Below are positions 1 to 64,000 of a stretch of DNA of 64,000 nucleotides, in pieces. The notes beneath the pieces were generated by a model. That model did no database searches, was not told the origin of the DNA, and saw nothing but the letters and a program-made list of their open reading frames with translations. The DNA is from Cryobacterium sp. PH31-L1 (lineage in GTDB: Bacteria > Actinomycetota > Actinomycetes > Actinomycetales > Microbacteriaceae): NCBI RefSeq assembly GCF_030063145.1, contig NZ_JASISM010000003.1, positions 62,001-126,000 of the forward strand. The letters are read 5' to 3'. The first letter of the stretch is position 1. Each line of letters begins with the position of its first letter. Position numbers and translations under genes: made by a program.

Positions 1-84
1 AAGACTAGAGTTCTGCGGGCCGGGGCCGGGCGACCGGTAGACTTGCCGGGTCAAGCATCCGCTATCTCGGGGAGAATTCCACAC

Positions 85-2391
85 GTGACCGCTGTTTCCA
101 ACACCTCTTCCCGCGGCGTCGCCGACACCGTTTCGAACGCTATTGCCACGCCGGAGAAGGATCAGCCCTACGGCGCGCTCGGGCTCAAGGCCGATGAGTA
201 TGCGAAGATCCGCGAGATTCTGGGCCGCCGCCCCACGAGTGGCGAGCTCGCCATGTACTCGGTGATGTGGAGCGAGCACTGCTCCTATAAGAGCTCGAAG
301 ATGTACCTGCGCCAGTTCGGCGACAAGGTCACCCCCGCCATGAAGAAGAACCTCATGGTCGGTATGGGCGAGAACGCCGGCGTGCTCGACGTCGGCGAGG
401 GCTGGGCCGTCACCTTCAAGATCGAATCCCACAACCACCCCTCCTACATTGAGCCCTTCCAGGGCGCCGCCACCGGCGTCGGCGGCATCGTGCGCGACAT
501 CATCTCGATGGGCGCCCGCCCGGTGGCCGTGATGGACGCCCTGCGCTTCGGCGATATCAACGATCCCGATACTGCCCGCGTCGTGCACGGCGTGGTGAGC
601 GGCATCAGCTTCTACGGCAACTGCCTCGGCCTGCCGAACATCGGCGGCGAAACCGTGTTCGACCGGGTGTACCAGGGCAACCCGCTGGTCAATGCGCTCT
701 CGGTCGGCGTGCTGCGTCACGAGGACCTGCACCTGGCCAATGCCCGCGGCGTTGGCAACCAGGTCGTTTTGTTCGGTGCCCGCACCGGCGGCGACGGCAT
801 CGGCGGGGCATCCATTCTCGCCTCGGATACCTTCAGCGCCAATGGCCCGACCAAGCGTCCAGCAGTGCAGGTCGGCGACCCGTTCGCCGAGAAGGTGCTC
901 ATTGAGTGCTGCCTCGAATTGTTCGCGGGCAAGCTCGTCGAGGGAATCCAGGACCTCGGCGCGGCCGGCATCAGCTGCGCGACCAGTGAGCTGGCCTCGA
1001 ACGGCGACGGCGGCATGTTCATTGAGCTCGAGAAGGTGCTGCTGCGCGACCCAACGCTCACCGCCGAAGAGATTCTGATGAGCGAGAGCCAGGAACGCAT
1101 GATGGCGATCGTCACGCCAGAGAAGCTCGAGGGCTTCCTCGCCGTGACGAAGAAGTGGGATGTCGAGACCAGCGTGCTCGGCGAGGTCACCGACACCGGC
1201 CGACTAGTTATCAACTGGCACGGCGAAGAAATCGTCAACGTGCTGCCGCGCACCGTGGCCGTAGATGGCCCGGTCTACGAGCGTCCGCTCGCCTACCCGA
1301 CCTGGATCGACGCCCTGCAGGCCGACACCGCCTCCGGACTGCCGCGTGCCCTCGACGGCGAGACCCTGCGCGAGCAGTTCCTCGACCTGCTCGGCTCACC
1401 GAACCTGGCCGATCCGAGCTGGATCACCGACCAGTACGACCACTACGTGCAGGGCAACACGGCACTGTCTTTTCCCGACGACGGCGGCATGATTCGGGTC
1501 GACGAAGAGTCTGGCCTCGGCTTCGCGATCGCGACCGACGCGAACGGCCGCTACTGCCAGCTCGACCCGTACCGCGGCGCCCAGCTGGCCCTGGCCGAGG
1601 CGTACCGCAACGTGGCCGCGACCGGCGCGGTCCCGGCCGGCGTCAGCGACTGCCTCAACTTCGGCTCGCCGGAGAACCCCGAGGTGATGTGGCAGTTCCG
1701 GGAGGCCGTCACGGCCCTCGCCGACGGATGCCTCGAACTCGAGATTCCCGTCACCGGCGGGAATGTCTCGTTCTACAACCAGACCGGCGATCAGCCGATT
1801 CACCCCACCCCGGTCGTGGCCGTGCTCGGCGTGATCGACGACGTCGCCCGCCGCATCCCGAGCGGCTGGCAGGACGACGGCCACAACATCTACCTGCTCG
1901 GCGAGACCCGCCTCGAGCTCGACGGTTCGGCCTGGGCCGGAGTCGTGCACGACCACCTCGGCGGTCGCCCGCCGATCGTCGATCTCGGTAAGGAGAAGGC
2001 CCTCGCCGGCCTGCTACACGCCGCCTCGAAGGAAGCCCTCATCGACAGCGCCCACGACCTCAGCGAGGGCGGGCTCGCCCAGGCCCTGGCCGAAGCCGTC
2101 ATGCGCTTCGGTGTGGGAGCCCGGGTCTGGCTGGGCGACATCTGCGGGCGCGACGGGGTGGACGCATCCACTGCCCTGTTCTCGGAATCGGCCGGTCGCG
2201 TCATCGTCTCCGTGCCGCGCGAAGACGACGTGAAGTTCCTCGGCCTCTGCGCCGGCCGCTACATTCCGGTGCTGCGCATCGGCGTGACGGATGCCACCCT
2301 GCACGCCCTAGAGGTGCAAGACGTCTTCGCCGCGCCCCTCTCCGAAATGAAGCAGCGGCACCAGTCCCCGCTCCCCGCCGCCTTCGCCTAA
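85..2391 (+). CDS. purL: Phosphoribosylformylglycinamidine synthase subunit PurL
   Basis: This enzyme converts FGAR, glutamine and ATP to FGAM in cytosolic purine synthesis and works with PurQ and PurS. At about 768 residues it is the short, multi-subunit form of PurL. The segment [20 protein letters not shown] (about residues 112-131) is the classical PurL signature, and the two tandem AIR-synthase-like halves are visible. The reading frame is open from an ATG at 43, but a GGGGAG ribosome site at 69-74 stands ten bases before the GTG at 85, so I chose the GTG. The gene is followed by a convergent SDR gene. purQ and purS are not in the window; bases 1-84 carry no other gene that I can see. 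Confidence 0.96.
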
Positions 2392-2434
2392 CCCCAGCTC
2401 GCGGCCCCGTTCTGGTCGACAGCACTCCGGCATG

Positions 2435-2516
2435 ACTCCTGCAAATTCCGGAAGACACAAAACTGAACGCCGGAATGACGCGGGACTTTCATATTCGGCG
2501 CGTAAATTGCAGGAGT
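2435..2516. terminator. Nested inverted repeat between convergent genes
   Basis: ACTCCTGCAA at 2435-2444 is the reverse complement of TTGCAGGAGT at 2507-2516. Inside it TTCCGG at 2446-2451 pairs with CCGGAA at 2470-2475. The structure lies between the 3' ends of purL and the SDR gene, so a bidirectional terminator is the simplest reading. There is no clear U-run, so the role is inferred. Confidence 0.45.
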
Positions 2517-2553
2517 TATGCGGTGGGAGCCGACGACGCCTCTGTGACGGGGG

Positions 2554-3477
2554 CTAAAGGAACGGCTCGCCGATGAGGGTCTCGGCTCGCTCCCAGAGGC
2601 GCGCGGCGACCGCTCGGTCTCGGGAGGTTCGGGTTGCGGGCTGACGGACAGGCGCGCCGCGCACCAAAAGGCGGGGGCCGAAGTAGTCGCCGCCGTGGGC
2701 ATCCGGGTCGATCGCTGCACGCACTGTCGACCAGGCTCCGTGATGCTTGCCCTGCGCGCCGACCAGCGTTTGAAGGCCGTCGATGACACGCTTGGCCGGG
2801 GTGATTTCGTTGACACCGGGAATGGTTGGAGTCAACCCCGAAATCGAGTATCCCGGATGCGCCACCAACGACTGCACCACGCCGGCCCCGTTGGCCCGCA
2901 GCCGCCGATCGAGCTCGAATCCGAACACCTGCATGGCGATCTTGGACTGCGCGTACGCCTTCCACCCGTTATAGGTAGTGGCCAGCTGCAGATCGTCAAG
3001 CGAGGAATCCATCAGCCGAGAGATCAGCGACCCGAGGGACACGACCCGGCTACCGGGAGTACGCCGCAAGGCCATGAGCGACCCCGCGGTCAAAGCAAAA
3101 TGCCCGAGAAAGTTCGTCGCAAAGACCAGCTCGTTGCCGTCGAGGCTCACGGCGCGATCCGTCGGCGGGTGCACGATTCCAGCGTTCAGAATCAGGCCGT
3201 CGAGGCGAGGAAGGGCGCGCAGGGTTTCGCTGACGTCGCGAACCGATTGCAGATCCGACACATCCAGCTGCACCACCGAAACGGATGCCCCCGCCACGCG
3301 GGCGCGAATCGCCGCGGCCGCGGCATCCGCTTTCACCGGGTTGCGGCAGGCGAGCACGACGTGGGCGCCCGCGCCGGCGAGCTGCTCGCTGGTGAAATAG
3401 CCGAGGCCGGCGTTGGCACCGGTCACGACGAAGGTCTTGCCGGTCTGGTCGGGCAGAGCCCGCGGGTTCCAGTTCAC
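2554..3477 (-). CDS. SDR-family oxidoreductase
   Basis: A 307-residue short-chain dehydrogenase of the extended group that includes retinol dehydrogenase and WWOX-like proteins. The N-terminal cofactor loop TGANAGLG (residues 19-26) suggests NADP(H) or NAD(H) binding. The NAG element lies near residue 98, and the catalytic pair is seen in YAQSK (about residues 176-180). The start is GTG at 3477. The C-terminal tail is Arg-rich. Substrate cannot be deduced. It stands alone between purL and the chorismate mutase gene and is convergent to purL. Confidence 0.85.
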   Translation of the reverse strand: MNWNPRALPDQTGKTFVVTGANAGLGYFTSEQLAGAGAHVVLACRNPVKADAAAAAIRARVAGASVSVVQLDVSDLQSVRDVSETLRALPRLDGLILNAGIVHPPTDRAVSLDGNELVFATNFLGHFALTAGSLMALRRTPGSRVVSLGSLISRLMDSSLDDLQLATTYNGWKAYAQSKIAMQVFGFELDRRLRANGAGVVQSLVAHPGYSISGLTPTIPGVNEITPAKRVIDGLQTLVGAQGKHHGAWSTVRAAIDPDAHGGDYFGPRLLVRGAPVRQPATRTSRDRAVAARLWERAETLIGEPFL

Positions 3478-3558
3478 GAGTCCTGCTCGGCATCGAGCTG
3501 ACGCCCGAAAACGTCTGTCTCGACGGTCACAGCGCCGAGATCTCCGGGCAGGCGGACG

Positions 3559-4017
3559 TCACGACGCCGAGCTTGGTGCGTGCGCTACCGGCGGGTGCGG
3601 AAGCGGGCGTGGCTGCGCAGCCGGGGTCGCGACAGCGGACGTCGGCGCAGAGCCGGCGGCCCGCCCCAGCTGCACAGCATCCCCACCGGCGATCTTCACG
3701 TGGTGGTGAATGACCTCGGCGATGATGAAATTGAGAAACTTCTCGGCGAAGGCCGGGTCGAGGTGGGCCTCTTCGGCGAGGCCGCGGAGCCGATCGATCT
3801 GCATGAGTTCACGCGCGGGGTCAGCGGCCGGCAGCCCGTGCGCTGCTTTGAGCCGCCCCACCTGCTGGGTGAACTTGAATCGCTCGGCCAGCAGGTGAAT
3901 GAGCGCGGCGTCGATATTGTCGATGCTTTCGCGAATGCTGTGCAGCTGCGCGATGGCAGCCGTGTCAGCGTCGGCGGGTAACTCCTCGTGTACGACCATA
4001 CTTTTACGATAATGCAT
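3559..4017 (-). CDS. Chorismate mutase, AroQ type
   Basis: A protein of 152 residues with a helical chorismate mutase domain at about residues 24-110. It would turn chorismate into prephenate for Phe/Tyr synthesis in the cytosol. Family features seen are SIRESIDNIDAALIHLLAER, then FKFTQQVGRLKA and a later FAEKFLNFIIAEVIHHHVKI. The last 35 residues are a Pro/Ala/His-rich tail with no obvious domain. The ATG at 4017 lies just after the stop of the EamA gene; an internal ATG at 3999 is an alternative, and neither has a strong ribosome site. The tight spacing suggests co-transcription with the transporter upstream. Confidence 0.88.
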   Translation of the reverse strand: MHYRKSMVVHEELPADADTAAIAQLHSIRESIDNIDAALIHLLAERFKFTQQVGRLKAAHGLPAADPARELMQIDRLRGLAEEAHLDPAFAEKFLNFIIAEVIHHHVKIAGGDAVQLGRAAGSAPTSAVATPAAQPRPLPHPPVAHAPSSAS

Positions 4018-4020
4018 GGC

Positions 4021-4980
4021 CTAAGCGGATGCCGCCGCCTCCCGGCCGCCAGGGCGCAGCGACCCGAATCGCAGCCGTTTCTGCGTCAGCAGGATGCCGA
4101 GCAGCACCAACAGCGCCCCGGTCGGCTCGTGCCAGGAGAATGTTTCGGCCAGCACGAGCACCCCGAGCGCCACGCCGACCACGGGCGTCACGTAGGTCAC
4201 CGTGGACGCGTTGGTCGGCCCCCAGGCGCGCAGAACGTTGATGTTCCAGATGTAGGCCAAGCCGGTTCCGAGTGCACCCAAAGCCAGCAAGCACAACACG
4301 ATCGGCAGGGTCAGCATGACCGGGCTCCACGCCAGCACGGGAGTCAGCAGCAGCATGATGCCGCCGGCGATGCCGATATTGAGAAACGCGAAAGTCGAAG
4401 CGGCGATCGGCCGCCCGCTCAGAAAGCGGCGCGTGTAGCCGAAGGTGAAGCCGTAGCAGACCGCAGCGCCGAGGCAGGCGAACTGGCCCCACAGGTCGCC
4501 GGTGAGCGAGGCATACTGCCAGGGTCCGATGATCACGACGACGCCGATGATGCCCAGAACGACACCGGCCACCTGCGCACGCACGAGCTTCTCCACTCGA
4601 AACGCGAGTGTCGCCATGAGTGCCGTCATGATCGGAGTGACGGCGTTGTAGATGCTCGCGAGGCTCGAGGAGACGTACTGCTCAGCCCAGGCGAAGAGCA
4701 GGTGCGGAATCACGCATCCGCTGATCGCAATCACCAGAAAGTGCAGCCAGACCACGCCCTCCCGCGGCAGTACCGGCCCGTTGCCTATGCGCGGACGGTT
4801 CACCAGCACGATCAGCCCCAGGGTCAGCCCGCCGAGCACGAGCCGCGACCAGGCGATTTGACCGAAGCTGACGCCGTCGAGGGCGATCTTCATGAACAGA
4901 AAACTGGAGCCCCAGATCAGCCCCATGCCGAGAAATTGCAGGGTGACGAGGGGCTTGCTGGCGGCAGGGGTCGGGGACAC
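4021..4980 (-). CDS. EamA/DMT-family transporter
   Basis: A 319-residue integral membrane protein with about ten hydrophobic segments arranged as two EamA repeats (residues about 15-150 and 165-300). The pattern GMGLIWGSSFLFMKIAL at the N-terminus and the GPTNASTVTYVTPVVGVALG segment in the second repeat are typical of drug/metabolite exporters of the RhaT/EamA group. The start is GTG at 4980. Three bases separate its stop from the chorismate mutase start. Substrate is unknown; amino acids or other metabolites are usual for the family. Confidence 0.88.
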   Translation of the reverse strand: MSPTPAASKPLVTLQFLGMGLIWGSSFLFMKIALDGVSFGQIAWSRLVLGGLTLGLIVLVNRPRIGNGPVLPREGVVWLHFLVIAISGCVIPHLLFAWAEQYVSSSLASIYNAVTPIMTALMATLAFRVEKLVRAQVAGVVLGIIGVVVIIGPWQYASLTGDLWGQFACLGAAVCYGFTFGYTRRFLSGRPIAASTFAFLNIGIAGGIMLLLTPVLAWSPVMLTLPIVLCLLALGALGTGLAYIWNINVLRAWGPTNASTVTYVTPVVGVALGVLVLAETFSWHEPTGALLVLLGILLTQKRLRFGSLRPGGREAAASA

Positions 4981-5006
4981 CTTCCGAGCCTATAGCTGGC
5001 GTCGGC

Positions 5007-5126
5007 ATGCCAGTGCCCGCCAGCGCACAAGGTCTGAAAATCGCCGAAGAATGGCAGCGGATGCTGCACGCCCCCCTGCCCGTGGTTAAGGAAATCCGGC
5101 TCACCGGCCACTCGGGTACCGCATGA
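5007..5126 (+). CDS. Possible 39-residue small protein
   Basis: A short frame from ATG 5007 to TGA 5124-5126 encodes 39 residues including KIAEEWQRMLHAPLPVVKEI, with GC-rich third codon positions like its neighbours. It begins 26 bases upstream of, and divergent from, the EamA gene. A TATAGC hexamer about ten bases before the ATG and no ribosome site would fit a leaderless mRNA. I recognise no family. It could equally be the remnant of a longer gene or a chance frame. Confidence 0.3.
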   Translation: MPVPASAQGLKIAEEWQRMLHAPLPVVKEIRLTGHSGTA

Positions 5127-5230
5127 TTCCGGGGTCCCACGCGCCCGCCCATCAGACTTTTCCTGAATTAGCCCCCACAAACCCCCCAGAGCCCCCGGAA
5201 TCACAAGGCACCGACAAACGGATGCTCCAC

Positions 5231-6025
5231 CTACTGCGAGGTGTCGGCCCCGGCGCTCTGCTCCGCGTCGCTTCCAGATTCCGGGACCGGACCGGCCGAG
5301 CCCGAAGCAGCCTCAGGAGCATTTCCGGCGCCCGGACCAAAGCCGCCCCGCGGCCCGCCTCCGGTGATGGTGCCGCTTGGACCGGTCGGTCGCAGGCTGC
5401 GGTAGGTGACGAACCGGCCCTCGAACGCGTTGAGACGCGCCTCGAGTCCCGCGCGCACGGCCGGCCACTCGTCGGCGAGGATCGAATAGACGGCGCTGTC
5501 CCGCCAGGTGCCGTCGGCGCGCGGGCGGTCGCGGCGCAGGATGCCCTCGAACGTGGCACCGATGCCGAGGATGGCGGCGCGGGAACGCTCGTTGATGGCA
5601 TCCACTTGAATCTTGACCCGCCCGAAGCCATTGGAGAAGGCGGCGCCGAGCACGAGCAGTTTGGTGTCGGCGTTGACGGCGGTGCCCCAGACGCGCGGGT
5701 CGTAGGCGGTCCAGCCGAGGTGAATTGACTCGTTCACCTCGTCGATATCACCGAGGGTCGTGGTTCCGACGACGTCGCCGTCGTTGGGGCCCCCGAGCAG
5801 ACGCACCACGTAGGGCAGGCTCTCCCACTGGAAATAATCGTGTGCCCACTTGATGAAGCCGTCGACATCAGAATGTAGGGCGGCCGGGCCTCCGCCGTAG
5901 CCGGCCGCGAACACTTCGGGGTGCGCGATGGCGCGGTGCAGGTCGGGAAGTACTGCGCTGCCCATGGGTTGCAGCTGCACGAATCGACCGGTCAGGGTCA
6001 GGGAATGGGGTCTCACGGCGTTCAC
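5231..6025 (-). CDS. GNAT-family N-acetyltransferase, RimJ/RimL-like
   Basis: A 264-residue cytosolic protein whose residues about 10-190 form a RimJ/RimL-type acetyltransferase domain. Recognisable parts are LTGRFVQLQPM near the N-terminus, VVGTTTLGDIDEVNESIHLG (strands around the acetyl-CoA site) and FGRVKIQVDAINERSRAAI (typical motif B). The C-terminal 55 residues are a low-complexity Gly/Pro/Ser/Glu tail, probably disordered. The start is GTG at 6025. It may acetylate a protein N-terminus, an amino sugar or an antibiotic; the substrate cannot be told from sequence. Confidence 0.82.
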   Translation of the reverse strand: MNAVRPHSLTLTGRFVQLQPMGSAVLPDLHRAIAHPEVFAAGYGGGPAALHSDVDGFIKWAHDYFQWESLPYVVRLLGGPNDGDVVGTTTLGDIDEVNESIHLGWTAYDPRVWGTAVNADTKLLVLGAAFSNGFGRVKIQVDAINERSRAAILGIGATFEGILRRDRPRADGTWRDSAVYSILADEWPAVRAGLEARLNAFEGRFVTYRSLRPTGPSGTITGGGPRGGFGPGAGNAPEAASGSAGPVPESGSDAEQSAGADTSQ

Positions 6026-6120
6026 TCGCCTAGTGTGACAGGTAAAAGTGAGGAATTGTGCACCGATTGTGGCAACCGGGCGGAATCGCAGTGCCCGGTT
6101 GCCGGAAAAACCAGTACTGA

Positions 6121-7407
6121 TCAGTCGATCAGGTCGTGCCGCACCACGATGGCCTCACGGTCGGGGCCGACGCCGATCGCCGAGATGCGCGATCCGCTCA
6201 TGCCTTCGAGAGCGAGGACGTACTCCTGTGCCGCCTGCGGCAGGTCTTCGAACCGGCGCACGCCGGTGATGTCCTCGGTCCAGCCGGGGAAGTTCTCGTA
6301 GATCGGGACGGCGTGGTGAAAGTCGCTCTGCGAGACCGGCACTTCTTCGACACGCACGCCGTCGACCGAGTAGGCCACGCAGACCGGAATCTCGGACAGA
6401 CCGGTGAGCACATCGAGCTTGGTCAGCACGAAGTCGGTGACGCCGTTGATGCGCGCGGTGTAGCGGGCAATCGGGGCGTCATACCAGCCACAGCGGCGCG
6501 GGCGCCCGGTGGTGGTGCCGAACTCGAAGCCGTTGGAGCGCAGGTATTCGCCCGACTCGTCGAACAGTTCGGTGGGGAACGGGCCGCTGCCGACGCGGGT
6601 CGTGTACGCCTTGACCACGGCAATGACGCGGTCGATGCGGTTCGGGGCGATTCCACTGCCGGTGACCGCGCCACCCGAGGTGGCGTTCGACGAGGTCACG
6701 AACGGGTAGGTGCCGTGGTCGACGTCGAGCATGGTGGCCTGGCCGCCCTCGAACAGTACGGTCTTTCCGGCGTCCAGTGCCTGGTGCAGCAGCAGGGCGG
6801 TGTCGGTGACCATGGGGCGCAGGCGTTCGGCGTAGCCGAGCAGCTCGGTGACGATCTCCTCGGCCTCGATGGCACGGCGGTTGTAGACCTTGACGAGCAT
6901 GTGGTTCTTCTGGTCGAGGGCTCCCTCGACCTTCTGGCGCAGAATGTTCTCATCGAACAGGTCCTGCACGCGAATGCCGACCCGGTTGATCTTGTCGGCG
7001 TAGGCCGGGCCGATGCCGCGCCCGGTGGTACCGATCTGGCGCTTGCCGAGGAAACGTTCGGTGACCTTGTCGAGGGTTCGGTGATACGCGGTGATGATGT
7101 GGGCGTTGAGGCTGACCTTCAGTCGCGACACATCGACACCGCGCTCCGAGAGCGCGTCCAGCTCTTCGAACAGCACCTCGACGTCTACGACGACGCCGTT
7201 GGCGATGACCGGGGTGACGCCGGGGCTCAGGATGCCTGACGGCAGCAGGTGCAGCGCATACTTCTCGTCGCCGACGACGACGGTGTGGCCGGCGTTGTTG
7301 CCGCCGTTGAACTTGACGACATAGTCGACCCGGCTGCCGAGCAGGTCGGTGGCTTTACCCTTGCCCTCGTCGCCCCACTGGGCTCCGATGAGTACGATCG
7401 CGGGCAT
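6121..7407 (-). CDS. purA: Adenylosuccinate synthetase
   Basis: PurA joins IMP and aspartate with GTP to make adenylosuccinate, the first committed step to AMP. The 428-residue length is normal. The GTP loop [11 protein letters not shown] (residues 8-18), the NGGNNAGHT segment (about 35-43) and [11 protein letters not shown] (about 127-137) are all present. The start ATG at 7407 directly follows the stop of the DUF3151 gene, with a GAGGAG ribosome site inside that gene's end, so translation of the two is probably coupled. Confidence 0.97.
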
Positions 7408-7893
7408 TTAGTCTTCTCCTCGAATAACGAAAGCTTCGGTGGGCGGCGCCGGGTCGAAGCCCGGGCTGCCGGTGTACAGGGCCCCGATGATGTCGATGGC
7501 GTCCACGTCAGCATCCGTCAAAAAGGCTGTCAGACGGGAGACCTCGTCGGCCTCACCGATCTCTTCGGCGCCGCGGCGCAGCGCGAACAGGGCGCGGAGC
7601 ACACCGCGGTTGGGTTCGTGGCGCCACGGAATGGGTCCGTGGCCGCGCCAGCCGGCCTTGCGCAGGGCGTCGAGTCCGCGGTGGTAACCGACGCGGGCAT
7701 AGGCATACGACTCGAGGATGCGGCCCTCGGAATGGGTGGCATCGGCCAGTTCAGCCCAGGCGAGCGGAGAGGTCGGATGCACCTGCACGACACCGGAGAT
7801 CTCGCTCCTCGCGGTTCGACGGAGGGCCTCGAGCACCTCCGGTTCCGCGGGAAGAAGGGTCTCGGGCTCTGAAATCAAATTGTCGCCGGTCAC
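7408..7893 (-). CDS. DUF3151 family protein
   Basis: A cytosolic protein of about 161 residues belonging to the actinobacterial DUF3151 family. Conserved-looking stretches are SPLAWAELADATHSEGRILE, YAYARVGYHRGLDALRKAGW and GHGPIPWRHEPNRGVLRAL. No biochemical role is known to me. The frame extends to a TTG at 7908, but the GTG at 7893 has a TAGGAT sequence about seven bases before it and gives a family-like N-terminus. It abuts purA with no gap and the two probably form one transcript. Confidence 0.85.
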   Translation of the reverse strand: MTGDNLISEPETLLPAEPEVLEALRRTARSEISGVVQVHPTSPLAWAELADATHSEGRILESYAYARVGYHRGLDALRKAGWRGHGPIPWRHEPNRGVLRALFALRRGAEEIGEADEVSRLTAFLTDADVDAIDIIGALYTGSPGFDPAPPTEAFVIRGED

Positions 7894-7969
7894 ACTGAAT
7901 CCTACCAAGACCGAGACCGGGCGCCCCGGCGACGGGCCAGATGAGCCTAAAACGCCAGTCCCTACGTGG

Positions 7970-8338
7970 CTAGGCCTGGCTTTGCTGCCGGGCGGCGACC
8001 CGCCAGCCGCCGTTGACGAACAGGTAGGTCGTCGACATGTTCAGTTCGGCCACGACCTCGCCGCGGCGGGCGATCGCCTTGTACACCACGACACCGGCGT
8101 GTTCGCCGAGGCGGATGATGGCGGGTTCGTGAATGCCGTAGCTCTCCCACGGCACCGCCTGATCGAAGTACGCGGTGACCTGGTCACGCGTGATGACGGC
8201 GCCCGGCACAATGATCAGACCGTCGTCGGTCATCTCGCGCTGGTAGTAGGCGCCGCCGTTCCCGCCCAGAATGGCCTCCCATCCGGCGTTTTCTTCGTGG
8301 AGGAGTCGGGCCGGAAGATCGTCAGTGATCGCAGTCAT
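7970..8338 (-). CDS. NTF2-like (DUF4440/SnoaL-type) protein
   Basis: A 122-residue single-domain protein. The pattern of a helical N-terminus (LLHEENAGWEAI), a middle ITRDQVTAYFDQ segment and the final strands AELNMSTTYLFVNGGWRVAA is typical of the nuclear-transport-factor-2 fold used in DUF4440 proteins. Such proteins act as small enzymes or binding domains; no catalytic residues can be assigned here. It lies as a single gene between the DUF3151 gene and the SpoU methylase. Confidence 0.72.
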   Translation of the reverse strand: MTAITDDLPARLLHEENAGWEAILGGNGGAYYQREMTDDGLIIVPGAVITRDQVTAYFDQAVPWESYGIHEPAIIRLGEHAGVVVYKAIARRGEVVAELNMSTTYLFVNGGWRVAARQQSQA

Positions 8339-8380
8339 ACCGTCACGCTAGCCCGTATTCAGCCCGCAAACCAGTGAAGA

Positions 8381-9016
8381 TCAGAACCGGTGCTGGACCA
8401 CCCAGGCATGCATGGTCACGGCGGCGGCCGCCGAGGCGTTGATCGACCGGGTCGACCCGAACTGGCTGATTTCCACGACGGAATCGGCGGCGGCGATGGC
8501 CGCTTCCGACAGGCCCGGGCCTTCCTGACCGAACAGTAGCGCGCAGCGTTCGGGAAAAGTAAAGGTCTCGATGATGACGCTGCCTGGCACGTTGTCGATC
8601 GCGATAATCGGCAGTTCTCCAGTCGCACACCACTCGACGAACGCGGCGACATCCGGGTGGTGCAGCACGTGCTGGTAGCGGTCGGTGACCATGGCACCGC
8701 GTTTGTTCCAGCGCTTGCGGCCAATGATGTGCACCGTGTCGGCGCCGAACGCGTTGGCACTGCGCACGATCGAGCCGATGTTCATGTCGTGCTGCCAGTT
8801 CTCAATGGCCACGTGAAACGGATGCCGATGCTCGTCCAGGTCAGCCACGATCGCGGCCATATTCCAGTAGCGGTATCGATCGATCACGTTGCGGGTGTCG
8901 CCGTGCTGCAGTAGCTCAACGTCGTAGCGGTCTTCGCTCGGCCATTCTCCTAGCCAGGGACCGACGCCGTAGGTGGAGCGCTCTGGCGTGGAGTTGTCGA
9001 CTGCAGATTCTGGCAC
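8381..9016 (-). CDS. SpoU-family RNA 2'-O-methyltransferase
   Basis: A SAM-dependent tRNA or rRNA ribose methylase of about 211 residues with a SPOUT knot domain. All three SpoU motifs are present: NIGSIVRSANAFGAD (motif 1), FGQEGPGLSE (motif 2) and STRSINASAAAAVTMHAW (motif 3, at the C-terminus). The frame is open to a TTG at 9037, but the GTG at 9016 follows a TACTGT hexamer by six bases, which fits leaderless expression, so I prefer it. The RNA target is not predictable. It is divergent from mntH. Confidence 0.88.
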   Translation of the reverse strand: MPESAVDNSTPERSTYGVGPWLGEWPSEDRYDVELLQHGDTRNVIDRYRYWNMAAIVADLDEHRHPFHVAIENWQHDMNIGSIVRSANAFGADTVHIIGRKRWNKRGAMVTDRYQHVLHHPDVAAFVEWCATGELPIIAIDNVPGSVIIETFTFPERCALLFGQEGPGLSEAAIAAADSVVEISQFGSTRSINASAAAAVTMHAWVVQHRF

Positions 9017-9055
9017 GACCCAACAGTATCCTGCCAACTCCGGCCTAGATTGGGG

Positions 9056-9071
9056 TTTCGGCCTGCCTAAA
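9056..9071. promoter_or_regulatory. Candidate MntR operator upstream of mntH
   Basis: TTTCGGCCTGCCTAAA is a 16-base dyad of the form TTTnGGCnnGCCnAAA centred 27 bases before the mntH start. Its size, symmetry and place fit an operator of a DtxR/MntR repressor, and a gene for such a repressor lies just downstream of mntH. The assignment is inference. Confidence 0.55.
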
Positions 9072-9090
9072 TTCTGGCTATGGTTTCGGT

Positions 9091-10362
9091 ATGTCTAAAA
9101 CGGATGCCTCCGCCCCAGACCGCGTGCTGGCGGACGCTCCTACCACGGTCGCCTCCAGCCGCCTGCTCTGGCTGCTCGGACCGGCCCTCGTCGCCGGGGT
9201 CGCCTACCTCGACCCGGGCAATGTCGCGAGCAATATGACCGCGGGCGCCCGCTACGGCTATCTGCTGGTCTGGGTGGTTGTGGCCGGCAACGTCATGGCC
9301 TGGCTCATCCAGTACCTCTCGGCCAAGCTCGGGATCGTCACCGGTGCGAGCCTGCCGGAGATTCTCGGGGTGCGCATGAAGCGACCCACCGCCCGCAGGC
9401 TGTACTGGATCCAGGCCGAGCTCGTAGCCATGGCCACCGACCTCGCCGAGATCATCGGCGGCGCGGTCGCCCTCAATCTGCTGTTCAACCTGCCGCTCAT
9501 CTGGGGCGGCGTGATCACGGGCACCATCTCCATGGTCGTGCTCATGGTGCATTCTCGACGGGGGCCGCGCATCTTCGAGCGCGTCATCATTGCGCTCATG
9601 CTCATCATCACCGTGGGTTTTACAGCAGGCGTGTTCTTCGCTCACCCGGAGGCCGGTGGCGTGCTCGCCGGAATGGTGCCCCGCTTCGAGGGCTCGAACT
9701 CGGTACTGCTCGCCGCGTCCATCCTCGGTGCCACGATCATGCCGCACGCCATCTACGCGCATTCCTCCCTCACCCGCGACCGGTTTCCGGAATGGCAGGG
9801 CATCGTGGCCACGCGTCGCCTGCTCTGGGCCACGAAGTGGGACGTCACCATAGCCATGGCGATCGCCGGAACGGTGAACCTGGCGATTCTGCTGCTGGCG
9901 GCATCCGCTTTGCAGGGTGTGGACGGAACCGACACCCTGCAGGGTGCCTACGTCGCGCTCAGGGACACGCTCGGGCCGGCGATCGCGACGACGTTCGCCA
10001 TTGGACTGCTCGCCTCCGGCCTGGCCTCGACCTCGGTCGGCGCCTATGCCGGAGCCGAGATTATGCACGGCCTGCTCCAGGTGCGCATTCCGCTGCTGCT
10101 GCGCCGGTTGGTCACGCTGATTCCGGCGCTGTTCATTCTCGGGGTGGGGTTCGACCCCACGCAGGCGCTCGTGCTCAGCCAGGTCGTGTTGTCGTTCGGT
10201 ATTCCGTTCGCTCTGATTCCGCTGGTCTGGCTCACCGCCCAGCGCGGCCTGCTGGGAACCTTCACCAATCGCTGGTTCACGACCGCTGCCGGAGTGGTCT
10301 GCGCTCTGGCGCTGGTGGCGCTGAACGTGGTGCTGCTCGTACTGGTGTTCACCGGCGCTTGA
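9091..10362 (+). CDS. mntH: Nramp-family divalent metal transporter MntH
   Basis: A 423-residue proton-coupled importer of Mn(II), possibly also Fe(II), in the cytoplasmic membrane. The Nramp signature DPGN is at residues 41-44 (TM1 metal site) and MPHAIYAHSS near residue 217 is the TM6 metal-site motif. About eleven hydrophobic segments are visible, as expected. The ATG at 9091 follows the dyad at 9056-9071. mntR begins 21 bases after its stop, so both are probably one transcript repressed by manganese through MntR. Confidence 0.94.
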   Translation: MSKTDASAPDRVLADAPTTVASSRLLWLLGPALVAGVAYLDPGNVASNMTAGARYGYLLVWVVVAGNVMAWLIQYLSAKLGIVTGASLPEILGVRMKRPTARRLYWIQAELVAMATDLAEIIGGAVALNLLFNLPLIWGGVITGTISMVVLMVHSRRGPRIFERVIIALMLIITVGFTAGVFFAHPEAGGVLAGMVPRFEGSNSVLLAASILGATIMPHAIYAHSSLTRDRFPEWQGIVATRRLLWATKWDVTIAMAIAGTVNLAILLLAASALQGVDGTDTLQGAYVALRDTLGPAIATTFAIGLLASGLASTSVGAYAGAEIMHGLLQVRIPLLLRRLVTLIPALFILGVGFDPTQALVLSQVVLSFGIPFALIPLVWLTAQRGLLGTFTNRWFTTAAGVVCALALVALNVVLLVLVFTGA

Positions 10363-10383
10363 CCCGGATACCCTGAAACAGAT

Positions 10384-11028
10384 ATGACGCACACGACCGG
10401 CGCGGCCGAGGACTACCTCAAAACCATCTATGCCCACACCGAGTGGCAGACGGATTTGATCACCCCGTCGGCGCTGGCCGTGCGACTGGGTGTGGCACCG
10501 TCATCCGTTACCGAAATGGTCAAGAAGCTCGCCGCGAGTGGGCTCATCACCCACGTTCCCTACGGTCCGCTGGCACTAACGGATGCCGGCCGGCTGCGCG
10601 CGACCGCCGTCGTGCGCCGGCATCGCCTGATCGAGACCTGGCTAGTCGGCGAGATGGGCTACGACTGGGACCAGGTACACGACGAAGCCGAGATTCTCGA
10701 GCACTCTATCTCGGACCGCCTGCTCGAAGCCATCAACGCGCGCCTCGGATTTCCGGCACACGATCCGCACGGCGACCCGATTCCGGCCGCCGATGGCACC
10801 GTGCTGCGGCCGCCGGCCGTGCTGCTGGCCGACGCCACGGTCGGGCACCGGGCTGCCGTGCTGCGCATCAGCGACCGCGACCCGGTCGTGCTGCGTGAGC
10901 TCGCCGCCGACCTGATCGGGCCGGGCACGGAGTTCACCCTGGCAGCGCCCCTCACCATCGTTCTAGCGGACGGCCAGAGTCGACTGGTCACGCCCGCTGC
11001 GGCCGCGTCGATTTGGGTGACCGCCTGA
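10384..11028 (+). CDS. mntR: DtxR/MntR-family metal-dependent regulator
   Basis: A 214-residue repressor. The N-terminal winged helix-turn-helix is seen in SALAVRLGVAPSSVTEMVKK and THVPYGPLALTDAG (residues about 25-65), followed by a dimerisation and metal-binding domain (about 70-135) and a C-terminal FeoA/SH3-like domain. Adjacent mntH makes manganese the likely co-repressor, although an iron response cannot be excluded. The likely target is the dyad before mntH, giving autoregulation of the pair. Confidence 0.9.
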   Translation: MTHTTGAAEDYLKTIYAHTEWQTDLITPSALAVRLGVAPSSVTEMVKKLAASGLITHVPYGPLALTDAGRLRATAVVRRHRLIETWLVGEMGYDWDQVHDEAEILEHSISDRLLEAINARLGFPAHDPHGDPIPAADGTVLRPPAVLLADATVGHRAAVLRISDRDPVVLRELAADLIGPGTEFTLAAPLTIVLADGQSRLVTPAAAASIWVTA

Positions 11029-11133
11029 GCGGGCGGGTTGTCGCACGCGGCGGCATCCGCTTATTGTGAGCCAACCCGTAACCGTGGGGAAACTTCGCGC
11101 GGCTAGGCTGAACACGACGAAAAGGAGCGCCTG

Positions 11134-11934
11134 ATGGCACGACGCGACGAGATCGAATGCTGGCTCACCGACATGGACGGTGTGCTCGTACACGAGAACC
11201 AGGCCCTTCCCGGGGCTGCCGAGCTGCTCCAGCAGTGGACCGACTCGGGCACGCCGTTTCTGGTGCTCACCAACAACTCCATTTTCACGCCACGCGACCT
11301 GAGCGCGCGGCTACGTTCGAGCGGACTGAACGTGCCGGAGGATCGCATCTGGACCTCCGCCCTCGCCACGGCGGACTTTCTCAAGTCGCAGGTTTCCGGC
11401 GGCACGGCGTTCGTGATCGGTGAGGTCGGCATCACGACCGCGCTGCACGAGGCAGGGTTCATCATGACCGAGACCGACCCCGACTACGTGGTCGTCGGCG
11501 AGACGCGCAACTACTCGTTCGAGGCGATCACCAAGGCGATCCGGCTGATACTCGGCGGGGCGCGATTCATCGCGACCAACCCCGATGCGACCGGGCCCAG
11601 CAAAGACGGCCCGATGCCGGCGACCGGCGCGATCTCGGCACTGATCTCCAAGGCCACCGGCATGGAACCCTACGTTGTCGGCAAACCCAACCCCATGATG
11701 TTCCGCTCCGCGATGAACAGGATCGGCGCGCACTCGGAGAATACCGGCATGATCGGCGACCGCATGGACACCGACATCGTCGCTGGCATCGAGGCCGGGC
11801 TGCACACGATTCTCGTGATGACCGGCATCAGCGACGAGGCCGAAATCAACCGCTACCCGTTTCGGCCCGACGAGATCGTGGCCGGCGTGCACGAGCTGCT
11901 CTCGACCGAGCTCATCGAGAGCGACGAGATCTAG
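11134..11934 (+). CDS. HAD-superfamily IIA hydrolase, NagD-like
   Basis: A 266-residue cytosolic phosphatase. The nucleophile motif DMDGVLVHEN (residues 10-19) contains the two catalytic aspartates; VLTNNS (about 44-49) is motif II, and GKPNPMMF plus GDRMDTDI form motifs III and IV (about 185-215). The class IIA cap lies between motifs II and III. The substrate may be a sugar phosphate or nucleotide. A ribosome site AAAAGGAG stands before the ATG. It converges on the 13E12 gene across a minisatellite. Confidence 0.88.
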   Translation: MARRDEIECWLTDMDGVLVHENQALPGAAELLQQWTDSGTPFLVLTNNSIFTPRDLSARLRSSGLNVPEDRIWTSALATADFLKSQVSGGTAFVIGEVGITTALHEAGFIMTETDPDYVVVGETRNYSFEAITKAIRLILGGARFIATNPDATGPSKDGPMPATGAISALISKATGMEPYVVGKPNPMMFRSAMNRIGAHSENTGMIGDRMDTDIVAGIEAGLHTILVMTGISDEAEINRYPFRPDEIVAGVHELLSTELIESDEI

Positions 11935-12034
11935 GCGGCTCCTCCACAAGCGCTCGCTCGTGCACACTCGCTGCGCCAGAGAGCGGATGCCGCCCCCTGC
12001 GGGTTCTGTCGGCGTCGACCCACCCGCATAGCTG

Positions 12035-12208
12035 AGGTGCACGGTCGCAGTTGAGGTGCACGGTCGGTTGACTGCACGGTCGACTGACTGCACGGTCGAC
12101 TGACTGCACGGTCGACTGACTGCACGGTCGGCTGACTGCACGGTCGACTGGCTGCACGGTCGACTGGCTGCACGGTCGGCTGGCTGCACGGTCGGCTGGC
12201 TGCACGGT
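12035..12208. repeat. 16-bp minisatellite (about 11 units)
   Basis: The core GCACGGT recurs at 12039, then at 12058, 12074, 12090, 12106, 12122, 12138, 12154, 12170, 12186 and 12202, that is ten times at an exact 16-base period after one 19-base step. Consensus is GCACGGTCGACTGACT, drifting to GCACGGTCGGCTGGCT at the right end. Frames are open in several phases on the minus strand only because the unit holds no stop, so I read it as noncoding. It lies in the 406-base gap between the convergent HAD and 13E12 genes; the rest of that gap shows nothing else I can name. Confidence 0.95.
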
Positions 12209-12340
12209 TTTCCCGCCAGACCCAAGTCCAGCGCGTCAGGCCAGAAACACCGTTTAAGAGACAGTCCTGTCGAGACCGCCGTAGTCCCGCGGTGGCTGTC
12301 TGCGGTGCCCAGCCATTCCGTCGGCCGAGTGCAGTTCGCG

Positions 12341-14392
12341 CTACTTGTCCCAGTGGGGTTTCTCGGCGGGTGTGGCGGCGCGGTTTTGGCCGGCGGGGCG
12401 CCAGGTTTGGGTGGGGTCGAATACGAGCGGGCCGCGGATCCAGGGGCGGCCGTCGCGCATGTCGATCTCCCAGCCGGAGGTGTCGATGCTGGCATGGCCG
12501 GCGTTGCAGAGCAGCACGGCGTTGTCGATGTCGGTCGGGCCGCCTTTTTGCCAGGGGATGACGTGGTGCGCTTGTGCCAGGTGTGGTGGCACGGTGCAGC
12601 CGGGGATGACGCAGCCGCCGTCTCGGGCGGCGAGGGCTCGGCGTTGGGTGGCGGTGAAGAACCGGTTGCTGCGGCCGAAGTTTAGGATTTGGCCGTTCTG
12701 GCCGAACAGCGCGGGTTGGTAGCCGCCGGCGCAGATCAGTTCGTCGACTTGGCTGGTGGTGAGGTGTCCGTCGATGCCGTCGATCCAGCCGGTGCCGCGG
12801 CCGTCGAGGAGGTCGTTGATGTTGATGTGTACGAGCACGGTGGGGGCGGCTCCGCCCATGGTGGGGGTGCCGGGGTGCCGGGCGGCGCCTTCGAACACGG
12901 CGCGCAGGATGCTGGCTCGTTTTTCACTGCGGGAGCGGGTGTCGTCGGGTTGCTGCGGGCACGGACTGAGCCGGTCGGAACTGAGCCGGTCGGAGCTGAG
13001 CCGGTCGGAGCTGAGTGGGTCGGAGCTGAGTGGGTCGGGTGGGTCGGTGCCGAGCGTGTCGCCTGCCTCGCTTTCTGGACCTGCCTCACTCGCCTCGCTG
13101 GTCGCTTCTTGTGCCGCTTCGTTGTCGTAGTTTTGGTTGCCCTGACGGTTCTGGCCGTCGATACCGATGTGCGCGCCGTAGACCCCAGCTTCGGTCTCGC
13201 CGTTCTTGTCATTGTCGTTTGTGGTGGCGTGATCGGGTTCGGTCTCCCGGAACGCGACCCGCGCCCGCGGAGTGGTCTTGGAAACTCGACTCGTGCCGGA
13301 CGCCGTGCCAGAGGTGGTGCCGGTCGCCCGGGTCGCGGCGCTGTCGGCGCCGGGAACCGGGTTGGCCGCCGCGGCGGACAGGTACGCATCGAAGACGTTG
13401 CCGATGATGGCGCGGTCGAGGGTGGTGAACCAGCCGTTCAAGCTATAGCCGCCGTTGGCTAGGCCGCCGAAGGTGAGCCAGCTGCGCCGTTCGGTGGGGG
13501 TTTCGCCGGGTGCGGTGCCGTCGGGGGCGAGGCGCGCCTTCCACTGGATGCCCTGCTGCCGCAGCAGTTCCGGCGCAAAGGCGATGCCGGCACCGGGCAG
13601 TCCCTCAGTTTCGGGAGTGATCGCCCCGGACCCGCTCGCCACGAGGGAGCGTTCGACCCGGTCGAGGTCCGGGGGCAACACCTCGAAGCGCAGGCCGTCG
13701 AGCACCTGCACGATCACGCGGGCCTGCTCCAGCCCGAGCTCCCCGCCCTGCAGCGCCTTCCCGAGAACAGAATAGGTGGGACTGAGGGGGCGGCCGAGTA
13801 GCATCCGCTGGCCGGCTTTCTCACCGAGCGCGGACCGCTGACGCACCTCGCTGCGGGAGAGTCGGGCGAGGGTGCAGACCAGTTCGACGCCGCTGCGGCA
13901 GCCCAGCCGACGGGCCAGCGTCGGCGCAGCCAGAGCCGCCGCGGCACCCGCCACGCTCGGCGAGGCCGCAGCAGCCGCAGCAGCAGCCTCAAGGGGCACA
14001 GATTCCGCAGAAGCAGTGTCCGAACCAGCACTGTCCGCACCAGCACTGTCCGCACCAGCACTGTCCGCACCAGCACTGTCCGCACCAGCACTGTTCGAAC
14101 CCGCACCGCCCGGGGCGGCGGCACTCTGATCAACAGCCGCCTGGGCTGCGGCTTTCGCTGCGGCAGCATCAAAGTATTCGGAGCGGCGCAGCACGTCGGT
14201 CGTGGAGAGCACCCGGGCACCGTCAACGACCCGGCCCACGCTCTCCAGCGCCAGCAGCACGGTCAGGGATTCTTCATCGCCCAGCAACCCGAACGACACC
14301 CCGCCCAACGCCGCCAGCAATGCATCCCGAGCCTGCTCCACCGCCACAATGACGGGGTTCGAACCGGACTCGCTCGGGTTTTCCATGAACAT
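12341..14392 (-). CDS. 13E12-repeat (DUF222) protein with C-terminal HNH domain
   Basis: A protein of about 683 residues of the actinobacterial 13E12/DUF222 group. DUF222 spans the N-terminal half (for example LARLSRSEVRQRSALGEKAG). The C-terminus has an HNH nuclease-like fold: GCVIPGCTVPPHLAQAHHVI, then DIDNAVLLCNAGH. Two pentapeptide tracts, (A-G-A-D-S)n early on and (S-S-D-R/P-L)n before the HNH part, are encoded by 15-base tandem repeats, and a long Asn/Glu/Asp-rich linker joins the domains. The frame opens at 14440; an AAGGAGG ribosome site favours ATG 14392 (MFMENP), with ATG 14401 as alternative. Such genes are multicopy and often linked with mobile DNA, but their role is unknown. Confidence 0.85.
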   Translation of the reverse strand: MFMENPSESGSNPVIVAVEQARDALLAALGGVSFGLLGDEESLTVLLALESVGRVVDGARVLSTTDVLRRSEYFDAAAAKAAAQAAVDQSAAAPGGAGSNSAGADSAGADSAGADSAGADSAGSDTASAESVPLEAAAAAAAASPSVAGAAAALAAPTLARRLGCRSGVELVCTLARLSRSEVRQRSALGEKAGQRMLLGRPLSPTYSVLGKALQGGELGLEQARVIVQVLDGLRFEVLPPDLDRVERSLVASGSGAITPETEGLPGAGIAFAPELLRQQGIQWKARLAPDGTAPGETPTERRSWLTFGGLANGGYSLNGWFTTLDRAIIGNVFDAYLSAAAANPVPGADSAATRATGTTSGTASGTSRVSKTTPRARVAFRETEPDHATTNDNDKNGETEAGVYGAHIGIDGQNRQGNQNYDNEAAQEATSEASEAGPESEAGDTLGTDPPDPLSSDPLSSDRLSSDRLSSDRLSPCPQQPDDTRSRSEKRASILRAVFEGAARHPGTPTMGGAAPTVLVHININDLLDGRGTGWIDGIDGHLTTSQVDELICAGGYQPALFGQNGQILNFGRSNRFFTATQRRALAARDGGCVIPGCTVPPHLAQAHHVIPWQKGGPTDIDNAVLLCNAGHASIDTSGWEIDMRDGRPWIRGPLVFDPTQTWRPAGQNRAATPAEKPHWDK
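12966..13040. repeat. 15-bp in-frame tandem repeat in the 13E12 gene
   Basis: Five units of the type CTGAGCCGGTCGGAG run from 12966 to 13040; the last two have TGGG for CCGG. On the coding strand they give S-S-D-R-L or S-S-D-P-L. The unit keeps the frame, so copy number can vary without breaking the gene. Confidence 0.92.
14026..14100. repeat. 15-bp in-frame tandem repeat near the 13E12 N-terminus
   Basis: Four identical units CAGCACTGTCCGCAC (14026-14085) and one diverged unit (14086-14100) encode A-G-A-D-S repeats on the minus strand. The identity of four units points to recent expansion by slippage or unequal crossing over. Confidence 0.93.
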
Positions 14393-14821
14393 GGGCGCCA
14401 TTGCCTCCTTGACACCCATTCTACCGCCAATAGAACACAAAAGCGAGAGAAACTCAGAAATGGTTCGGGACGAACTCTAGGACTTCGGCGCCTGCAGCAC
14501 CGGGTTACTCAGGTAATGAATCATTGCGATTGAGGTGTACGGCGGTCCTGACCGGACAATGGATTCCTGAATCAAAATTCGAAGTCTTCAATGAATTTTT
14601 GACTACAAATTGTACACGAAGTGCCATTGTGGCCGACTGCTATCGACCCACGCCGCTGTACGTGGAGCCGGGCCCATATTGCGTTTACGGGCCCAGTTTA
14701 TAAAGTGGGCCCGTGGACGGGGCCCGGGCGTCGCTCACAGAAGTGCTGCGTCAGACCCGACGCAATTCGGAACTCAGCCACGAGCCCGCGCATTCTCGGC
14801 TCTTTCACGCTCACGGCCGCT
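14393..14821. other. Gene-poor spacer with several dyads
   Basis: I see no convincing gene in this stretch. It is more AT-rich than its surroundings from about 14500 to 14620. It contains AATGA-A-TCATT (14515-14525), a foldback AAAATTC...GAATTTT near 14573-14601 and the 28-base palindrome at 14687-14714. A frame from GTG 14713 on the plus strand has no recognisable product. Confidence 0.5.
14687..14714. promoter_or_regulatory. 28-bp near-perfect palindrome
   Basis: Arms ACGGGCCCA (14687-14695) and TGGGCCCGT (14706-14714) are exact reverse complements. The centre G-TTTATAAA-G is itself symmetric but for the G/G pair, so 26 of 28 positions obey dyad symmetry. Two more GGGCCC words lie close by (about 14670 and 14719). 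No gene clearly starts here. It could be a repressor site or a rearrangement scar. Confidence 0.6.
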
Positions 14822-15583
14822 CTAGGCTGGCCAACGCCGCATGCGCGGCTGGCCTGCCCGCCGCGCCGGCAGCATCCGCTCGCCCGGACCGCCGAGCAGC
14901 GCACGTGCCTGCTCCGCGGCATCCGCTGCGCTGGAGTCGAAACTGCCGCTGGCACCGAGGCGCTCGGCCCTGGCACGCTTGGTGTCGAGCAGATCCGCGA
15001 CGACGACCGTCGCAGCGCCGGCTTGCAGCCCGGCCAGGGTCGCGAAGAGTCCGATCGGTCCGGCTCCGAGCACCACGACGCGCTTTCCTGTGAGGTCACC
15101 GGCCCGCCGCACAGCGTGCACGGGCGTCGACAGCGGCTCAATCAGGGCGGCTTCCAGGTCGGACAGGTCGTCGGGCAGGGTGATGATTCGACCGACGTCA
15201 ATGACGAACTGGTCGGCCATTCCGCCCGGCGTCTGGCAGCCGAACACGTCGAGGGTCGCGCAGATGTTGCACCGACCGGCGGCGCACTGGTCGCAGGTTC
15301 CGCACTACAGGTTGGGCTCGATCACGACGCGAGTGCCGATCCATGCGGGGTCAACAACCACTCCCGCGCCAGAGACGATGCCGACGACCTCGTGGCCCGG
15401 CCGAAACGGCAACGACATGAACGGATGCTTCCCGTGCGCGGCATGCATGTCCGACCCGCAGATTCCCACCACGGTCGAGCGCACACTCACCTCGGTGGCG
15501 CCGGGAACGGGTATTTCGATATTTTCGAGCACGACGTCGTTGGCGGAGTTGACCACGACGCGACGGTCGCTGACGGCTGCCAT
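14822..15583 (-). pseudogene. Broken zinc-dependent polyol dehydrogenase
   Basis: A medium-chain zinc alcohol dehydrogenase of the sorbitol/threonine dehydrogenase type. From ATG 15583 the frame gives GICGSDMHAAHGKH and RPGHEVVG (catalytic zinc site), then meets TAG at 15305-15307 right after IEPNL. Reading through, the same frame continues CGTCDQCAAGRCNIC (structural zinc cysteines), so one base has changed, most simply a Tyr codon TAC to TAG. The later Rossmann part VVVLGAGPIGLFATLAG is intact, but homology stops after about residue 240 and a short unrelated tail ends at 14822, so some 80-100 C-terminal residues are missing. A paralogue at 16369-17406 is intact. Confidence 0.88.
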
Positions 15584-15585
15584 GA

Positions 15586-16344
15586 TCAGTAGACCGTGTA
15601 CCCGCCGTCGGCGACGAGCACGGAACCGGTGATGAACGACGCTGCTTCGCTGGCCAGGAAGACTACGCAGGGCGCGATCTCCTCGGGCAGGGCGAACCTC
15701 TGCTGCGGTGCGTCTTCAACCCAGTAACGCTGGAATTCGGGCCGGTCGACCGGTGCCATCTCGGTCTTGACATAGCCGGGGGCGACCGCGTTCACGCGGA
15801 TTCCGAGTGGGGCCCATTCGGCCGCCAGAGACTTGGTGAGATGGTGCACGGCCGCCTTCGAGGCGTTGTACGCGGGCTGCATTTGCGGGCGGTTGACGAT
15901 GATCCCCGACATCGAGCCGATGTTGACGATGGAGCCCTTGCCCTCGTTGCGCATGTGGGCACCAACCGACAGGCTCGCTTTCCAGAGCGCGCGAACATTG
16001 AGGTCCCAGACCGCGGCCCATTCGTCGTCGGTGACGTCGAAGGCCGGTGCGTGGTAGCAGGTGCCGGCGTTGTTCACGAGAATGTCGATCGTGCCGAGGC
16101 CGGTGATGGCTTCCTCGGTCATGCGGGCGACCTGGTCGTCTTTGGTGATGTCGGCCTGGATAGTGACGAAGTCATGCCCGGCAGCCTTCGCCTCCACCGC
16201 AACGGCGGCGTTGCGTTCGGCGCTTCGCCCGGCGATTGCGACGCGGGCGCCAGCCTGGGCCAGCGCGAACGCGAAGGCCTTGCCGAGCCCTTGGTTGCCG
16301 CCGGTGACCAGGGCTGTTCTTCCTTCGAGGCTGAATACATTCAT
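15586..16344 (-). CDS. SDR-family oxidoreductase, gluconate-5-dehydrogenase-like
   Basis: A 252-residue classical SDR. Cofactor loop TGGNQGLG (about residues 15-22), NNAG (about 91-94), catalytic Ser in NIGSMSG and the YNASK pair (about 158-162), and the C-terminal VADGGYTVY. The protein resembles gluconate 5-dehydrogenase and related sugar or polyol dehydrogenases, working with NAD(P)H in the cytosol. It is the middle gene of a minus-strand operon between two polyol dehydrogenases; its stop is two bases from the start of the broken one. Confidence 0.88.
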   Translation of the reverse strand: MNVFSLEGRTALVTGGNQGLGKAFAFALAQAGARVAIAGRSAERNAAVAVEAKAAGHDFVTIQADITKDDQVARMTEEAITGLGTIDILVNNAGTCYHAPAFDVTDDEWAAVWDLNVRALWKASLSVGAHMRNEGKGSIVNIGSMSGIIVNRPQMQPAYNASKAAVHHLTKSLAAEWAPLGIRVNAVAPGYVKTEMAPVDRPEFQRYWVEDAPQQRFALPEEIAPCVVFLASEAASFITGSVLVADGGYTVY

Positions 16345-16368
16345 GGTGGTGCTCCGTTTCTCTCGGGA

Positions 16369-17406
16369 CTAGTTCGGGTAGACGATGGACTTGAGGCTGT
16401 CTTCGTTCCGATCGCTGTCGAGGGCTTCTGCTACATGCTCCAGGTCGAATTTGCCGGTCACGAGCGAGTCGAGGTCGACCTGTCCGGAGGCGACCAGGTG
16501 GATAGCGGTCGGCCAGGTGTCCACGTAGCGGAAAATGCCGGTGACGGTCAATTCCAGGTTTTGAATTTGCGACACCGGCAGGATCATCTCGGGGTTGCCG
16601 AGCCCCACCAGAACGACCGTGCCGGCTGGCCGCACCGAGCGGATGCCACTGTCCACGGCCCGCGCGGAACCGCTGGCGTCGATGAACGCGTTCACGTCAA
16701 GGCCCAGCGTTGCCGGGTCTTCGGCCACGGGGTCGATGACCCGGGTGGCTCCGAACTTCAGCGCACGCTCACGCTTGGCTGCGATCAGGTCGGAGACGAT
16801 GATCTCGCTCGCGCCGAAGGCCCGCGCGGTCTGGGCGGTGATGATGCCGATCGGGCCGGCACCGGCGATGAGAATCGATGACCCGGGGACGATACCAGCC
16901 TTGCGGATGCTCGCGATGGCAACCGAGAGCGGCTCCAGCAGGGCGGCAGCCTCGAACGAGACTGAATCAGGAATAGCGTGGGCGAATTCGGTCTGGATCG
17001 TCACGTAGCCGCAGAAGGCACCGTCGATGGGCGGGGTTGCGTAGAATGCCATCTTCGAGCACAGGTTGTACCGGCCCGCACGGCATTCCCGACAGAGGCG
17101 GCAGGCGCGCTGCGGTTCCACGGCGACCCGCTCCCCCACCCGAGCGGGGTCGACATCCACTCCGACGGCCACGATCGTGCCGCTGAGCTCATGGCCCAGA
17201 ACCAGGGGGGCATCGACGATGAAGTCGCCGATTCGGCCCTCGCGGTAGTAGTGCACGTCGGAGCCGCAGACGCCGACCGCGGCGACCTTCACGAGCACCT
17301 CGTCGGCGCCGGCCGTGGGTACGGCACGGTCCTCGATCGTCAAGTCTCGTTGCTTCAGCAGAACGCTCGTTCGCATTGTCGCCGGGAGCGTGGGTGAACT
17401 GGCCAT
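16369..17406 (-). CDS. Zinc-dependent sorbitol/polyol dehydrogenase
   Basis: A 345-residue medium-chain dehydrogenase that oxidises a secondary alcohol of a sugar alcohol with NAD. Catalytic zinc ligands are in GVCGSDVHYYREG (Cys about residue 47) and LGHELSG; the structural zinc lobe is CRLCRECRAGRYNLC; the Rossmann motif is ILIAGAGPIGIITAQ. The closest known types are L-iditol/sorbitol and xylitol dehydrogenases. It is the first gene of the 17406-14822 operon; a GAGAGAAG ribosome site precedes the ATG, and a palindrome at 17484-17498 may control it. Confidence 0.9.
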   Translation of the reverse strand: MASSPTLPATMRTSVLLKQRDLTIEDRAVPTAGADEVLVKVAAVGVCGSDVHYYREGRIGDFIVDAPLVLGHELSGTIVAVGVDVDPARVGERVAVEPQRACRLCRECRAGRYNLCSKMAFYATPPIDGAFCGYVTIQTEFAHAIPDSVSFEAAALLEPLSVAIASIRKAGIVPGSSILIAGAGPIGIITAQTARAFGASEIIVSDLIAAKRERALKFGATRVIDPVAEDPATLGLDVNAFIDASGSARAVDSGIRSVRPAGTVVLVGLGNPEMILPVSQIQNLELTVTGIFRYVDTWPTAIHLVASGQVDLDSLVTGKFDLEHVAEALDSDRNEDSLKSIVYPN

Positions 17407-17483
17407 GACTAGTCTTCTCTCTGAAATGGATGTGATTCGTGGGGACTGAAAAGTAATGCTCGCCCGGAGACGATAGAGCCAGC

Positions 17484-17498
17484 GTTAGGCACCCTAAC
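17484..17498. promoter_or_regulatory. Candidate operator of the polyol dehydrogenase operon
   Basis: GTTAGG-CAC-CCTAAC is a perfect dyad with six-base arms, 78 bases upstream of the first gene of the operon. On the minus strand it overlaps a possible -35 TTGTTA. No regulator gene lies next to it. Confidence 0.45.
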
Positions 17499-17561
17499 AA
17501 TGAAGAGCGCGATGGAGGAGTCGACCCCGCTAGCGGGCCGGTCACCTCAGTGAAATGTGGT

Positions 17562-17624
17562 CGTCGCTTCGGACGTGATGCGCTAGTTACCATCGTCATC
17601 GATGGCGGCTACACCGCACTCTAG
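17562..17624 (+). pseudogene. Remnant of an SDR 3' end
   Basis: The plus-strand frame ending in TAG at 17622-17624 reads RRFGRDALVTIVIDGGYTAL. Classical SDRs end with an RFGR...VTG...DGGYTAL pattern, with some 20-25 residues between the two parts that are absent here. I read it as the internally deleted tail of a lost SDR gene. It is short, so this is tentative. Confidence 0.42.
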
Positions 17625-17638
17625 CCCTGCTTCGGGCT
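17623..17638. terminator. Small GC-rich stem-loop
   Basis: AGCCC (17623-17627) and GGGCT (17634-17638) enclose TGCTTC. It lies right after the SDR remnant and in the 302-base gap beyond the Septum_form gene end, and could end transcription from either side. Weak, without a U-run. Confidence 0.3.
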
Positions 17639-17708
17639 GGAAGAAGCTGATGCGGCGGCTGGCCTGCCGGCCGCATCCGCTCGCGCCTGCAGCCGGCCGA
17701 GCCCACGA

Positions 17709-19172
17709 TCAGGCGGCCGGGCCGGCACCCATGATGGTCGCGGCCAGCGGTTCGGCCGAGGCACGGCTCACGAAGCAGTAGTAGTTGCGCGGGCCGGTGG
17801 CCCACTGTTCGTCGGTGATCGGGTAGCTGCCCTGTATTTGCAGGTTCGGGTAGGTGCCAGCGGCGTTCAGGTCGAGGATGCCGGGTGCCGTGCAGAGCAG
17901 GTTGATCTGAGCGGCGAGCGCCGCCTCCCCCGGAAACACGGTGGTCGCATCGCCGCCGAAGCTGCCGCGGTAGACCAGCTGGGCGGTGTGCGCGACGGCG
18001 CAGTCGACGACCGTGAACTCTTCCTCCCACGGCGAGACATACGGTTCGAGGCACTCGCCACCGAACAGGGTGTTCCACTCGTGTGCACCGGCGGCCTGGA
18101 CCGCGGTGACCTCTGGGATCGGCGTGGGCGTGGGGCTTGGAGTGGGCGTCGGCGTCGCGGATTGGGTCGGCGCCGGAGCCGCTACCGGACTCGCGACCAG
18201 CCGCTGTCCGAGATAGAACAGGCCCACCAGCACGATGAGGGCAAGCAGCCCGACGGCGGTCCAGACCAGGGCAGCTTGCGTTCCCTCGGCAAGGACTCGC
18301 CGGGACCGGTGGCGATTCGGCGCCTCGGTGTTCCTGGGCCGGTCGGTGCTGGCCTCGGCGTCGGCGTCGGCATCGGCATCGGCTAAGCGGATGCTCGCCC
18401 CCACGTGGGGCACGCGAGTATCCGTTGCAGAGACCGGCAGCAGCTCGGTTGCGGCCGTCGCCTGCTGTTCGAGAAGCTCACCCGCGATGACGGCCGGCGG
18501 AGCGAGCTGCTCGGCAGCGGGGGCCTCGGCCGTTACGGGCTCGGACGCAACAGGCTCAGCAGCACCAAGCTCTGCCGTTGCCGGGGCGACCGTCACCGGA
18601 CCGCCCGTGTCGGGCTCGGCGGCTGCCGATTCAACGGCGGCCACTTCGCTGGCGGCCGGCACTACGGCGGCCGGTACGACAGCCGCTGGCACGGTCGCGG
18701 CCACCACAGCAGCGGGCGTGACGGGTTCGGACCCTGCAGCCGGCCTCGGGTCCAGCACAGGCTCACTGTGGGGTGGCGGAACGACTTCGTGCCCGGCGGG
18801 AGTGGCCGGTGCAGCGTCCTCCGCAGCGTCAGCAGCGTCAGCAGCGTCGACCTCAGCTTCGACCGGTTGCGGCAGCGGGGTGGTCCACCAGGGAGCTGGC
18901 CCGGCCGGAACTGCCGGGACCGCCGGGACAACGGGCTCAACGACCTCGGGCTCAGCCACTGCCGCCTTGGCGCGACGCGCGCGGCGACCAAAGCGGCTCG
19001 TGGGTGCGGCGACATCCGGCGCGGCGGCATCCGTTTTGGCAACATCCGTTTTGGCGTCGTCTGTAGCTTCGGCAGCAGAGTCGTCCGGCGAGTCAGTGCC
19101 GGCACCGGCGGTTTCCGGGTCGAGCTGCGACGCGAGCCAGTCGATTCCTCGCTCGTCGTCGTCTGAGACCAC
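17709..19172 (-). CDS. Membrane-anchored Septum_form-domain protein
   Basis: A 487-residue protein with a long cytosolic Ala/Pro/Glu/Val-rich, probably disordered N-terminal region (1-300, including an A-D repeat and PAAVVPAAVVPA), one transmembrane helix at about 309-332 (LVWTAVGLLALIVLVGLF), a Pro/Thr spacer (PTPTPSPTPTPIP) and an extracellular C-terminal domain with conserved Cys pairs (GGECLEPY, VVDCAVAHTAQLVYRG, LLCTAPG, NYYCFVSR). That domain fits the actinobacterial Septum_form family; a cell-envelope role is only inferred. The GTG start overlaps the pyrE stop by one base (TAGTG), so translation is probably coupled. Confidence 0.78.
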   Translation of the reverse strand: MVSDDDERGIDWLASQLDPETAGAGTDSPDDSAAEATDDAKTDVAKTDAAAPDVAAPTSRFGRRARRAKAAVAEPEVVEPVVPAVPAVPAGPAPWWTTPLPQPVEAEVDAADAADAAEDAAPATPAGHEVVPPPHSEPVLDPRPAAGSEPVTPAAVVAATVPAAVVPAAVVPAASEVAAVESAAAEPDTGGPVTVAPATAELGAAEPVASEPVTAEAPAAEQLAPPAVIAGELLEQQATAATELLPVSATDTRVPHVGASIRLADADADADAEASTDRPRNTEAPNRHRSRRVLAEGTQAALVWTAVGLLALIVLVGLFYLGQRLVASPVAAPAPTQSATPTPTPSPTPTPIPEVTAVQAAGAHEWNTLFGGECLEPYVSPWEEEFTVVDCAVAHTAQLVYRGSFGGDATTVFPGEAALAAQINLLCTAPGILDLNAAGTYPNLQIQGSYPITDEQWATGPRNYYCFVSRASAEPLAATIMGAGPAA

Positions 19173-19720
19173 TAGTTGAGCCCCAGGTCCTCAAGGGAGA
19201 TCGCGGCGTAATAGGGGTAGCCGGCGGCCTCGATGATTTCGCGAGCACCGGTGTTGCGGTCGACGACGACGGCGACTCCGGCGATGATCGCGCCCACCTT
19301 GAGCAGGGCTTCGATGGCGGCGAGCGGCGACCCGCCGGTGGTGGAGGTGTCTTCGAGCACGATCACGCGCTTGCCGGCGAGGTCGGGGCCTTCAACCTGG
19401 CGACCTCGGCCGTGGTCTTTCGGCTCCTTACGCACGACAAAGGCGTCGTAGTTCGCGCCGCGGGCCGCGCCCTGGTGCATGACGGCGGCGGCGATCGGGT
19501 CGGCGCCCATGGTCATGCCGCCGACGGCGACGACATCGGGCACGTCCTTGATGAGATCGAGAATGACCTGCCCGATCAGCGGGGCCACCCGGTGGTCGAG
19601 ACTCACCCGGCGAAGGTCCACGTAGTACGTGGCCCTCTTGCCGCTCGTAAGAACGAAGTCCCCGTGAAAAACGGCCTCGGCCGAGATGAAGTCGATGAGT
19701 TTCTGCCGTGTATCAGTCAC
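19172..19720 (-). CDS. pyrE: Orotate phosphoribosyltransferase
   Basis: PyrE joins orotate and PRPP to give OMP in pyrimidine synthesis. The PRPP-binding loop VIVLEDTSTTGGSPLAA and the flexible KEPKDHGRGRQVEG loop are both clear. The frame runs up to 19819, but the upstream part is unlike the family; GTG at 19720 (TDTRQKLIDF) gives a 182-residue protein, which is the usual size. No strong ribosome site is seen before it. It heads a two-gene unit with the Septum_form gene. Confidence 0.94.
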   Translation of the reverse strand: MTDTRQKLIDFISAEAVFHGDFVLTSGKRATYYVDLRRVSLDHRVAPLIGQVILDLIKDVPDVVAVGGMTMGADPIAAAVMHQGAARGANYDAFVVRKEPKDHGRGRQVEGPDLAGKRVIVLEDTSTTGGSPLAAIEALLKVGAIIAGVAVVVDRNTGAREIIEAAGYPYYAAISLEDLGLN

Positions 19721-19835
19721 ACCCGCCAGTTTAGGGCATGCCCACCCGGCCGAACGTGGTCGCCAACAGGCGTGACAAAAGAAGGCTTTTTCACGTGGTG
19801 GTCGAGTTTTCGGGCGCAACCGGGCCAGCCTCCGT

Positions 19836-21148
19836 TTACCGCTGCTGAAACACTCGACGCGACACCACGATGCTCCCGAGGGACAGGGCCGCGATCGCCA
19901 CGAGGTAATACCCCGGCACGAGCAGCGAACCGGTCGTGCTGATGAGGAACGTGAGAATGAACGGTGCGAATCCGCCGAACACGGTCACGCCAATGTTGTA
20001 ACCGAGCGACAACCCCGTCGTGCGGATCTGCACGGGGAACATCGCCGACATGATCGCCGTCAGCGGAGCGAAGTACGCCGTGGCCAGCACTCCTAGAATC
20101 AGCTCGATGCCGATCATGACGAGGAGCGTGGGGAACTGGTTGAGCAGAATGAACAGGGGAATGCCGAGCATCAGCGTCCCCGTGGCGGCCCAAGTCATAA
20201 CCCTGGCCGGCCCCACCCGGTCGGCGAGCTTACCGATGAACGGCGAGCCGACGCTCATCACCACGCCGAATACGAGCGTTGAGACAACGCCCCCTCGGTG
20301 GGCATGCCCAGGTTAACGATGGCGTACGTCGGCATAAACAGGGCAATGTAGATACCTACCGACCCGAGTGCCACGACGCCCACCATTGTCCAAAGGCGTC
20401 CGGCATTCGCGATGAAGGTCTCTCTCAGCGGCGATGCGGACGGCGTCATGGTGAGGAATTCCGGGGTGTCCTGCATCTTTGAGCGGATATACCAACCCAC
20501 CGGCCCGATGAGGAGCGCGAAAATGAAGGGAATGCGCCAGCCCCAGCTTTCCAAGCTCTGCTGGCTCAGGAAATTGTTCAGGAAGAATCCGAATAGCCCG
20601 GCGAGCAGCATGGCAGCACCCTGCGTGGCCACCTGCCAGCTTCCGTAGAAGGCTTTACGGTGCGGTGCGTACTCGATGAGGAACGCGGTAGCGGTGCCGA
20701 ACTCCCCGCCGGCGGCGAAGCCCTGCAGCAACCGGGCCACGAGAATGATGACTGCCGCTGCCACGCCGATCATGGCAGCCGTGGGCGCCAGCACGATCAA
20801 GAGCGTGCCGAGGAACATGACAGAGATGGATACGAGCATGCCAGCTTTGCGGCCGGCGCGATCCGCATAGCGCCCAATCAGGATGCCGCCGAGCGGCCGC
20901 ATGATGAACGAGACACCGAACGACGCGAAGGCGAGCAGCAGCGACGCCGTCTCGTCGGCCGTGGGAAAGAACAATTTCGCGATGGTCACGGCGAAGGTGC
21001 CGTAGACGATCACGTCGAACCATTCCAGCCCGTTGCCAATGGATGCGGCCACGACCGCCTTGCGGGCCTGCCTGCGCCTCTCGGCGAGGGCGGGGTCATC
21101 CGTTTGAGACCTGCCGGAAACGGCGGGGCGTGCTGACGCATCGGTCAT
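19836..21148 (-). pseudogene. MHS-family (MFS) metabolite transporter with frameshift
   Basis: A proton symporter of the metabolite:H+ symporter type (citrate, alpha-ketoglutarate, proline/betaine or shikimate carriers). From ATG 21148 the frame gives GNGLEWFDVIVYGTFAV (TM1), RPLGGILIGRYADRAGRK (the cytoplasmic loop signature) and LLQGFAAGGEFG, up to about residue 290. It then shifts near 20288-20292, at a GGGGGCG run. In the other frame the protein resumes as STLVFGVVMSVGSPFIGKL and runs to 19836. One lost base in that run explains it. Either the gene is dead or the base is a sequence error. Total length would be about 437, normal for the family. Confidence 0.82.
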
Positions 21149-21179
21149 GAGAGTTCTTTCTGTGGAGAAGGGGGTGTGG

Positions 21180-22367
21180 TCAGTGCTGGTGCGCGAGGTG
21201 CCGAGCGAGCGCGCGCATGAAATCTTCACAGGCATTGATTTGCGCCAGGTCGATGTACTCGTTGGCGGTGTGACCCTGACGGATGCTGCCCGGGCCACAG
21301 ACCACGGTGTCGATTCCGGCCAGTTGGAACAGGCCACCCTCGGTGCCGTAACCGACGGTTTCTTCAGAATTTCTTCCCGTGAGATCGTGCACCAGCTGCA
21401 GCGCGGTGCCGGTTCCGGCTGCGCTGAGGGCGGGAACGGCGCCGATCGGAGCGAACGACGCGTCGGCGATTGAGTGTTCGGCACGCATCGCCGTGCGCAG
21501 CTCCCCGAGCACGAAATCTTCGATGCGGGAAAAGATGGCCGAGGTGGATACTCCCGGAATCGCGCGAAATTCGAACTCGAAGTCACATCGCTCGGCGACC
21601 GTGTTCACGGCCGCTCCGCCCGAAATCGTGCCCACGTTAATGGTTGTGTATGGCACTTCGAAGCTTGCATCGAAGGGCCCGTTCATTCGATGCTCGTCGG
21701 CGATCGAGCGAATAAACGCGATGGCCCTGGCCGCGTACTCGATGGCGTTGACGCCATTGGGAGTGTTGGAGGAGTGCGAGGCCAGCCCGGTGAAACTCAC
21801 CCGATACAGGTGGCTGCTCTTGTGCGCCGACACCGCCCGCATGCTGGTCGGCTCCCCCACCACGCAGATGTCTGGGCGGATGTCCCGCGCGGCCAGGTCG
21901 GCCAGCAGGGTGATGGCCCCGTGACATCCCACCTCTTCGTCGTAGGTCCACGCGAGGTGTAACGGTGTTGCCAGCGGCCGGGCCAGAAACTCGGGCAATA
22001 ACGACAGAATGACACCGGTGAACGCCTTCATGTCGGCGGCGCCCCGGCCATAGAGCCGGTTTTCGCGCACCTCAGCGGTGAACGGATCGCTGCTCCACGC
22101 CTGTCCGTCCACTGGAACCACATCGGTGTGGCCAGCAAGCATCACGCCACCCGACGTCGACCCATCGTGAGCCGGGATCGTGACAACGAGATTGGCCTTC
22201 GTACCATCGGAGTTGGGCACGAGTTGCGGCTCCAGCCCGCGCACCCGCAACTCCGCGTCGATCACGTCGATCAACTCCCGGTTCGAATTGCGGCTGGTGG
22301 TGTCAAAAGCAATCAGGCGCGTGATCCACGCCAGGGTGGTGGGCGCGAGAACGGCGGATTCAGTCAT
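21180..22367 (-). CDS. M20-family deacylase, ArgE-like
   Basis: A 395-residue zinc peptidase-family amidohydrolase closest to acetylornithine deacetylase. Metal-site elements are LAGHTDVVPVDG, GRGAADMKA, TYDEEVGCHG (catalytic Glu-Glu) and a late GPGSIRQGHTANEYI with the last His ligand. The ATG at 22367 has an AAAGG ribosome site. Neighbours are a MatC-like carrier and a maleate isomerase-like enzyme, not arginine genes, so an N-acyl or N-carbamoyl compound of a catabolic route is more likely its substrate than acetylornithine. Confidence 0.83.
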   Translation of the reverse strand: MTESAVLAPTTLAWITRLIAFDTTSRNSNRELIDVIDAELRVRGLEPQLVPNSDGTKANLVVTIPAHDGSTSGGVMLAGHTDVVPVDGQAWSSDPFTAEVRENRLYGRGAADMKAFTGVILSLLPEFLARPLATPLHLAWTYDEEVGCHGAITLLADLAARDIRPDICVVGEPTSMRAVSAHKSSHLYRVSFTGLASHSSNTPNGVNAIEYAARAIAFIRSIADEHRMNGPFDASFEVPYTTINVGTISGGAAVNTVAERCDFEFEFRAIPGVSTSAIFSRIEDFVLGELRTAMRAEHSIADASFAPIGAVPALSAAGTGTALQLVHDLTGRNSEETVGYGTEGGLFQLAGIDTVVCGPGSIRQGHTANEYIDLAQINACEDFMRALARHLAHQH

Positions 22368-22393
22368 GAAAACCTTTCGAGGGAGGGTCTGAG

Positions 22394-23731
22394 TTAGCTG
22401 ATGCCGAGCTGCACAAAGCAGAACCACACCAGCACGGGCACGACGGCGATCATGACGACAGCCCAGACCAGCAGAGCGCGAAAGAACAGGCGCTCGTCTT
22501 TGGGCGGGGCGCTGGCCATGAGCAATGCGCCGCTCGTAGACATGGGGCTGACATCCACCACGGAGGAACTTATGGCGATTGCCGTAATCACGCCGATGGG
22601 GCTGAGCAGCGGATCGATTGCGATGGGCGTGACGAGCGGACTGATCACGCTCAGGGTGCCGGTGGTCGATGCGAACGCCGAGACAATCGCTACGACGTAG
22701 CTCGTCACGAGGGCCGCGAGCGAGCTGTTACCGAGTCCGGCGATGCCGTTCTGCAGTTCCTCGAGCGCGCCGATGGCTTCGAGCATGCCGACGTAGGTGA
22801 CGATCCCGGTGACCAGCAGAATGGCCGACCAGGGCATGCTCTCCACTGCCGCCTTCTGAACGCTCGAATTCACCACTATGAGCGCGAGAGCGACCACGAA
22901 CGACGCCACCCCCACATCGATACCGAGCACGGTGGTGAGCACGAGCATCACCCCGAGGCCGGCAAGGGTGAGAATTCGAATCGGCGTCGCGGCCACCTTC
23001 ACCGGTGCCGTCTTCACCGGACGGGTGAGAGTGGATGTTCCTGCCCGAGTTCCAGGGGCGGTTCCGCCGGAACCCGTCACGATCTCGCTGGCACCTCCGC
23101 TCGACAACTCGGTCGCACGGCTAAGACGCTTTCCCATGATCTTCTGCGCTGCCGCGTACGCAACGACGGCAAGTAGCGCGTTGAACACGAAACAATAGAT
23201 GAAGAGCTTGAGCGAGTCGCCGCTGGCACCGGCATCGTCGAGCATCACGTTCGCGAGCACGCCGAACGGATTGACCGGCGAAAACGCGCCGGCATTGGCG
23301 CCCTGCACCACCACGAGGCCCATGGCCAGCGTGCTGATTCCGAAGCGGCTACCGAGGGCAAGCGCTACCGGAGCGACGATAGCGATCGCGGCTGGGGTGA
23401 AGGCGCCCGCCGTGGCGAGCACGGCCGTGAGCAGGAACATGAGCACGGGTACCAGCACCTTGCGGTCGCCCGCGAGGCGTTCGGCCCAGTACGCCAGGAG
23501 GTCGATCGTTCCGTTGATTCGCACAATGGCGAAAAGCAGGGTTGCTCCCACGAGAACGAAGAACAAGCCGGACGGGAACTCGTTGGTCACTTCAGTGATG
23601 GGCAGACCGGCCACGAGCGTGCCGACGCCGAAGGCCGCTACGAGCGCGATGAGGCCGGCGTTGATCTTGGAGAACGAGCCGATGGCGAAGGCCGCGATCA
23701 ACACGAGGAACGCGAGGAGTGGGATAGACAT
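22394..23731 (-). CDS. MatC-like dicarboxylate carrier
   Basis: A 445-residue membrane protein with about twelve hydrophobic segments. The N-terminal half (residues about 1-150, including LFFVLVGATLLFAIVRINGT and QGANAGAFSPVNPFG) resembles the MatC malonate/dicarboxylate carrier N-terminal domain of the ion transporter superfamily. A Ser/Thr/Gly-rich loop near residues 210-245 divides the halves. The link to the isomerase gene, nine bases upstream, suggests uptake of a C4 dicarboxylate such as maleate or malonate; the substrate is inferred. Confidence 0.78.
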   Translation of the reverse strand: MSIPLLAFLVLIAAFAIGSFSKINAGLIALVAAFGVGTLVAGLPITEVTNEFPSGLFFVLVGATLLFAIVRINGTIDLLAYWAERLAGDRKVLVPVLMFLLTAVLATAGAFTPAAIAIVAPVALALGSRFGISTLAMGLVVVQGANAGAFSPVNPFGVLANVMLDDAGASGDSLKLFIYCFVFNALLAVVAYAAAQKIMGKRLSRATELSSGGASEIVTGSGGTAPGTRAGTSTLTRPVKTAPVKVAATPIRILTLAGLGVMLVLTTVLGIDVGVASFVVALALIVVNSSVQKAAVESMPWSAILLVTGIVTYVGMLEAIGALEELQNGIAGLGNSSLAALVTSYVVAIVSAFASTTGTLSVISPLVTPIAIDPLLSPIGVITAIAISSSVVDVSPMSTSGALLMASAPPKDERLFFRALLVWAVVMIAVVPVLVWFCFVQLGIS

Positions 23732-23740
23732 GCGCGTGCC

Positions 23741-24571
23741 CTACGCGTTGGTGCGAATGCGCGGAGCCAGAGATGTAAGTGTGCCGGCCAGCAGCCCGCC
23801 GGCGTTCGGTATCGCCGGGGTGTGGCCGAGTAGTTGGAGGATTTCCCAGGTGGTCGCGGTCGCCGCGGTGATCACCGGCAGGCCGAGTTCGTCCTCGACC
23901 GCCTGCACGGCGGGAAGGGAAGGCATCTGCACGCAGGCTGACAGCACGATAACGTCGGCTCCCTCATGCTTCAGGTTGCGCGCGAACTCGGGCAAATCAA
24001 GCGGATTGAGGCAGCCCACGGCAAGGTTGTCGTCCACGCCCAGGCTCACGGTGTCGAGTACCTCGATACCCGCTCCCTCGATGTAGTCGCTCACCATTTG
24101 GGTGAGCGGTTCCATGTACGGGGCCACCATCACCACGCGGCGGGCGCCGAGCTGCTGCAGGGTGCGAACGAGAGCACCGGCACTGCTCGTGACCTCGGCC
24201 GCGTGAGCGTTGTCGGTCGCCGCCTGGCGGATAACGTTCTCGGCGGGCTCGTGCGCGCCGGGGCCCTGCGCCATGACGGCTACGAGGCAGGCATACGCGA
24301 TCACGTCGACGTCGGCGTCGGAGACGGCCGTGGCGCAGTCGGCGGCCTTCGAGGCCATAGCGAGTAATTCCTCTGTCGTCACGTTTTTCAGTGCGGCGCG
24401 GGCGGAATGAAAGGTGTAGGTGTGGCCGGTTGCCGCGGTCTGGCGTCGAAAGAGTTCCGGAAGCTCGGTTTCCATAGTTGTGTTGGAACTCGGGACGATA
24501 AGGCCGATGCGCGAGGAGCCGAGCCGGCTAGCAGTCATCATGGCGTCCGTTGTGAGGTTGGACCGTGTCAT
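23741..24571 (-). CDS. Maleate cis-trans isomerase / Asp-Glu racemase family enzyme
   Basis: A 276-residue member of the maleate isomerase and arylmalonate decarboxylase group. RIGLIVPSSNTTMETELPEL at residues 21-40 matches the N-terminal carboxylate-binding loop of maleate isomerase. The two catalytic cysteines are seen in AYACLVAVM (near residue 93) and LSACVQMPSL (near residue 211), which is the two-Cys isomerase pattern. It probably converts maleate to fumarate. The ATG has a GGAG ribosome site. It is the first gene of a minus-strand operon and is divergent from an IclR regulator. Confidence 0.83.
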   Translation of the reverse strand: MTRSNLTTDAMMTASRLGSSRIGLIVPSSNTTMETELPELFRRQTAATGHTYTFHSARAALKNVTTEELLAMASKAADCATAVSDADVDVIAYACLVAVMAQGPGAHEPAENVIRQAATDNAHAAEVTSSAGALVRTLQQLGARRVVMVAPYMEPLTQMVSDYIEGAGIEVLDTVSLGVDDNLAVGCLNPLDLPEFARNLKHEGADVIVLSACVQMPSLPAVQAVEDELGLPVITAATATTWEILQLLGHTPAIPNAGGLLAGTLTSLAPRIRTNA

Positions 24572-24750
24572 TGCTGTCTCCGCGTCGTTGTGTGCGGGGC
24601 TGAGCGAGTTGAGTATTGCAACCCATCAGACAGGTCACAGTCCCATCCTGTGGGTTACGTTGGGTTCTGTCAAGACGCTGGCACCCGTCAGGGCCGGCAC
24701 GGCTCTACTCTGGAGTCGACGGACCCAGCACAGAAGTAGGAGCAACGATC

Positions 24751-25608
24751 GTGTCAACGGAACAGGTCAGTCGCCGGTCACCCACACTGGTGCTGCACAA
24801 AATCACCGAGATTCTCAACTGTTTCCGGGTGGATGCACCCGAACTCACCCTGCAGCAGGTGATCAAGAAAACCGGCCTGCCGTCGAGCACCTGCCAGCGT
24901 CTCGTGCAGGACATGGTGCATGAGGGACTACTTGATCGCGATCAGGATCGGTACCGCATTGGAATCGCAGTGGTGCGCTGGGCTGCGCCCGGAACTCTCG
25001 GCCTCGACGCAGTACAGCTCGTGAAGCCGGTGCTGCAGGACCTGCGGGACGAGACCGGCGAGACGGCATGCTTCTATGTTCGCGACGGCGCCTTCCGCAC
25101 CATCGTGGCCGTAGCCGAGACTCGGCACGTGGTGATCCGACCGTTCATGGTCGGAATGGTCATGCCTCTGCACGCTGGCGCTCCCGGCAAGATTTTTCTC
25201 GCCTTCGATCCGGATGCCCGTGCCGCCCTCGAGAAATCCAATCTTGAGGCGTTCACGCCTTCCACCCCGGCCGATTTGGCAACCCTGGACGCTCAAGTCG
25301 AGGTCGCCCGCAAGCAGGGCTACTTCGCTGCCTTCGGCGAGCGCAACCTCGGCGTGGGCTCAATCAGCGCACCCGTGTTCACACACATGGGCGAACTGGC
25401 CGGTGCGATGGGCTTGGGCTTTCCCACCCAGCGGGTCACGCCCGAAGACGTTGACCGCCTCGGCCCTCTGGTGGCCCGGGCGTCGATGGAGGCAAGCCGG
25501 CGCTTGGGCTCCGACTCGGCCGTGCGTAGCCGGGATTCTCCGGCTAGAAGATGCGAACCAGGTTGCGACGCTCGGTCTGACGGTAGCCATCGCGGCGCAC
25601 CTCGATGA
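24751..25608 (+). CDS. IclR-family transcription regulator
   Basis: A 285-residue regulator with an N-terminal winged helix (residues about 10-70, with QQVIKKTGLPSSTCQRLVQD as the recognition part) and an IclR effector domain (about 80-255). The frame is open from 24616, but an AGGAG ribosome site nine bases before GTG 24751 defines the start. The last 25 residues (from about SRDSPARR) look unlike the family and are antisense to a small membrane protein gene. It is divergent from the maleate isomerase operon, which is its likely target. Confidence 0.87.
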   Translation: MSTEQVSRRSPTLVLHKITEILNCFRVDAPELTLQQVIKKTGLPSSTCQRLVQDMVHEGLLDRDQDRYRIGIAVVRWAAPGTLGLDAVQLVKPVLQDLRDETGETACFYVRDGAFRTIVAVAETRHVVIRPFMVGMVMPLHAGAPGKIFLAFDPDARAALEKSNLEAFTPSTPADLATLDAQVEVARKQGYFAAFGERNLGVGSISAPVFTHMGELAGAMGLGFPTQRVTPEDVDRLGPLVARASMEASRRLGSDSAVRSRDSPARRCEPGCDARSDGSHRGAPR

Positions 25609-25663
25609 CGAGAGCGGTGATGGAAACAACGGCAACGAGCAGGATGGCGATGAGGATGATCAC
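25544..25663 (-). CDS. 39-residue small membrane protein
   Basis: From GTG 25663, with AAAGG six bases upstream, a 39-residue protein is encoded: a hydrophobic helix IILIAILLVAVVSITALVI (residues 2-20), then the basic tail EVRRDGYRQTERRNLVRIF. The strict hydrophobic and charged division, the start signal and its position 132 bases from a divergent LysR gene make it credible. Short actinobacterial proteins with a TM helix and an RDGYR-type tail exist, as far as I recall. It overlaps the 3' end of the IclR gene by 65 bases, tail to tail. Confidence 0.6.
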   Translation of the reverse strand: MIILIAILLVAVVSITALVIEVRRDGYRQTERRNLVRIF

Positions 25664-25795
25664 GAGATGCCTTTCGAAGGAGATGGAGTGGCCCGGCACG
25701 GAGGCGACATTGCTCGTGTGTGACCCTCTCATTTGACCACCCCTAACCGTGCAGCACAATCGCATTATTCTGCATGCATTGTGTAGGTTGGCTAC

Positions 25796-26710
25796 ATGGA
25801 CGTGCAACGACTCGAACTGCTCCGCGAACTCGCCGACCGCGGCAGCGTTACGGCGGTCGCCTTGGCCACCCACCGCACCCCGTCGGCCGTCTCCCAGCAG
25901 CTCAAGGTGCTCGAACGCGAGGCCGGCTTACCGCTCACCCAGCGTCATGGTCGCGGACTCGTGCTCACCTCGGCTGGCCGCGCCCTCGCCCGCAGCGCAG
26001 CGGACGTCGCGGTGTCACTCGCGAAAGCGACCGCACTCTGGGACGAATTCCGCAACCACGCCTCGGGTGAAGTGAGCCTGGTCACCTTTCCTACCGCCGG
26101 CCAAATGCTGCTGCCCGGCGTCATCAAGATTCTCGGGCCGGACCTCGTGCTCAACTGCGCCGATGAAGACCCGGAGCTACGCGACTTTCCCGCCTTCACG
26201 GCCGAGTACGACATTGTGCTCGCCCACTCCATGAGCGGCCAGCTCTCCTGGGCCGGTCGTGGCCTCACGGTTGTTCCACTCATGACCGAGCCGCTCGATG
26301 TGGGACTGCCCGTCGGGCATCCGCTCGCCGATCGCGCCTGGGTGCGTCCCAGCGACCTCATCGGCGAGACCTGGATCGGCGTGACCGACGGCTACCCGTT
26401 CGAGCGCATTCTGCACGCGATCGAGCAGGAGGCCGGCGCCCGCCTGTCCATGTCACAGCGCTTCGCTGACCTTGCGCTGATCGAATCGTTCGTGATCGCC
26501 GGGCTCGGCATCGCCCTCGTGCCCCGGTACACCTCCGGCGGCGGGCAGCCCGGTCGACTCGTACTGAAGCCACTGCGCGGCATCGAGTCGGAGCGACAGA
26601 TTGTGGCTCTGATGCGCCCCGACCGAGCCGAGCGCCTGGCCGTGCGCACCGTCATCGAAGCCCTGAAATCCGAAGCCGCGAGAGTGCAGCAGTCCCACAC
26701 GGCCCAGTAG
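25796..26710 (+). CDS. LysR-family transcription regulator
   Basis: A 304-residue regulator. The N-terminal helix-turn-helix spans about residues 3-62 (ELADRGSVTAVALATHRTPS and QQLKVLEREAGLPL), and the rest is the periplasmic-binding-like effector domain. The ATG at 25796 has no strong ribosome site, and its mRNA may be leaderless. Divergent is the small membrane protein; downstream a strong hairpin separates it from mmsA. Its targets are unknown; the small gene is the nearest candidate. Confidence 0.88.
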   Translation: MDVQRLELLRELADRGSVTAVALATHRTPSAVSQQLKVLEREAGLPLTQRHGRGLVLTSAGRALARSAADVAVSLAKATALWDEFRNHASGEVSLVTFPTAGQMLLPGVIKILGPDLVLNCADEDPELRDFPAFTAEYDIVLAHSMSGQLSWAGRGLTVVPLMTEPLDVGLPVGHPLADRAWVRPSDLIGETWIGVTDGYPFERILHAIEQEAGARLSMSQRFADLALIESFVIAGLGIALVPRYTSGGGQPGRLVLKPLRGIESERQIVALMRPDRAERLAVRTVIEALKSEAARVQQSHTAQ

Positions 26711-26776
26711 CAAGACCCAGCAACGAGGTCCCCCAGAGTCCAGGCGGTGGCGGGGTTTTCCGCGGAGTTGCGAGTT

Positions 26777-26830
26777 TTCAGGTGTTCCGGGGCATCCGCA
26801 TGCCTTTCGCGGATTCCCGGAACACCTGAA
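26777..26830. terminator. Strong bidirectional stem-loop
   Basis: TTCAGGTGTTCCGGG (26777-26791) and CCCGGAACACCTGAA (26816-26830) are perfect 15-base arms. Inside, ATCCGC (26794-26799) pairs with GCGGAT (26809-26814), lengthening the stem. It lies between the convergent LysR and mmsA genes and is the obvious terminator for both. Confidence 0.85.
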
Positions 26831-26889
26831 TGTTTGAGCGGGGAGCGGATGGCCCCGCCACCGCCGACCGGCGAGAACTGCCTGGAGAA

Positions 26890-28389
26890 CTACTGGTTCT
26901 GGGGGAAGCCCAGGTTGATTCCTCCGTGGCTCGGGTCGAGCCAACGGCTCGTGACCGCCTTCTCCCGGGTGTAGAAGTTCACTCCCGCGGGGCCGTAGGC
27001 CTTTGCGTCACCGAACAGCGAGTTCTTCCAGCCGCCGAACGAGTGGTACGCGACCGGCACCGGAATCGGCACGTTGATGCCGACCATGCCGACCTGCACC
27101 TCGTTCTGGAACCGGCGAGCGGCCCCGCCGTCGTTGGTGAAGATGGCGGTGCCGTTGCCGTACTGGCTCGCGTTGATGAGGTCGAGGCCCTCCTGGTAGC
27201 TGGCCACGCGCACGATCGACAGCACCGGTCCGAAGATCTCGTCGAGGTACACGGCGGAGTCGACGCTGACCTTGTCGAACAGGGTCGGGCCGAGCCAGAA
27301 GCCGTTGGGGTCACCATCAACCTTCACGCCGCGGCCATCGATGACGACGTCGGCGCCGTCGGCCTGGGCGATGTCGATGTAGCCGGCGACCTTGTCGCGG
27401 TGCACCTTGGTGATCAGCGGTCCCATGTCGCAGCCGCGCGTGCCGTCACCGACCGTGAGGCCCTTGACCCGCTCGGCGATCTTTGCGATGAGTTCGTCAG
27501 CCACGGGCTCCACGGCGACGATGACGCTGATGGCCATGCAGCGCTCACCGGCGGATCCGAACCCGGCGTTGACGGCGGCATCCGCTGTCAGGTCGAGGTC
27601 GGCGTCAGGCAGCACGAGCATGTGGTTTTTCGCGCCACCGAGGGACTGCACGCGCTTGCCGTGCTTGGCCGCGGTCTCGTAGATGTAGCGGGCGATCGGG
27701 GTGGAACCGACGAAGGAGATCGCCTGCACGTCGGGGTTCACGAGCAGCGCGTCGACGGCCTCCTTGTCGCCGTGCACGACGTTGAGCACACCGGCAGGCA
27801 GGCCGGCCTCGGTGAACAGCTCGGCGAGCCAGTTCGACGCCGAAGGGTCTTTCTCGCTCGGCTTGAGCACGACGGTATTGCCGGCCGCGATCGCGATGGG
27901 GAAATACCAGAGCGGCACCATCGCCGGAAAGTTGAACGGGCTGATGATGCCGACCACGCCGAGCGACTGGCGAATCGAGTACACGTCGACGCCGGTCGAG
28001 ACGTTCTCGGAGTACTCGCCCTTGGTCAGGTGCGGCATTCCGAGGGCGAATTCGACGACCTCGAGGCCGCGAATGATCTCGCCGAGCGCGTCGGAGGTCA
28101 CCTTGCCGTGTTCGGCGGTGAGGATATCGGCCAGGTCGCCCTTGCGCGCGTTCAGCAACTCGCGAAAGTTGTACATGATGGTCTGGCGGCGAGCCTGGCT
28201 CGTGTCGCGCCAGGCCGGGTAGGCGGCCTGGGCGACGGCGACGGCTGCGTCGAGGTCGGCGGCGCTCGCCAGCAGCACGTTTTTGGCGACTGTGCCGGTG
28301 GCGGGGTTGAAGACGGGCGCGGTGCGGGTCGAGGTACCGGCGGCAGCGGTGCCGTCGATGTAGTGCTGAATGGTGGGAACTTCGGTCAT
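26890..28389 (-). CDS. mmsA: CoA-acylating (methyl)malonate-semialdehyde dehydrogenase
   Basis: A 499-residue aldehyde dehydrogenase that makes acetyl-CoA from malonate semialdehyde, or propionyl-CoA from methylmalonate semialdehyde, with NAD and CoA. FNFPAMVPLWYFPIAIAAGN and the nucleophile in GSAGERCMAISV (Cys about residue 289) are MmsA-specific features; the C-terminus KEKAVTSRW-like segment is also present as TREKAVTSRW. It is the last gene of the pyrimidine operon and would use the product of the transaminase 29 bases upstream. Valine and inositol breakdown are alternative roles for the family. Confidence 0.93.
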   Translation of the reverse strand: MTEVPTIQHYIDGTAAAGTSTRTAPVFNPATGTVAKNVLLASAADLDAAVAVAQAAYPAWRDTSQARRQTIMYNFRELLNARKGDLADILTAEHGKVTSDALGEIIRGLEVVEFALGMPHLTKGEYSENVSTGVDVYSIRQSLGVVGIISPFNFPAMVPLWYFPIAIAAGNTVVLKPSEKDPSASNWLAELFTEAGLPAGVLNVVHGDKEAVDALLVNPDVQAISFVGSTPIARYIYETAAKHGKRVQSLGGAKNHMLVLPDADLDLTADAAVNAGFGSAGERCMAISVIVAVEPVADELIAKIAERVKGLTVGDGTRGCDMGPLITKVHRDKVAGYIDIAQADGADVVIDGRGVKVDGDPNGFWLGPTLFDKVSVDSAVYLDEIFGPVLSIVRVASYQEGLDLINASQYGNGTAIFTNDGGAARRFQNEVQVGMVGINVPIPVPVAYHSFGGWKNSLFGDAKAYGPAGVNFYTREKAVTSRWLDPSHGGINLGFPQNQ

Positions 28390-28418
28390 GGGTGATGCGT
28401 CCTTAATGGTTGGAGCGG

Positions 28419-29741
28419 TCAGGAAAGCAGGTCGAGGCTGAGCACCTCGTCGTAGGTGGCAAGCGCTTCGGCCACCTCAGCGTCGGTGACGACACACGGC
28501 GGCACGACGTGGATACGGTTTTCCATGAGGAACGGCAGCAGGCCGCGGCCGAGCAGTTCGGCCTTCACCCGGGCCATGACGGCGGCGCTCACCGGCTCAC
28601 GGGTCTCGGGGTCGGCGACCAGCTCGAGCGCCCAGAACACGCCGACACCGCGCACTTCGCCGATGATCGGGTGCTTGGCCTGCAGCTCGCGAAGGCCCGG
28701 CTCGAGCACATCACGGCCGATGCGGGCGGCGTTCTCGACGATGCCCTCGTCTGCCATCGCATCGAGGGTGCCGACGATCGACGCCATGGCGAGCGGATGC
28801 CCGCTGTACGTCAGCCCGCCGGGAAAGACCGTCTCGTCAAAGGTCGCAGCGATTGCATCGGAGATAATCACACCGCCGGTGGGCACGTAGCCGGAGTTGA
28901 CGCCCTTGGCGAAGGTGATCAGGTCGGGCACGACGTCATAGGCCTGGAAGGCGAACCAGTTGCCCGTGCGGCCGAAGCCGCACATGACCTCGTCGAGGAT
29001 GAGCATGATGCCGTACTTGTCGCAGAGCGCGCGCACCCCGGGCAGGTAGCCGGCCGGCGGCATCATGATTCCGGCGGTGCCGGGAATCGACTCGAGCAGA
29101 ATGGCGGCGACCGACGCCACCCCTTCACTCTGAATGACCCGTTCGAGGTGGTGCAGCGCGCGGGCGCATTCCTCAGCCTCGGTCGTCGCCCAGAATTCGC
29201 TGCGGTAGAGGAACGGGCCGAAGAAGTGCACGTGGCCGCGCGAATATTCGTTGGGGATGCGACGCCAGTCGCCGGTCGCCACGATCGCCGCGCCGGTGTT
29301 GCCATGATACGACTTGTAGAGCGAGAGCACCTTGTCGCGGCCGGTGTGCAGACGGGCCATGCGCATGGCGTTCTCATTCGCATCCGCTCCACCGTTGGTG
29401 AAGAACACCTTGTTGAATCCGGCCGGGGCCCGGTCGGTGATGCGCTTGGCCGCCTCGCCGCGGGCCAGGTTCGCCGTGGCCGGCGAGATGGTCGTCAGGA
29501 GCGCGGCCTGCTCGGTGATGGCTTTCACGACGGCCGGATGCTGGTGGCCAATATTCAGGTTCACCAACTGACTCGAAAAGTCGAGATAGGTGCGCCCGTC
29601 ATGATCCCAGACGCGGCAGCCCAACCCGCCGGCGATGACGAGCGGCTTCAATGCTGCCTGTGCCGACCAGGAATGGAATACGTGCGCCCGGTCGAGTTCG
29701 CTGGTGTGCGCGTTGAGAGTTTGTGTGCTGGTGTCAGTCAC
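28419..29741 (-). CDS. Class III PLP aminotransferase (beta-alanine type)
   Basis: A 440-residue omega-aminotransferase. PLP features are LILDEVMCGFGRTG (Asp binding the pyridine nitrogen) and the Schiff-base Lys in LITFAKGVNSGYVPTGG (about residue 283). In this operon it most likely moves the amino group from beta-alanine (or 3-aminoisobutyrate) to pyruvate or 2-oxoglutarate, giving malonate semialdehyde for MmsA. Start is GTG 29741. Taurine or 4-aminobutyrate are other substrates found in the family, so the specificity rests on context. Confidence 0.88.
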   Translation of the reverse strand: MTDTSTQTLNAHTSELDRAHVFHSWSAQAALKPLVIAGGLGCRVWDHDGRTYLDFSSQLVNLNIGHQHPAVVKAITEQAALLTTISPATANLARGEAAKRITDRAPAGFNKVFFTNGGADANENAMRMARLHTGRDKVLSLYKSYHGNTGAAIVATGDWRRIPNEYSRGHVHFFGPFLYRSEFWATTEAEECARALHHLERVIQSEGVASVAAILLESIPGTAGIMMPPAGYLPGVRALCDKYGIMLILDEVMCGFGRTGNWFAFQAYDVVPDLITFAKGVNSGYVPTGGVIISDAIAATFDETVFPGGLTYSGHPLAMASIVGTLDAMADEGIVENAARIGRDVLEPGLRELQAKHPIIGEVRGVGVFWALELVADPETREPVSAAVMARVKAELLGRGLLPFLMENRIHVVPPCVVTDAEVAEALATYDEVLSLDLLS

Positions 29742-29830
29742 GTATATCGCTGGCTTTCTGTTGGAAGTGGGTGAATAGGAAAAATTGTGCGCCGGGCGGC
29801 CCGTGCAGGGCCGCCCGGCCGGTTCAGCTG

Positions 29831-30967
29831 CTAGTTGCCGCCCTCGTTGAGGGTGACCTCGGTGGGCTTCCAGTCGGTGCCCATGACATCGACGCCGTCA
29901 GCCTTCAGCTCATCGAGCGCCTTGGTGACGTACTCGTTGGAGTAGGCGGTGGCGGGCGGAGCCGTGGTGATGATGGTCGCGCCGGTTTCGTTCTTGGTGT
30001 TCATAGCGATATCGACCGTGTTGGCCCAGGCCGCTTCATCGATCATTCCGACGCCGTTGGTCGACGGGAAGATGAGCTTGCTGACCTCGTTGGTCATCCA
30101 CAGTTGGTGGCTCTCCCCGAGGGTCGAACCGGCGGCCGTGACGATACCGGCCGCGATCGACGGGTTGTTGGCCGCGTAGATCCAGCCCTTGATCGACGCC
30201 TTGATGAATTTCACCGTGTTGTCGGCATAGTCGGCGTCACTGTCGAGTTTGTCGGCGTTGGCCCAGATGGAGTCCTGGAGCATCGCGGTGCCCTCGTCGT
30301 TCCAGTCGATGACGTTGAGTTCCTCGGGCTGGAACAGCTCGCCGGTGTCGGGGTTGATGGTTTCCAGAACCTGGGCGTACTCGTTGTAGGTCATGGCCTG
30401 GGCGGCAGCGATATCGCCGGCGAGGAATCCGGTCATGTCGAACGCCTGCTGAATGAGGTTGATGTCGCCGAGCTCAACGCCGGCTTTCTGCATGCCGGCG
30501 AACAGTTCCCACTCGTTGCCGTAGCCCCAGCTGCCGACGTTCTTGCCCGCAAGGTCCGCCGCGGTCGTGATGCCCTTGTCCTTGAGCGAGATCTGGGTGG
30601 TGGCGCTGCGCTCGAAGATCTGGGCGACGTCGGTGATGTTGGCGCCCTGCTCGATCGAGCCGAGCACCTTCGGCACCCAGGAGATGGCGTAGTCGGCGTC
30701 ACCGGCGGCGAGTACGTCCTGCGGCACGATGTCGGAGCCACCCTCGTCGATGGTCACGTCGAGGCCTTCGTCTTCGTAGTAGCCCTGGTCGAGCGCGGCG
30801 TAGTAACCGGCGAACTGGGCCTGCGCAAACCACTGCAGCTGCAGGGTGATCGGGGTGAGATCGCCGGCGGCATCCGTTGAGGGAGCAGTGCTCGCCGTGC
30901 TGCAGCCTGAGAGAACGAGAGCGCCGACGGCCGTGATTGCGCCAAGCCATGTGATGCGGTGTTTCAT
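29831..30967 (-). CDS. ABC importer substrate-binding lipoprotein, NMT1/THI5-like
   Basis: A 378-residue extracellular binding protein. A signal peptide ends in the lipobox LSGC (Cys about residue 22), so it is lipid-anchored. ITLQLQWFAQAQFAGYYAAL and YYEDEGLDVTIDEGGSD are hallmark segments of the NMT1/THI5-like family, which includes binders of pyrimidine-like precursors. Ribosome site AAGGAGG before ATG 30967. With two permeases and an ATPase upstream in the same operon it forms a complete importer; context suggests uracil, thymine or a hydrolysis intermediate as cargo. Confidence 0.88.
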   Translation of the reverse strand: MKHRITWLGAITAVGALVLSGCSTASTAPSTDAAGDLTPITLQLQWFAQAQFAGYYAALDQGYYEDEGLDVTIDEGGSDIVPQDVLAAGDADYAISWVPKVLGSIEQGANITDVAQIFERSATTQISLKDKGITTAADLAGKNVGSWGYGNEWELFAGMQKAGVELGDINLIQQAFDMTGFLAGDIAAAQAMTYNEYAQVLETINPDTGELFQPEELNVIDWNDEGTAMLQDSIWANADKLDSDADYADNTVKFIKASIKGWIYAANNPSIAAGIVTAAGSTLGESHQLWMTNEVSKLIFPSTNGVGMIDEAAWANTVDIAMNTKNETGATIITTAPPATAYSNEYVTKALDELKADGVDVMGTDWKPTEVTLNEGGN

Positions 30968-31012
30968 GGTGCCTCCTTGGTTACTGTTGCTGTGGGTGGT
31001 GGGGTGGATGGT

Positions 31013-31783
31013 CTAGCCGCCGGAACGGCGGGTGACGAGCTTCTCCACGATGAGAGCTGCACAGTAAAAAGCGAGTCCGAGAATGATCGAGCCGAGCACG
31101 TAGGCCCAGGCCAGCCCGTAGTTGCTGCTCGACGCGGCCGAGGTGATCGATTTGCCAAGGCCGCCGACCGGTCCGCCGAAGTACTCGGCGATCAGGGCGC
31201 TGATCACGGCGAGCGACGATGCGATGCGCAGGCCGGTGAAGACGAACGGCAGCGCGGTGGGCAGGGTGACCGCGCGGGTCGCCTGCCAGCTGGTGACGGC
31301 GTAGGCGCGCATCAGATCGCGGTCCACCGGGCGCACCTGGCGCAGGCCCTTGAGGGTGTTGAAGTAGACCGGCACGAACACGGCGAGCGCAGCGACCAGC
31401 TGCCGGGCGGTCTCGGCGCCCGCACCGAACATCGTATAGAGCACCGGCGCGAGCGCCACGATCGGAACCACCGAGAGGGCTGCGACGATCGGTGCGGCCA
31501 TCTCATCGAGCAGGCGGGCGAGTGCTGCCACGATCGCCAGCGCAATGCCGATCAGGGCGCCGATGACCAGGCCGATCAGGGAGTTACGGCCAGTGACCGC
31601 CATTCCGCCGGCGACGTTGTTCAGGTTGCCGGCGAATTCGGCGCCGATCGCAAACGGTGCCGGAAGAATGAACGCCTTGATCGCCAGCCCGGTGACCAAG
31701 CCCTGCCAGAGCAGGATGACGGCCACCCCGAACACGATTGGGGCGAGTACGGTCTGAACCAGTCCCGGCTGGGCCGTTCTCAT
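31013..31783 (-). CDS. ABC importer permease, SsuC/TauC type
   Basis: A 256-residue membrane protein with about six helices and a BPD_transp_1 domain (residues about 70-245). The cytoplasmic EAA-like loop is LPTALPFVFTGLRIASSLAV, which contacts the ATPase. Its ATG overlaps the stop of the ATPase gene as ATGA, so it is translated directly after it. It pairs with the second permease at 32625-33566. Confidence 0.9.
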   Translation of the reverse strand: MRTAQPGLVQTVLAPIVFGVAVILLWQGLVTGLAIKAFILPAPFAIGAEFAGNLNNVAGGMAVTGRNSLIGLVIGALIGIALAIVAALARLLDEMAAPIVAALSVVPIVALAPVLYTMFGAGAETARQLVAALAVFVPVYFNTLKGLRQVRPVDRDLMRAYAVTSWQATRAVTLPTALPFVFTGLRIASSLAVISALIAEYFGGPVGGLGKSITSAASSSNYGLAWAYVLGSIILGLAFYCAALIVEKLVTRRSGG

Positions 31784-32628
31784 CGCGTCTCGACCCCGCG
31801 AGCGCCGGCCGGGCTGGCACCGGCGGCTTCATCGCCGTGCAGCAGGTCGCGAACCTCGCTGAGGGAGCGAAAGAAGCCCTCGTCTTCGCGCAGGTCTTCG
31901 CCGCGGCCACTCGGAGCGCCAAGACCAACGCTCACAATCGAACGGATGCGTCCGGGCCGCGGCTCCAGCACCACCACCCGGTTGGAAAGAAACACCGCTT
32001 CGGGAATGGAGTGGGTGACGAAGACCACGGCGGCCTGGGTTTCGGCGCAGATGCGCACGAGTTCATTCTGCATGCGCTCGCGGGTCATCTCGTCGAGGGC
32101 GCCGAACGGTTCGTCCATAAGCAGCAGGCTGGGGCTTTCGGCGAGCGAGCGCGCTATTGCCACGCGCTGCTGCATACCGCCGGAGAGCTGGTCGGGAAAG
32201 TGCGCCGCGAAGTCGGAGAGCCCGACCAACGCGATCAGTTCAGCGGCACGGCGGCGCCTCGCCGCCTTGCCGACCCCGTGCAACTCGAGCGGCAGCTCGA
32301 TATTGCCGGCCACCGTGCGCCACGGCAGCAGGCCGGCCTGCTGGAAGGCGATGCCGTAGTCCTGGTCGATGCGGGCCTGCCTGGCCGGTTTGCCGAACAC
32401 CTCGATTCTGCCGCTCGTGGGAACGTCGAGGTCGGCGATGAGTCTCAGCAGCGTGCTCTTGCCGCATCCGCTTGGCCCGATCAGGCTGACGAATTCGCCG
32501 GGCGCGACCGTAAGGCTCACGTCGTCGAGGGCGGTGACACCTGGACCCTTGCGGGCGGCGAAGATGCGGCTGACGCCGTGCACGTTCACTGCGGGCACGT
32601 CGACGGCGAAGCTAGTGGTGGTAGTCAT
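31780..32628 (-). CDS. ABC importer ATP-binding protein, SsuB/TauB type
   Basis: A 282-residue ATPase. Walker A GPSGCGKSTLL, Q-loop near IAFQQAGLLPW, signature LSGGMQQRVAIARSL and Walker B LLLMDEPFGALD are all intact. The frame is open far upstream to 33279 only as an overlap with the permease gene in another phase; ATG 32628 (TTTTSFAVDVPAV) is the likely start and overlaps the permease stop by four bases. It powers the NMT1/THI5-type importer of this operon. Confidence 0.92.
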   Translation of the reverse strand: MTTTTSFAVDVPAVNVHGVSRIFAARKGPGVTALDDVSLTVAPGEFVSLIGPSGCGKSTLLRLIADLDVPTSGRIEVFGKPARQARIDQDYGIAFQQAGLLPWRTVAGNIELPLELHGVGKAARRRRAAELIALVGLSDFAAHFPDQLSGGMQQRVAIARSLAESPSLLLMDEPFGALDEMTRERMQNELVRICAETQAAVVFVTHSIPEAVFLSNRVVVLEPRPGRIRSIVSVGLGAPSGRGEDLREDEGFFRSLSEVRDLLHGDEAAGASPAGARGVETR

Positions 32629-33566
32629 GCTGAGGCCTCTCCCCTGCGAAAACGACGAAGGAACAGGCCGATCAGGCCCACAAAGCCGGCGGCGACGAGG
32701 CCGACCAAGATCGATCCGAAGATGGGCGCCCAGGGCTTGCCCGGGTCGTTGCCGGCCGCGCCGGCGTACTCCACGATGAGCCGGCCAATGCCGCCGCGCA
32801 GCCCGATCGACACCTCGGCGACGACGCTGCCGACGACAGCGCTGACCGCGGCCAGGCGCAGAGCCGGCAACAGATAGCCGACGCTGGCCGGCAGGCGCAG
32901 CCGCCAGAGCGTCTTCCACCAGCCGACCGCGTAGCAGTGCATGAGGTCGACGTGGTTGGCGTCGGGCGAGGCGAGGCCGCGCAGGGCGCCGATCGACACC
33001 GGAAAGAACGCGAGGTAGCTGGCGATCAGGGCCACCGACATCCAGCTTTCCCAGGTGAAATCGCCGAACTGGATCTGCGCGCCCCAGCGCCGCACCAGTG
33101 GAGCGATCGCGATGAGCGGCACGGTCTGGCTCAGAATGATCCACGGAAGAATGGCCGACTCGGCCAGGCGAAAACGCTGCATCAGCAGCGCGAGCGCGAG
33201 CCCCACAGTCACCCCGACCAGCCAGCCGACCGCGGCAATGCCCAGGGTGAACAGCGAGCCCTGCGACACCGCCTGCCACAACGGCAAAGCGGATGCCGCA
33301 CCCGTCACCGGCTCGAACAGCCGATCAAACATGACCCAGAGGTGCGGCATGGCGAGGTCGGTCGTGCGCGGCAGCACGGTGAGCGTGCCGATGACGACAC
33401 CATCGACCGGGCCGAGCGCCTTGTAGAGCTCCCAGATGAGGGCGAGCAGTACGAGGCCGGCCAGGCCGAACAGGCCACCGCGCAGGCGCGGGTGCACGTG
33501 CGCGTCGCGACGCACTGGGACTGCTCTCCGCCGGGACGGGGCGGTCTGCTCGGTCTGGGTGGGCAT
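32625..33566 (-). CDS. ABC importer permease, SsuC/TauC type (second)
   Basis: A 313-residue permease with a basic cytosolic N-terminus (QTEQTAPSRRRAVPVRRDAH), about six to seven helices and an EAA-like loop LPASVGYLLPALRLAAVSAV. Two different permeases imply a heterodimeric channel. Four bases separate its start from the stop of the LLM oxidoreductase gene, and its end overlaps the ATPase gene by ATGA, so the transporter and the catabolic genes form one translational chain. Confidence 0.88.
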   Translation of the reverse strand: MPTQTEQTAPSRRRAVPVRRDAHVHPRLRGGLFGLAGLVLLALIWELYKALGPVDGVVIGTLTVLPRTTDLAMPHLWVMFDRLFEPVTGAASALPLWQAVSQGSLFTLGIAAVGWLVGVTVGLALALLMQRFRLAESAILPWIILSQTVPLIAIAPLVRRWGAQIQFGDFTWESWMSVALIASYLAFFPVSIGALRGLASPDANHVDLMHCYAVGWWKTLWRLRLPASVGYLLPALRLAAVSAVVGSVVAEVSIGLRGGIGRLIVEYAGAAGNDPGKPWAPIFGSILVGLVAAGFVGLIGLFLRRFRRGEASA

Positions 33567-33570
33567 CCGC

Positions 33571-34587
33571 TTATTTCTTGGCCGTGATGGAATCGGTCAG
33601 TGCCGGAATGACGGTGTCGCCGTAGACACGCATGGTTTCTTCCTTGTTGTCGTGCTGCAGGTAGCCGGCGAACTGGTCGACGCCGAGGTCTTTGAGTGCC
33701 TCGAGCTTCTCGATGTGGTCCTTGGCCGTTCCCAGAAGGCAGAACCGGTCGACGATATCGTCGGGCACGAAGGCGGCGTGCTCGTTTCCGGCTTTGCCGT
33801 GCTGGTTGTAGTCGTAGCCCTCGCGGTCCTTGATGTAATCGGTGAGTGCCTTCGGCACGGCCGAATCGGCGCCGTACTTGGCGACGATGTCGGCAACGTG
33901 GTTGCCGACCATTCCACCGAACCAGCGGCACTGGTCGCGCATGTGCTCCCAGTCCGAACCGACATAGGCGGGGGCGGCGACGCAGAACTTGATTGCCAGC
34001 GGGTCACGGCCGGCGTTGGAGGCTGCGGTGCGCACGCTTTCGATCATCCATTTGGCCACGTCGAGGTCGGCCATCTGCAGGATGAAGCCGTCGCCCACCT
34101 CACCGGCGAGCTTGAGCGCGAGCGGGCCGTACGCGGCGACCCAGACGTCCAGCGTGGAGCCGCGGCTCCACGGAAACTGCACCGTGGCACCGTTGTACTC
34201 CACGGGGCGGGAGTTGGCGAGCTCGCGAATGACGTGGATCGACTCGCGCAGGGTCTTCAGGGTGGTCGGTGCACCGTTGGTGGTGCGCACCGCCGAATCG
34301 CCACGGCCGATGCCGCAGATGGTGCGGTTGCCGTACATCTCGTTGAGGGTCGCGTAGGTCGACGCCGTGACGGTCCAGTCTCGGGTAGCCGGGTTGGTGA
34401 CCATGGGGCCGACGATGATCTTGCTGGTTTCGGCCAGGATGCGGCTGTAGATCACATACGGTTCCTGCCAGAGCAGGTGCGAGTCGAAGGTCCAGACGTG
34501 GCTGAACCCGTGGGCCTCGGCCAGTTTGGCCAGTTGCACGGTGCGCGCCGACGGCGGGTTGGTTTGAAGTACTGCTCCGAAATCCAT
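33571..34587 (-). CDS. LLM-class F420-dependent oxidoreductase (TIGR03842-like)
   Basis: A 338-residue luciferase-like TIM-barrel flavin/F420 enzyme. The N-terminus MDFGAVLQTNPPSARTVQLA and the segments FSHVWTFDSHLLWQEPY, TICGIGRGDSAVRT and VAAYGPLALKLAGEVGDGF match, by my recollection, the TIGR03842 family, related to methylene-H4MPT reductase and without a proven function. It lies ten bases after the dihydropyrimidinase gene and four before the permease. I infer that it reduces uracil and thymine to the dihydro forms with F420H2, since no other dihydropyrimidine dehydrogenase is present. A RutA-like monooxygenase role is the main alternative. Confidence 0.85.
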   Translation of the reverse strand: MDFGAVLQTNPPSARTVQLAKLAEAHGFSHVWTFDSHLLWQEPYVIYSRILAETSKIIVGPMVTNPATRDWTVTASTYATLNEMYGNRTICGIGRGDSAVRTTNGAPTTLKTLRESIHVIRELANSRPVEYNGATVQFPWSRGSTLDVWVAAYGPLALKLAGEVGDGFILQMADLDVAKWMIESVRTAASNAGRDPLAIKFCVAAPAYVGSDWEHMRDQCRWFGGMVGNHVADIVAKYGADSAVPKALTDYIKDREGYDYNQHGKAGNEHAAFVPDDIVDRFCLLGTAKDHIEKLEALKDLGVDQFAGYLQHDNKEETMRVYGDTVIPALTDSITAKK

Positions 34588-34597
34588 CTTTTCCGCC

Positions 34598-36031
34598 CTA
34601 AATCAGGTACTGGCTCAGGCCGCGCTTGATGTAGCGACCGTCACCCTTGGTGCCGAGGTAGGCATTGTCGTCAACGACGACCTTGCCGCGGGAGATGACG
34701 GTGTCGACGTGGCCGTCGATCTCGTAGCCTTCCCAGGCGGAATAGTCCATGTTCATGTGGTGAGTCTTATCAACACCGATGGAGGTGTGCCCATTCGGGT
34801 CGTAGACCACGACGTCGCCGTCGGCGCCGGGGGCGATCACGCCCTTCTGGCCAAACATGCCGAACATGCGTGCCGGGGTCGTGGAGCACACTTCGACCCA
34901 GCGTTCGAGCGAGATCTTGCCGTCGACCACACCCTGGTAGAGCAGGTCCATGCGGTGTTCGACCGAGCCGATTCCGTTGGGGATCTTGGAAAAGTCGGTC
35001 AGGCCCATGTCCTTCTGGCCTTTCATGCAGAACGGGCAGTGGTCGGTGGACACCATCTGGATATCGTTCGTGGCGAGGCTCTGCCACATGTGGTGCTGGT
35101 GGCCTTCAGCCTTGGCCCGCAGCGGCGTGGAGCACACCCACTTGGCTCCTTCGAAGCTGCCCCACTCGTCGCTCTCGGCACCGAGGTTGTCTTCGAGTGA
35201 GAGGTAGAGGTACTGCGGGCAGGTCTCGCCGAACACGTTCTGGCCGTTGTCTCGGGCCGTCGCGATCTGGTCAACGGCCTGCTTCGCCGACACATGAACT
35301 ATATATAGGGGTGCGCCGGTGAGGTTGGCAAGCATTATGGCCCGGTGCGTGGCTTCTTCTTCGGCCTGCCAGGGCCGGGTGAGGCCGTGGTAGAGCGGGC
35401 TGGTGTTGCCGGCGGCGACGGCCTGCTGCACGAGCAGGTCGATGACGCTGCCGTTTTCGGCGTGCATCATGATCATGCTGCCGTTGGTGGCGGCGCGCTG
35501 CATGGCCTTGACGATCTGGCCGTCGTCGCTGAGAAAGACCCCCTTGTAGGCCATGAACAGTTTGAAGCTCGAGACGCCCTCGCCGACGAGTTCGTCCATC
35601 GCGGTCAGAGAGCTGTCCTGCACGTCACTGAGAATCTGGTGGAAGCCATAGTCGATGGCGCACTGGCCGGCGGCCTTCTGCTGCCAGGCGGCGTAGCGTT
35701 CCAGCACGTCTTCGCCGGCGTACTGCACGACGAAGTCGACGATGCTCGTGGTGCCGCCCCAGGCGGCCGCGCGGGTGCCGGTTTCGAAGGTGTCGCTGGC
35801 TTGGGTGCCGCCGAACGGCATCTCCATGTGGGTGTGGGCGTCGATACCGCCTGGGATAACGTACTTGCCGCCGGCATCGATGACGCGGTCGACGTTGCCC
35901 GCCACATCGAAGCCGAGCAGGGTGGAGCCGGGTGCGAGCACCGCGACAATTTTCTCGCCATCGATGAGCACGTCGGCGAGTCCTCGACCCGTGGCATTGA
36001 CCACGGTGCCGTTCTTGATCAAAGTCTTCAT
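34598..36031 (-). CDS. hydA: Dihydropyrimidinase / D-hydantoinase
   Basis: A 477-residue cytosolic amidohydrolase that opens 5,6-dihydrouracil to N-carbamoyl-beta-alanine. The binuclear zinc site is visible as GGIDAHTHMEMPFGG (His-x-His), the carbamylated Lys in GVSSFKLFMAYKG (about residue 150), HAENGS and VHVSAKQAVDQI, and the late STDHCPFCMKGQ segment with the metal Asp/His. Length and features are normal. It is the second gene of the operon. Hydantoin hydrolysis is possible but the neighbours favour pyrimidines. Confidence 0.93.
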   Translation of the reverse strand: MKTLIKNGTVVNATGRGLADVLIDGEKIVAVLAPGSTLLGFDVAGNVDRVIDAGGKYVIPGGIDAHTHMEMPFGGTQASDTFETGTRAAAWGGTTSIVDFVVQYAGEDVLERYAAWQQKAAGQCAIDYGFHQILSDVQDSSLTAMDELVGEGVSSFKLFMAYKGVFLSDDGQIVKAMQRAATNGSMIMMHAENGSVIDLLVQQAVAAGNTSPLYHGLTRPWQAEEEATHRAIMLANLTGAPLYIVHVSAKQAVDQIATARDNGQNVFGETCPQYLYLSLEDNLGAESDEWGSFEGAKWVCSTPLRAKAEGHQHHMWQSLATNDIQMVSTDHCPFCMKGQKDMGLTDFSKIPNGIGSVEHRMDLLYQGVVDGKISLERWVEVCSTTPARMFGMFGQKGVIAPGADGDVVVYDPNGHTSIGVDKTHHMNMDYSAWEGYEIDGHVDTVISRGKVVVDDNAYLGTKGDGRYIKRGLSQYLI

Positions 36032-36061
36032 GGCATCCTCTTCGCTGAAAGTGTCAGGGGT

Positions 36062-36109
36062 AGCGGATGCCGCCGGTCGAGCCTCAAAGGTCGGCCGGAA
36101 GCATCCGCT
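36062..36109. terminator. Intercistronic stem-loop
   Basis: AGCGGATGC (36062-36070) and GCATCCGCT (36101-36109) are exact reverse complements, and CCGG words just inside extend the pairing. It lies in the 120-base gap between the amidase and dihydropyrimidinase genes, so it could weaken read-through or stabilise one of the messages. Confidence 0.5.
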
Positions 36110-36151
36110 TGTGCCTAGCTGCTAGGGCTCTAGCCGCTCGGGGCCCAATTA

Positions 36152-37006
36152 TTAGGGCGCGACGAGGGGCTCATAGGAGTCGGGGCGACGGTCACGGTAG
36201 AACTGCCAGGAGTTGCGCACCTCGCGGATGACGCCAAGGTCGAGGTCTCGCACGAGAATCTCCTCGGTGTCGGTCGAGGCGCCCTCGCCCACGTAGTTGC
36301 CCTTGGGATCAACGAAGTACGAGCTGCCGTAGAAGGTCACGGCCTCGTCGCCGAACTCGGCCGCTTCATTGCCGATGCGGTTGTTCGCGCCGACGTAGTA
36401 CTGGTTGGCGACGGCGGCGGCGGGCTGCTCGAGCTCCCACAGGCGGTTCGAGAGACCGGGCTTGGTGGCCGAGGGGTTGAACACGATCTCGGCGCCGTTC
36501 AGGCCAAGTGCACGCCAGCCCTCCGGGAAGTGGCGGTCGTAGCAAATGTAGACGCCGATCTTGCCGTACGCCGTGTCGAACACCGGGTAGTCGGTGTTGC
36601 CGGGGCGAAAGTAGAACTTCTCCCAGAACTGCGGCAGGTGCGGGATGTGGTGCTTACGGTACTTGCCGAGGTAGGTTCCGTCGGCGTCGATGACCGCGGC
36701 GGTGTTGTAGAGCACGCCGGGCTGTTCTTCCTCATAGACCGGAAGCACGATGACCATCTTGAACTCGGCGGCGAGTTTAGCGAACCGATCCACGAGCGGG
36801 CCGGGAACGGCCTGCGCATAGTCGTAATACTTGGCGTCCTGCACGATGCCGAAATAGGGGCCGTGAAAGAGTTCCTGAAAGCAGATCACCTGCACGCCCT
36901 GGGCGGCGGCGGTGCGCACGAAGCCTTCGTGCTTGGCGATCATGGATTCTTCGTCGCCGGTCCAGGTGGCCTGGGTGATGGCGGTTCGAACGATCTGGCT
37001 ATTCAT
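36152..37006 (-). CDS. Nitrilase-superfamily amidohydrolase, beta-ureidopropionase-like
   Basis: A 284-residue nitrilase-fold enzyme with the Glu-Lys-Cys triad: VICFQELFHGPYFG (Glu), LGKYRKHHIPHLP (Lys) and VYICYDRHFPEGWR (Cys about residue 153). In its context it should hydrolyse N-carbamoyl-beta-alanine to beta-alanine, CO2 and ammonia, the step after dihydropyrimidinase. FRPGNTDYPVFDTAYGKIGV resembles beta-ureidopropionases. It is the first gene of the operon and is divergent from the MocR regulator. N-carbamoylputrescine hydrolysis is the closest alternative. Confidence 0.87.
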   Translation of the reverse strand: MNSQIVRTAITQATWTGDEESMIAKHEGFVRTAAAQGVQVICFQELFHGPYFGIVQDAKYYDYAQAVPGPLVDRFAKLAAEFKMVIVLPVYEEEQPGVLYNTAAVIDADGTYLGKYRKHHIPHLPQFWEKFYFRPGNTDYPVFDTAYGKIGVYICYDRHFPEGWRALGLNGAEIVFNPSATKPGLSNRLWELEQPAAAVANQYYVGANNRIGNEAAEFGDEAVTFYGSSYFVDPKGNYVGEGASTDTEEILVRDLDLGVIREVRNSWQFYRDRRPDSYEPLVAP

Positions 37007-37084
37007 GCTGTGCCTTCCACTTGCTTTTCGTTAGTCAAGGGTCGCTATGAACCGCGCTGTTCGTATTGTTATTATTTGACGTAA

Positions 37085-37097
37085 ACATTTCAAATGT
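37085..37097. promoter_or_regulatory. Palindrome in the pyrimidine operon / mocR divergent promoter
   Basis: ACATTT-C-AAATGT is a perfect dyad in an AT-rich 153-base divergent spacer. It is the clearest operator candidate for the MocR protein to control both directions. A TTGACG hexamer lies just upstream on the plus strand; -10 elements are not clear. Confidence 0.45.
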
Positions 37098-37159
37098 GTT
37101 TCTCTGTGTAACGCACGCATTAATCATCCTGTCGTCCACGGCACCTTGGGGCAAGAGCA

Positions 37160-38542
37160 ATGCAGAACTTTATCGATGAAATCGAGCAGCGCACCCCGGC
37201 GGGGATTGCCGCGGCCATCGGCCGGCTGATCGCGAGCGGTCGCCTCGCGCCTGGAGACCGCCTGCCGACCGTGCGAGTACTGGCCGGCGAGCTCGGCGTG
37301 AGCCCGGCCACGGTCAGCCACGCCTGGCAGGCGCTCTCCTCGGTCGGCCTGATCGTGTCGCGTGGTCGGGGCGGCACCTTCGTTCAGGATGCCGCGCCCC
37401 AGTGGCTGCCGGCCCGCAGCCAGTCCATGATCGGCGCGGTCGGTCCGGCCCGCCTCGATCTCTCGCGCGGCACTCCCGACCCGCTGCTGCTCCCGGCACT
37501 CGGACCGGCGCTGTCCCGCGTGTCGCAGCGCGCGGTGACGCCGAGCTACCAGGATCTGCCGATCATTCCGGAGCTGCTCGAGGTACTGCGGGCCTCGTGG
37601 CCCTACCCGGTGGAAACCATCACCGTCGTCGACGGCGCCCTCGACGCCATCTCGCGCAGCCTCGACGCAGTGGCCCGGTTCGGCGACCGGGTCATCATGG
37701 AGAACCCCACGTTTCCGCCGTTCTTCGACCTACTCGACCAGCTCGGCCTCGAGCGCCTCCCGGTAGCGGTCGACGAGCACGGCATTGTTCCGGCCGACTT
37801 CGCCGCGGCGCTGAAGCTCGGCCCGGCCGTGGTGCTGCTGCAGCCGCGGGCGCAGAACCCCACCGGCGCCTCGATGACGGCGCATCGGGCCGAGGAGCTG
37901 GCCCGGCTGCTGCGCGCTACGCCGGCGAGCGCGGACACCATCGTGATCGAAGACGATCACTCCGCCGAGATCAGCATCGCCTCCGACGTGAGTCTCGGCC
38001 TCTGGCTGCCGGAACGCACCCTGCACGTGCGCAGCTTCTCCAAATCGCACGGCCCCGACCTGCGCATTGCCGCGCTCGGCGGTCCGGCCGCGCTGATCGA
38101 CCCGATCGTATCGCGGCGCATGCTCGGCCCCGGCTGGACCAGCCGCATGCTGCAGACCATTTTGCACGACCTGCTCACCAACGGCGAGAGCATGGCCCAG
38201 GTCAGCGAGGCCCGCCGCATCTACTTCGCCCGCCAGCGTGCCCTTGCCGATGCCCTGGCCGAGTTCGGGCTTGAGGTGGTGCAGGCCGACGGCATCAACA
38301 CCTGGTTGCCCGTGCAGAACGAGCGGGATGCCATGGTGCGGCTCGCCGCCTCCGGCATTCGCGTGGCTGGCGGTTCGCCGTTTCTGGCCGCCCCGGATCT
38401 GTCAGGCGCCGGCGGCCCCGCATTCATTCGCGTGACCGCCGGCGCCCTGCCCGACGACATCCGACCGGTGGCCGAGGCGCTGGCCGCGGCGGCGCGTCCG
38501 CTTGATTCGGCCGTGCACCCCATCGGTGCGCGCTGGTCGTAA
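37160..38542 (+). CDS. MocR-family regulator (GntR winged helix fused to aminotransferase-like domain)
   Basis: A 460-residue protein. Residues about 10-75 form a GntR winged helix (GDRLPTVRVLAGELGVSPAT), and the rest is a fold type I aminotransferase-like domain with the PLP Lys region VRSFSKSHGPDLRIAALGGP and the LQPRAQNPTGASM segment. MocR proteins sense PLP or amino compounds. Being divergent from the pyrimidine operon, it is probably its regulator, possibly responding to beta-alanine, which is inference. Its 3' end is convergent with fgd at 22 bases. Confidence 0.9.
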   Translation: MQNFIDEIEQRTPAGIAAAIGRLIASGRLAPGDRLPTVRVLAGELGVSPATVSHAWQALSSVGLIVSRGRGGTFVQDAAPQWLPARSQSMIGAVGPARLDLSRGTPDPLLLPALGPALSRVSQRAVTPSYQDLPIIPELLEVLRASWPYPVETITVVDGALDAISRSLDAVARFGDRVIMENPTFPPFFDLLDQLGLERLPVAVDEHGIVPADFAAALKLGPAVVLLQPRAQNPTGASMTAHRAEELARLLRATPASADTIVIEDDHSAEISIASDVSLGLWLPERTLHVRSFSKSHGPDLRIAALGGPAALIDPIVSRRMLGPGWTSRMLQTILHDLLTNGESMAQVSEARRIYFARQRALADALAEFGLEVVQADGINTWLPVQNERDAMVRLAASGIRVAGGSPFLAAPDLSGAGGPAFIRVTAGALPDDIRPVAEALAAAARPLDSAVHPIGARWS

Positions 38543-38563
38543 CCGGATTCGTTCGCTGAGGCG

Positions 38564-39568
38564 TCAGCCCAGCTCGCGCAGCCTGGGGGCCAGGTCGCGC
38601 TCGAACAGGCCGAGAAAACGCTTCTGGTCGTGGCCCGGGGCGTGGAAGACCAGATGGTTGAGGCCGGCATCGAGGTACGGCTTGATCAGTGCCACCGCCT
38701 CGTCGGGGTCGGAGGCGACGATCCAGCGCTTGGCCACCTGCTCGATCGGGAGCGCATCGGCGGCCGCCTCCATCTCGAGCGGGTCGTGAATGGACTGCTT
38801 CTGCTCGGGCGTGAGCGACAGCGGGGCCCAGAACCGGGTGTTCTCGAGCGCGGCCTGCGGGTCGGTGTCGTAGGAGATCTTGATCTCGATCATGCGGTCG
38901 ATGTCGTCCTGGGCGCGACCGACCTTGTCCAGCCCCTCGGCGACGGCGGGAAGGAGTTTCTCGGTGTAAAGCTCCATGCCCTTGCCCGAGGTGCAGATGA
39001 AACCGTCGCCGGCACGGCCGGCATAGCGGGCCACGACCGGGCCGCCGGCCGCGATGTACACCGGCACCGGGGCATCCGGAACGTCGTAGAGGGTGGCTCC
39101 GACGGTTTTGTAATACTCTCCGTCGAAATCGATGCGCTCACCGGTCCAGAGCTGACGCATGAGGTCGACGGCCTCGCGGAGGCGCGCGAAACGTTCCTTG
39201 AACTCGGGCCAGTCGCCCTGGTAGCCCGTGGCGATCTCATTGAGGGCCTCGCCCGTTCCCACACCGAGCATGATGCGCCCGGGGTAGAGGCAGCCCATGG
39301 TTCCGAAGGCCTGGGCCAGTACGGCCGGGTTGTAGCGGAACGTGGGTGTCATCACCGACGTGCCGATCTGCACCCGCTTGGTGCGTTCGCCGACCGCGGC
39401 CATCCAGGCCATCGCGTAGGGCGCGTGGCCGCCTTCGTGCCGCCACGGCTGAAAGTGGTCACTCACGGTGACGCTGTCGAGCCCGTGCTCTTCGGCCATG
39501 ACGCCGAGTTCCACTAGTTCTCGCGGTGCGAACTGCTCCGCCGACGCTTTCAATCCCAGCTTCAACAT
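38564..39568 (-). CDS. fgd: F420-dependent glucose-6-phosphate dehydrogenase
   Basis: A 334-residue LLM TIM-barrel enzyme that oxidises glucose 6-phosphate to 6-phosphogluconolactone while reducing F420 to F420H2. It is very similar to mycobacterial Fgd1 as I recall it: [18 protein letters not shown] at the N-terminus, [15 protein letters not shown] (catalytic His38 and Trp42 here), [15 protein letters not shown] (Glu), [18 protein letters not shown] segment near 280 and a [12 protein letters not shown] end. ATG 39568 has a GGGAG ribosome site; the frame is open 17 codons upstream. It is divergent from the F420-0 transporter, and supplies F420H2 for LLM enzymes. Confidence 0.95.
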
Positions 39569-39649
39569 GCGCTCTCCCTCGTGTCGTACCCAATATTCGC
39601 ACTGACTCAATGTTTGCACTGGCCGGTCCCTGCTACGGTATTCGTGACC

Positions 39650-39669
39650 ACCAATTAGATTTTATTGGT
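39650..39669. promoter_or_regulatory. Inverted repeat in the fgd / F420-0 transporter divergent promoter
   Basis: ACCAAT (39650-39655) and ATTGGT (39664-39669) are exact complements around TAGATTTT, in the 173-base spacer between the divergent starts. It may be an operator shared by both directions, or part of a promoter; no regulator is linked. Confidence 0.35.
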
Positions 39670-39741
39670 TGAGCTTGCCTCGATTTGGGCAGCAGGTCTC
39701 TGGACAATCCAGTTCCCGCGCCCAAAATAATGAGGTTCCGC

Positions 39742-40734
39742 ATGCGCCATTCCCGTTTTCTGTTCATCGGCGTGGCCACCAGCGCCGCCCTGCTGCTCAG
39801 CGGGTGCGCCGCCGCAACACCGGCCGCCACCCCGGCCGAGTCCCCCGCCGCCAGCGCGAGCTACCCGGTCACCGTGAAGAATTGCGGCACGAACCTCACC
39901 GTCACGAAGGCGCCCGAGCGGATCGTGTCGATCAAGTCCTCGGCGACCGAGTTGCTGTTGGCCCTAGGTCTCGGCGACCGCATCGTCGGCTCAGCCTTTC
40001 TCGACGGCCCGTTACCCTCATCGCTGGCGACCGAAGGGTCCGACCTCAACGTGATCAGCGACTTCCTGCCCGGCCAGGAGGCGGTACTCGGCCTGAACCC
40101 CGACTTCATCTACGGCGGCTGGGAATCAAACTTCAGCGCCGACGGTGTGGGCGAACGCGATGCCCTGACGGCGCTCGGCGTCGGCACATACGTCTCACCG
40201 GCAGCGTGCAAGGGCGACTTCATGCCCAATCCGCTCACCTTCGACTCGGTGTTCACCGAGATCGAAGAAGCCGGCGCCATCTTTGGCGTCGAGTCCGCCG
40301 CCGCCGACCTGGTCAACACCCTGAACGACGACCTCGCCGGTCTGACGCCGTCGATCGCCGGAACCACCACGGCCCTCTGGTACTCGAGCGGCACCACGAC
40401 CCCCTACGTGGGCGCCGGCATCGGCTCACCCGAAATGATCATGGACGCCGCTGGGCTCACTAATATCTTCGCCGATGTGAGCGACACCTGGACCTCGGTG
40501 GGTTGGGAATCGATCATCGAGGCCAACCCGAGCGTCATCGTGCTGGTCGACGCCACCTGGAACACCGCCGCGTCGAAGATCGCCCACCTCGAATCGGACC
40601 CGGCCACCCAGGTGCTCGACGCAGTGAAGAACCAGCGCTACATCATTTTGCCATTCGCCTCCACCGAGGCCGGCATCCGCAATGTAGAAGCAGCATCGTC
40701 GACGATCACCCAGTTAGCCGACCTGAACGAGTGA
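39742..40734 (+). CDS. Putative F420-0 ABC transporter substrate-binding lipoprotein
   Basis: A binding protein of about 330 residues with a signal peptide ending in the lipobox LLSGC. The fold is of the helical-backbone class III type used for siderophores and cobalamin: PERIVSIKSSATELLLALGL and the later GWESIIEANPSVIVLVD are diagnostic. Position at the head of permease, ATPase and cofD genes fits the putative F420-0 transporter family (TIGR03868 type, from memory). Upstream ATGs at 39685 and 39730 are possible, but GAGG before ATG 39742 decides the start. F420-0 as cargo is a context-based prediction. Confidence 0.82.
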   Translation: MRHSRFLFIGVATSAALLLSGCAAATPAATPAESPAASASYPVTVKNCGTNLTVTKAPERIVSIKSSATELLLALGLGDRIVGSAFLDGPLPSSLATEGSDLNVISDFLPGQEAVLGLNPDFIYGGWESNFSADGVGERDALTALGVGTYVSPAACKGDFMPNPLTFDSVFTEIEEAGAIFGVESAAADLVNTLNDDLAGLTPSIAGTTTALWYSSGTTTPYVGAGIGSPEMIMDAAGLTNIFADVSDTWTSVGWESIIEANPSVIVLVDATWNTAASKIAHLESDPATQVLDAVKNQRYIILPFASTEAGIRNVEAASSTITQLADLNE

Positions 40735-40749
40735 GCTCCTTCCCCCCCA

Positions 40750-40810
40750 CGCGAAAGCGGGTGAAGTGTCGCTTCAGCAGGGTTGAGGCAACAGCCTTCC
40801 CGCTTTCGCG
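40750..40810. terminator. Large stem-loop between binding-protein and permease genes
   Basis: CGCGAAAGCGGG (40750-40761) pairs perfectly with CCCGCTTTCGCG (40799-40810). GAAG and CTTC words inside give further pairing. It ends 18 bases before the permease start, so it may act as an attenuator or 3' stabiliser that keeps binding-protein mRNA more abundant than the downstream part. Confidence 0.65.
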
Positions 40811-40828
40811 AACCTGGCGGAGACTCGC

Positions 40829-41845
40829 GTGACCCGGAGTACGTACCTCGGGTGGCTCGTTGCAGCCACCATCGCGCTCATTCTCGTGTGCGCGGTCGCC
40901 GTGACCATCGGGCCGGCAGCCGTCAGCCTCGCGCAGGTGGCGGGCAGCATCGGCGCGCACCTCGGGCTTCCGACCGCGCCGGTGCCTCTGCTCACCGACT
41001 CCATCGTCTGGCAGCTGCGGCTGCCGCGCGTGCTCACGGCCGCGCTGGTCGGGGCCGGCCTCGCCCTGAGCGGCGCGGTGATGCAGAGCGTGACGCGCAA
41101 CCCGCTCGCGGACCCGTACCTGCTGGGTTTGTCGAGCGGGGCATCCGTCGGTGCGGTCTGCGTGGTCATTCTCGGCATCGGCTTTGCCCTGCCGGCCGCC
41201 GCCTTCCTCGGCGCGCTGCTCGCTCTTGTCGCCACGCTCAGCATCGCCCGGGTCGGTGGCACGATCACGCCGGTGCGGGCGGTCCTCGCCGGGCTGGCCA
41301 TCGCCCAGCTCGCCGGCGCGCTGACCTCGTTCATCATCTTCTGGGCGGCCAAGGGCGACTCCTACCGCGAGATTCTCAACTGGCTGCTCGGCTCGGTGGC
41401 CGGCGCCACATGGGAGAGCGTCGCGATTGCCGGAACGGCCGTGTTGGTCGTGGGCACCGGCATCCTCTTCTCGGCGACTCGGCTCGACGCGTTCGCGTTC
41501 GGTGACACCTCGGCGGCGAGCCTCGGCATCAACGTGAACCGCACCCGCTGGGCACTGCTCGGATCGGTGGCCCTGCTGACCGGTGCCATGGTGGCCGTCA
41601 GCGGCTCGATCGGGTTCGTCGGACTCATCCTGCCGCACCTCGTGCGCGGCGTCAGCGGGCCGGGACACCGCCGACTGCTGCCGCTCGTTGCCGTCTGCGG
41701 CGGGCTGTTCCTGGTCATTGCCGACACGCTCGCCCGCACTGTGTTCGACCCGCGCGAGCTTCCGGTGGGCATCATCACGGCGTTCATCGGGGTGCCCGTG
41801 TTCATTCTGCTGATCAAGAGAAAGAAGTCGCACCTGTGGGCGTAG
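40829..41845 (+). CDS. Putative F420-0 ABC transporter permease
   Basis: A 338-residue FecCD/BtuC-type permease with about nine to ten helices. QLRLPRVLTAALVGAGLALS and VTRNPLADPYLLGLSSGASV are the family signatures near residues 65-105, and GFVGLILPHLVRGVSGPGHR is the coupling-helix region. GTG 40829 has a GGCGGAG ribosome site. Its end overlaps the ATPase gene by ten bases. Type is that of siderophore and cobalamin importers; assignment to F420-0 rests on the adjacent cofD (TIGR03869 type). Confidence 0.85.
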   Translation: MTRSTYLGWLVAATIALILVCAVAVTIGPAAVSLAQVAGSIGAHLGLPTAPVPLLTDSIVWQLRLPRVLTAALVGAGLALSGAVMQSVTRNPLADPYLLGLSSGASVGAVCVVILGIGFALPAAAFLGALLALVATLSIARVGGTITPVRAVLAGLAIAQLAGALTSFIIFWAAKGDSYREILNWLLGSVAGATWESVAIAGTAVLVVGTGILFSATRLDAFAFGDTSAASLGINVNRTRWALLGSVALLTGAMVAVSGSIGFVGLILPHLVRGVSGPGHRRLLPLVAVCGGLFLVIADTLARTVFDPRELPVGIITAFIGVPVFILLIKRKKSHLWA

Positions 41846-42615
41846 ACCTCGACCAGCTGTCGTTCTCGATCGACGGCACCAGTATTCTGCGCGACGTCTC
41901 AGCGTCGCTGCCCACCGGCAGCGTCACCGGCCTGCTCGGCCCGAACGGCGCTGGCAAGTCCACCCTGCTGCGGCTCATTGCCGGCATCGACAAAGCGGAT
42001 GCCGGCACCGCCGCCCTCGACGGCGTCTCGGTGGGGTCACTGAACCGACGCGACGCGGCCCGCCGCATCGCCCTGCTGGAGCAGAATGCGGCTCCGAGCG
42101 TGGAGCTGACCGTGCTCGAGGTTGTGCTGCTCGGGCGCATTCCGCATCGCACCAAACTCATGGGCTCCTTCAGCGGCGACGAGGATCGCGGCGTCGCTCT
42201 CGATGCCCTCGAGGCGGTGGGTGCCCGATCGCTCGCCGACCGGTCCTGGCACAGCCTGAGCGGCGGGCAACAGCAGCGGGTGCAGATCGCGCGGGCCATG
42301 GCGCAGCAACCGAGCCTGCTGCTGCTCGATGAACCGACCAACCATCTCGACGTGAGCGCCCAGCTTTCCCTGCTCGGCCAGGTGCGGGAGCTCGGGGTGA
42401 CGGCCATCATGGCCCTGCATGATCTCAATCTCGCGGCGGCGTACTGCGACCACATTCTGTTGCTCGACGGCGGCCTGCTGGTGGCCTCGGGCCCACCAGC
42501 CGAGGTGCTCACTCCGGAGATCATCGGCGCAGTCTACGGGGTGGACTGCTTCATTCTGGAGCATCCGCGCGGCGGGCATCCGGTCATCGTGTACTCGGCT
42601 GCGATGTCGGCGTGA
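41836..42615 (+). CDS. Putative F420-0 ABC transporter ATPase
   Basis: A 259-residue FepC/BtuD-like ATPase. Walker A GPNGAGKSTLL, signature LSGGQQQRVQIARAM and Walker B LLLLDEPTNHLD are intact. The GTG start lies within the permease end, and its stop TGA overlaps the GTG of cofD (GTGA), so transporter and F420 synthesis are translationally coupled. That coupling is the best evidence for a role in F420 precursor transport rather than iron or cobalamin. Confidence 0.87.
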   Translation: MGVDLDQLSFSIDGTSILRDVSASLPTGSVTGLLGPNGAGKSTLLRLIAGIDKADAGTAALDGVSVGSLNRRDAARRIALLEQNAAPSVELTVLEVVLLGRIPHRTKLMGSFSGDEDRGVALDALEAVGARSLADRSWHSLSGGQQQRVQIARAMAQQPSLLLLDEPTNHLDVSAQLSLLGQVRELGVTAIMALHDLNLAAAYCDHILLLDGGLLVASGPPAEVLTPEIIGAVYGVDCFILEHPRGGHPVIVYSAAMSA

Positions 42616-43601
42616 AGCGAGTCACGGTCTTGGCCGGCGGTGTCGGCGGTGCCCGCTTCACTCGCGGGCTGCTCGCGCACCTCGCCGTTCTCGCTCCGGA
42701 CGCGGCCGTGACCGTGATTGTGAACACCGGCGATGACATGTGGCTCGACGGGCTGCGCATCTGCCCCGACCTCGACACCGTCATGTACACACTCGGCGGA
42801 GGCATCAACGAGGAGCAGGGCTGGGGGCGCCCCGACGAAACGCGACGCGCGTCGGCGGAGATCGCAGCATACGGGCGCGGCTGGTCATGGTTCACCCTCG
42901 GCGACCTCGATCTGGCGACGCACATCGTTCGCACCGACCTTCTGCGAAACGGCTCGACGCTGTCGCAGGCGACCGAATTTCTCTGCCGCCGCTGGCAGCC
43001 CGGGGTGCGCCTGCTTCCCATGAGCGACCAGCCAGTCGAAACCCACGTATGCCTCGCCGAGAATATTGATGAGCACACGGCGGGCGACTATATTCACTTT
43101 GAAGAATGGTGGGTTCGATATCGCGCTCGCGTGACGATCACCGGGTTCAAGCAGCAGGGGCTGACCGACGCGGTCGCCGCGCCTGGTGTTCTTGAAGCCA
43201 TCACCGAGGCCGACCTGGTCGTGCTGCCACCGTCGAACCCAGTTGTCTCGGTCGGCACGATCCTGGCCGTGCCCGGAGTGCGCCAAGCCCTGCGTTCCAC
43301 CGGCGCGCGAGTCGTCGGGGTATCCCCGATCATCGGCGGCGCGGCGGTGCGCGGCATGGCCGATACCTGCCTGCACACCATCGGCGTCGAGACCAGTGCT
43401 CTCGCCGTCGGTCTGCACTACGGAGCGCGCACGAACGGCGGAGTACTGGACGCCTGGCTGATCGATGGAACGGATGCCGCGGCGCTGCCCACGCTAGCGG
43501 CCGCCGGCATCCGCTCTGCTGCTGTGCCGGTGTGGATGACCGACCTGCCCGCGACAACCGCGATGGCCGCGGCCGTGCTTGCTCTCGCGGCTACCGCCTA
43601 G
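42612..43601 (+). CDS. cofD: 2-phospho-L-lactate (or phosphoenolpyruvate) transferase, F420-0 synthesis
   Basis: A 329-residue enzyme (CofD/FbiA) that joins the activated lactyl or PEP guanylate with Fo to make F420-0 (or dehydro-F420-0). The N-terminal AGGVGGARFTRGL (residues about 7-19), NTGDDMWLDGLRICPDLDT and LPPSNPVVSVGTIL are signatures of the family, which is related to UPF0052. Start is GTG 42612. It ends in the palindromic CTAG shared with the cofC stop on the other strand. Confidence 0.94.
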   Translation: MKRVTVLAGGVGGARFTRGLLAHLAVLAPDAAVTVIVNTGDDMWLDGLRICPDLDTVMYTLGGGINEEQGWGRPDETRRASAEIAAYGRGWSWFTLGDLDLATHIVRTDLLRNGSTLSQATEFLCRRWQPGVRLLPMSDQPVETHVCLAENIDEHTAGDYIHFEEWWVRYRARVTITGFKQQGLTDAVAAPGVLEAITEADLVVLPPSNPVVSVGTILAVPGVRQALRSTGARVVGVSPIIGGAAVRGMADTCLHTIGVETSALAVGLHYGARTNGGVLDAWLIDGTDAAALPTLAAAGIRSAAVPVWMTDLPATTAMAAAVLALAATA

Positions 43602-44290
43602 AGCAACACACTCGTGTGCGGCCCAAGTCCGAGGGCCCGCGCGGCTTCGAGGTCGGCCGCGGTATCGACGTCGCGCCGCAACGACGAAGTCGGCGGCAGG
43701 TCGAGCACCACGTGTCCGTCGCCCTCGTGGGCAGCGCGGGAGCCGAGACCGAACCGCGGCGTGACAGTGACTCCTGCGCGGGCGAACAACGTCGTCGTGC
43801 CCACACCCTCCGCGTCGGCCACCATGGCGCGTGGGTGCACTTCGGCGAGCGCGAACGCGTTCTCCAGGTCGCTCAGGCGCAGGGCGGGCAGATCCCCGGT
43901 CATCACGGCCAGATTCGCCTGGGGATAGGCGAGCCGAGCGGCAGCGAGGCCCTGCACGATCCCGGCGTTCAAGCGGGCATGCCCCGTTTCAGCCACTGGC
44001 ACCTCGGGCACTATGACCGCGCCGAACCCGCCGAGCAGGGCGCCCAGCCGGGTACTCGCGGTCACCACGAACACCCGCTCCACAGCGGATGCCGCCACCA
44101 GCATCGCCACAGTGTCGAGGGCGAACGCGTCGGCGAGCGCCGCCCGCCCCGGCCCGGCCCCGAGACGACTCTTCGCCTCGGCGCTCCCCTTGACCGGGAC
44201 AACGACCACCCAGGCCGGAGCGGCCAAGGGCGAGGGCGAGGGCGAGGGCGAGGGCGAGGCAGCATGGCCGTCGCCCGAGTTTTCTTCCAT
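43598..44290 (-). CDS. cofC: 2-phospho-L-lactate (PEP) guanylyltransferase
   Basis: A nucleotidyltransferase of about 230 residues (CofC/FbiD) that activates 2-phospholactate or PEP with GTP for CofD. The nucleotide loop VVPVKGSAEAKSRLG (about residues 28-42) and VMTGDLPALRLSDLE (metal Asp) are clear. The N-terminus has an (S-P)n tract encoded by a GGGCGA hexamer repeat at 44228-44257. The frame opens at 44416; ATG 44290 is my choice, without a clear ribosome site. It converges on cofD, both stops using the same CTAG. Confidence 0.9.
   Translation of the reverse strand: MEENSGDGHAASPSPSPSPSPLAAPAWVVVVPVKGSAEAKSRLGAGPGRAALADAFALDTVAMLVAASAVERVFVVTASTRLGALLGGFGAVIVPEVPVAETGHARLNAGIVQGLAAARLAYPQANLAVMTGDLPALRLSDLENAFALAEVHPRAMVADAEGVGTTTLFARAGVTVTPRFGLGSRAAHEGDGHVVLDLPPTSSLRRDVDTAADLEAARALGLGPHTSVLL
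44228..44257. repeat. GGGCGA hexanucleotide repeat (5 units)
   Basis: Five exact GGGCGA units lie in the 5' part of cofC and encode Ser-Pro repeats on the minus strand. The unit keeps frame, so slippage only changes the length of a probably disordered N-terminus. Confidence 0.93.
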
Positions 44291-44409
44291 CTGCGACAAG
44301 GTACCAGCGTGCGTGCAATGTGCCGCAACCCGGCGCGCGGTAGCCTCAAGGGTCGACTGCACGCATCCATCGACTCGATTACGTTCGTTTGAACGGCCCA
44401 GGAGGTTCC

Positions 44410-44760
44410 ATGTCACTCACCACCCAGTCCCGTACGCTGCCGATGGCCATCATGACCTACCTCGAACGCAGCGCCAGCGCGAAGCCCGCCTCCGCGCGAG
44501 CAACCTTCACCGAAAACGCGGTCGTCATTGATGACGGCAAGACCTACACGGGCGAGACGGCCATCACCGCCTGGCTCGCCGGCAGCGCCGCCGAATTCGA
44601 GTACACGACCACCCAGCTGCGCACCGAGAAGGACGAGTCGTCGACGACCGTCGTCAACCGCGTCGAGGGCAACTTTCCGGGCCGCAGCGTCGACCTGAAC
44701 TACCGCTTCGAGCTCGACGCCGAGAGCGGCCTGATTCAGGCCCTCACCATCTCGATCTAG
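44410..44760 (+). CDS. SnoaL/NTF2-like protein
   Basis: A 116-residue protein of the nuclear-transport-factor-2-like fold: helix [34 protein letters not shown] and [20 protein letters not shown], then strands to [15 protein letters not shown]. Start ATG 44410 follows GGAGG. The stop shares a CTAG with the cofE stop on the other strand. It is divergent from cofC. A link with F420 is suggested by position only; no catalytic residues are evident. Confidence 0.72.
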
Positions 44761-45545
44761 CTTTTACCGGCCGCTGCAGCCAACCCGGCCGCGAATCCCT
44801 CGCCATACCCTTCAGCGCGCGCCTCGGCCGTGCCGAGCCGGAACATGTCGGTGTCGCTCGGGCGCTGCAGCGCCCGAGCGCCCGCGACATCCAGCTCGGC
44901 GACCAGCCGGCCGAGTCCGCGCACCACGGCGACCGGGTTGCCGCTGGTCTTGCCCTTGACCAGGTCGGCGGCGCCGGCGATCTCGTCGGCGACCGCCGCG
45001 ACGGTGACGTCGAGGCGGCGACCAGAGACATCCGCTGTGCCTCGCAGGTCGTCGAGCACGGCGAGCCCGGCCGCGCCGATGGCGATGTCGGTCTGGCCTT
45101 CCCGCCAGGGGCGCCCGGCGGTGTCCGTGATCAGCACGCCGAGGCGCAGCCCGGTGCGTTCGCGGAGTGCAGCGCAGATCGCGCGCGCCGACCCATCCGG
45201 ATCGACCGGCAGCAGCAGCACCACACCCTCGGGCGCATTGCTGGTGTCCACGCCTGCCGCCGCCATGACGAGGCCCTGCCGGTTCTCGACGATGCGGGTG
45301 ACCCCGCCCGGGTGCGCCCGCGACGCCACGACGCGCACGGTCTCGTCGGTGATCGCCTGCTCGCGGTCGGCGGCCTGAACGACGCGCCCCTCCGCCTTGG
45401 AGACGATCTTGCTGGTCACCGCCACAATGTCGCCGTCAACGAGGCGGGATTGCGCGGCTTCAGCGATCAGGTCCGCGAGGTCGTCTCCGGCAGCGATCTC
45501 GCCGAAACCCCCGAGTGTGAATACTTTCAGACCGAACAGTTCCAT
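44757..45545 (-). CDS. cofE: Coenzyme F420-0:L-glutamate ligase
   Basis: A 262-residue GTP-dependent ligase that adds glutamate residues to F420-0, completing F420. [20 protein letters not shown] at the N-terminus, [15 protein letters not shown] and [19 protein letters not shown] are signatures of CofE. It is the stand-alone form, without the FMN-reductase-like domain that mycobacterial FbiB carries; that domain must be elsewhere or not needed. ATG 45545 fits the family start; a GTG at 45593 overlapping the stop of the LLM gene (TAGTG) would add 16 residues. Confidence 0.92.
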
Positions 45546-45592
45546 GGCCCCCACTTCGGCGGCGGCAGCGTCGGGCAGCGAATCGTGCGGCA

Positions 45593-46594
45593 CTAGCGCA
45601 CCAGTTTCGGCAGAACGGATGCGCCGAAGACGTCGATCCACTGTTTTTGGTTGCGGCCCACGTTGTGCAGGTAGATGCGGTCGAAACCGAGGTCGACGAA
45701 CCTCTGAATGTATTTGCGGTGGTCGTCGGGGTCGGCCGAGATGATCATGCGGCCCTCGAAGTCCTCCGGGCGCACCAGTTTGGCCAGCTGCTCGAACTCG
45801 AAGGGTGAACGGATGTCGCTCTTCGGAAATCGCATGCCGCCGTTCGGCCACTCGTGCAGCGCATTGGCCATCGCCTCTTCGTCGGTCTCGGCCCAGCTCA
45901 GGTGCAGCTGCAGCACCCTGGGCATCGTCGAGGGGTCTTTTCCGGCCTCGCGCGCACCGTCGTCGAACTTGCCGAACAGCATCGAGATCTTCTCCAGCGG
46001 GGCGCCGACCGTGATCAGGCCGTCGGCCAGTCGGCCGGCGCGCTTGGCGGTGACCGGGCCGGCGGTGGCGACGAGAATTTCGGGGGCGACCGGTGGCATC
46101 GTCCACAGCCGGGTCGACTCGAGCTTGAAGAACTGGCCGGAGTGCTTGACGTCCCGGCCGGCCAGGGAACCGGCGAACAGTTTGGAGATGATCTCGATGG
46201 CCTCGAACATGCGGTTGATGCGCTCGGGGGCCTCGGGCCAGTAGCCGCCCACGATGTGTTCGTTCAGAGCTTCTCCGCTACCCAGGCCCAGCCAGTGTCG
46301 GCCGGGATACATCGAGGCGAGCGTCGCCGAGGCCTGGGCGACCATGGCCGGGTGCCAGCGGAACGTCGGTGCGGTCACGCCGGGCCCGAAGTTGCCGGTG
46401 GTGCGCTCGGCGATCGAGGCGAGCACGCTCCAGACGAAGCTCGACTGCCCCTGCGCCGGAACCCAGGGCTGAAAGTGGTCGGCCGCCATCACGCCGGTGA
46501 AACCGTGCTGCTCGGCGTAGGCCGAGAGTGCGACCGCTTCGGCAGGTGGAAACTGCTCCAACATGGCCGCATAGCCAATTTGCAACTGGGTCAC
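45593..46594 (-). CDS. LLM-class F420-dependent oxidoreductase, Fgd-related
   Basis: A 333-residue LLM protein similar to Fgd: [38 protein letters not shown] and [15 protein letters not shown] are conserved, and the His and Trp of the F420 site are kept, but the Fgd substrate region differs. It fits the group of F420-dependent G6PDH-related enzymes (TIGR03557, from memory), whose substrates are unknown. The start GTG 46594 has GGAAAGG five bases upstream. It precedes cofE with one-base overlap, so it is co-expressed with F420 synthesis. Confidence 0.87.
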
Positions 46595-46702
46595 TGTGAC
46601 CTTTCCGCGCTCAAGAATGTTGTACCCATTCAATCTCAACACAGCCGGGGCCGCTTCCGATACCGCCACCTGGCATCCGCTTCAGGCTTATAGGCTTGAC
46701 GA

Positions 46703-47539
46703 ATGCGCATTGCCACGTGGAACGTCAACTCCGTTCGTGCCCGCTCCGGGCGAATCGTCGACTGGATGGAACGCGAGGACATCGACGTTCTCGCCATGCA
46801 GGAGATCAAGTGCAAGCCGGAGCAATTTCCGTCGCAGGCTTTCGAGGATGCCGGTTACGACCTGGCCATTCACGGCCTCAGTCAGTGGAACGGTGTGGCG
46901 TTCGCGAGCCGGGAACCGATGACGGATGTTGTCACCAGCTTTCCGAATATGCCCGGCTTCCAGAAAGGGTCCGTTGGCCCTGACCAGCCGCTCGAGGCGC
47001 GCGCGCTCGGCGTGACCGTGAACGACCTGCGGCTGTGGAGCCTCTACGTGCCGAACGGTCGCGCGCTCGGCGACCCGCACTACGCCTACAAGCTGGCCTG
47101 GCTGAAGGCGCTCCAGACCCACGCGGCCGAGGAACTCAGCCAGCACCCCGCGCTCGCGCTGGCCATGATGGGCGACTGGAACGTCGCGCCCCGCGACGAA
47201 GACATGGGCGACCCGAGCTTCGTGCCCGGGCGCTCGACACACATCTCGCCCGAGGAGAGGGCGGCGTTCGACGGGTTCGAACGGGCAGGACTGACCGACG
47301 TCGTGCGGCCGATCGTGCCCGAAGGATTCACCTTCTGGGACTACAAGCAGCTGCGCTTTCCGCGCAACGAGGGCATGCGCATCGACTTCATCCTCGGCTC
47401 GCCCGCCTTCGCCGACCTGGTGACGGATGCCAGCATCCACCGGAACGAACGCAAGGGTGACGCCCCGAGCGACCATGTGCCGGTGCTCGTCGACCTCGAT
47501 CTCGGCGGCGATGACGACGACCGCCCGATGATCTTCTAG
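46703..47539 (+). CDS. xth: Exodeoxyribonuclease III (AP endonuclease)
   Basis: A 278-residue Mg-dependent DNA repair nuclease that cuts at abasic sites. WNVNSVRARSGRIVDWM (Asn), MQEIKC (metal Glu), GDWNVAPRDEDMG, RIDFILGSP and the final SDHVPVLVDLD (Asp-His) cover all ExoIII motifs. Start ATG 46703 lies close behind a TATAGG hexamer, so the message may be leaderless. It is divergent from the LLM/cofE operon and directly abuts the next gene. Confidence 0.94.
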   Translation: MRIATWNVNSVRARSGRIVDWMEREDIDVLAMQEIKCKPEQFPSQAFEDAGYDLAIHGLSQWNGVAFASREPMTDVVTSFPNMPGFQKGSVGPDQPLEARALGVTVNDLRLWSLYVPNGRALGDPHYAYKLAWLKALQTHAAEELSQHPALALAMMGDWNVAPRDEDMGDPSFVPGRSTHISPEERAAFDGFERAGLTDVVRPIVPEGFTFWDYKQLRFPRNEGMRIDFILGSPAFADLVTDASIHRNERKGDAPSDHVPVLVDLDLGGDDDDRPMIF

Positions 47540-48124
47540 ATGGCTCTCCCACCCCCACCCGCGTCAGCATCCGTCACCGTTTCCATCACCCGCACGGTCG
47601 ATCCGGAGCGCTTCACCGAGGCGAGCGAGTGGGTGCAGTACGGCATCAACCTCGCGCACAAATACCCCGGGTTTCTTGGGTCGGGTTGGGTGCGGGGCAG
47701 CGAAGATTCCGCGACCTGGAACATGCTCTACCGCTTCTCCGACCCCGAGAGTCTTGAGGCCTGGGAGAATTCCGACGAGCGCACGGAGTGGCTCGAGGCC
47801 GGAACCGACCTGGTGCTCGACGCCCACGTGGAGAAACGCACCGGCATCGAGGGCTGGTTCGACGGCGTGCAACCGGAACCCGGAGTACCCGCACTGGTGC
47901 CGCCGCCGCGCTGGAAGCAAATGATCAGCATCTGGCTCGGTTTCTTTCCGGTCAACCTCGTCTTCACTCTGCTGGTGACCTGGTTGGTTCCCGGCTGGGG
48001 CGACCTCGCAACTGCCCTCAAGGTGCTGCTGTCCACCCTCGCGCTCACGCCACTCATGGCCTACTTCGTGCTGCCGTGGGTGACCCGGATGCTGCGCCCC
48101 TGGCTGCAGAAACCGCCCCGCTAA
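47540..48124 (+). CDS. ABM-domain membrane protein
   Basis: A 194-residue protein with an N-terminal antibiotic-biosynthesis-monooxygenase-like ferredoxin fold (residues about 12-110: VTVSITRTVDPERFTEASEW and FLGSGWVRGSEDSATWNMLY) and a C-terminal hydrophobic hairpin of two or three helices (ISIWLGFFPVNLVFTLLVTW onward). It follows the xth stop with no gap. Similar ABM proteins with a membrane tail are common and uncharacterised; a redox or small-molecule role is a guess. Confidence 0.8.
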   Translation: MALPPPPASASVTVSITRTVDPERFTEASEWVQYGINLAHKYPGFLGSGWVRGSEDSATWNMLYRFSDPESLEAWENSDERTEWLEAGTDLVLDAHVEKRTGIEGWFDGVQPEPGVPALVPPPRWKQMISIWLGFFPVNLVFTLLVTWLVPGWGDLATALKVLLSTLALTPLMAYFVLPWVTRMLRPWLQKPPR

Positions 48125-48140
48125 AGGCGGCAACAGCAAA

Positions 48141-48180
48141 CGGCACCCATCCTCGACCGTATGGCCGAGGATGGGTGCCG
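48141..48180. terminator. Strong bidirectional terminator
   Basis: CGGCACCCATCCTCG (48141-48155) and CGAGGATGGGTGCCG (48166-48180) are perfect 15-base arms around a ten-base loop. It lies between the convergent ABM and putP genes and would end transcription from both. Confidence 0.88.
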
Positions 48181-48204
48181 CCGTGGTGCGAGGTGCGGTG
48201 TTGC

Positions 48205-49707
48205 TTAGACGGACACCTTCTCGGGCGCCACGTACTTCGGGTGGGCCTGTTCGGCGGCCAGATCGAATTCGGCGTCGATCTCAGCGTTCGGCTTGTAGGT
48301 CAGCAGCGAAACGACCACGGCCACGATCAGGCTGGCAGCGAAGCCGGGCACGATCTCGTACAGGATGTCGCCGAGCGGGGAGCTGCCCCAGATGAAGACG
48401 ACGACAGCACCGGTGACCATGGAAGCCAGAGTGCCCCAGGTGGAAAGCTTCTTCCAGTAGAGGGACAGGATGACCACAGGCCCGAAGGCAGCACCGAAAC
48501 CGGCCCAGGCGAAACCGACCAGGTCGAGAATGGTCGAGTTTTGCTGCAGCGCAATGAGTCCGGCGACGACGGCAACGAGCAGTACGCCGACGCGGCCGAG
48601 CATAACCAGCTGCTTGGGGGTCGCATCCTTGCCGACAATCTTGTAGAGATCTTCAACTAGCGCCGACGACGATACGATCAGCTGCGAGGAGATGGTGCTC
48701 ATGATAGCGGCGAGAACGGCAGCCAGCACGAGACCCGCGATGAACGGGTGGAACAGGGTTTGCGACAGCAGCAGGAACACGGTTTCCGGGTTCGAGAGCG
48801 TCAGGTCAGGATTCTGTTGGAAGTACGCGATACCGATGAGGGCTGTTGCGACGGCACCGAGGGCAGTGAGAATCATCCAGCCGATGCCGATGCGGCGACC
48901 CGCCGTGGCATCCTGCGGTGTGCGCAGGGCCATGAAACGCACAATAATGTGCGGCTGACCGACGTACCCCAGGCCCCAGGCGGCAGCGGAGATAACGCCC
49001 AGCACGGATCCGCCGGCGGTGATGGAGAGCAGATCCGGATTGACCGCGCGAATCGAATCGAGTGTGGCGGTGATTCCGCCGGTGGCGTTGAGCGCGACGA
49101 GGGGAACCGCGATCAAGGCGATGAGCATGAGAATGCCCTGGGCGACGTCGGTGAGAGTCGCACCGAGAAAACCGCCGAACAGGGTGTACAGCAGGGTGAC
49201 GCCGGCAACGATCAGCATGCCGGTGAGGAAGGTCGAGCCGAATGAGTTCTCGAAGAACACACCGCCAGCAACCATGCCGGAAGAAACGTAGAAGGTGAAG
49301 AACACCAGAATAATGACGCCGGAGATCACGCGTAGAAGGCGCGACGTGTCCTTGAGTCGGTTTTCGAAGAAACTTGGGATGGTGATCGAGTTCTTCGACA
49401 CAAATGTATAGGAACGCAGCCGCGGGGCCACGAACTTCCAGTTCAACCAAGCGCCGATCGTGAGGCCGATGGCGATCCAGGCTTCTACCAGACCGGACAC
49501 GTAAATCGCTCCGGGAAGCCCCAGGAGCAACCAGCCGGACATGTCGGATGCTCCGGCGCTCAGGGCGGCTGTGCCGGGTTTCAGGCCTCGGCCGGCGAGC
49601 ATATAGTCGTCAAGATCTTTCGTTTGCCGAAAGGCGAAGTACCCGATGGCGACCATGCCAGCGAGGTATAAAACGATCGCAATTATCTGAAAAGTTTGAT
49701 CCGTCAA
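48205..49707 (-). CDS. putP: Sodium/proline symporter
   Basis: A 500-residue sodium:solute symporter with about thirteen helices. FRQTKDLDDYMLAGRGLKPG, GASDMSGWLLLGLPGAIYVS, and GYVGQPHIIVRFMA are strongly PutP-like. The frame extends to 50055, but TTG 49707 preceded by AAAGGA gives the proper N-terminus (TDQTFQIIAIVLYLAGMVAI). Proline uptake for nutrition or osmotic protection is the expected role. Confidence 0.92.
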   Translation of the reverse strand: MTDQTFQIIAIVLYLAGMVAIGYFAFRQTKDLDDYMLAGRGLKPGTAALSAGASDMSGWLLLGLPGAIYVSGLVEAWIAIGLTIGAWLNWKFVAPRLRSYTFVSKNSITIPSFFENRLKDTSRLLRVISGVIILVFFTFYVSSGMVAGGVFFENSFGSTFLTGMLIVAGVTLLYTLFGGFLGATLTDVAQGILMLIALIAVPLVALNATGGITATLDSIRAVNPDLLSITAGGSVLGVISAAAWGLGYVGQPHIIVRFMALRTPQDATAGRRIGIGWMILTALGAVATALIGIAYFQQNPDLTLSNPETVFLLLSQTLFHPFIAGLVLAAVLAAIMSTISSQLIVSSSALVEDLYKIVGKDATPKQLVMLGRVGVLLVAVVAGLIALQQNSTILDLVGFAWAGFGAAFGPVVILSLYWKKLSTWGTLASMVTGAVVVFIWGSSPLGDILYEIVPGFAASLIVAVVVSLLTYKPNAEIDAEFDLAAEQAHPKYVAPEKVSV

Positions 49708-49863
49708 TGGGATTCCTTTGTTGGGATGCCCGACATGCAGGACGTGAATGCCCGCGATTCGGGCAAGCTCAAAGTTCCAGTCTCGCAGAAACACGGGCTT
49801 TTTACCACCCTTTGACCCCAATGCGCCCATCCATCTCGCGAACGTGTGGGATCCTGATTGGTC

Positions 49864-51558
49864 ATGCACACACATGACAGAGCTGTCGGCGTTGACCGCA
49901 AACTGACCAATTATGCCGACCGGGATTTCAGCAAATTCATTCGTCGGGCCTTTCTTGCCTCGGCCGGGCTGGACCCCGAGGACCTCGAACGGCCGGTCGT
50001 CGGCATCGTCAATACCTCCTCGGATTTCACGACCTGCCACCGGGAAATGCCGCAACTCATCGAGAGCGTCAAACGCGGAGTGCTCGAAGCGGGCGGCCTT
50101 CCCTTCGTCTTTCCGGTGATGTCTATCGGTGAGATTCTGACCACACCCACGAGCATGCTTTTTCGCAATCTCATGGCTATGGAACTCGAGGAGCAGCTGG
50201 GCAGCCAGCCGATGGATTCGGTGGTTCTGCTGGGCGGCTGCGACAAGACGGTGCCGGCCGAACTCATGGCGGCGTCGTCGGCCGACATCCCAGCGATTTC
50301 TCTCGTCGTCGGCCCGATGTCTGTCGGAAGTTACAAGGGCGAACGGCTCGGTGCCTGCACCGACTGTCGACGCCTGTGGTCGGAGTTTCGTGCCGGCGCG
50401 ATCGACGAGACGACCATCGGCGAGATCAACCAGGAGCTCGCGCCGACAGCCGGGACCTGCATGGTGATGGGGACGGCCTCGACTATGGCCTGCGTCGTTG
50501 AAGCCATGGGAATGTCGCTCCCCTTCGCGGGTACCGCCCCGGCCGTATCAGCCCACCGGCTGCGGCTCGGCGTGCAGACCGGTCGCCGTGCCGTCGAGAT
50601 TGCGACCGCCGACCGCCGACCGTCGCAGATCATGACCGCCGGAGCCTTCCGTAACGCGGTGACCGTGCTCGCCGCGATCTCCGGCTCGACCAACGCGATC
50701 ATTCACCTCACCGCGATTGCCCGGCGGCTCGGCATTGAACTCGACCTCGACGACTTTCACGAGATCGCGGCGCGCACTCCGCTGCTGGTGGACTGCAAAC
50801 CGGCCGGCCAGAATTACCTGCCGGACATGCACCGCGACGGCGGGGTGCCCGCACTGCTCAAAACCCTCTCTCCGCTGCTCGATCTGGATGTGCTGACCAT
50901 CACCGGCCAGACCCTGGGCGAGGCCCTCGACGGGGCCGTTGCCCCGCAGGCCTGGCAGAGCACGGTGCACGCGCTCGACGATCCGCTCGGACCGACCGGT
51001 GCGCTCGTGGCGTTGACCGGCTCGCTGGCGCCGGACGGCGCCGTGATCAAGGTCGCGGCAGCATCCGCTCGCCTGCTCGTGCACGAGGGGATCGCTGCGG
51101 TGTTCGACTCCCTCGACGACGTGGAGGCCCGGCTCAACGATGAGAGTCTCGCGCTGACCCCGGATCACGTGCTGGTCATGCGCAACATCGGCCCGGTCGG
51201 GGCTGGCATGCCGGAAGCCGGATCGATTCCCATCCCCCGCTATCTGGCCCGGCAGGGCGTTCGGGACATGGTGCGCATCTCCGACGGCCGCATGAGCGGC
51301 ACCGCCTACGGTACGATCGTGCTGCACTGTGCGCCGGAGGCCGCGATCGGCGGGCCGCTCGCCCTGGTTCGTGACGGCGACCGGATTCGGCTCGACGTGC
51401 CTGGTCGCACCGTCGACCTGCTGGTCGACGACGACGAACTCGCCCGTCGGCGGGCCGACCTGCAACTTCCGGCCCTGCCCCCGCGCGGCTGGAGTCGACT
51501 GCATGCGTCGACGGTTCTGCAGGCCCCAGAGGGTGCAGATCTGAGCTTCCTGCAATAG
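49864..51558 (+). CDS. IlvD/Edd-family dehydratase (sugar-acid type)
   Basis: An Fe-S dehydratase of about 564 residues. The cluster cysteines are seen in TTCHREMPQLIE, GGCDKTVPAELMAA and AGTCMVMGTASTMACV; GRMSGTAYGTIVLHCAPEAA is the C-terminal signature. SSDFTTCHREMP and FPVMSIGE resemble arabinonate/xylonate-type dehydratases more than biosynthetic IlvD, which also fits the catabolic neighbours. ATG 49864 has no ribosome site, and TTG 49858 is in frame. It ends 18 bases before a broken FAD-oxidase gene on the other strand. Confidence 0.87.
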   Translation: MHTHDRAVGVDRKLTNYADRDFSKFIRRAFLASAGLDPEDLERPVVGIVNTSSDFTTCHREMPQLIESVKRGVLEAGGLPFVFPVMSIGEILTTPTSMLFRNLMAMELEEQLGSQPMDSVVLLGGCDKTVPAELMAASSADIPAISLVVGPMSVGSYKGERLGACTDCRRLWSEFRAGAIDETTIGEINQELAPTAGTCMVMGTASTMACVVEAMGMSLPFAGTAPAVSAHRLRLGVQTGRRAVEIATADRRPSQIMTAGAFRNAVTVLAAISGSTNAIIHLTAIARRLGIELDLDDFHEIAARTPLLVDCKPAGQNYLPDMHRDGGVPALLKTLSPLLDLDVLTITGQTLGEALDGAVAPQAWQSTVHALDDPLGPTGALVALTGSLAPDGAVIKVAAASARLLVHEGIAAVFDSLDDVEARLNDESLALTPDHVLVMRNIGPVGAGMPEAGSIPIPRYLARQGVRDMVRISDGRMSGTAYGTIVLHCAPEAAIGGPLALVRDGDRIRLDVPGRTVDLLVDDDELARRRADLQLPALPPRGWSRLHASTVLQAPEGADLSFLQ

Positions 51559-51576
51559 GTAGTGTTGGGCTAGGTC

Positions 51577-51993
51577 TCAGGACTGGTCGAGTAACTGCGC
51601 CAAGTGGATGCCGCGCCGGTCGCTGAGATCCTGCAGGGTGGCATGCACCGTTCCCGGCTGCACCACCGCAGTGCGGGCCTCCGCATCGATCGACACGACC
51701 TGGTTCAGGTAGCGGCTGAAATCCAGGATGACGCCGGCACCGATGGCGTTACCGGCCACCGATGTGCCCGCGCCGCGGGAGGTCAGGGGAATCCCCCGGT
51801 CTCGGCACAGCGCCAGGGTCGTGGCGACGTCGTCGGCGTCGCGCGGCAGCACGACGGCCGATGGAACGACGCGGTAGAGCGAGGCGTCCGAGGAATATGC
51901 CGCCCTCGTCGTGTCGTCGTCGCGCACATGCCGCACCCCCCGGGAGCGCAGAGCGGTGGCCAGAGATTGCGACTGGGCGACGACGGTGTGCAT
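51577..51993 (-). pseudogene. N-terminal fragment of an FAD-linked oxidase
   Basis: From ATG 51993 a 138-residue frame carries only the first half of a GlcD/FAD_binding_4 domain: DASLYRVVPSAVVLPRDADD, LTSRGAGTSVAGNAIGAGVI (FAD phosphate loop) and VVQPGTVHATL. It then ends with an unrelated LLDQS tail and a stop. Such proteins normally exceed 400 residues (often 900), so the 3' part is lost, probably in a rearrangement next to the dehydratase gene. A functional short protein is unlikely. Confidence 0.8.
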
Positions 51994-52075
51994 GGGTAGC
52001 AATGCTACCGGCGTCGTATTGTGCACAAAACGCTCCGAAAGTTCTTGCGCCCGAGCCTTTGACTCCCGCCCCAAA

Positions 52076-52092
52076 TTGGATACAGTATCCAA
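52076..52092. promoter_or_regulatory. Perfect 17-bp palindrome, GntR-type operator candidate
   Basis: TTGGATAC-A-GTATCCAA has eight-base perfect arms, 83 bases before the broken FAD-oxidase start and 84 bases before the SDR start. Size and symmetry fit FadR/FCD-type GntR operators, and three such regulators are encoded downstream. Confidence 0.6.
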
Positions 52093-52124
52093 ATGAGTCT
52101 TTGCAACGATGCAATCCAGCCGAC

Positions 52125-52159
52125 ACCCGCTCCCGCTCCCGCACCCGCACCCGCACCCC
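52125..52159. repeat. (A/T)CCCGC hexanucleotide repeat
   Basis: Five to six units of ACCCGC or TCCCGC lie just upstream of the SDR gene, outside any called gene. The 6-base unit resembles the CCCGCT tract in the end of the CMD-like gene (about 53498-53520) and the GGGCGA tract in cofC. Confidence 0.85.
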
Positions 52160-52175
52160 GTGACCGGAGCACGCG

Positions 52176-52925
52176 ATGACCGGCACCACGAATGACTGGC
52201 TCGGCCTGGGCGCGCAGCGAGTCCTCGTGGCGGGTGCCGGGGGAATCGGCACTGCCTGCGCACTCGCCTTCCTGGAGGTTGGTGCCCAGGTTGTTGTGGC
52301 CGATCTCAGCCCAGAACACCTCGCCGAGCTGGATCCGCGCATCATCGGCGTACAGGCGGACCTGACGACCACGGCCGGGTGCAAGAGCGTGGTCGCCACC
52401 GCGGTGGAACGCCTCGGCGGCCTCGATGTGCTCGTGCATGCGGTCGGGATCAACCATCGGGTTCCCGTGCTCGACCTGAACGACGACGACTGGCAGCGCA
52501 TCCTCGACGTCAACCTCTCCAGTGCATTCCGTCTCGGCAAGGCGGCCGGCCGAATCATGATCGATGCCGGCTACGGGCGTCAGGTGTTCTGCTCCTCGGT
52601 TTCGAGCACCCTCGCCCACGCCGACCACGCGCCGTACGCGGCGAGCAAGGGTGGCCTCAACCAGCTCGTGCGGGTGATGGCGCGCGAATGGGCCGCTTCC
52701 GGCGTCACGGTCAATGCCATCGCGCCGGGTTACACCGAGACCGAGCTGACCCGCGCCCACCTGGACCGGCCCGGAATGCGCGACCACTACACCGAGCTCG
52801 TTCCGGCCGGACGGCTAGGCACTGTGGATGACCTCACTGGTTCCGTGCTCTTTCTGGCCTCCCGCCAGGCGGCCTTCCTCACCGGTCAGGTCTTGTTCAT
52901 CGACGGCGGGCGAACCCTTGTCTGA
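52176..52925 (+). CDS. SDR-family oxidoreductase
   Basis: A 249-residue classical SDR. The cofactor loop is GAGGIG (residues about 20-25), the usual NNAG is replaced by HAVGIN, catalytic Ser in SSVSST and the YAASK pair (about 151-155) are present, and the end is FIDGGRTLV. Start ATG 52176 has GGAG upstream. It is the first gene of a plus-strand operon with a CMD-like protein, a CoA-transferase and an acyl-CoA dehydrogenase; substrate probably a hydroxy acid, which is inference. Confidence 0.86.
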   Translation: MTGTTNDWLGLGAQRVLVAGAGGIGTACALAFLEVGAQVVVADLSPEHLAELDPRIIGVQADLTTTAGCKSVVATAVERLGGLDVLVHAVGINHRVPVLDLNDDDWQRILDVNLSSAFRLGKAAGRIMIDAGYGRQVFCSSVSSTLAHADHAPYAASKGGLNQLVRVMAREWAASGVTVNAIAPGYTETELTRAHLDRPGMRDHYTELVPAGRLGTVDDLTGSVLFLASRQAAFLTGQVLFIDGGRTLV

Positions 52926-53544
52926 ATCTGGCCTGTCTGAAAGCGCACAAGGCGGGCGCCTTCCTCTGCTCTCCCCGACCGACCTCGACCCGGCGCAACA
53001 ACGCCTCTACGACGAGATCGTCGCTCCCCCGCGCGGCGACGGGCCCTTCCTCGTGGTCGACAATGACGGCCTGCTCGCCGGCCCGTTCAACGCGCTGCTG
53101 TACTCCCCCGCCCTGGGCCAGGCCGTTTCGGCCCTCGGCGCATCGCTGCGTTTTGCCGGCACGCTCGAGAACCGCACCCGCGAACTGGTGGTGTGCCTGA
53201 TCGCAGCCGAATACTGCTGTGAGTACGAGTGGTACGCCCACAGCCGAGTGGCGGCCACCGTCGGCATCACCCCGCTCGAATTGCGGGCGCTCGCCCAGGG
53301 GGTGACGCCCGAGACAGCCACCAAGGGGGAGGCATCCGCTCTCGCCTTTGCGCTGGCGCTCGTGCGCGACCGCGCCGTCGATGCGGGCACTCATGCCCGG
53401 GCGAAGCAGCAGCACGGCCACGCCGGCCTGGTCGAGATCACCATACTGGCCGGGTATTACCAACTGCTGGCCGGCCTGCTGATCGCCTTCGACGTTCCCG
53501 CTCCCGCTCCCGCTCCCGCCAGCGTCACCGAGGTCTCCTCGTGA
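52918..53544 (+). CDS. Carboxymuconolactone decarboxylase (AhpD-like) family protein
   Basis: A protein of about 208 residues of the CMD/AhpD helical family. FNALLYSPALGQAVSALGAS, ENRTRELVVCLIAAEYCCEY and EWYAHSRVAATVGIT form the core; AEYCCEYEWYAHSR holds the Cys and His seen in this family. The TTG at 52918 overlaps the SDR stop and gives the best start; upstream residues in the frame are spurious. The C-terminus ends in (A-P)n from a CCCGCT repeat. Its stop overlaps the next start (GTGA). Confidence 0.83.
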   Translation: MSESGLSESAQGGRLPLLSPTDLDPAQQRLYDEIVAPPRGDGPFLVVDNDGLLAGPFNALLYSPALGQAVSALGASLRFAGTLENRTRELVVCLIAAEYCCEYEWYAHSRVAATVGITPLELRALAQGVTPETATKGEASALAFALALVRDRAVDAGTHARAKQQHGHAGLVEITILAGYYQLLAGLLIAFDVPAPAPAPASVTEVSS

Positions 53545-54722
53545 TCGACGCGGATACCGGGTCGCCGCTCGGCGGCATCAAGATAGCCGATTTCTCCCGG
53601 GTATTGGCCGGTCCGTTCGCCTCCATGATGCTCGCCGACTTTGGAGCCGACGTCATCAAGATTGAGCATCCGGCCGGGGACGACACCCGGGCCTGGGTTC
53701 CGCCGGTCGATGCGAACGGCATGGGCTCCTACTTTGCCAGCGTCAACCGCAACAAGAGGTCCGTGGTCTGCGATCTGCGCACCGAAGCGGGGTTGGCCGA
53801 AGCCCGCGGCATCGCCCTCGCCGCAGACGTCGTGATCGAGAATTTTCGTCCGGGAGTGATGCACAAGTACGGACTCGACGATGCGTCGCTCCGGCTGGAG
53901 CGACCGGACTTGGTCTACTGTTCGATCACCGGTTTCGGAACGGATGCCGGCGCTCACCTTCCCGGGTACGACCTGCTGGTGCAGGCCGTCGGGGGCCTCA
54001 TGAGCGTGACCGGATCCCCCGATTCCGAGCCCAGCAAGGTGGGCGTCGCGCTCGTCGATGTGATCACCGGCCAGAACGCCGTCGTGGGAATCCTCGCCTC
54101 ACTGCGGGTGCGAGATCGCACCGGGCAGGGACAGCGCGTGGAGGTGAACCTGCTCTCCTCACTGCTCGCTGGCATGGTCAACCAGTCGTCGAGCACGCTC
54201 GCCACCGGAACGGCGCCGCGCCGAATGGGAAACGCACACCCGAGCATTGCGCCCTACGAAACCTTCAGCACCCAGGATGGCCCGATCGCCGTCGCGGTCG
54301 GCACCGACAAACAATTCGTCAATCTGGTGCGAGTGCTCGGTCTGCCCGAGCTGGCCGACGACGACCGTTTCGGCAGCAATACCGAGCGTCTAGCCCACCG
54401 GGCTGCTCTCAAGGAACTGCTCGAGGAGCGCTTGCAGCATCAGCCCGCCGCAGAGTGGTCGGCCGCTCTGCTCCTGGCCGGAGTACCGGCCGGCAAGGTG
54501 AACTCGATTCTTGAAGCGCTGGAGCTGGCCACGACGCTCGGCCTGGCTCCCGTCGTGGACGTGACAGACGGCGCCCGTTCCAGTCGGCAGATCGCTAACC
54601 CGATTCGCCTCTCCCATACCCCCGCGCGCTATCTGCGACCGCCACCGATGCTCGGCGAACATGCCGGAGCCACGTTCAACACCGAACCAACCACCACGAC
54701 CAGAAGGACAGCCCATGCTTGA
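53541..54722 (+). CDS. CaiB/BaiF (class III) CoA-transferase, glutarate-type
   Basis: A 393-residue CoA-transferase. KIADFSRVLAGPFASMMLAD, FGADVIKIEHPAGDDTR and GYDLLVQAVGGLMSVTG (catalytic Asp near residue 155) are family signatures. Its end overlaps the next gene, a glutaryl-CoA dehydrogenase, by eight bases, and such pairs occur in glutarate use, where succinyl-CoA:glutarate CoA-transferase makes glutaryl-CoA. Start is GTG 53541. I infer glutarate as acceptor; other dicarboxylates are possible. Confidence 0.86.
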   Translation: MIDADTGSPLGGIKIADFSRVLAGPFASMMLADFGADVIKIEHPAGDDTRAWVPPVDANGMGSYFASVNRNKRSVVCDLRTEAGLAEARGIALAADVVIENFRPGVMHKYGLDDASLRLERPDLVYCSITGFGTDAGAHLPGYDLLVQAVGGLMSVTGSPDSEPSKVGVALVDVITGQNAVVGILASLRVRDRTGQGQRVEVNLLSSLLAGMVNQSSSTLATGTAPRRMGNAHPSIAPYETFSTQDGPIAVAVGTDKQFVNLVRVLGLPELADDDRFGSNTERLAHRAALKELLEERLQHQPAAEWSAALLLAGVPAGKVNSILEALELATTLGLAPVVDVTDGARSSRQIANPIRLSHTPARYLRPPPMLGEHAGATFNTEPTTTTRRTAHA

Positions 54723-55875
54723 CACCTCAGATCTCATCGGCATTGAATCCCTGCTCACCGACACCGAGATCGTCCTGCGCGATGAAGTTCGTTCGTTCGT
54801 CGACTCGTCGATCAAACCAAACATCGCGGGCTGGTACGAGAAGGCGATTTTTCCGCTCGAGATTGTGCCGCAAATGGCCAAGCTCGGTCTTCTCGGCATG
54901 CACCTCACGGGCTACGGCTGCCCCGGACGCACGTCCGTGGAGTATGGCCTCGCGGCGATGGAACTGGAGGCAGGCGATTCCGGCCTGCGCACCTTCGTGA
55001 GTGTGCAGGGCTCCCTCGCAATGAGCGCGATTCACAAGCACGGCTCAGAGGAGCAGAAGAACGAGTGGCTGCCCCGTATGGCCGCCGGCGAGATCATCGG
55101 CTGCTTCGGCCTGACCGAGCCGACGGCCGGGTCTGACCCGGGAAGCATGACCACCTTCGCCCATCGTGATGGCTCCGACTGGGTGCTGAACGGCACGAAA
55201 CGGTGGATCGGACTCGCCTCGGTGGCCCAGGTGGCCATTATTTGGGCGATGACCGGAGACGGCATCCGCGGCTTCATCGTGCCCACTGACACTCCGGGGT
55301 TCGTCGCGACCCCGATCGAGCAGAAACTGTCGATGCGTGCGTCGATCCAGTGCGAAATCCAGCTCACCGACCTGCGACTGCCGGAGTCGGCGATGCTGCC
55401 CAAGGCTCGCGGTCTGCGCGGACCCTTTGAGTGCCTCAACGAGGCGCGCTACGGCATCATCTGGGGCGCGATGGGCGCTGCCCGAGACAGTTACCTGACC
55501 GTTCTCGACTTCTCTCGCGAGCGGATGCAGTTCGGCAAGCCGCTCGCCGGCTACCAGCTGACCCAGCAGAAACTCGTCAATATGGCACTCGAAATCAACA
55601 AGGGAACCCTGCTGGCCCTGCAGATCGGGCGGCTCAAGGACTTAGGAACGCTGTCGACCCACCAAATCTCGGTGGGCAAGTTGAACAACTGCCGGGAGGC
55701 CATCGAAGTCTGCCGGGAAGCGCGGGCCATGCTCGGCGGGAACGGCATCACCCTGGACTATTCCCCGATGCGCCACGCGAACAACCTGGAAAGCGTGCGC
55801 ACCTATGAAGGTACCGACGAGGTTCACACCCTCATTCTCGGGCAGCACATCACCGGCATCGCGGCCTTCCGCTGA
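54715..55875 (+). CDS. gcdH: Glutaryl-CoA dehydrogenase-like acyl-CoA dehydrogenase
   Basis: A 386-residue FAD acyl-CoA dehydrogenase. GCFGLTEPTAGSDPGSM binds flavin and substrate, SMRASIQCEIQLTDLRLPES has the Arg seen in glutaryl-CoA dehydrogenases, and RTYEGTDEVHTLILGQHITG carries the catalytic Glu in a pattern close to human and bacterial GCDH. It should oxidise and decarboxylate glutaryl-CoA to crotonyl-CoA. ATG 54715 follows AAGGA. The electron acceptor flavoprotein is not in the window. Confidence 0.87.
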   Translation: MLDTSDLIGIESLLTDTEIVLRDEVRSFVDSSIKPNIAGWYEKAIFPLEIVPQMAKLGLLGMHLTGYGCPGRTSVEYGLAAMELEAGDSGLRTFVSVQGSLAMSAIHKHGSEEQKNEWLPRMAAGEIIGCFGLTEPTAGSDPGSMTTFAHRDGSDWVLNGTKRWIGLASVAQVAIIWAMTGDGIRGFIVPTDTPGFVATPIEQKLSMRASIQCEIQLTDLRLPESAMLPKARGLRGPFECLNEARYGIIWGAMGAARDSYLTVLDFSRERMQFGKPLAGYQLTQQKLVNMALEINKGTLLALQIGRLKDLGTLSTHQISVGKLNNCREAIEVCREARAMLGGNGITLDYSPMRHANNLESVRTYEGTDEVHTLILGQHITGIAAFR

Positions 55876-55905
55876 GTAGGAGTGAGTGGGGGGTGGGTTA
55901 GAGTC

Positions 55906-56583
55906 ATGACCGTGACGCGACTAACTCCCCCCTCGGTGACCGGCCCGCGGCCATCGACGGCCCCGGAATTCGTACTCAAGGAGCTGCGGCGGCTGATCGT
56001 CGTCGGCGAGCTGGTTCCCGACCAGCCGCTTCGCCAGGACACCCTCGCCGAACGTCTCGGGGTGAGCCGGGTGCCGGTTCGCGAAGCCTTGAACACGCTG
56101 GCCGCCGAGGGCCGGGTGGTGCACGAGCCGCACCGTGGCTACCGGGTGGCGCGATTGTCGTTGGACGACCTGCTGGAGGTCTACCGACTTCGGCAGCTGC
56201 TCGAGACCGAAGCCGTACGCACGACCATGGCCAATCCGCCGGCCGGAGTGCTGAGCGATTTTCGCGAGGCTGCCCGCGCGGTCGAAATCGCCAGCGACGG
56301 TGGCGACCTCCTGGCGATGACCGAAGCCAATCGACGGTTTCACTTCGTGCTGGTGGCGGCAGCCGGGCTGCCGCGGTTGGAACGTATCGTCGGAGCCCTG
56401 TGGGATTCGACCGAGGCCTACCGGCTGCTGTACTACGAAACCCCGAGCAACCGGGAGCGCGTGGAGAGTGAACACTCGCAAATGGTGGAGGCTTTCGCCG
56501 TCGGCGACACCGATCGGCTGATCCAGCTCCTGGACGATCACCGGCGACACGCCACGAACGCGCTTCGTGCCCTGCTGACTTAG
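55906..56583 (+). CDS. GntR-family regulator, FCD type
   Basis: A 225-residue regulator. The winged helix is at residues about 20-85 (QDTLAERLGVSRVPVREALN), followed by an FCD ligand domain with metal-type residues (EANRRFHFVLVAAAGL and the final SEHSQMVEAFAVGD). It lies 30 bases after gcdH in the same direction and may control that operon. A GTG at 55882 is in frame but has its ribosome site too close, so ATG 55906 is chosen. Confidence 0.88.
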   Translation: MTVTRLTPPSVTGPRPSTAPEFVLKELRRLIVVGELVPDQPLRQDTLAERLGVSRVPVREALNTLAAEGRVVHEPHRGYRVARLSLDDLLEVYRLRQLLETEAVRTTMANPPAGVLSDFREAARAVEIASDGGDLLAMTEANRRFHFVLVAAAGLPRLERIVGALWDSTEAYRLLYYETPSNRERVESEHSQMVEAFAVGDTDRLIQLLDDHRRHATNALRALLT

Positions 56584-56598
56584 AGCACCAAACTCGTC

Positions 56599-56608
56599 CA
56601 AACTATAG
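56599..56608. promoter_or_regulatory. CAAACTATAG motif before the second GntR gene
   Basis: CAAACTATAG lies 17 bases before the start at 56625 and recurs exactly at 58090-58099 before lhgO. A shared operator of the second GntR regulator is the likely reason; it may equally be part of a promoter. Confidence 0.45.
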
Positions 56609-56624
56609 CCGGTAGGATTTTACT

Positions 56625-57311
56625 ATGGCACGAGACGACGCACCGGAACGCACAACGCACGCTGACAAGGTCTACGCCCTCTTGTTCGGCCAGTTGATGA
56701 ACGGCACGTTCGATCCGGGTGCTGCGCTGAACATTCCCACGCTGTCGCGCGAGTTTGAGGTGAGCCAGACGCCGATCCGCGAGGCGCTCGCCCGTCTCGA
56801 ACACACCGGGCTCGTGCATCGCGAAGCTCTTCGGGGCTACTTCGTGGCGGCGCTGTTCAGCGAAGTCGAGCTGGACAAGCTCATGGAAGCCCGACTCGTG
56901 CTCGAGCCGGCCCTGGCGCTGGAGGCTGGGAGGCGGGTGACGCCGGAGTTCCTCGCAAAACTCCTGGTGCCGATCGATGACCTGCTGCGCCTCTCGGAGT
57001 CCCAGGTGGTGCGATCCTTCCGGGAGTACTGGTCGGCTGACGAGGATTTTCACACCCTCATCGCCGAGCAGTCGGCGAATCCCTTTCTCGAGGGGGCCTA
57101 CCGGTCACTCGGCGGTCAGGTGCAGCGCTTTCGCCTGTTCGTGAAACTCGGTTCAGCGGATGCCCGATTCGCCGCCGCGGAACACCGGCAGATCTACGAT
57201 GCTTTCGTGGCCCGTGCGCCCGAAGCCGCTGCCGACCTGATGCGCCACCACATTGAAAGTGCCCGGTTGCGCGCTCTCAGTGATCGCAAAACCATCCTCG
57301 CGAACGAATAG
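56625..57311 (+). CDS. GntR-family regulator, FCD type (second)
   Basis: A 228-residue regulator with helix-turn-helix PTLSREFEVSQTPIREALAR (about residues 38-57) and an FCD domain (about 85-215, including DEDFHTLIAEQSANPFLEGA and HRQIYDAFVARAPEAAADLM). It is 42 bases after the first GntR gene. A CAAACTATAG site before it and the same site in the FAH/lhgO spacer suggest autoregulation and control of those genes. The last codons and the FAH gene converge at 16 bases. Confidence 0.88.
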   Translation: MARDDAPERTTHADKVYALLFGQLMNGTFDPGAALNIPTLSREFEVSQTPIREALARLEHTGLVHREALRGYFVAALFSEVELDKLMEARLVLEPALALEAGRRVTPEFLAKLLVPIDDLLRLSESQVVRSFREYWSADEDFHTLIAEQSANPFLEGAYRSLGGQVQRFRLFVKLGSADARFAAAEHRQIYDAFVARAPEAAADLMRHHIESARLRALSDRKTILANE

Positions 57312-57326
57312 CGGCGATTCTCCGGG

Positions 57327-58061
57327 TCAGACGACGCGAAAGCTCAACTCGCCGATTCCGTCGACACCACCACGAACCTCGTTGCCGGTCACTATGGCAC
57401 CCACTCCGGCCGGAGTGCCGGTGAAGATCAAATCGCCCGGCCGAAGGGTGACGAAGCGCGACAGCGACGCGACCACTTCCGGAACTGACCAGATCTGGTC
57501 GGCGAGATCGCCGCGCTGGCGACTGTCGCCATCCACGCTCAGCCACACATTTCCGGCAGCCGGATGGCCGATCCGGGATGCTGCCACGAGCGGCGTGCAG
57601 GGGCCGGAGAAGTCGAAGCCCTTGGACAGATCCCACGGGCGCTTCAGTGCCTTGGCCTCGTCCTGGAGGTCGCGGCGCGTCAGGTCGATCCCCGCACCGT
57701 AGCCCCAGACGTGGCTGAGGGCATCCGCTACCGAGATATCGCTGCCGCCGGTGCCGATCGCCACGACGAGTTCCATCTCGTAGTGCAGATTGGCGGTCTG
57801 CGGCGGGTAGGGCACCTCGTGCGGGGCGATCCCGCACTCCGGAACACCCTCGTCGACGGCGAACACGGCATCGGCCGGCTTGGCGAAGAAGAAGGGGGGC
57901 TCCCGGTCGGGATCGTTACCCAGTTCGCGCGCGTGATCGGCATAGTTGCGCCCCACGCAAAACACCCGGCGCAAGTAGTAGCGATCGTCCGAGTCGCGGA
58001 TCGGAAGGCTGGGCGCGGTCGGCGGCGAGGAGACGGCAGACAGTGGATTGATCGGGTGCAT
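57327..58061 (-). CDS. Fumarylacetoacetate hydrolase family protein
   Basis: A 244-residue FAH-fold enzyme. FCVGRNYADHARELGNDPD, FFFAKPADAVFA and LHYEMELVVAIGTGGSDI (metal-binding Glu residues) are clear, as is DLIFTGTPAGVGAI near the C-terminus. It may hydrolyse or decarboxylate an oxo-acid; acylpyruvase and oxaloacetate decarboxylase are the common small forms. The frame opens at 58088, but ATG 58061 is the better start. It is divergent from lhgO across two ACTATAG sites. Confidence 0.87.
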   Translation of the reverse strand: MHPINPLSAVSSPPTAPSLPIRDSDDRYYLRRVFCVGRNYADHARELGNDPDREPPFFFAKPADAVFAVDEGVPECGIAPHEVPYPPQTANLHYEMELVVAIGTGGSDISVADALSHVWGYGAGIDLTRRDLQDEAKALKRPWDLSKGFDFSGPCTPLVAASRIGHPAAGNVWLSVDGDSRQRGDLADQIWSVPEVVASLSRFVTLRPGDLIFTGTPAGVGAIVTGNEVRGGVDGIGELSFRVV

Positions 58062-58067
58062 TATTTC

Positions 58068-58099
58068 ACTATAGTATGCTGGCAGCAAGCAAACTATAG
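58068..58099. promoter_or_regulatory. Paired ACTATAG sites between FAH gene and lhgO
   Basis: ACTATAGT at 58068-58075 is a perfect eight-base palindrome, and CAAACTATAG lies at 58090-58099; the two ACTATAG words are 24 bases apart. They fill the 52-base divergent spacer, so a bound regulator would block both promoters. The second GntR regulator is the best candidate. Confidence 0.5.
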
Positions 58100-58113
58100 G
58101 CGGGATCGAATCA

Positions 58114-59301
58114 ATGAAGACTCACGTCATCGTCGCCGGAGCGGGCATCGTCGGACTTTCCACCGCGTACGAGCTCACGCGCCGAGGCCACCGCGTTACC
58201 GTGCTGGAGAAGGAACGCGGCGTTGCGGCGCACCAGACCGGCAACAATTCCGGCGTCATCCACTCCGGCCTGTACTACACCCCAGGGAGCCTGAAGGCGA
58301 CGCTGGGTCAGGCCGGGGCGACTTCGATGGAGCGCTTCGCGAAAGACAACGGAGTGGCCATCGATATCTGCGGAAAGCTCGTTGTCGCCACGAACGCGTC
58401 TCAGGTGCCCGCTCTGGAACGGCTGTACGAACGCGGCCAGGCCAACGGGGTGGGCTGCACCATCGTCAGTACGTCAGAAGCGCGGGAGGTTGAGCCTCAC
58501 GTCAACGCCGTGGCCGCGCTGAAGGTGCCATCCACCGGCATCGTGGACTATCGCGGCGTGTGCGCCGCACTGAGTCGGCTGATCGAGCAGGCCGGCGGTG
58601 AAGTTCTCTTCGACCAGAAGATCGTGGGCGTCGCGACCCATCAGGACGCGGTGACGGTCACCACGACAGTGGCGGAATATCGCGCCGACGAGTTCGTGAA
58701 CTGTGCCGGACTGCACAGCGACCGGGTCGCCAGTCTGGCCGGACTGAAACCTGACGTGCGGATCATTCCGTTTCGGGGCGAGTACTTTGAGCTCACTCCC
58801 GAGTCGACGCATCTGGTGAACGGCCTCATCTATCCGGTGCCGGACCCGGCGTTTCCGTTCCTCGGAGTGCACCTGACCAAAATGGTCACGGGGGGCGTTC
58901 ACGCCGGGCCCAATGCCGTCTTCGCCCTCGCCCGCGAGGGGTATACCTGGCTTCAGATCAACCCCCGGGACACCTGGGAGAGCGCAAGATGGCCGGGTTT
59001 GTGGAAATTGGGCAAGAAGTTCTGGCGAAACGGACTCGATGAGGTCGCCCGTTCCCTGTCGCAGAAGCGCTTTCTGGCGAGCCTGCGCGAGCTCGTTCCC
59101 GCACTGGCCGACGACAGTCTGGTGCCCACCCACGCCGGAGTACGCGCTCAGGCCATGCGACGAGACGGCAGCCTGGTCGACGATTTCTACTTTGAACGCG
59201 CCCCCCGGCAAGTTCACGTGCTGAATGCGCCATCCCCCGCCGCGACGGCCGGGCTGGAAATCGGCCGGGCTGTTGCCGATGAATTGGCAGCCCTACGATG
59301 A
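58114..59301 (+). CDS. lhgO: L-2-hydroxyglutarate oxidase
   Basis: A 395-residue FAD enzyme of the DAO family. VIVAGAGIVGLSTAYELTRR (FAD motif, residues 4-23), NNSGVIHSGLYYTPGSLKA and RGEYFELTPES are strongly LhgO-like, as is the C-terminal APSPAATAGLEIGRAVADE. It oxidises L-2-hydroxyglutarate to 2-oxoglutarate, at the membrane in known cases. With gcdH and the CoA-transferase it points to glutarate and lysine-type C5 dicarboxylate use. It overlaps the cupin gene by four bases. Confidence 0.9.
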   Translation: MKTHVIVAGAGIVGLSTAYELTRRGHRVTVLEKERGVAAHQTGNNSGVIHSGLYYTPGSLKATLGQAGATSMERFAKDNGVAIDICGKLVVATNASQVPALERLYERGQANGVGCTIVSTSEAREVEPHVNAVAALKVPSTGIVDYRGVCAALSRLIEQAGGEVLFDQKIVGVATHQDAVTVTTTVAEYRADEFVNCAGLHSDRVASLAGLKPDVRIIPFRGEYFELTPESTHLVNGLIYPVPDPAFPFLGVHLTKMVTGGVHAGPNAVFALAREGYTWLQINPRDTWESARWPGLWKLGKKFWRNGLDEVARSLSQKRFLASLRELVPALADDSLVPTHAGVRAQAMRRDGSLVDDFYFERAPRQVHVLNAPSPAATAGLEIGRAVADELAALR

Positions 59302-59723
59302 CCGAGCCGACGCGCGTGCGCGTGGTGCTGCCGCGCATTCTGGTTCCGGCCGCGCTGCCCGCGCGGAATCGCGGCAACGGCGCATCCACTGTGGCTCTCG
59401 TCACAAAAGCGATTGGCGCCCAGACATTTCTCAACGGCCTGACGACTTTCGAACCGGGGGCCGCTATCGGCCACCACAGCCACAACTGCATCGAAAGCGT
59501 GGTCGTCGTTCAAGGTGAAGCAGTCGTGAACATCGACGGCGTCGAAACGCGGTTGTCGACCTTCGACACCACCTTTGTTCCCGCCGACATTCCGCACCAC
59601 TTTCGCAACGCGTCGCTGGTCCACCCCATGCGCATCCTCTGGACCTACGGGTCGGCCGATGCCACCCGCACGATGGTGGACACCGGTGTCACGGGCCGAA
59701 TCGACGGCGAAGACCACGGTTAG
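59298..59723 (+). CDS. Cupin-domain protein
   Basis: A 141-residue single-domain cupin. FEPGAAIGHHSHNCIESVVV holds the metal His/His/Glu of cupin motif 1, and FVPADIPHHFRNAS the His of motif 2. ATG 59298 overlaps the lhgO stop (ATGA). Small cupins in such operons bind or isomerise sugar acids or sense ligands; no exact role can be given. Confidence 0.85.
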   Translation: MTEPTRVRVVLPRILVPAALPARNRGNGASTVALVTKAIGAQTFLNGLTTFEPGAAIGHHSHNCIESVVVVQGEAVVNIDGVETRLSTFDTTFVPADIPHHFRNASLVHPMRILWTYGSADATRTMVDTGVTGRIDGEDHG

Positions 59724-59744
59724 ACCCCTGCCCGTTGAAGGGCG

Positions 59745-60401
59745 CTAGGCGCGCGCGTCGCCGAATCTGCGATCGACGAAAGCGTGATGGGCGATACCGA
59801 GGTGGGCGGCCATGAGCGCGGCCGCCACCTCGGGGTGCTGTTTCAGGATGGCGACGGCAAGATCACGGTGAAACGCCACACTGCGGGCGATATCTTCGTC
59901 GGAGTAGTAATAGAAGGTACCCAGAGACAGCGACGCGGCCGTGAGCGTTCGCACGATCTGAACCAGTCGGGGGGCTCTGGCCGCCGCCAGAATGAGATCG
60001 TGGAATTCCTGGTTGTTCGTCAGGAGTTCCGCGCGGTAGCTCGGCGACCGCGCTTCAATGATCGCCTCCATCGTCCGCACCGATTCAAACAGCGCGTCGG
60101 CTTCATCGTCCGACCGGATGATCGCCGCCAGCCCGGCCGCCTTGGACTCCAACGTTTGGCGCAGGTCAAAGACTTCGTCGATGTCCGAGCGCGTCAGCTG
60201 CGCCACGAAAGCACCCCGATGGGGTTCCGTGATGACCAGGCTTTCCTCGGTCAGTCGGCGCAGGGCTGCCCGCACGGGAGAACGGCTGACGCCGAGCTCC
60301 TCGGTGAGAACGGACTCGAGCAGGTGCTGGCCCGGTGGGTAGGCCCCAGACACGATGCGACCACGCACCACCGAGTAGACGCTGTCGTCTGCACCCGCCA
60401 T
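59745..60401 (-). CDS. GntR-family regulator, FCD type (third)
   Basis: A 218-residue regulator with helix-turn-helix SVLTEELGVSRSPVRAALRR and an FCD domain (NNQEFHDLILAAARAP; metal-type His near HRDLAVAILK and the final HLGIAHH). ATG 60401 follows GGGAAG. A perfect 20-base palindrome lies 25 bases upstream, most likely its own operator. It is the last gene of the minus-strand series from 63124 and probably controls it and the TAXI transporter. Confidence 0.88.
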   Translation of the reverse strand: MAGADDSVYSVVRGRIVSGAYPPGQHLLESVLTEELGVSRSPVRAALRRLTEESLVITEPHRGAFVAQLTRSDIDEVFDLRQTLESKAAGLAAIIRSDDEADALFESVRTMEAIIEARSPSYRAELLTNNQEFHDLILAAARAPRLVQIVRTLTAASLSLGTFYYYSDEDIARSVAFHRDLAVAILKQHPEVAAALMAAHLGIAHHAFVDRRFGDARA

Positions 60402-60425
60402 TGTTCTTCCCGTTCTCAATCGACT

Positions 60426-60445
60426 CAGCTGCTGTACAGCAGCTG
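60426..60445. promoter_or_regulatory. Perfect 20-bp palindrome before the third GntR gene
   Basis: The sequence CAGCTGCTGTACAGCAGCTG equals its own reverse complement. It is centred 34 bases before the GntR start at 60401, and the core TGTACA is typical of GntR operators. It also ends 11 bases from the stop of the DHDPS-like gene. Confidence 0.65.
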
Positions 60446-60455
60446 TAGCTTAGCG

Positions 60456-61442
60456 TCAGTGTTCGCGCGACATTTTCGCCCTGGGGTCGTGGTGCGACAA
60501 ACGTTCCAGCAGGTAGTCGACCTCGGCTCTGGTCGTTTCTGTCATTCGGCCGGACGGTGACCGCTGGGCCGCAGAGGCCAGAATGCCGCGTCGCTGGAAT
60601 ACGTACTTGCGCACCGCCAAACCGATGCCCGGCTGCTGCTCGTAGCGGATCAGCGGCAGGTGGGCATCGAACAGGTCGTGGGCCGCGGCGCGGTTTCCGG
60701 CAGCGGTCAACGCCACTGTGTCGACGAGCATTTCTGGAAAGCAATAGCCGGTCATGGCGCCGTCGGCACCACGTTCCGTTTCGAAGTCCAGAAAGAGGCC
60801 GCCATTGCCGCAGAGGATCGAAAGGCGAGGCATGCTGCCCTCAGCCTCGTACCCGCGCAGAGTGGTGATCTTCTCGAGCCCAGGCCAATCCTCGTGTTTC
60901 AGCATGAGGGCGTTGTCGTTCTCGAGGGCGATCCGTCGAATCACCTGGGGCGTCATCACTACCGAGAAGGTCAACGGGTAATCCTGGATCACGAAGGGCG
61001 TTTCGCTGCCGATGGCCGCACTGGCGCCCGCGTAGTAGCCCACGATCTGATCGTCGGTGCGCAGCGAAACGGGAGGGGCAATCATGACTCCCGCCGCTCC
61101 GGCATCCATCACGGCCGCCGTCAGGGCATGCATCGCCGCGAAGCCCGGTGCGGACGCTCCGACGATGATGGGAAAGGTAGTGCGTTCTACGAACCGCGTG
61201 GCGATCCGCACGGCTTCCTCCGCCGAGAGCTTCGGTGCTTCGCCGAGCTGTCCCAGAACGGTCAGCCCATCGACGCCGGACTCGTTGTAGAACTCGATCA
61301 GGCGGTCGAGCGAGTCGTAGTCGACAGCCCCGTCCTCGAGGAAGGGGGTGGGAGCGATGGCGTAGACCCCGGCGGTCGAACGCGAAAACGCTCCCGCCGT
61401 CACCGTCGTGCTGCCCGCGGGTGCAGTTATCCGCTCAGACAC
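60456..61442 (-). CDS. Dihydrodipicolinate synthase-family aldolase or dehydratase
   Basis: A 328-residue TIM-barrel class I lyase. VLGQLGEAPKLSAEEAVRIA corresponds to the GxxGE carboxylate site, PFVIQDYPLTFSVVMTP has the catalytic Tyr, and LMLKHEDWPGLEKI the Schiff-base Lys (about residue 185). The absence of lysine genes and the presence of a GntR and an SDR suggest a catabolic oxo-acid aldolase or dehydratase. GTG 61442 overlaps the SDR stop by eight bases. Confidence 0.85.
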   Translation of the reverse strand: MSERITAPAGSTTVTAGAFSRSTAGVYAIAPTPFLEDGAVDYDSLDRLIEFYNESGVDGLTVLGQLGEAPKLSAEEAVRIATRFVERTTFPIIVGASAPGFAAMHALTAAVMDAGAAGVMIAPPVSLRTDDQIVGYYAGASAAIGSETPFVIQDYPLTFSVVMTPQVIRRIALENDNALMLKHEDWPGLEKITTLRGYEAEGSMPRLSILCGNGGLFLDFETERGADGAMTGYCFPEMLVDTVALTAAGNRAAAHDLFDAHLPLIRYEQQPGIGLAVRKYVFQRRGILASAAQRSPSGRMTETTRAEVDYLLERLSHHDPRAKMSREH

Positions 61443-62220
61443 TGGCGATCAGTCCTCCATCAATACGGATGGTCGACCCGGTGATGTAGGACGCCGCCTC
61501 GCTGGCCAGGAACGTGACCGTTTTGCCGTACTCATCGGGGGTGCCGTATCGGCCGAGTGGAATGGCGGCTTCGCTCTCGGCGGTCACGTCGGCCACCGCA
61601 CGATTCTCGCGGGTGGCCTTCGCTTCGTCGAGAAAGGCGATGCGACCAGTCAGGATGCGGCCGGGCAGCACGATGTTCGCGGTAATGCCATCGCCGCCGA
61701 CTTCGCGGGCGAGAGTCTTCGACCAACCGACCAGGGTCGACCGCAGGGCATTCGACAATCCCAAATTGGAAATAGGAGCGATCACTCCCGAACTCGTGTT
61801 GGTGATGATGCGGCCCCATTGGCGTTCGCGCATTCCAGGAAGCACCCGATCGGTCAGTGCGATCACCGGCAGGACCATCGATTGGAAGTAGCTGGTCCAC
61901 TCCGTGGCGGGCACGCCGCTCACCTGCGTTGGTTTGGGTCCGCCGGTCATATTGATGAGGATGTCGATTCCGCCCAGGCGCTGTTCAACCAGGCTGACCT
62001 GCCGGTCCATCTCGACCAGATTGGCGAGGTCCCAGGCGAAAGCTTCGGCTCGGCCTCCCGCGTCGGTGATGGCGGTGGCTGTGGCGACTGCCCCGGCCAG
62101 GGTTCTGCTGGCGACAGCGACAGAAGCGCCCTCGGCGGCCAGGGCGCGGGCGATGGCTCCTCCCAGGCCACCGCCGGCACCCAGCACGAGTGCCGTTTTC
62201 GTTCCGATTCCCAAGTCCAT
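61435..62220 (-). CDS. SDR-family oxidoreductase
   Basis: A 261-residue SDR that starts MDLGIGTKTALVLGAGGGLG (cofactor loop) and keeps the INMTGGPKP variant of the NAG element and the catalytic Ser in NTSSGVIAP; the usual YxxxK Tyr appears to be replaced, as the segment reads LGLSNALRSTLVGWSKTLAR. That loss resembles SDRs with a changed active site. The frame is open to 62412, but ATG 62220 with AAAGGA is the start. It lies between the dehydrogenase at 62249 and the DHDPS-like gene. Confidence 0.82.
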   Translation of the reverse strand: MDLGIGTKTALVLGAGGGLGGAIARALAAEGASVAVASRTLAGAVATATAITDAGGRAEAFAWDLANLVEMDRQVSLVEQRLGGIDILINMTGGPKPTQVSGVPATEWTSYFQSMVLPVIALTDRVLPGMRERQWGRIITNTSSGVIAPISNLGLSNALRSTLVGWSKTLAREVGGDGITANIVLPGRILTGRIAFLDEAKATRENRAVADVTAESEAAIPLGRYGTPDEYGKTVTFLASEAASYITGSTIRIDGGLIASV

Positions 62221-62248
62221 GGTGATCCTTTCATTGAGGTTCCGTCGG

Positions 62249-63124
62249 TCAGTTCTCGGTGCGCGCGAGTGTGGATTCGAGCAGCCAACCGACCGCTGAG
62301 TCAATGTGATCTGCCGTGCCCGGAGTTGGCGGAGTCTCTCGCAGTGAACGAATCGTCTGCTTATAGCGCTCCGATGTGCCGGCCAGTACCGTTCCCGGCA
62401 GGCCAATTTCATTCAGCTGGGCGATGGCACGATGAACCTCGTGGGATCGCCGTTCGGCGTGCACCACGTGCGTGCGCACGATGGCGTTGAGGAATTGCGT
62501 GAACCCGGCCTGGTTGATGTCGTCGAGAACCAGGTACAACTCGTCCCGAACACCCTGACTCTCGGCCGCGATCAGGCATTCCACTCCAAGGGCTTCCAGC
62601 CCCTTGGTGAGCACCGTGCGCAGAAGCTTCAACGTCATGGCATCGCCCGGTTCACCATCGGCGAGGGCACGGGCCGGGGCCCGAATCGTCGCGAAATCGG
62701 CCAGCGAGATTTCCGCTCGAGGCCCGGCGAGCAGGATCGGGGTCTGCAACCCGGTGAGTGCGATGGCGCCCATGATCGCGGCGTCGACATACGCGACGTT
62801 CCGGGCGGACATCCGCTGGCCCATTTCTTTCTTGCCCGCGGTGGTTGCGGTACTCAGGTCCACGTAGACCGCGTCGCTGCGAAGAAACGGCAGGGCGGCT
62901 TCGGCCGCGCTGTGCGCGACATCGCCGGGCACGCAGGCCCAGACCCGATCCATCTCGCCAAGCCACTGGCCGATGGTTTCCTTCAACTCGACGTCGAGGC
63001 GCCGGGCGCATTCCCGGGCTTGCGGAGAGGGGAACGAATCACACAGCACCACGTCGAATGCCTCTGCTGCGGCGGCAGCATAGAGCCGTCCGACCTCGCC
63101 ACAACCGATGATGGCCAGCTTCAT
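62249..63124 (-). CDS. NAD(P)-binding 6PGDH-like dehydrogenase with DUF1932-type C-terminus
   Basis: A 291-residue protein: Rossmann motif MKLAIIGCGEVGRLYAAAAA, then VYVDLSTATTAGKKEMGQRM and a helical part with GDAMTLKLLRTVLTKGLEAL (catalytic Lys of the beta-hydroxyacid dehydrogenase family) and a C-terminal region like DUF1932 (EALGVECLIAAESQGVRDEL). Such enzymes oxidise beta-hydroxy acids; the true substrate is unknown. ATG 63124 follows AGGAACCCA. It is the first gene of the minus-strand operon facing the TAXI gene. Confidence 0.82.
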   Translation of the reverse strand: MKLAIIGCGEVGRLYAAAAAEAFDVVLCDSFPSPQARECARRLDVELKETIGQWLGEMDRVWACVPGDVAHSAAEAALPFLRSDAVYVDLSTATTAGKKEMGQRMSARNVAYVDAAIMGAIALTGLQTPILLAGPRAEISLADFATIRAPARALADGEPGDAMTLKLLRTVLTKGLEALGVECLIAAESQGVRDELYLVLDDINQAGFTQFLNAIVRTHVVHAERRSHEVHRAIAQLNEIGLPGTVLAGTSERYKQTIRSLRETPPTPGTADHIDSAVGWLLESTLARTEN

Positions 63125-63154
63125 TGGGTTCCTATCAATCGCGTTGAATGCGTT

Positions 63155-63213
63155 TGCAGTAACTGCACTGATCCCGACTGTACGAAATTTAGACAATCCT
63201 GTCAATGTCGACA
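63155..63213. promoter_or_regulatory. Dyads in the divergent spacer before the TAXI gene
   Basis: TGCAGT-A-ACTGCA (63155-63167) is a perfect dyad, 31 bases from the minus-strand start. GACA-ATCC-TGTC (63192-63203) and the palindrome TGTCGACA (63206-63213) follow. They are candidate operators for one or more regulators acting on both genes. Confidence 0.45.
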
Positions 63214-63238
63214 AAAACATGGCGATAATTCGGGTTTA

Positions 63239-63268
63239 TTGACGTGGATAGTACGAGGAATGTATAAA
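63239..63268 (+). promoter_or_regulatory. Sigma-70-like promoter of the TAXI receptor gene
   Basis: TTGACG (63239-63244) and TATAAA (63263-63268) are 18 bases apart, with a TG extension before the -10. This is the clearest promoter of the window and points to the gene starting at 63333. Confidence 0.65.
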
Positions 63269-63332
63269 TGGAGAGAGGGATATTCACATTCCCCAGCCCG
63301 CTCGAACCAATGAAGTTTGGAGCCCACAGCTC

Positions 63333-64000
63333 ATGACCATCCGCTCTCGTACAATTCCCCAACGACGCACAGTGCGTATTGCCATTGCCGCGCTCGCGGT
63401 ACCGGCCCTCTTTCTCACCGCCTGCAGTGAGGGCGGTGGCGCGACCGGCGGATCCACCGCCTTGTCCATCGCTACCGGCGGCACCGGCGGCGTCTACTAC
63501 CCGCTCGGTGGTGGTATCGCCACGATGATCGGTAACGACATCGAGGGATATAGCGCCACGGTTCAGGAAACGAACGCATCGGTCGATAATCTGCTTCTTA
63601 TTCAGACGGGATCGGCCGACCTCGCCCTCGTAGTGGGTGACGTCGTGTCCGATGCCGTGGACGGCGTCGGTTCCTTTGCGGACAATGCTGCCGATATCTG
63701 CTCGCTCGGCAACCTCTACAACAACTACATGCAGCTGGTCACCTCGGCCGGCACCGGCATTGAAAGTGTCGAGGACATGAAGGGCCTGCGCGTTTCCGTC
63801 GGATCGCCGTCCTCGGCAACGGAAGTCGGAGCCATCCGCATTCTCGAAGCCGCCGGCATCAACGTGGAGACCGACATCGACCGCCGCCAGCTCGGCGCCG
63901 CCGAGACCGCCGACGCCCTCCGCGACGGCACGATTGACGCCGGTTTCTGGTCTGGTGGTCTCCCCACTGGTGCGCTGGTCGACTATGCCAGCACCGGCGA
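63333..64000 (+). CDS. TAXI-family TRAP transporter solute receptor (partial)
   Basis: A binding lipoprotein that runs off the window end (222 residues visible). Signal peptide with lipobox LTACS (Cys about residue 31), then LSIATGGTGGVYYPLGGGIA and QETNASVDNLLLIQTGSADL, which are hallmark segments of TAXI receptors. TRAP carriers of this group import organic acids such as glutamate or 2-oxoglutarate. An earlier ATG at 63310 meets TGA at once, so 63333 is the start. DctM/DctQ-like fused membrane genes should follow outside the window. Confidence 0.9.
   Translation, partial: MTIRSRTIPQRRTVRIAIAALAVPALFLTACSEGGGATGGSTALSIATGGTGGVYYPLGGGIATMIGNDIEGYSATVQETNASVDNLLLIQTGSADLALVVGDVVSDAVDGVGSFADNAADICSLGNLYNNYMQLVTSAGTGIESVEDMKGLRVSVGSPSSATEVGAIRILEAAGINVETDIDRRQLGAAETADALRDGTIDAGFWSGGLPTGALVDYASTG

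Follow-up and report, generated by a model that had tools for sequence, protein, structure and literature searches.

The locus lies in Cryobacterium sp. PH31-L1 (GCF_030063145.1, contig NZ_JASISM010000003.1), and all coordinates are those of the window, the whole 64,000-nt stretch analysed (contig positions 62,001-126,000). An earlier note on this DNA had described an operon spanning 26890..37006, and we found all nine of its open reading frames at the claimed place and strand. In minus-strand order they encode a CN hydrolase, HydA, an LLM oxidoreductase, a permease, an ATPase, a permease, a binding protein, a transaminase and MmsA, with gaps of exactly 10 bases between HydA and the LLM gene and 4 bases between the LLM gene and the permease, as the note had given them. 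A divergent MocR-type regulator, homologues of which are present in 9 of 64 loci tallied, and a group of F420-related genes lie alongside (Table 1).

Table 1. Genes of the operon and its surroundings, in window coordinates, with predicted roles.
Feature	Position	Strand	Evidence
MmsA, CoA-acylating (methyl)malonate-semialdehyde dehydrogenase	26890..28389	-	TIGR01722, 682.4 bits (cut-off 448.5)
Class III transaminase, predicted beta-alanine / beta-aminoisobutyrate transaminase	28419..29741	-	NF004718, 745 bits (cut-off 472)
NMT1/THI5-type binding protein of importer	29831..30967	-	PF09084, 125 bits
Second ABC permease, predicted pyrimidine importer	31013..31783	-	SaoP/SsuC/NtrB-type matches below cut-offs
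ABC ATPase, predicted pyrimidine importer	31780..32631 (ATG at 32631)	-	taurine/nitrate-type ATPase matches below cut-offs
ABC permease, predicted pyrimidine importer	32625..33566	-	weak SaoP permease match, 25.4 bits
TIGR03842 LLM oxidoreductase, predicted F420H2-dependent uracil/thymine reductase (first step)	33571..34587	-	TIGR03842, 592.6 bits (cut-off 295.45)
HydA, dihydropyrimidinase (second step)	34598..36031	-	TIGR02033, 548.4 bits (cut-off 393.25)
CN-hydrolase amidase, predicted beta-ureidopropionase (third step)	36152..37006	-	PF00795, 229 bits
Divergent MocR-type regulator (GntR + aminotransferase fold)	37160..38542	+	PF00392, PF00155
Fgd	38564..39619	-	TIGR03554, 676.4 bits (cut-off 420)
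BtuF/FecB-type binding protein, candidate deazaflavin (FO/F420) importer subunit	39685..40734	+	PF01497
FecCD-type permease, candidate FO/F420 importer	40829..41845	+	PF01032, 300 bits; 56% to Devosia L164
ABC ATPase, candidate FO/F420 importer	41836..42615	+	PF00005; 51% to Devosia L164
CofD, 2-phospho-L-lactate transferase	42612..43601	+	TIGR01819, 343.3 bits (cut-off 257.45)
CofC, 2-phospho-L-lactate guanylyltransferase	43598..44416	-	TIGR03552, 118.3 bits (cut-off 105)
CofE, F420-0:glutamate ligase	44757..46106	-	TIGR01916, 235 bits (cut-off 180.65)

HydA and MmsA belong to their families by score, and the best solved relative of HydA is the dihydropyrimidinase 3sfw (482 bits). The amidase that the earlier note had placed in the pathway is indeed a CN hydrolase, but its role as beta-ureidopropionase is a prediction, since it reaches 257 bits against the AguB model, under the cut-off of 410; its nearest solved relatives are the N-carbamoylputrescine amidase 5h8i, then 2vhh (CG3027-PA) and the beta-ureidopropionase 8pt4. 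The transaminase is closest among solved structures to taurine:2-oxoglutarate aminotransferase (6jix). Solved structures matched by the binding protein are 4nmy (74 bits) and 3ix1 (45.6 bits), the latter a protein that binds formylaminomethylpyrimidine. Homologues of the permease next to the LLM gene adjoin LLM genes in other loci. The substrates given for amidase, transaminase and importer are putative.

Searching the whole Cryobacterium genome bore out the claim that the usual first enzymes are missing: PreA (NF006183) had no match at E ≤ 1e-40, and the best score for RutA (TIGR03612) was 67.8 bits against a cut-off of 498.3, among weak paralogue matches. A PreA- or RutA-type first enzyme elsewhere in the genome was rejected at these thresholds.

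The LLM protein, called TIGR03842-like in the earlier note, exceeds the curated cut-off of this family (F420_CPS_4043) and covers model positions 1-329 of 329. NCBI labels the family a hypothetical equivalog. An AlphaFold model (pLDDT 86) has a (beta/alpha)8 fold nearest to F420-binding LLM (LLHT) members, with Mer, Adf and Fgd as its closest neighbours; solved Fgd structures include that of Thermomicrobium. Membership of Mer (TIGR03555) was ruled out by score (131.5 bits, cut-off 348.7) and by the missing Glu6, a residue that the accessible text of PMC11094777 describes as catalytic in Mer, its Gln variant retaining 0.4% of kcat. In an alignment of 126 TIGR03842-type proteins, from which 15 LLM open reading frames outside 300-480 aa had been removed, this position holds Thr (63), Cys (35) or Val (28) in every case. 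Asn229, His230, Gln171 and Tyr153 (numbered as in the window protein) are invariant or almost so, which makes them candidates for the proton donor. Two haloarchaeal plasmid LLM matches (31% and 29%) were excluded, as their neighbours are acyl-CoA and oxoprolinase genes rather than pyrimidine genes.

We conclude that the operon very probably encodes reductive pyrimidine degradation with a replaced first enzyme, an F420H2-dependent uracil/thymine reductase of the TIGR03842 family. The NMT1-type ABC transporter would import uracil, thymine or a related pyrimidine, and the TIGR03842 protein would transfer a hydride from F420H2 to ring C6, with protonation at C5, yielding dihydrouracil or dihydrothymine. 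HydA would then open the dihydropyrimidine ring, the CN hydrolase would release ammonia, CO2 and beta-alanine (or beta-aminoisobutyrate), and the transaminase followed by MmsA would lead to acetyl-CoA or propionyl-CoA. Fgd would regenerate F420H2 in Cryobacterium; in many Proteobacteria this task would fall to NpdG, joined at some loci by the transhydrogenase PntAB. The proposal of the earlier note that F420H2 reduces uracil or thymine here gains support from the missing first step, the fold and the distribution and context of TIGR03842 genes described below.

In a sample of Actinomycetota, HydA occurs in 84 of 85 TIGR03842 genomes, compared with 128 of the 396 genomes in the whole sample (Fisher p 9e-52, phylogeny not corrected for), and the association exceeds chance. 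Among the 150 LLM matches listed, which come from 58 TIGR03842-bearing genomes and set the scope of this paralogue control, 10 of 11 TIGR03842 genes lie within 10 kb of HydA; of the 139 remaining LLM genes two do so, and the Cryobacterium fgd itself is one of this pair. PreA over cut-off was absent from the TIGR03842 genomes sampled in Actinomycetota (0/85) and in the order of Halomonas (0/8; PreA in 11/145 genomes overall), but six of the 40 named genomes with TIGR03842 do carry it, namely those of three Leisingera, Aquamicrobium defluvii, Devosia psychrophila and Limimaricola hongkongensis. Strict mutual exclusion was accordingly rejected; TIGR03842 is not always a replacement, and our claim is that it usually replaces PreA.

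Flanks were read for 57 of the 85 Actinomycetota genomes, one locus each of our choosing; those passed over were for the most part large genomes that resembled others, or short contigs, and a contig often stops inside the flank. Neighbours were named by best BLAST match to genes of the window, of loci L040 and L039 and to E. coli preT/preA, so that counts of 'transaminase' and 'ABC ATPase' are loose. A further 80 named loci are the top-ranked of 588 relatives ordered by their similarity to the Leisingera protein. This set leans towards Proteobacteria, holds many close kin and includes L115, which is titled Nocardioides marinus and looks mislabelled. From these we picked the 40 named genomes used for the PreA and CofD counts. 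In Paracoccus denitrificans (DSM 413) the cassette lies next to hydA and an M20 hydrolase gene, PreA has no match at E ≤ 1e-40, and F420 has been reported in traces. In 24 of the 80 loci, including Devosia, the available flank holds no sought pathway gene.

The pathway of PydA or PreT-PreA, for which the accessible part of PMC7332683 describes variants using NAD(P)H or ferredoxin, has its downstream steps (HydA, ureidopropionase, transaminase, MmsA) in common with the TIGR03842 operons. Among the alphaproteobacterial loci compared, gene order after the first enzyme is also the same, and some operons carry npdG-TIGR03842 at the position that preT-preA occupies elsewhere. The difference lies in the first enzyme, an Fe-S flavoprotein there and here an LLM protein with one domain, which belongs to a different family and has F420H2 as its predicted reductant. 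Several bacterial phyla seem to show this replacement. On a FastTree tree of the 126 LLM proteins, changes number 4 for ureidopropionase type, 3 for F420-reducing enzyme and 11 for the cof cassette, a rough sign that the partners of the LLM protein were swapped repeatedly.

It is unlikely that the LLM protein, while an F420H2-dependent reductase of this pathway, acts not on uracil or thymine but on a different pyrimidine-like ring, such as one that is 5-substituted or derived from thiamine. Such a substrate would suit the NMT1/THI5-type importer, one solved relative of which binds formylaminomethylpyrimidine, and would explain why Leisingera has a canonical preT-preA-hydA operon plus a TIGR03842 cassette; yet canonical preT-preA operons (L220, L223-L225) share the importer, M20 hydrolase and HydA types, and MmsA and the transaminase suit beta-alanine or beta-aminoisobutyrate.

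Gene context suggests that the TIGR03842 protein binds F420 rather than FMN. Among the 80 named loci (best 80 of 588 relatives), npdG adjoins the LLM gene in 47 and an Fgd homologue (59-64%) is present in 9, giving an F420-reducing enzyme in 56; PntAB is also found in 8. These counts point to consumption of F420H2. The reverse direction, in which the protein would pass electrons to F420 from, for instance, an alcohol or semialdehyde intermediate of the pathway, in the manner of its relatives Fgd and Adf, is very improbable: those 56 loci already have an F420-reducing enzyme, and the step missing from the pathway is a reduction, not an oxidation. RutA shares the LLM fold and acts on uracil, as the TIGR03842 protein would, but opens the ring oxidatively with FMN and O2. 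We give hardly any credence to an FMN-dependent, RutA-like monooxygenase or FMN reductase with unrelated F420 genes next to it, as the best structural matches are F420 enzymes, RutA scores fall far under the cut-off, npdG so often adjoins the LLM gene, and a monooxygenase would leave HydA without a dihydropyrimidine substrate.

F420 synthesis, which the earlier note had located next door, is represented there by cofD, cofC and cofE; the FO synthase CofH/FbiC (TIGR03551) has no match at E ≤ 1e-60 in the Cryobacterium genome, while a genome of the same family (G265) matches at 4e-74. The CofE domain starts near residue 192 of its open reading frame, placing the true start probably near 45530. 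With FO synthase seemingly lacking, this bacterium may depend on uptake for its F420. The BtuF/FecB-type protein is 58% identical to a Devosia (L164) homologue adjoining TIGR03842, and the ATPase of this candidate importer has a 4-base overlap with cofD. At the same threshold CofH is present in 43 of 50 Actinomycetota TIGR03842 genomes, against 18 of 30 without TIGR03842, and a strict need for complete F420 synthesis was rejected; Cryobacterium sp. PH31-L1 is among the 7 of 50 without CofH. As CofD (E ≤ 1e-15) is likewise missing from 6 of the 40 named TIGR03842 genomes, F420 is possibly not made in full in such genomes. In the order of Halomonas, 38 of 46 CofD-bearing genomes are without TIGR03842, which means that F420 also serves other purposes in this order.

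More tentatively, uracil breakdown might be one of the chief drivers of the spread of F420 into many Proteobacteria, through a mobile cofGHDCE-npdG-TIGR03842 cassette (cofactor, reductase and one client enzyme), with some users, including Devosia and Cryobacterium sp. PH31-L1, having given up complete synthesis and importing FO/F420 as a vitamin through a dedicated BtuCDF-type transporter. If our reading of the operon is right, this hypothetical equivalog gains a function, F420H2 becomes a further electron donor in a central catabolic pathway, and F420 acquires a physiological role in Proteobacteria.

Our searches of the open-licence literature turned up neither a report of a catabolic uracil reductase that depends on F420 nor one of an importer for F420, and the accessible text of PMC6279831 contains none of the terms uracil, pyrimidine, dihydropyrimidin-, Colwellia and proteobacteria. 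Two described systems come close. SSGG-03002 / NpsU of uridyl-peptide antibiotics is a putative F420/FMN oxidoreductase whose reduction of the uracil C5-C6 bond was shown by gene disruption and NMR, no in vitro activity being obtained, according to the part of PMC10714638 available; going by this description, it shares the predicted TIGR03842 reaction but serves antibiotic tailoring. The available part of PMC12507026 predicts, from gene neighbourhood, an F420-dependent yanthine reductase in uric-acid clusters of Chloroflexota. As described, this too is a luciferase-family F420 enzyme predicted to replace an Fe-S flavoenzyme in the reductive dearomatisation of a uracil-type ring, although in a purine pathway.

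The minus-strand operon encodes a CN hydrolase, the dihydropyrimidinase HydA, the TIGR03842 oxidoreductase (LLM), an ABC importer, a class III transaminase and MmsA, as the earlier note described; the window covers 62001-126000 of contig C27. Profile searches place HydA (548 bits against a curated cut-off of 393), LLM (TIGR03842, 593 against 295), the transaminase (NF004718, 745 against 472) and MmsA (682 against 448) in their families. The amidase is indeed a CN hydrolase, but it scores under the AguB cut-off; its closest solved structures include N-carbamoylputrescine amidase and beta-ureidopropionase. The importer comprises an ATPase between two ABC permeases, plus an NMT1/THI5-type binding protein distantly related to 3ix1, a formylaminomethylpyrimidine-binding protein. 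Among named database entries, those closest to LLM belong for the most part to Microbacteriaceae such as Cryobacterium, Leifsonia and Salinibacterium. Genes for an ArgE-type deacetylase, a MatC/CitMHS-type carrier, an Amdase/EutA-like protein and, divergently oriented, an IclR regulator seem to form a catabolic set of their own, of the (aryl)malonate or maleate type.

Features of the window, with strand where recorded
Feature	Position	Strand	Remark
ArgE-MatC/CitMHS-Amdase/EutA-IclR set	21180-25608		
LLM (TIGR03842)	33571-34587	-	in operon
Fgd, CofD, CofC, CofE	38564-46106		beyond operon; family profile matches
BtuF-FecCD-ATPase set (BtuCDF/FecCD-type ABC importer)	39685-42615	+	between fgd and cofD
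Further Fgd-family LLM gene	45593-46669	-	directly upstream of cofE

The claim that the canonical first-step enzymes are missing holds across the whole genome (3.66 Mb, estimated completeness 99.99%), in which PreA has no match at E<=1e-40 and nothing comes near the RutA cut-off. Together with the comparisons below, which support the proposal that F420H2 reduces uracil or thymine here, this makes it very likely that LLM is an F420H2-dependent uracil/thymine reductase; what had been said of the amidase and of F420 synthesis needs correction. The operon would then represent a variant of the reductive pyrimidine pathway whose predicted electron donor, F420H2, is new relative to the published accounts compared, and we did not find this role for TIGR03842 reported in the literature. 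Related published work covers several systems: PydA forms use NAD(P)H or ferredoxin (PMC7332683); a luciferase-family F420 enzyme of Chloroflexota is predicted, without assay, to be a yanthine reductase (PMC12507026); the uracil ring of mureidomycin is reduced by a putative F420/FMN oxidoreductase, with genetic proof and no in vitro activity (PMC10714638); and in Haloferax volcanii grown on alanine a luciferase-family gene is among the most induced, with amaB2, dpyS, mmsA and gabT6 (PMC6801745). F420 roles outside actinobacteria are described as still awaiting experiment in PMC8498797, whose main text contains no word starting with uracil.

The Actinomycetota sample comprised 396 genomes. At E<=1e-60, 85 of them have TIGR03842, which scores over its cut-off in 84; at E<=1e-110, 128 have HydA; and three have a PreA that exceeds its cut-off. 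Of the 85 TIGR03842 genomes, 84 carry HydA (p = 9e-52, shared ancestry ignored) and none has PreA over cut-off, G208 showing a weak match under it. HydA lies within 10 kb of TIGR03842 in 69 of the 85, on the same strand in 65 of these 69. As a paralogue control we used LLM genes in 58 of the TIGR03842 genomes; among the 150 matches listed, 10 of 11 TIGR03842 genes are near HydA versus 2 of 139 other LLM genes, one of those two being the fgd of our own genome.

Flanking genes were read for 57 Actinomycetota loci, which contain HydA (45), a carbamoyl hydrolase (54; CN type only in 35, M20 type only in 19), a transaminase (35), MmsA (20), an NMT1 binding protein (20) and no PreA. The carbamoyl hydrolase beside this one LLM family alternates between members of PF00795 and of PF01546, which are unrelated. 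In a genome without TIGR03842 (G196, locus L112), PreA-PreT adjoins HydA and an M20 hydrolase instead. Five TIGR03842 loci (L055, L063, L068, L083, L099) also hold an Fgd-family LLM homologue (29-36% identity to the window's Fgd), upstream of hydA wherever hydA is present; that of L068 exceeds the TIGR03557 cut-off and may be a source of F420H2.

Outside Actinomycetota, a scan of named genomes yielded 80 loci, the best 80 of 588 relatives, which belong to Proteobacteria, to Chloroflexota or, in a few cases, to other groups. Among these 80, npdG directly precedes LLM in 47, at least four cof genes are present in 37, HydA or a carbamoyl hydrolase occurs in 48, and 24 have none of the pathway genes sought within the flank read. 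In nine other loci, from seven Devosia, one Hyphomicrobiales MAG and one Mesorhizobium, npdG is absent and an Fgd homologue is present (59-64% identity; over the Fgd cut-off in L161). Since NpdG and Fgd both produce F420H2, LLM should consume it. On plasmids of Leisingera and Paracoccus alcaliphilus the TIGR03842 gene ends a cofG-cofH-cofD-cofC-cofE-npdG cassette. The Leisingera cassette is divergent from hydA and from the genes for an M20 hydrolase, an aminotransferase and PntAB, and that of Paracoccus is followed by an NMT1-type transporter. The clearest sign that LLM and an F420 reductase would do the job of PreA and PreT is operon order: npdG-LLM-M20 hydrolase-hydA-ABC transporter-transaminase in seven loci (L133, L136-L140, L142), probably a single lineage, versus preT-preA-M20 hydrolase-hydA-ABC transporter on chromosomal contigs of Leisingera and Limimaricola (L220, L223-L225).

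Several observations temper this reading. Of 40 named genomes with TIGR03842, six also have PreA over its cut-off, and in Leisingera it lies within a complete canonical operon. In the Halomonas order (G409 and 144 other genomes), PreA occurs in 11 of 145 genomes and in none of the eight with TIGR03842, while CofD occurs in 46 (45 over cut-off), including all eight; F420 must therefore serve other purposes there too, and most of its users in this order would have another use for it. The search for CofD drew a blank in six of the 40 named genomes, which all belong to Devosia or Pelagibacterium, and CofH was not found at E<=1e-60 in 7 of 50 TIGR03842 Actinomycetota genomes versus 12 of 30 without TIGR03842.

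The earlier note also placed F420H2 regeneration and F420 synthesis next door, which stands for fgd (TIGR03554, 676 bits against a cut-off of 420) and for cofD, cofC and cofE. For FO synthase (TIGR03551), neither this genome nor its relative G206 gave a match at E<=1e-60; FbiC of another relative, G265, is divergent but clear. The pathway is thus partial at this threshold for CofH/FbiC, and is possibly fed by imported FO. FO passes membranes and leaks from cells, according to PMC8498797, so an FO/F420 uptake system is plausible.

The BtuCDF/FecCD-type set is a plausible candidate for importing FO or F420, and we found no importer of this kind in the published literature. Its homologues occur in L161-L166, L170, L174, L191, L061 and L215; the window's BtuF, FecCD and ATPase share 58, 56 and 51% identity with those of L164. 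In Devosia they adjoin fgd, cofE and TIGR03842, the last preceding fgd in L162 and L165 and standing after the importer in L164. The importer is in the TIGR03842 locus of all six named genomes without CofD, whereas its binding protein is in none of the TIGR03842 loci of 34 CofD-bearing genomes, two such loci giving a FecCD match (37-40%). In G206, which lacks CofH at E<=1e-60, the importer lies near cofD.

The further Fgd-family LLM gene of the window scores over the TIGR03557 cut-off (277 bits) and under that of TIGR03885 (314 bits). On Variovorax sp. PBL-E5 plasmid 3 (L219, 5414-15973), an LLM relative of 33% identity is accompanied by npdG, cofGHDCE and genes for RidA, a CN hydrolase and an amidohydrolase, a sister F420 cassette that perhaps serves another ring compound. 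A record titled Nocardioides marinus DP1N28-1 (L115) holds a Leisingera-like cof cassette with a 98% identical LLM, and is probably mislabelled or contaminated.
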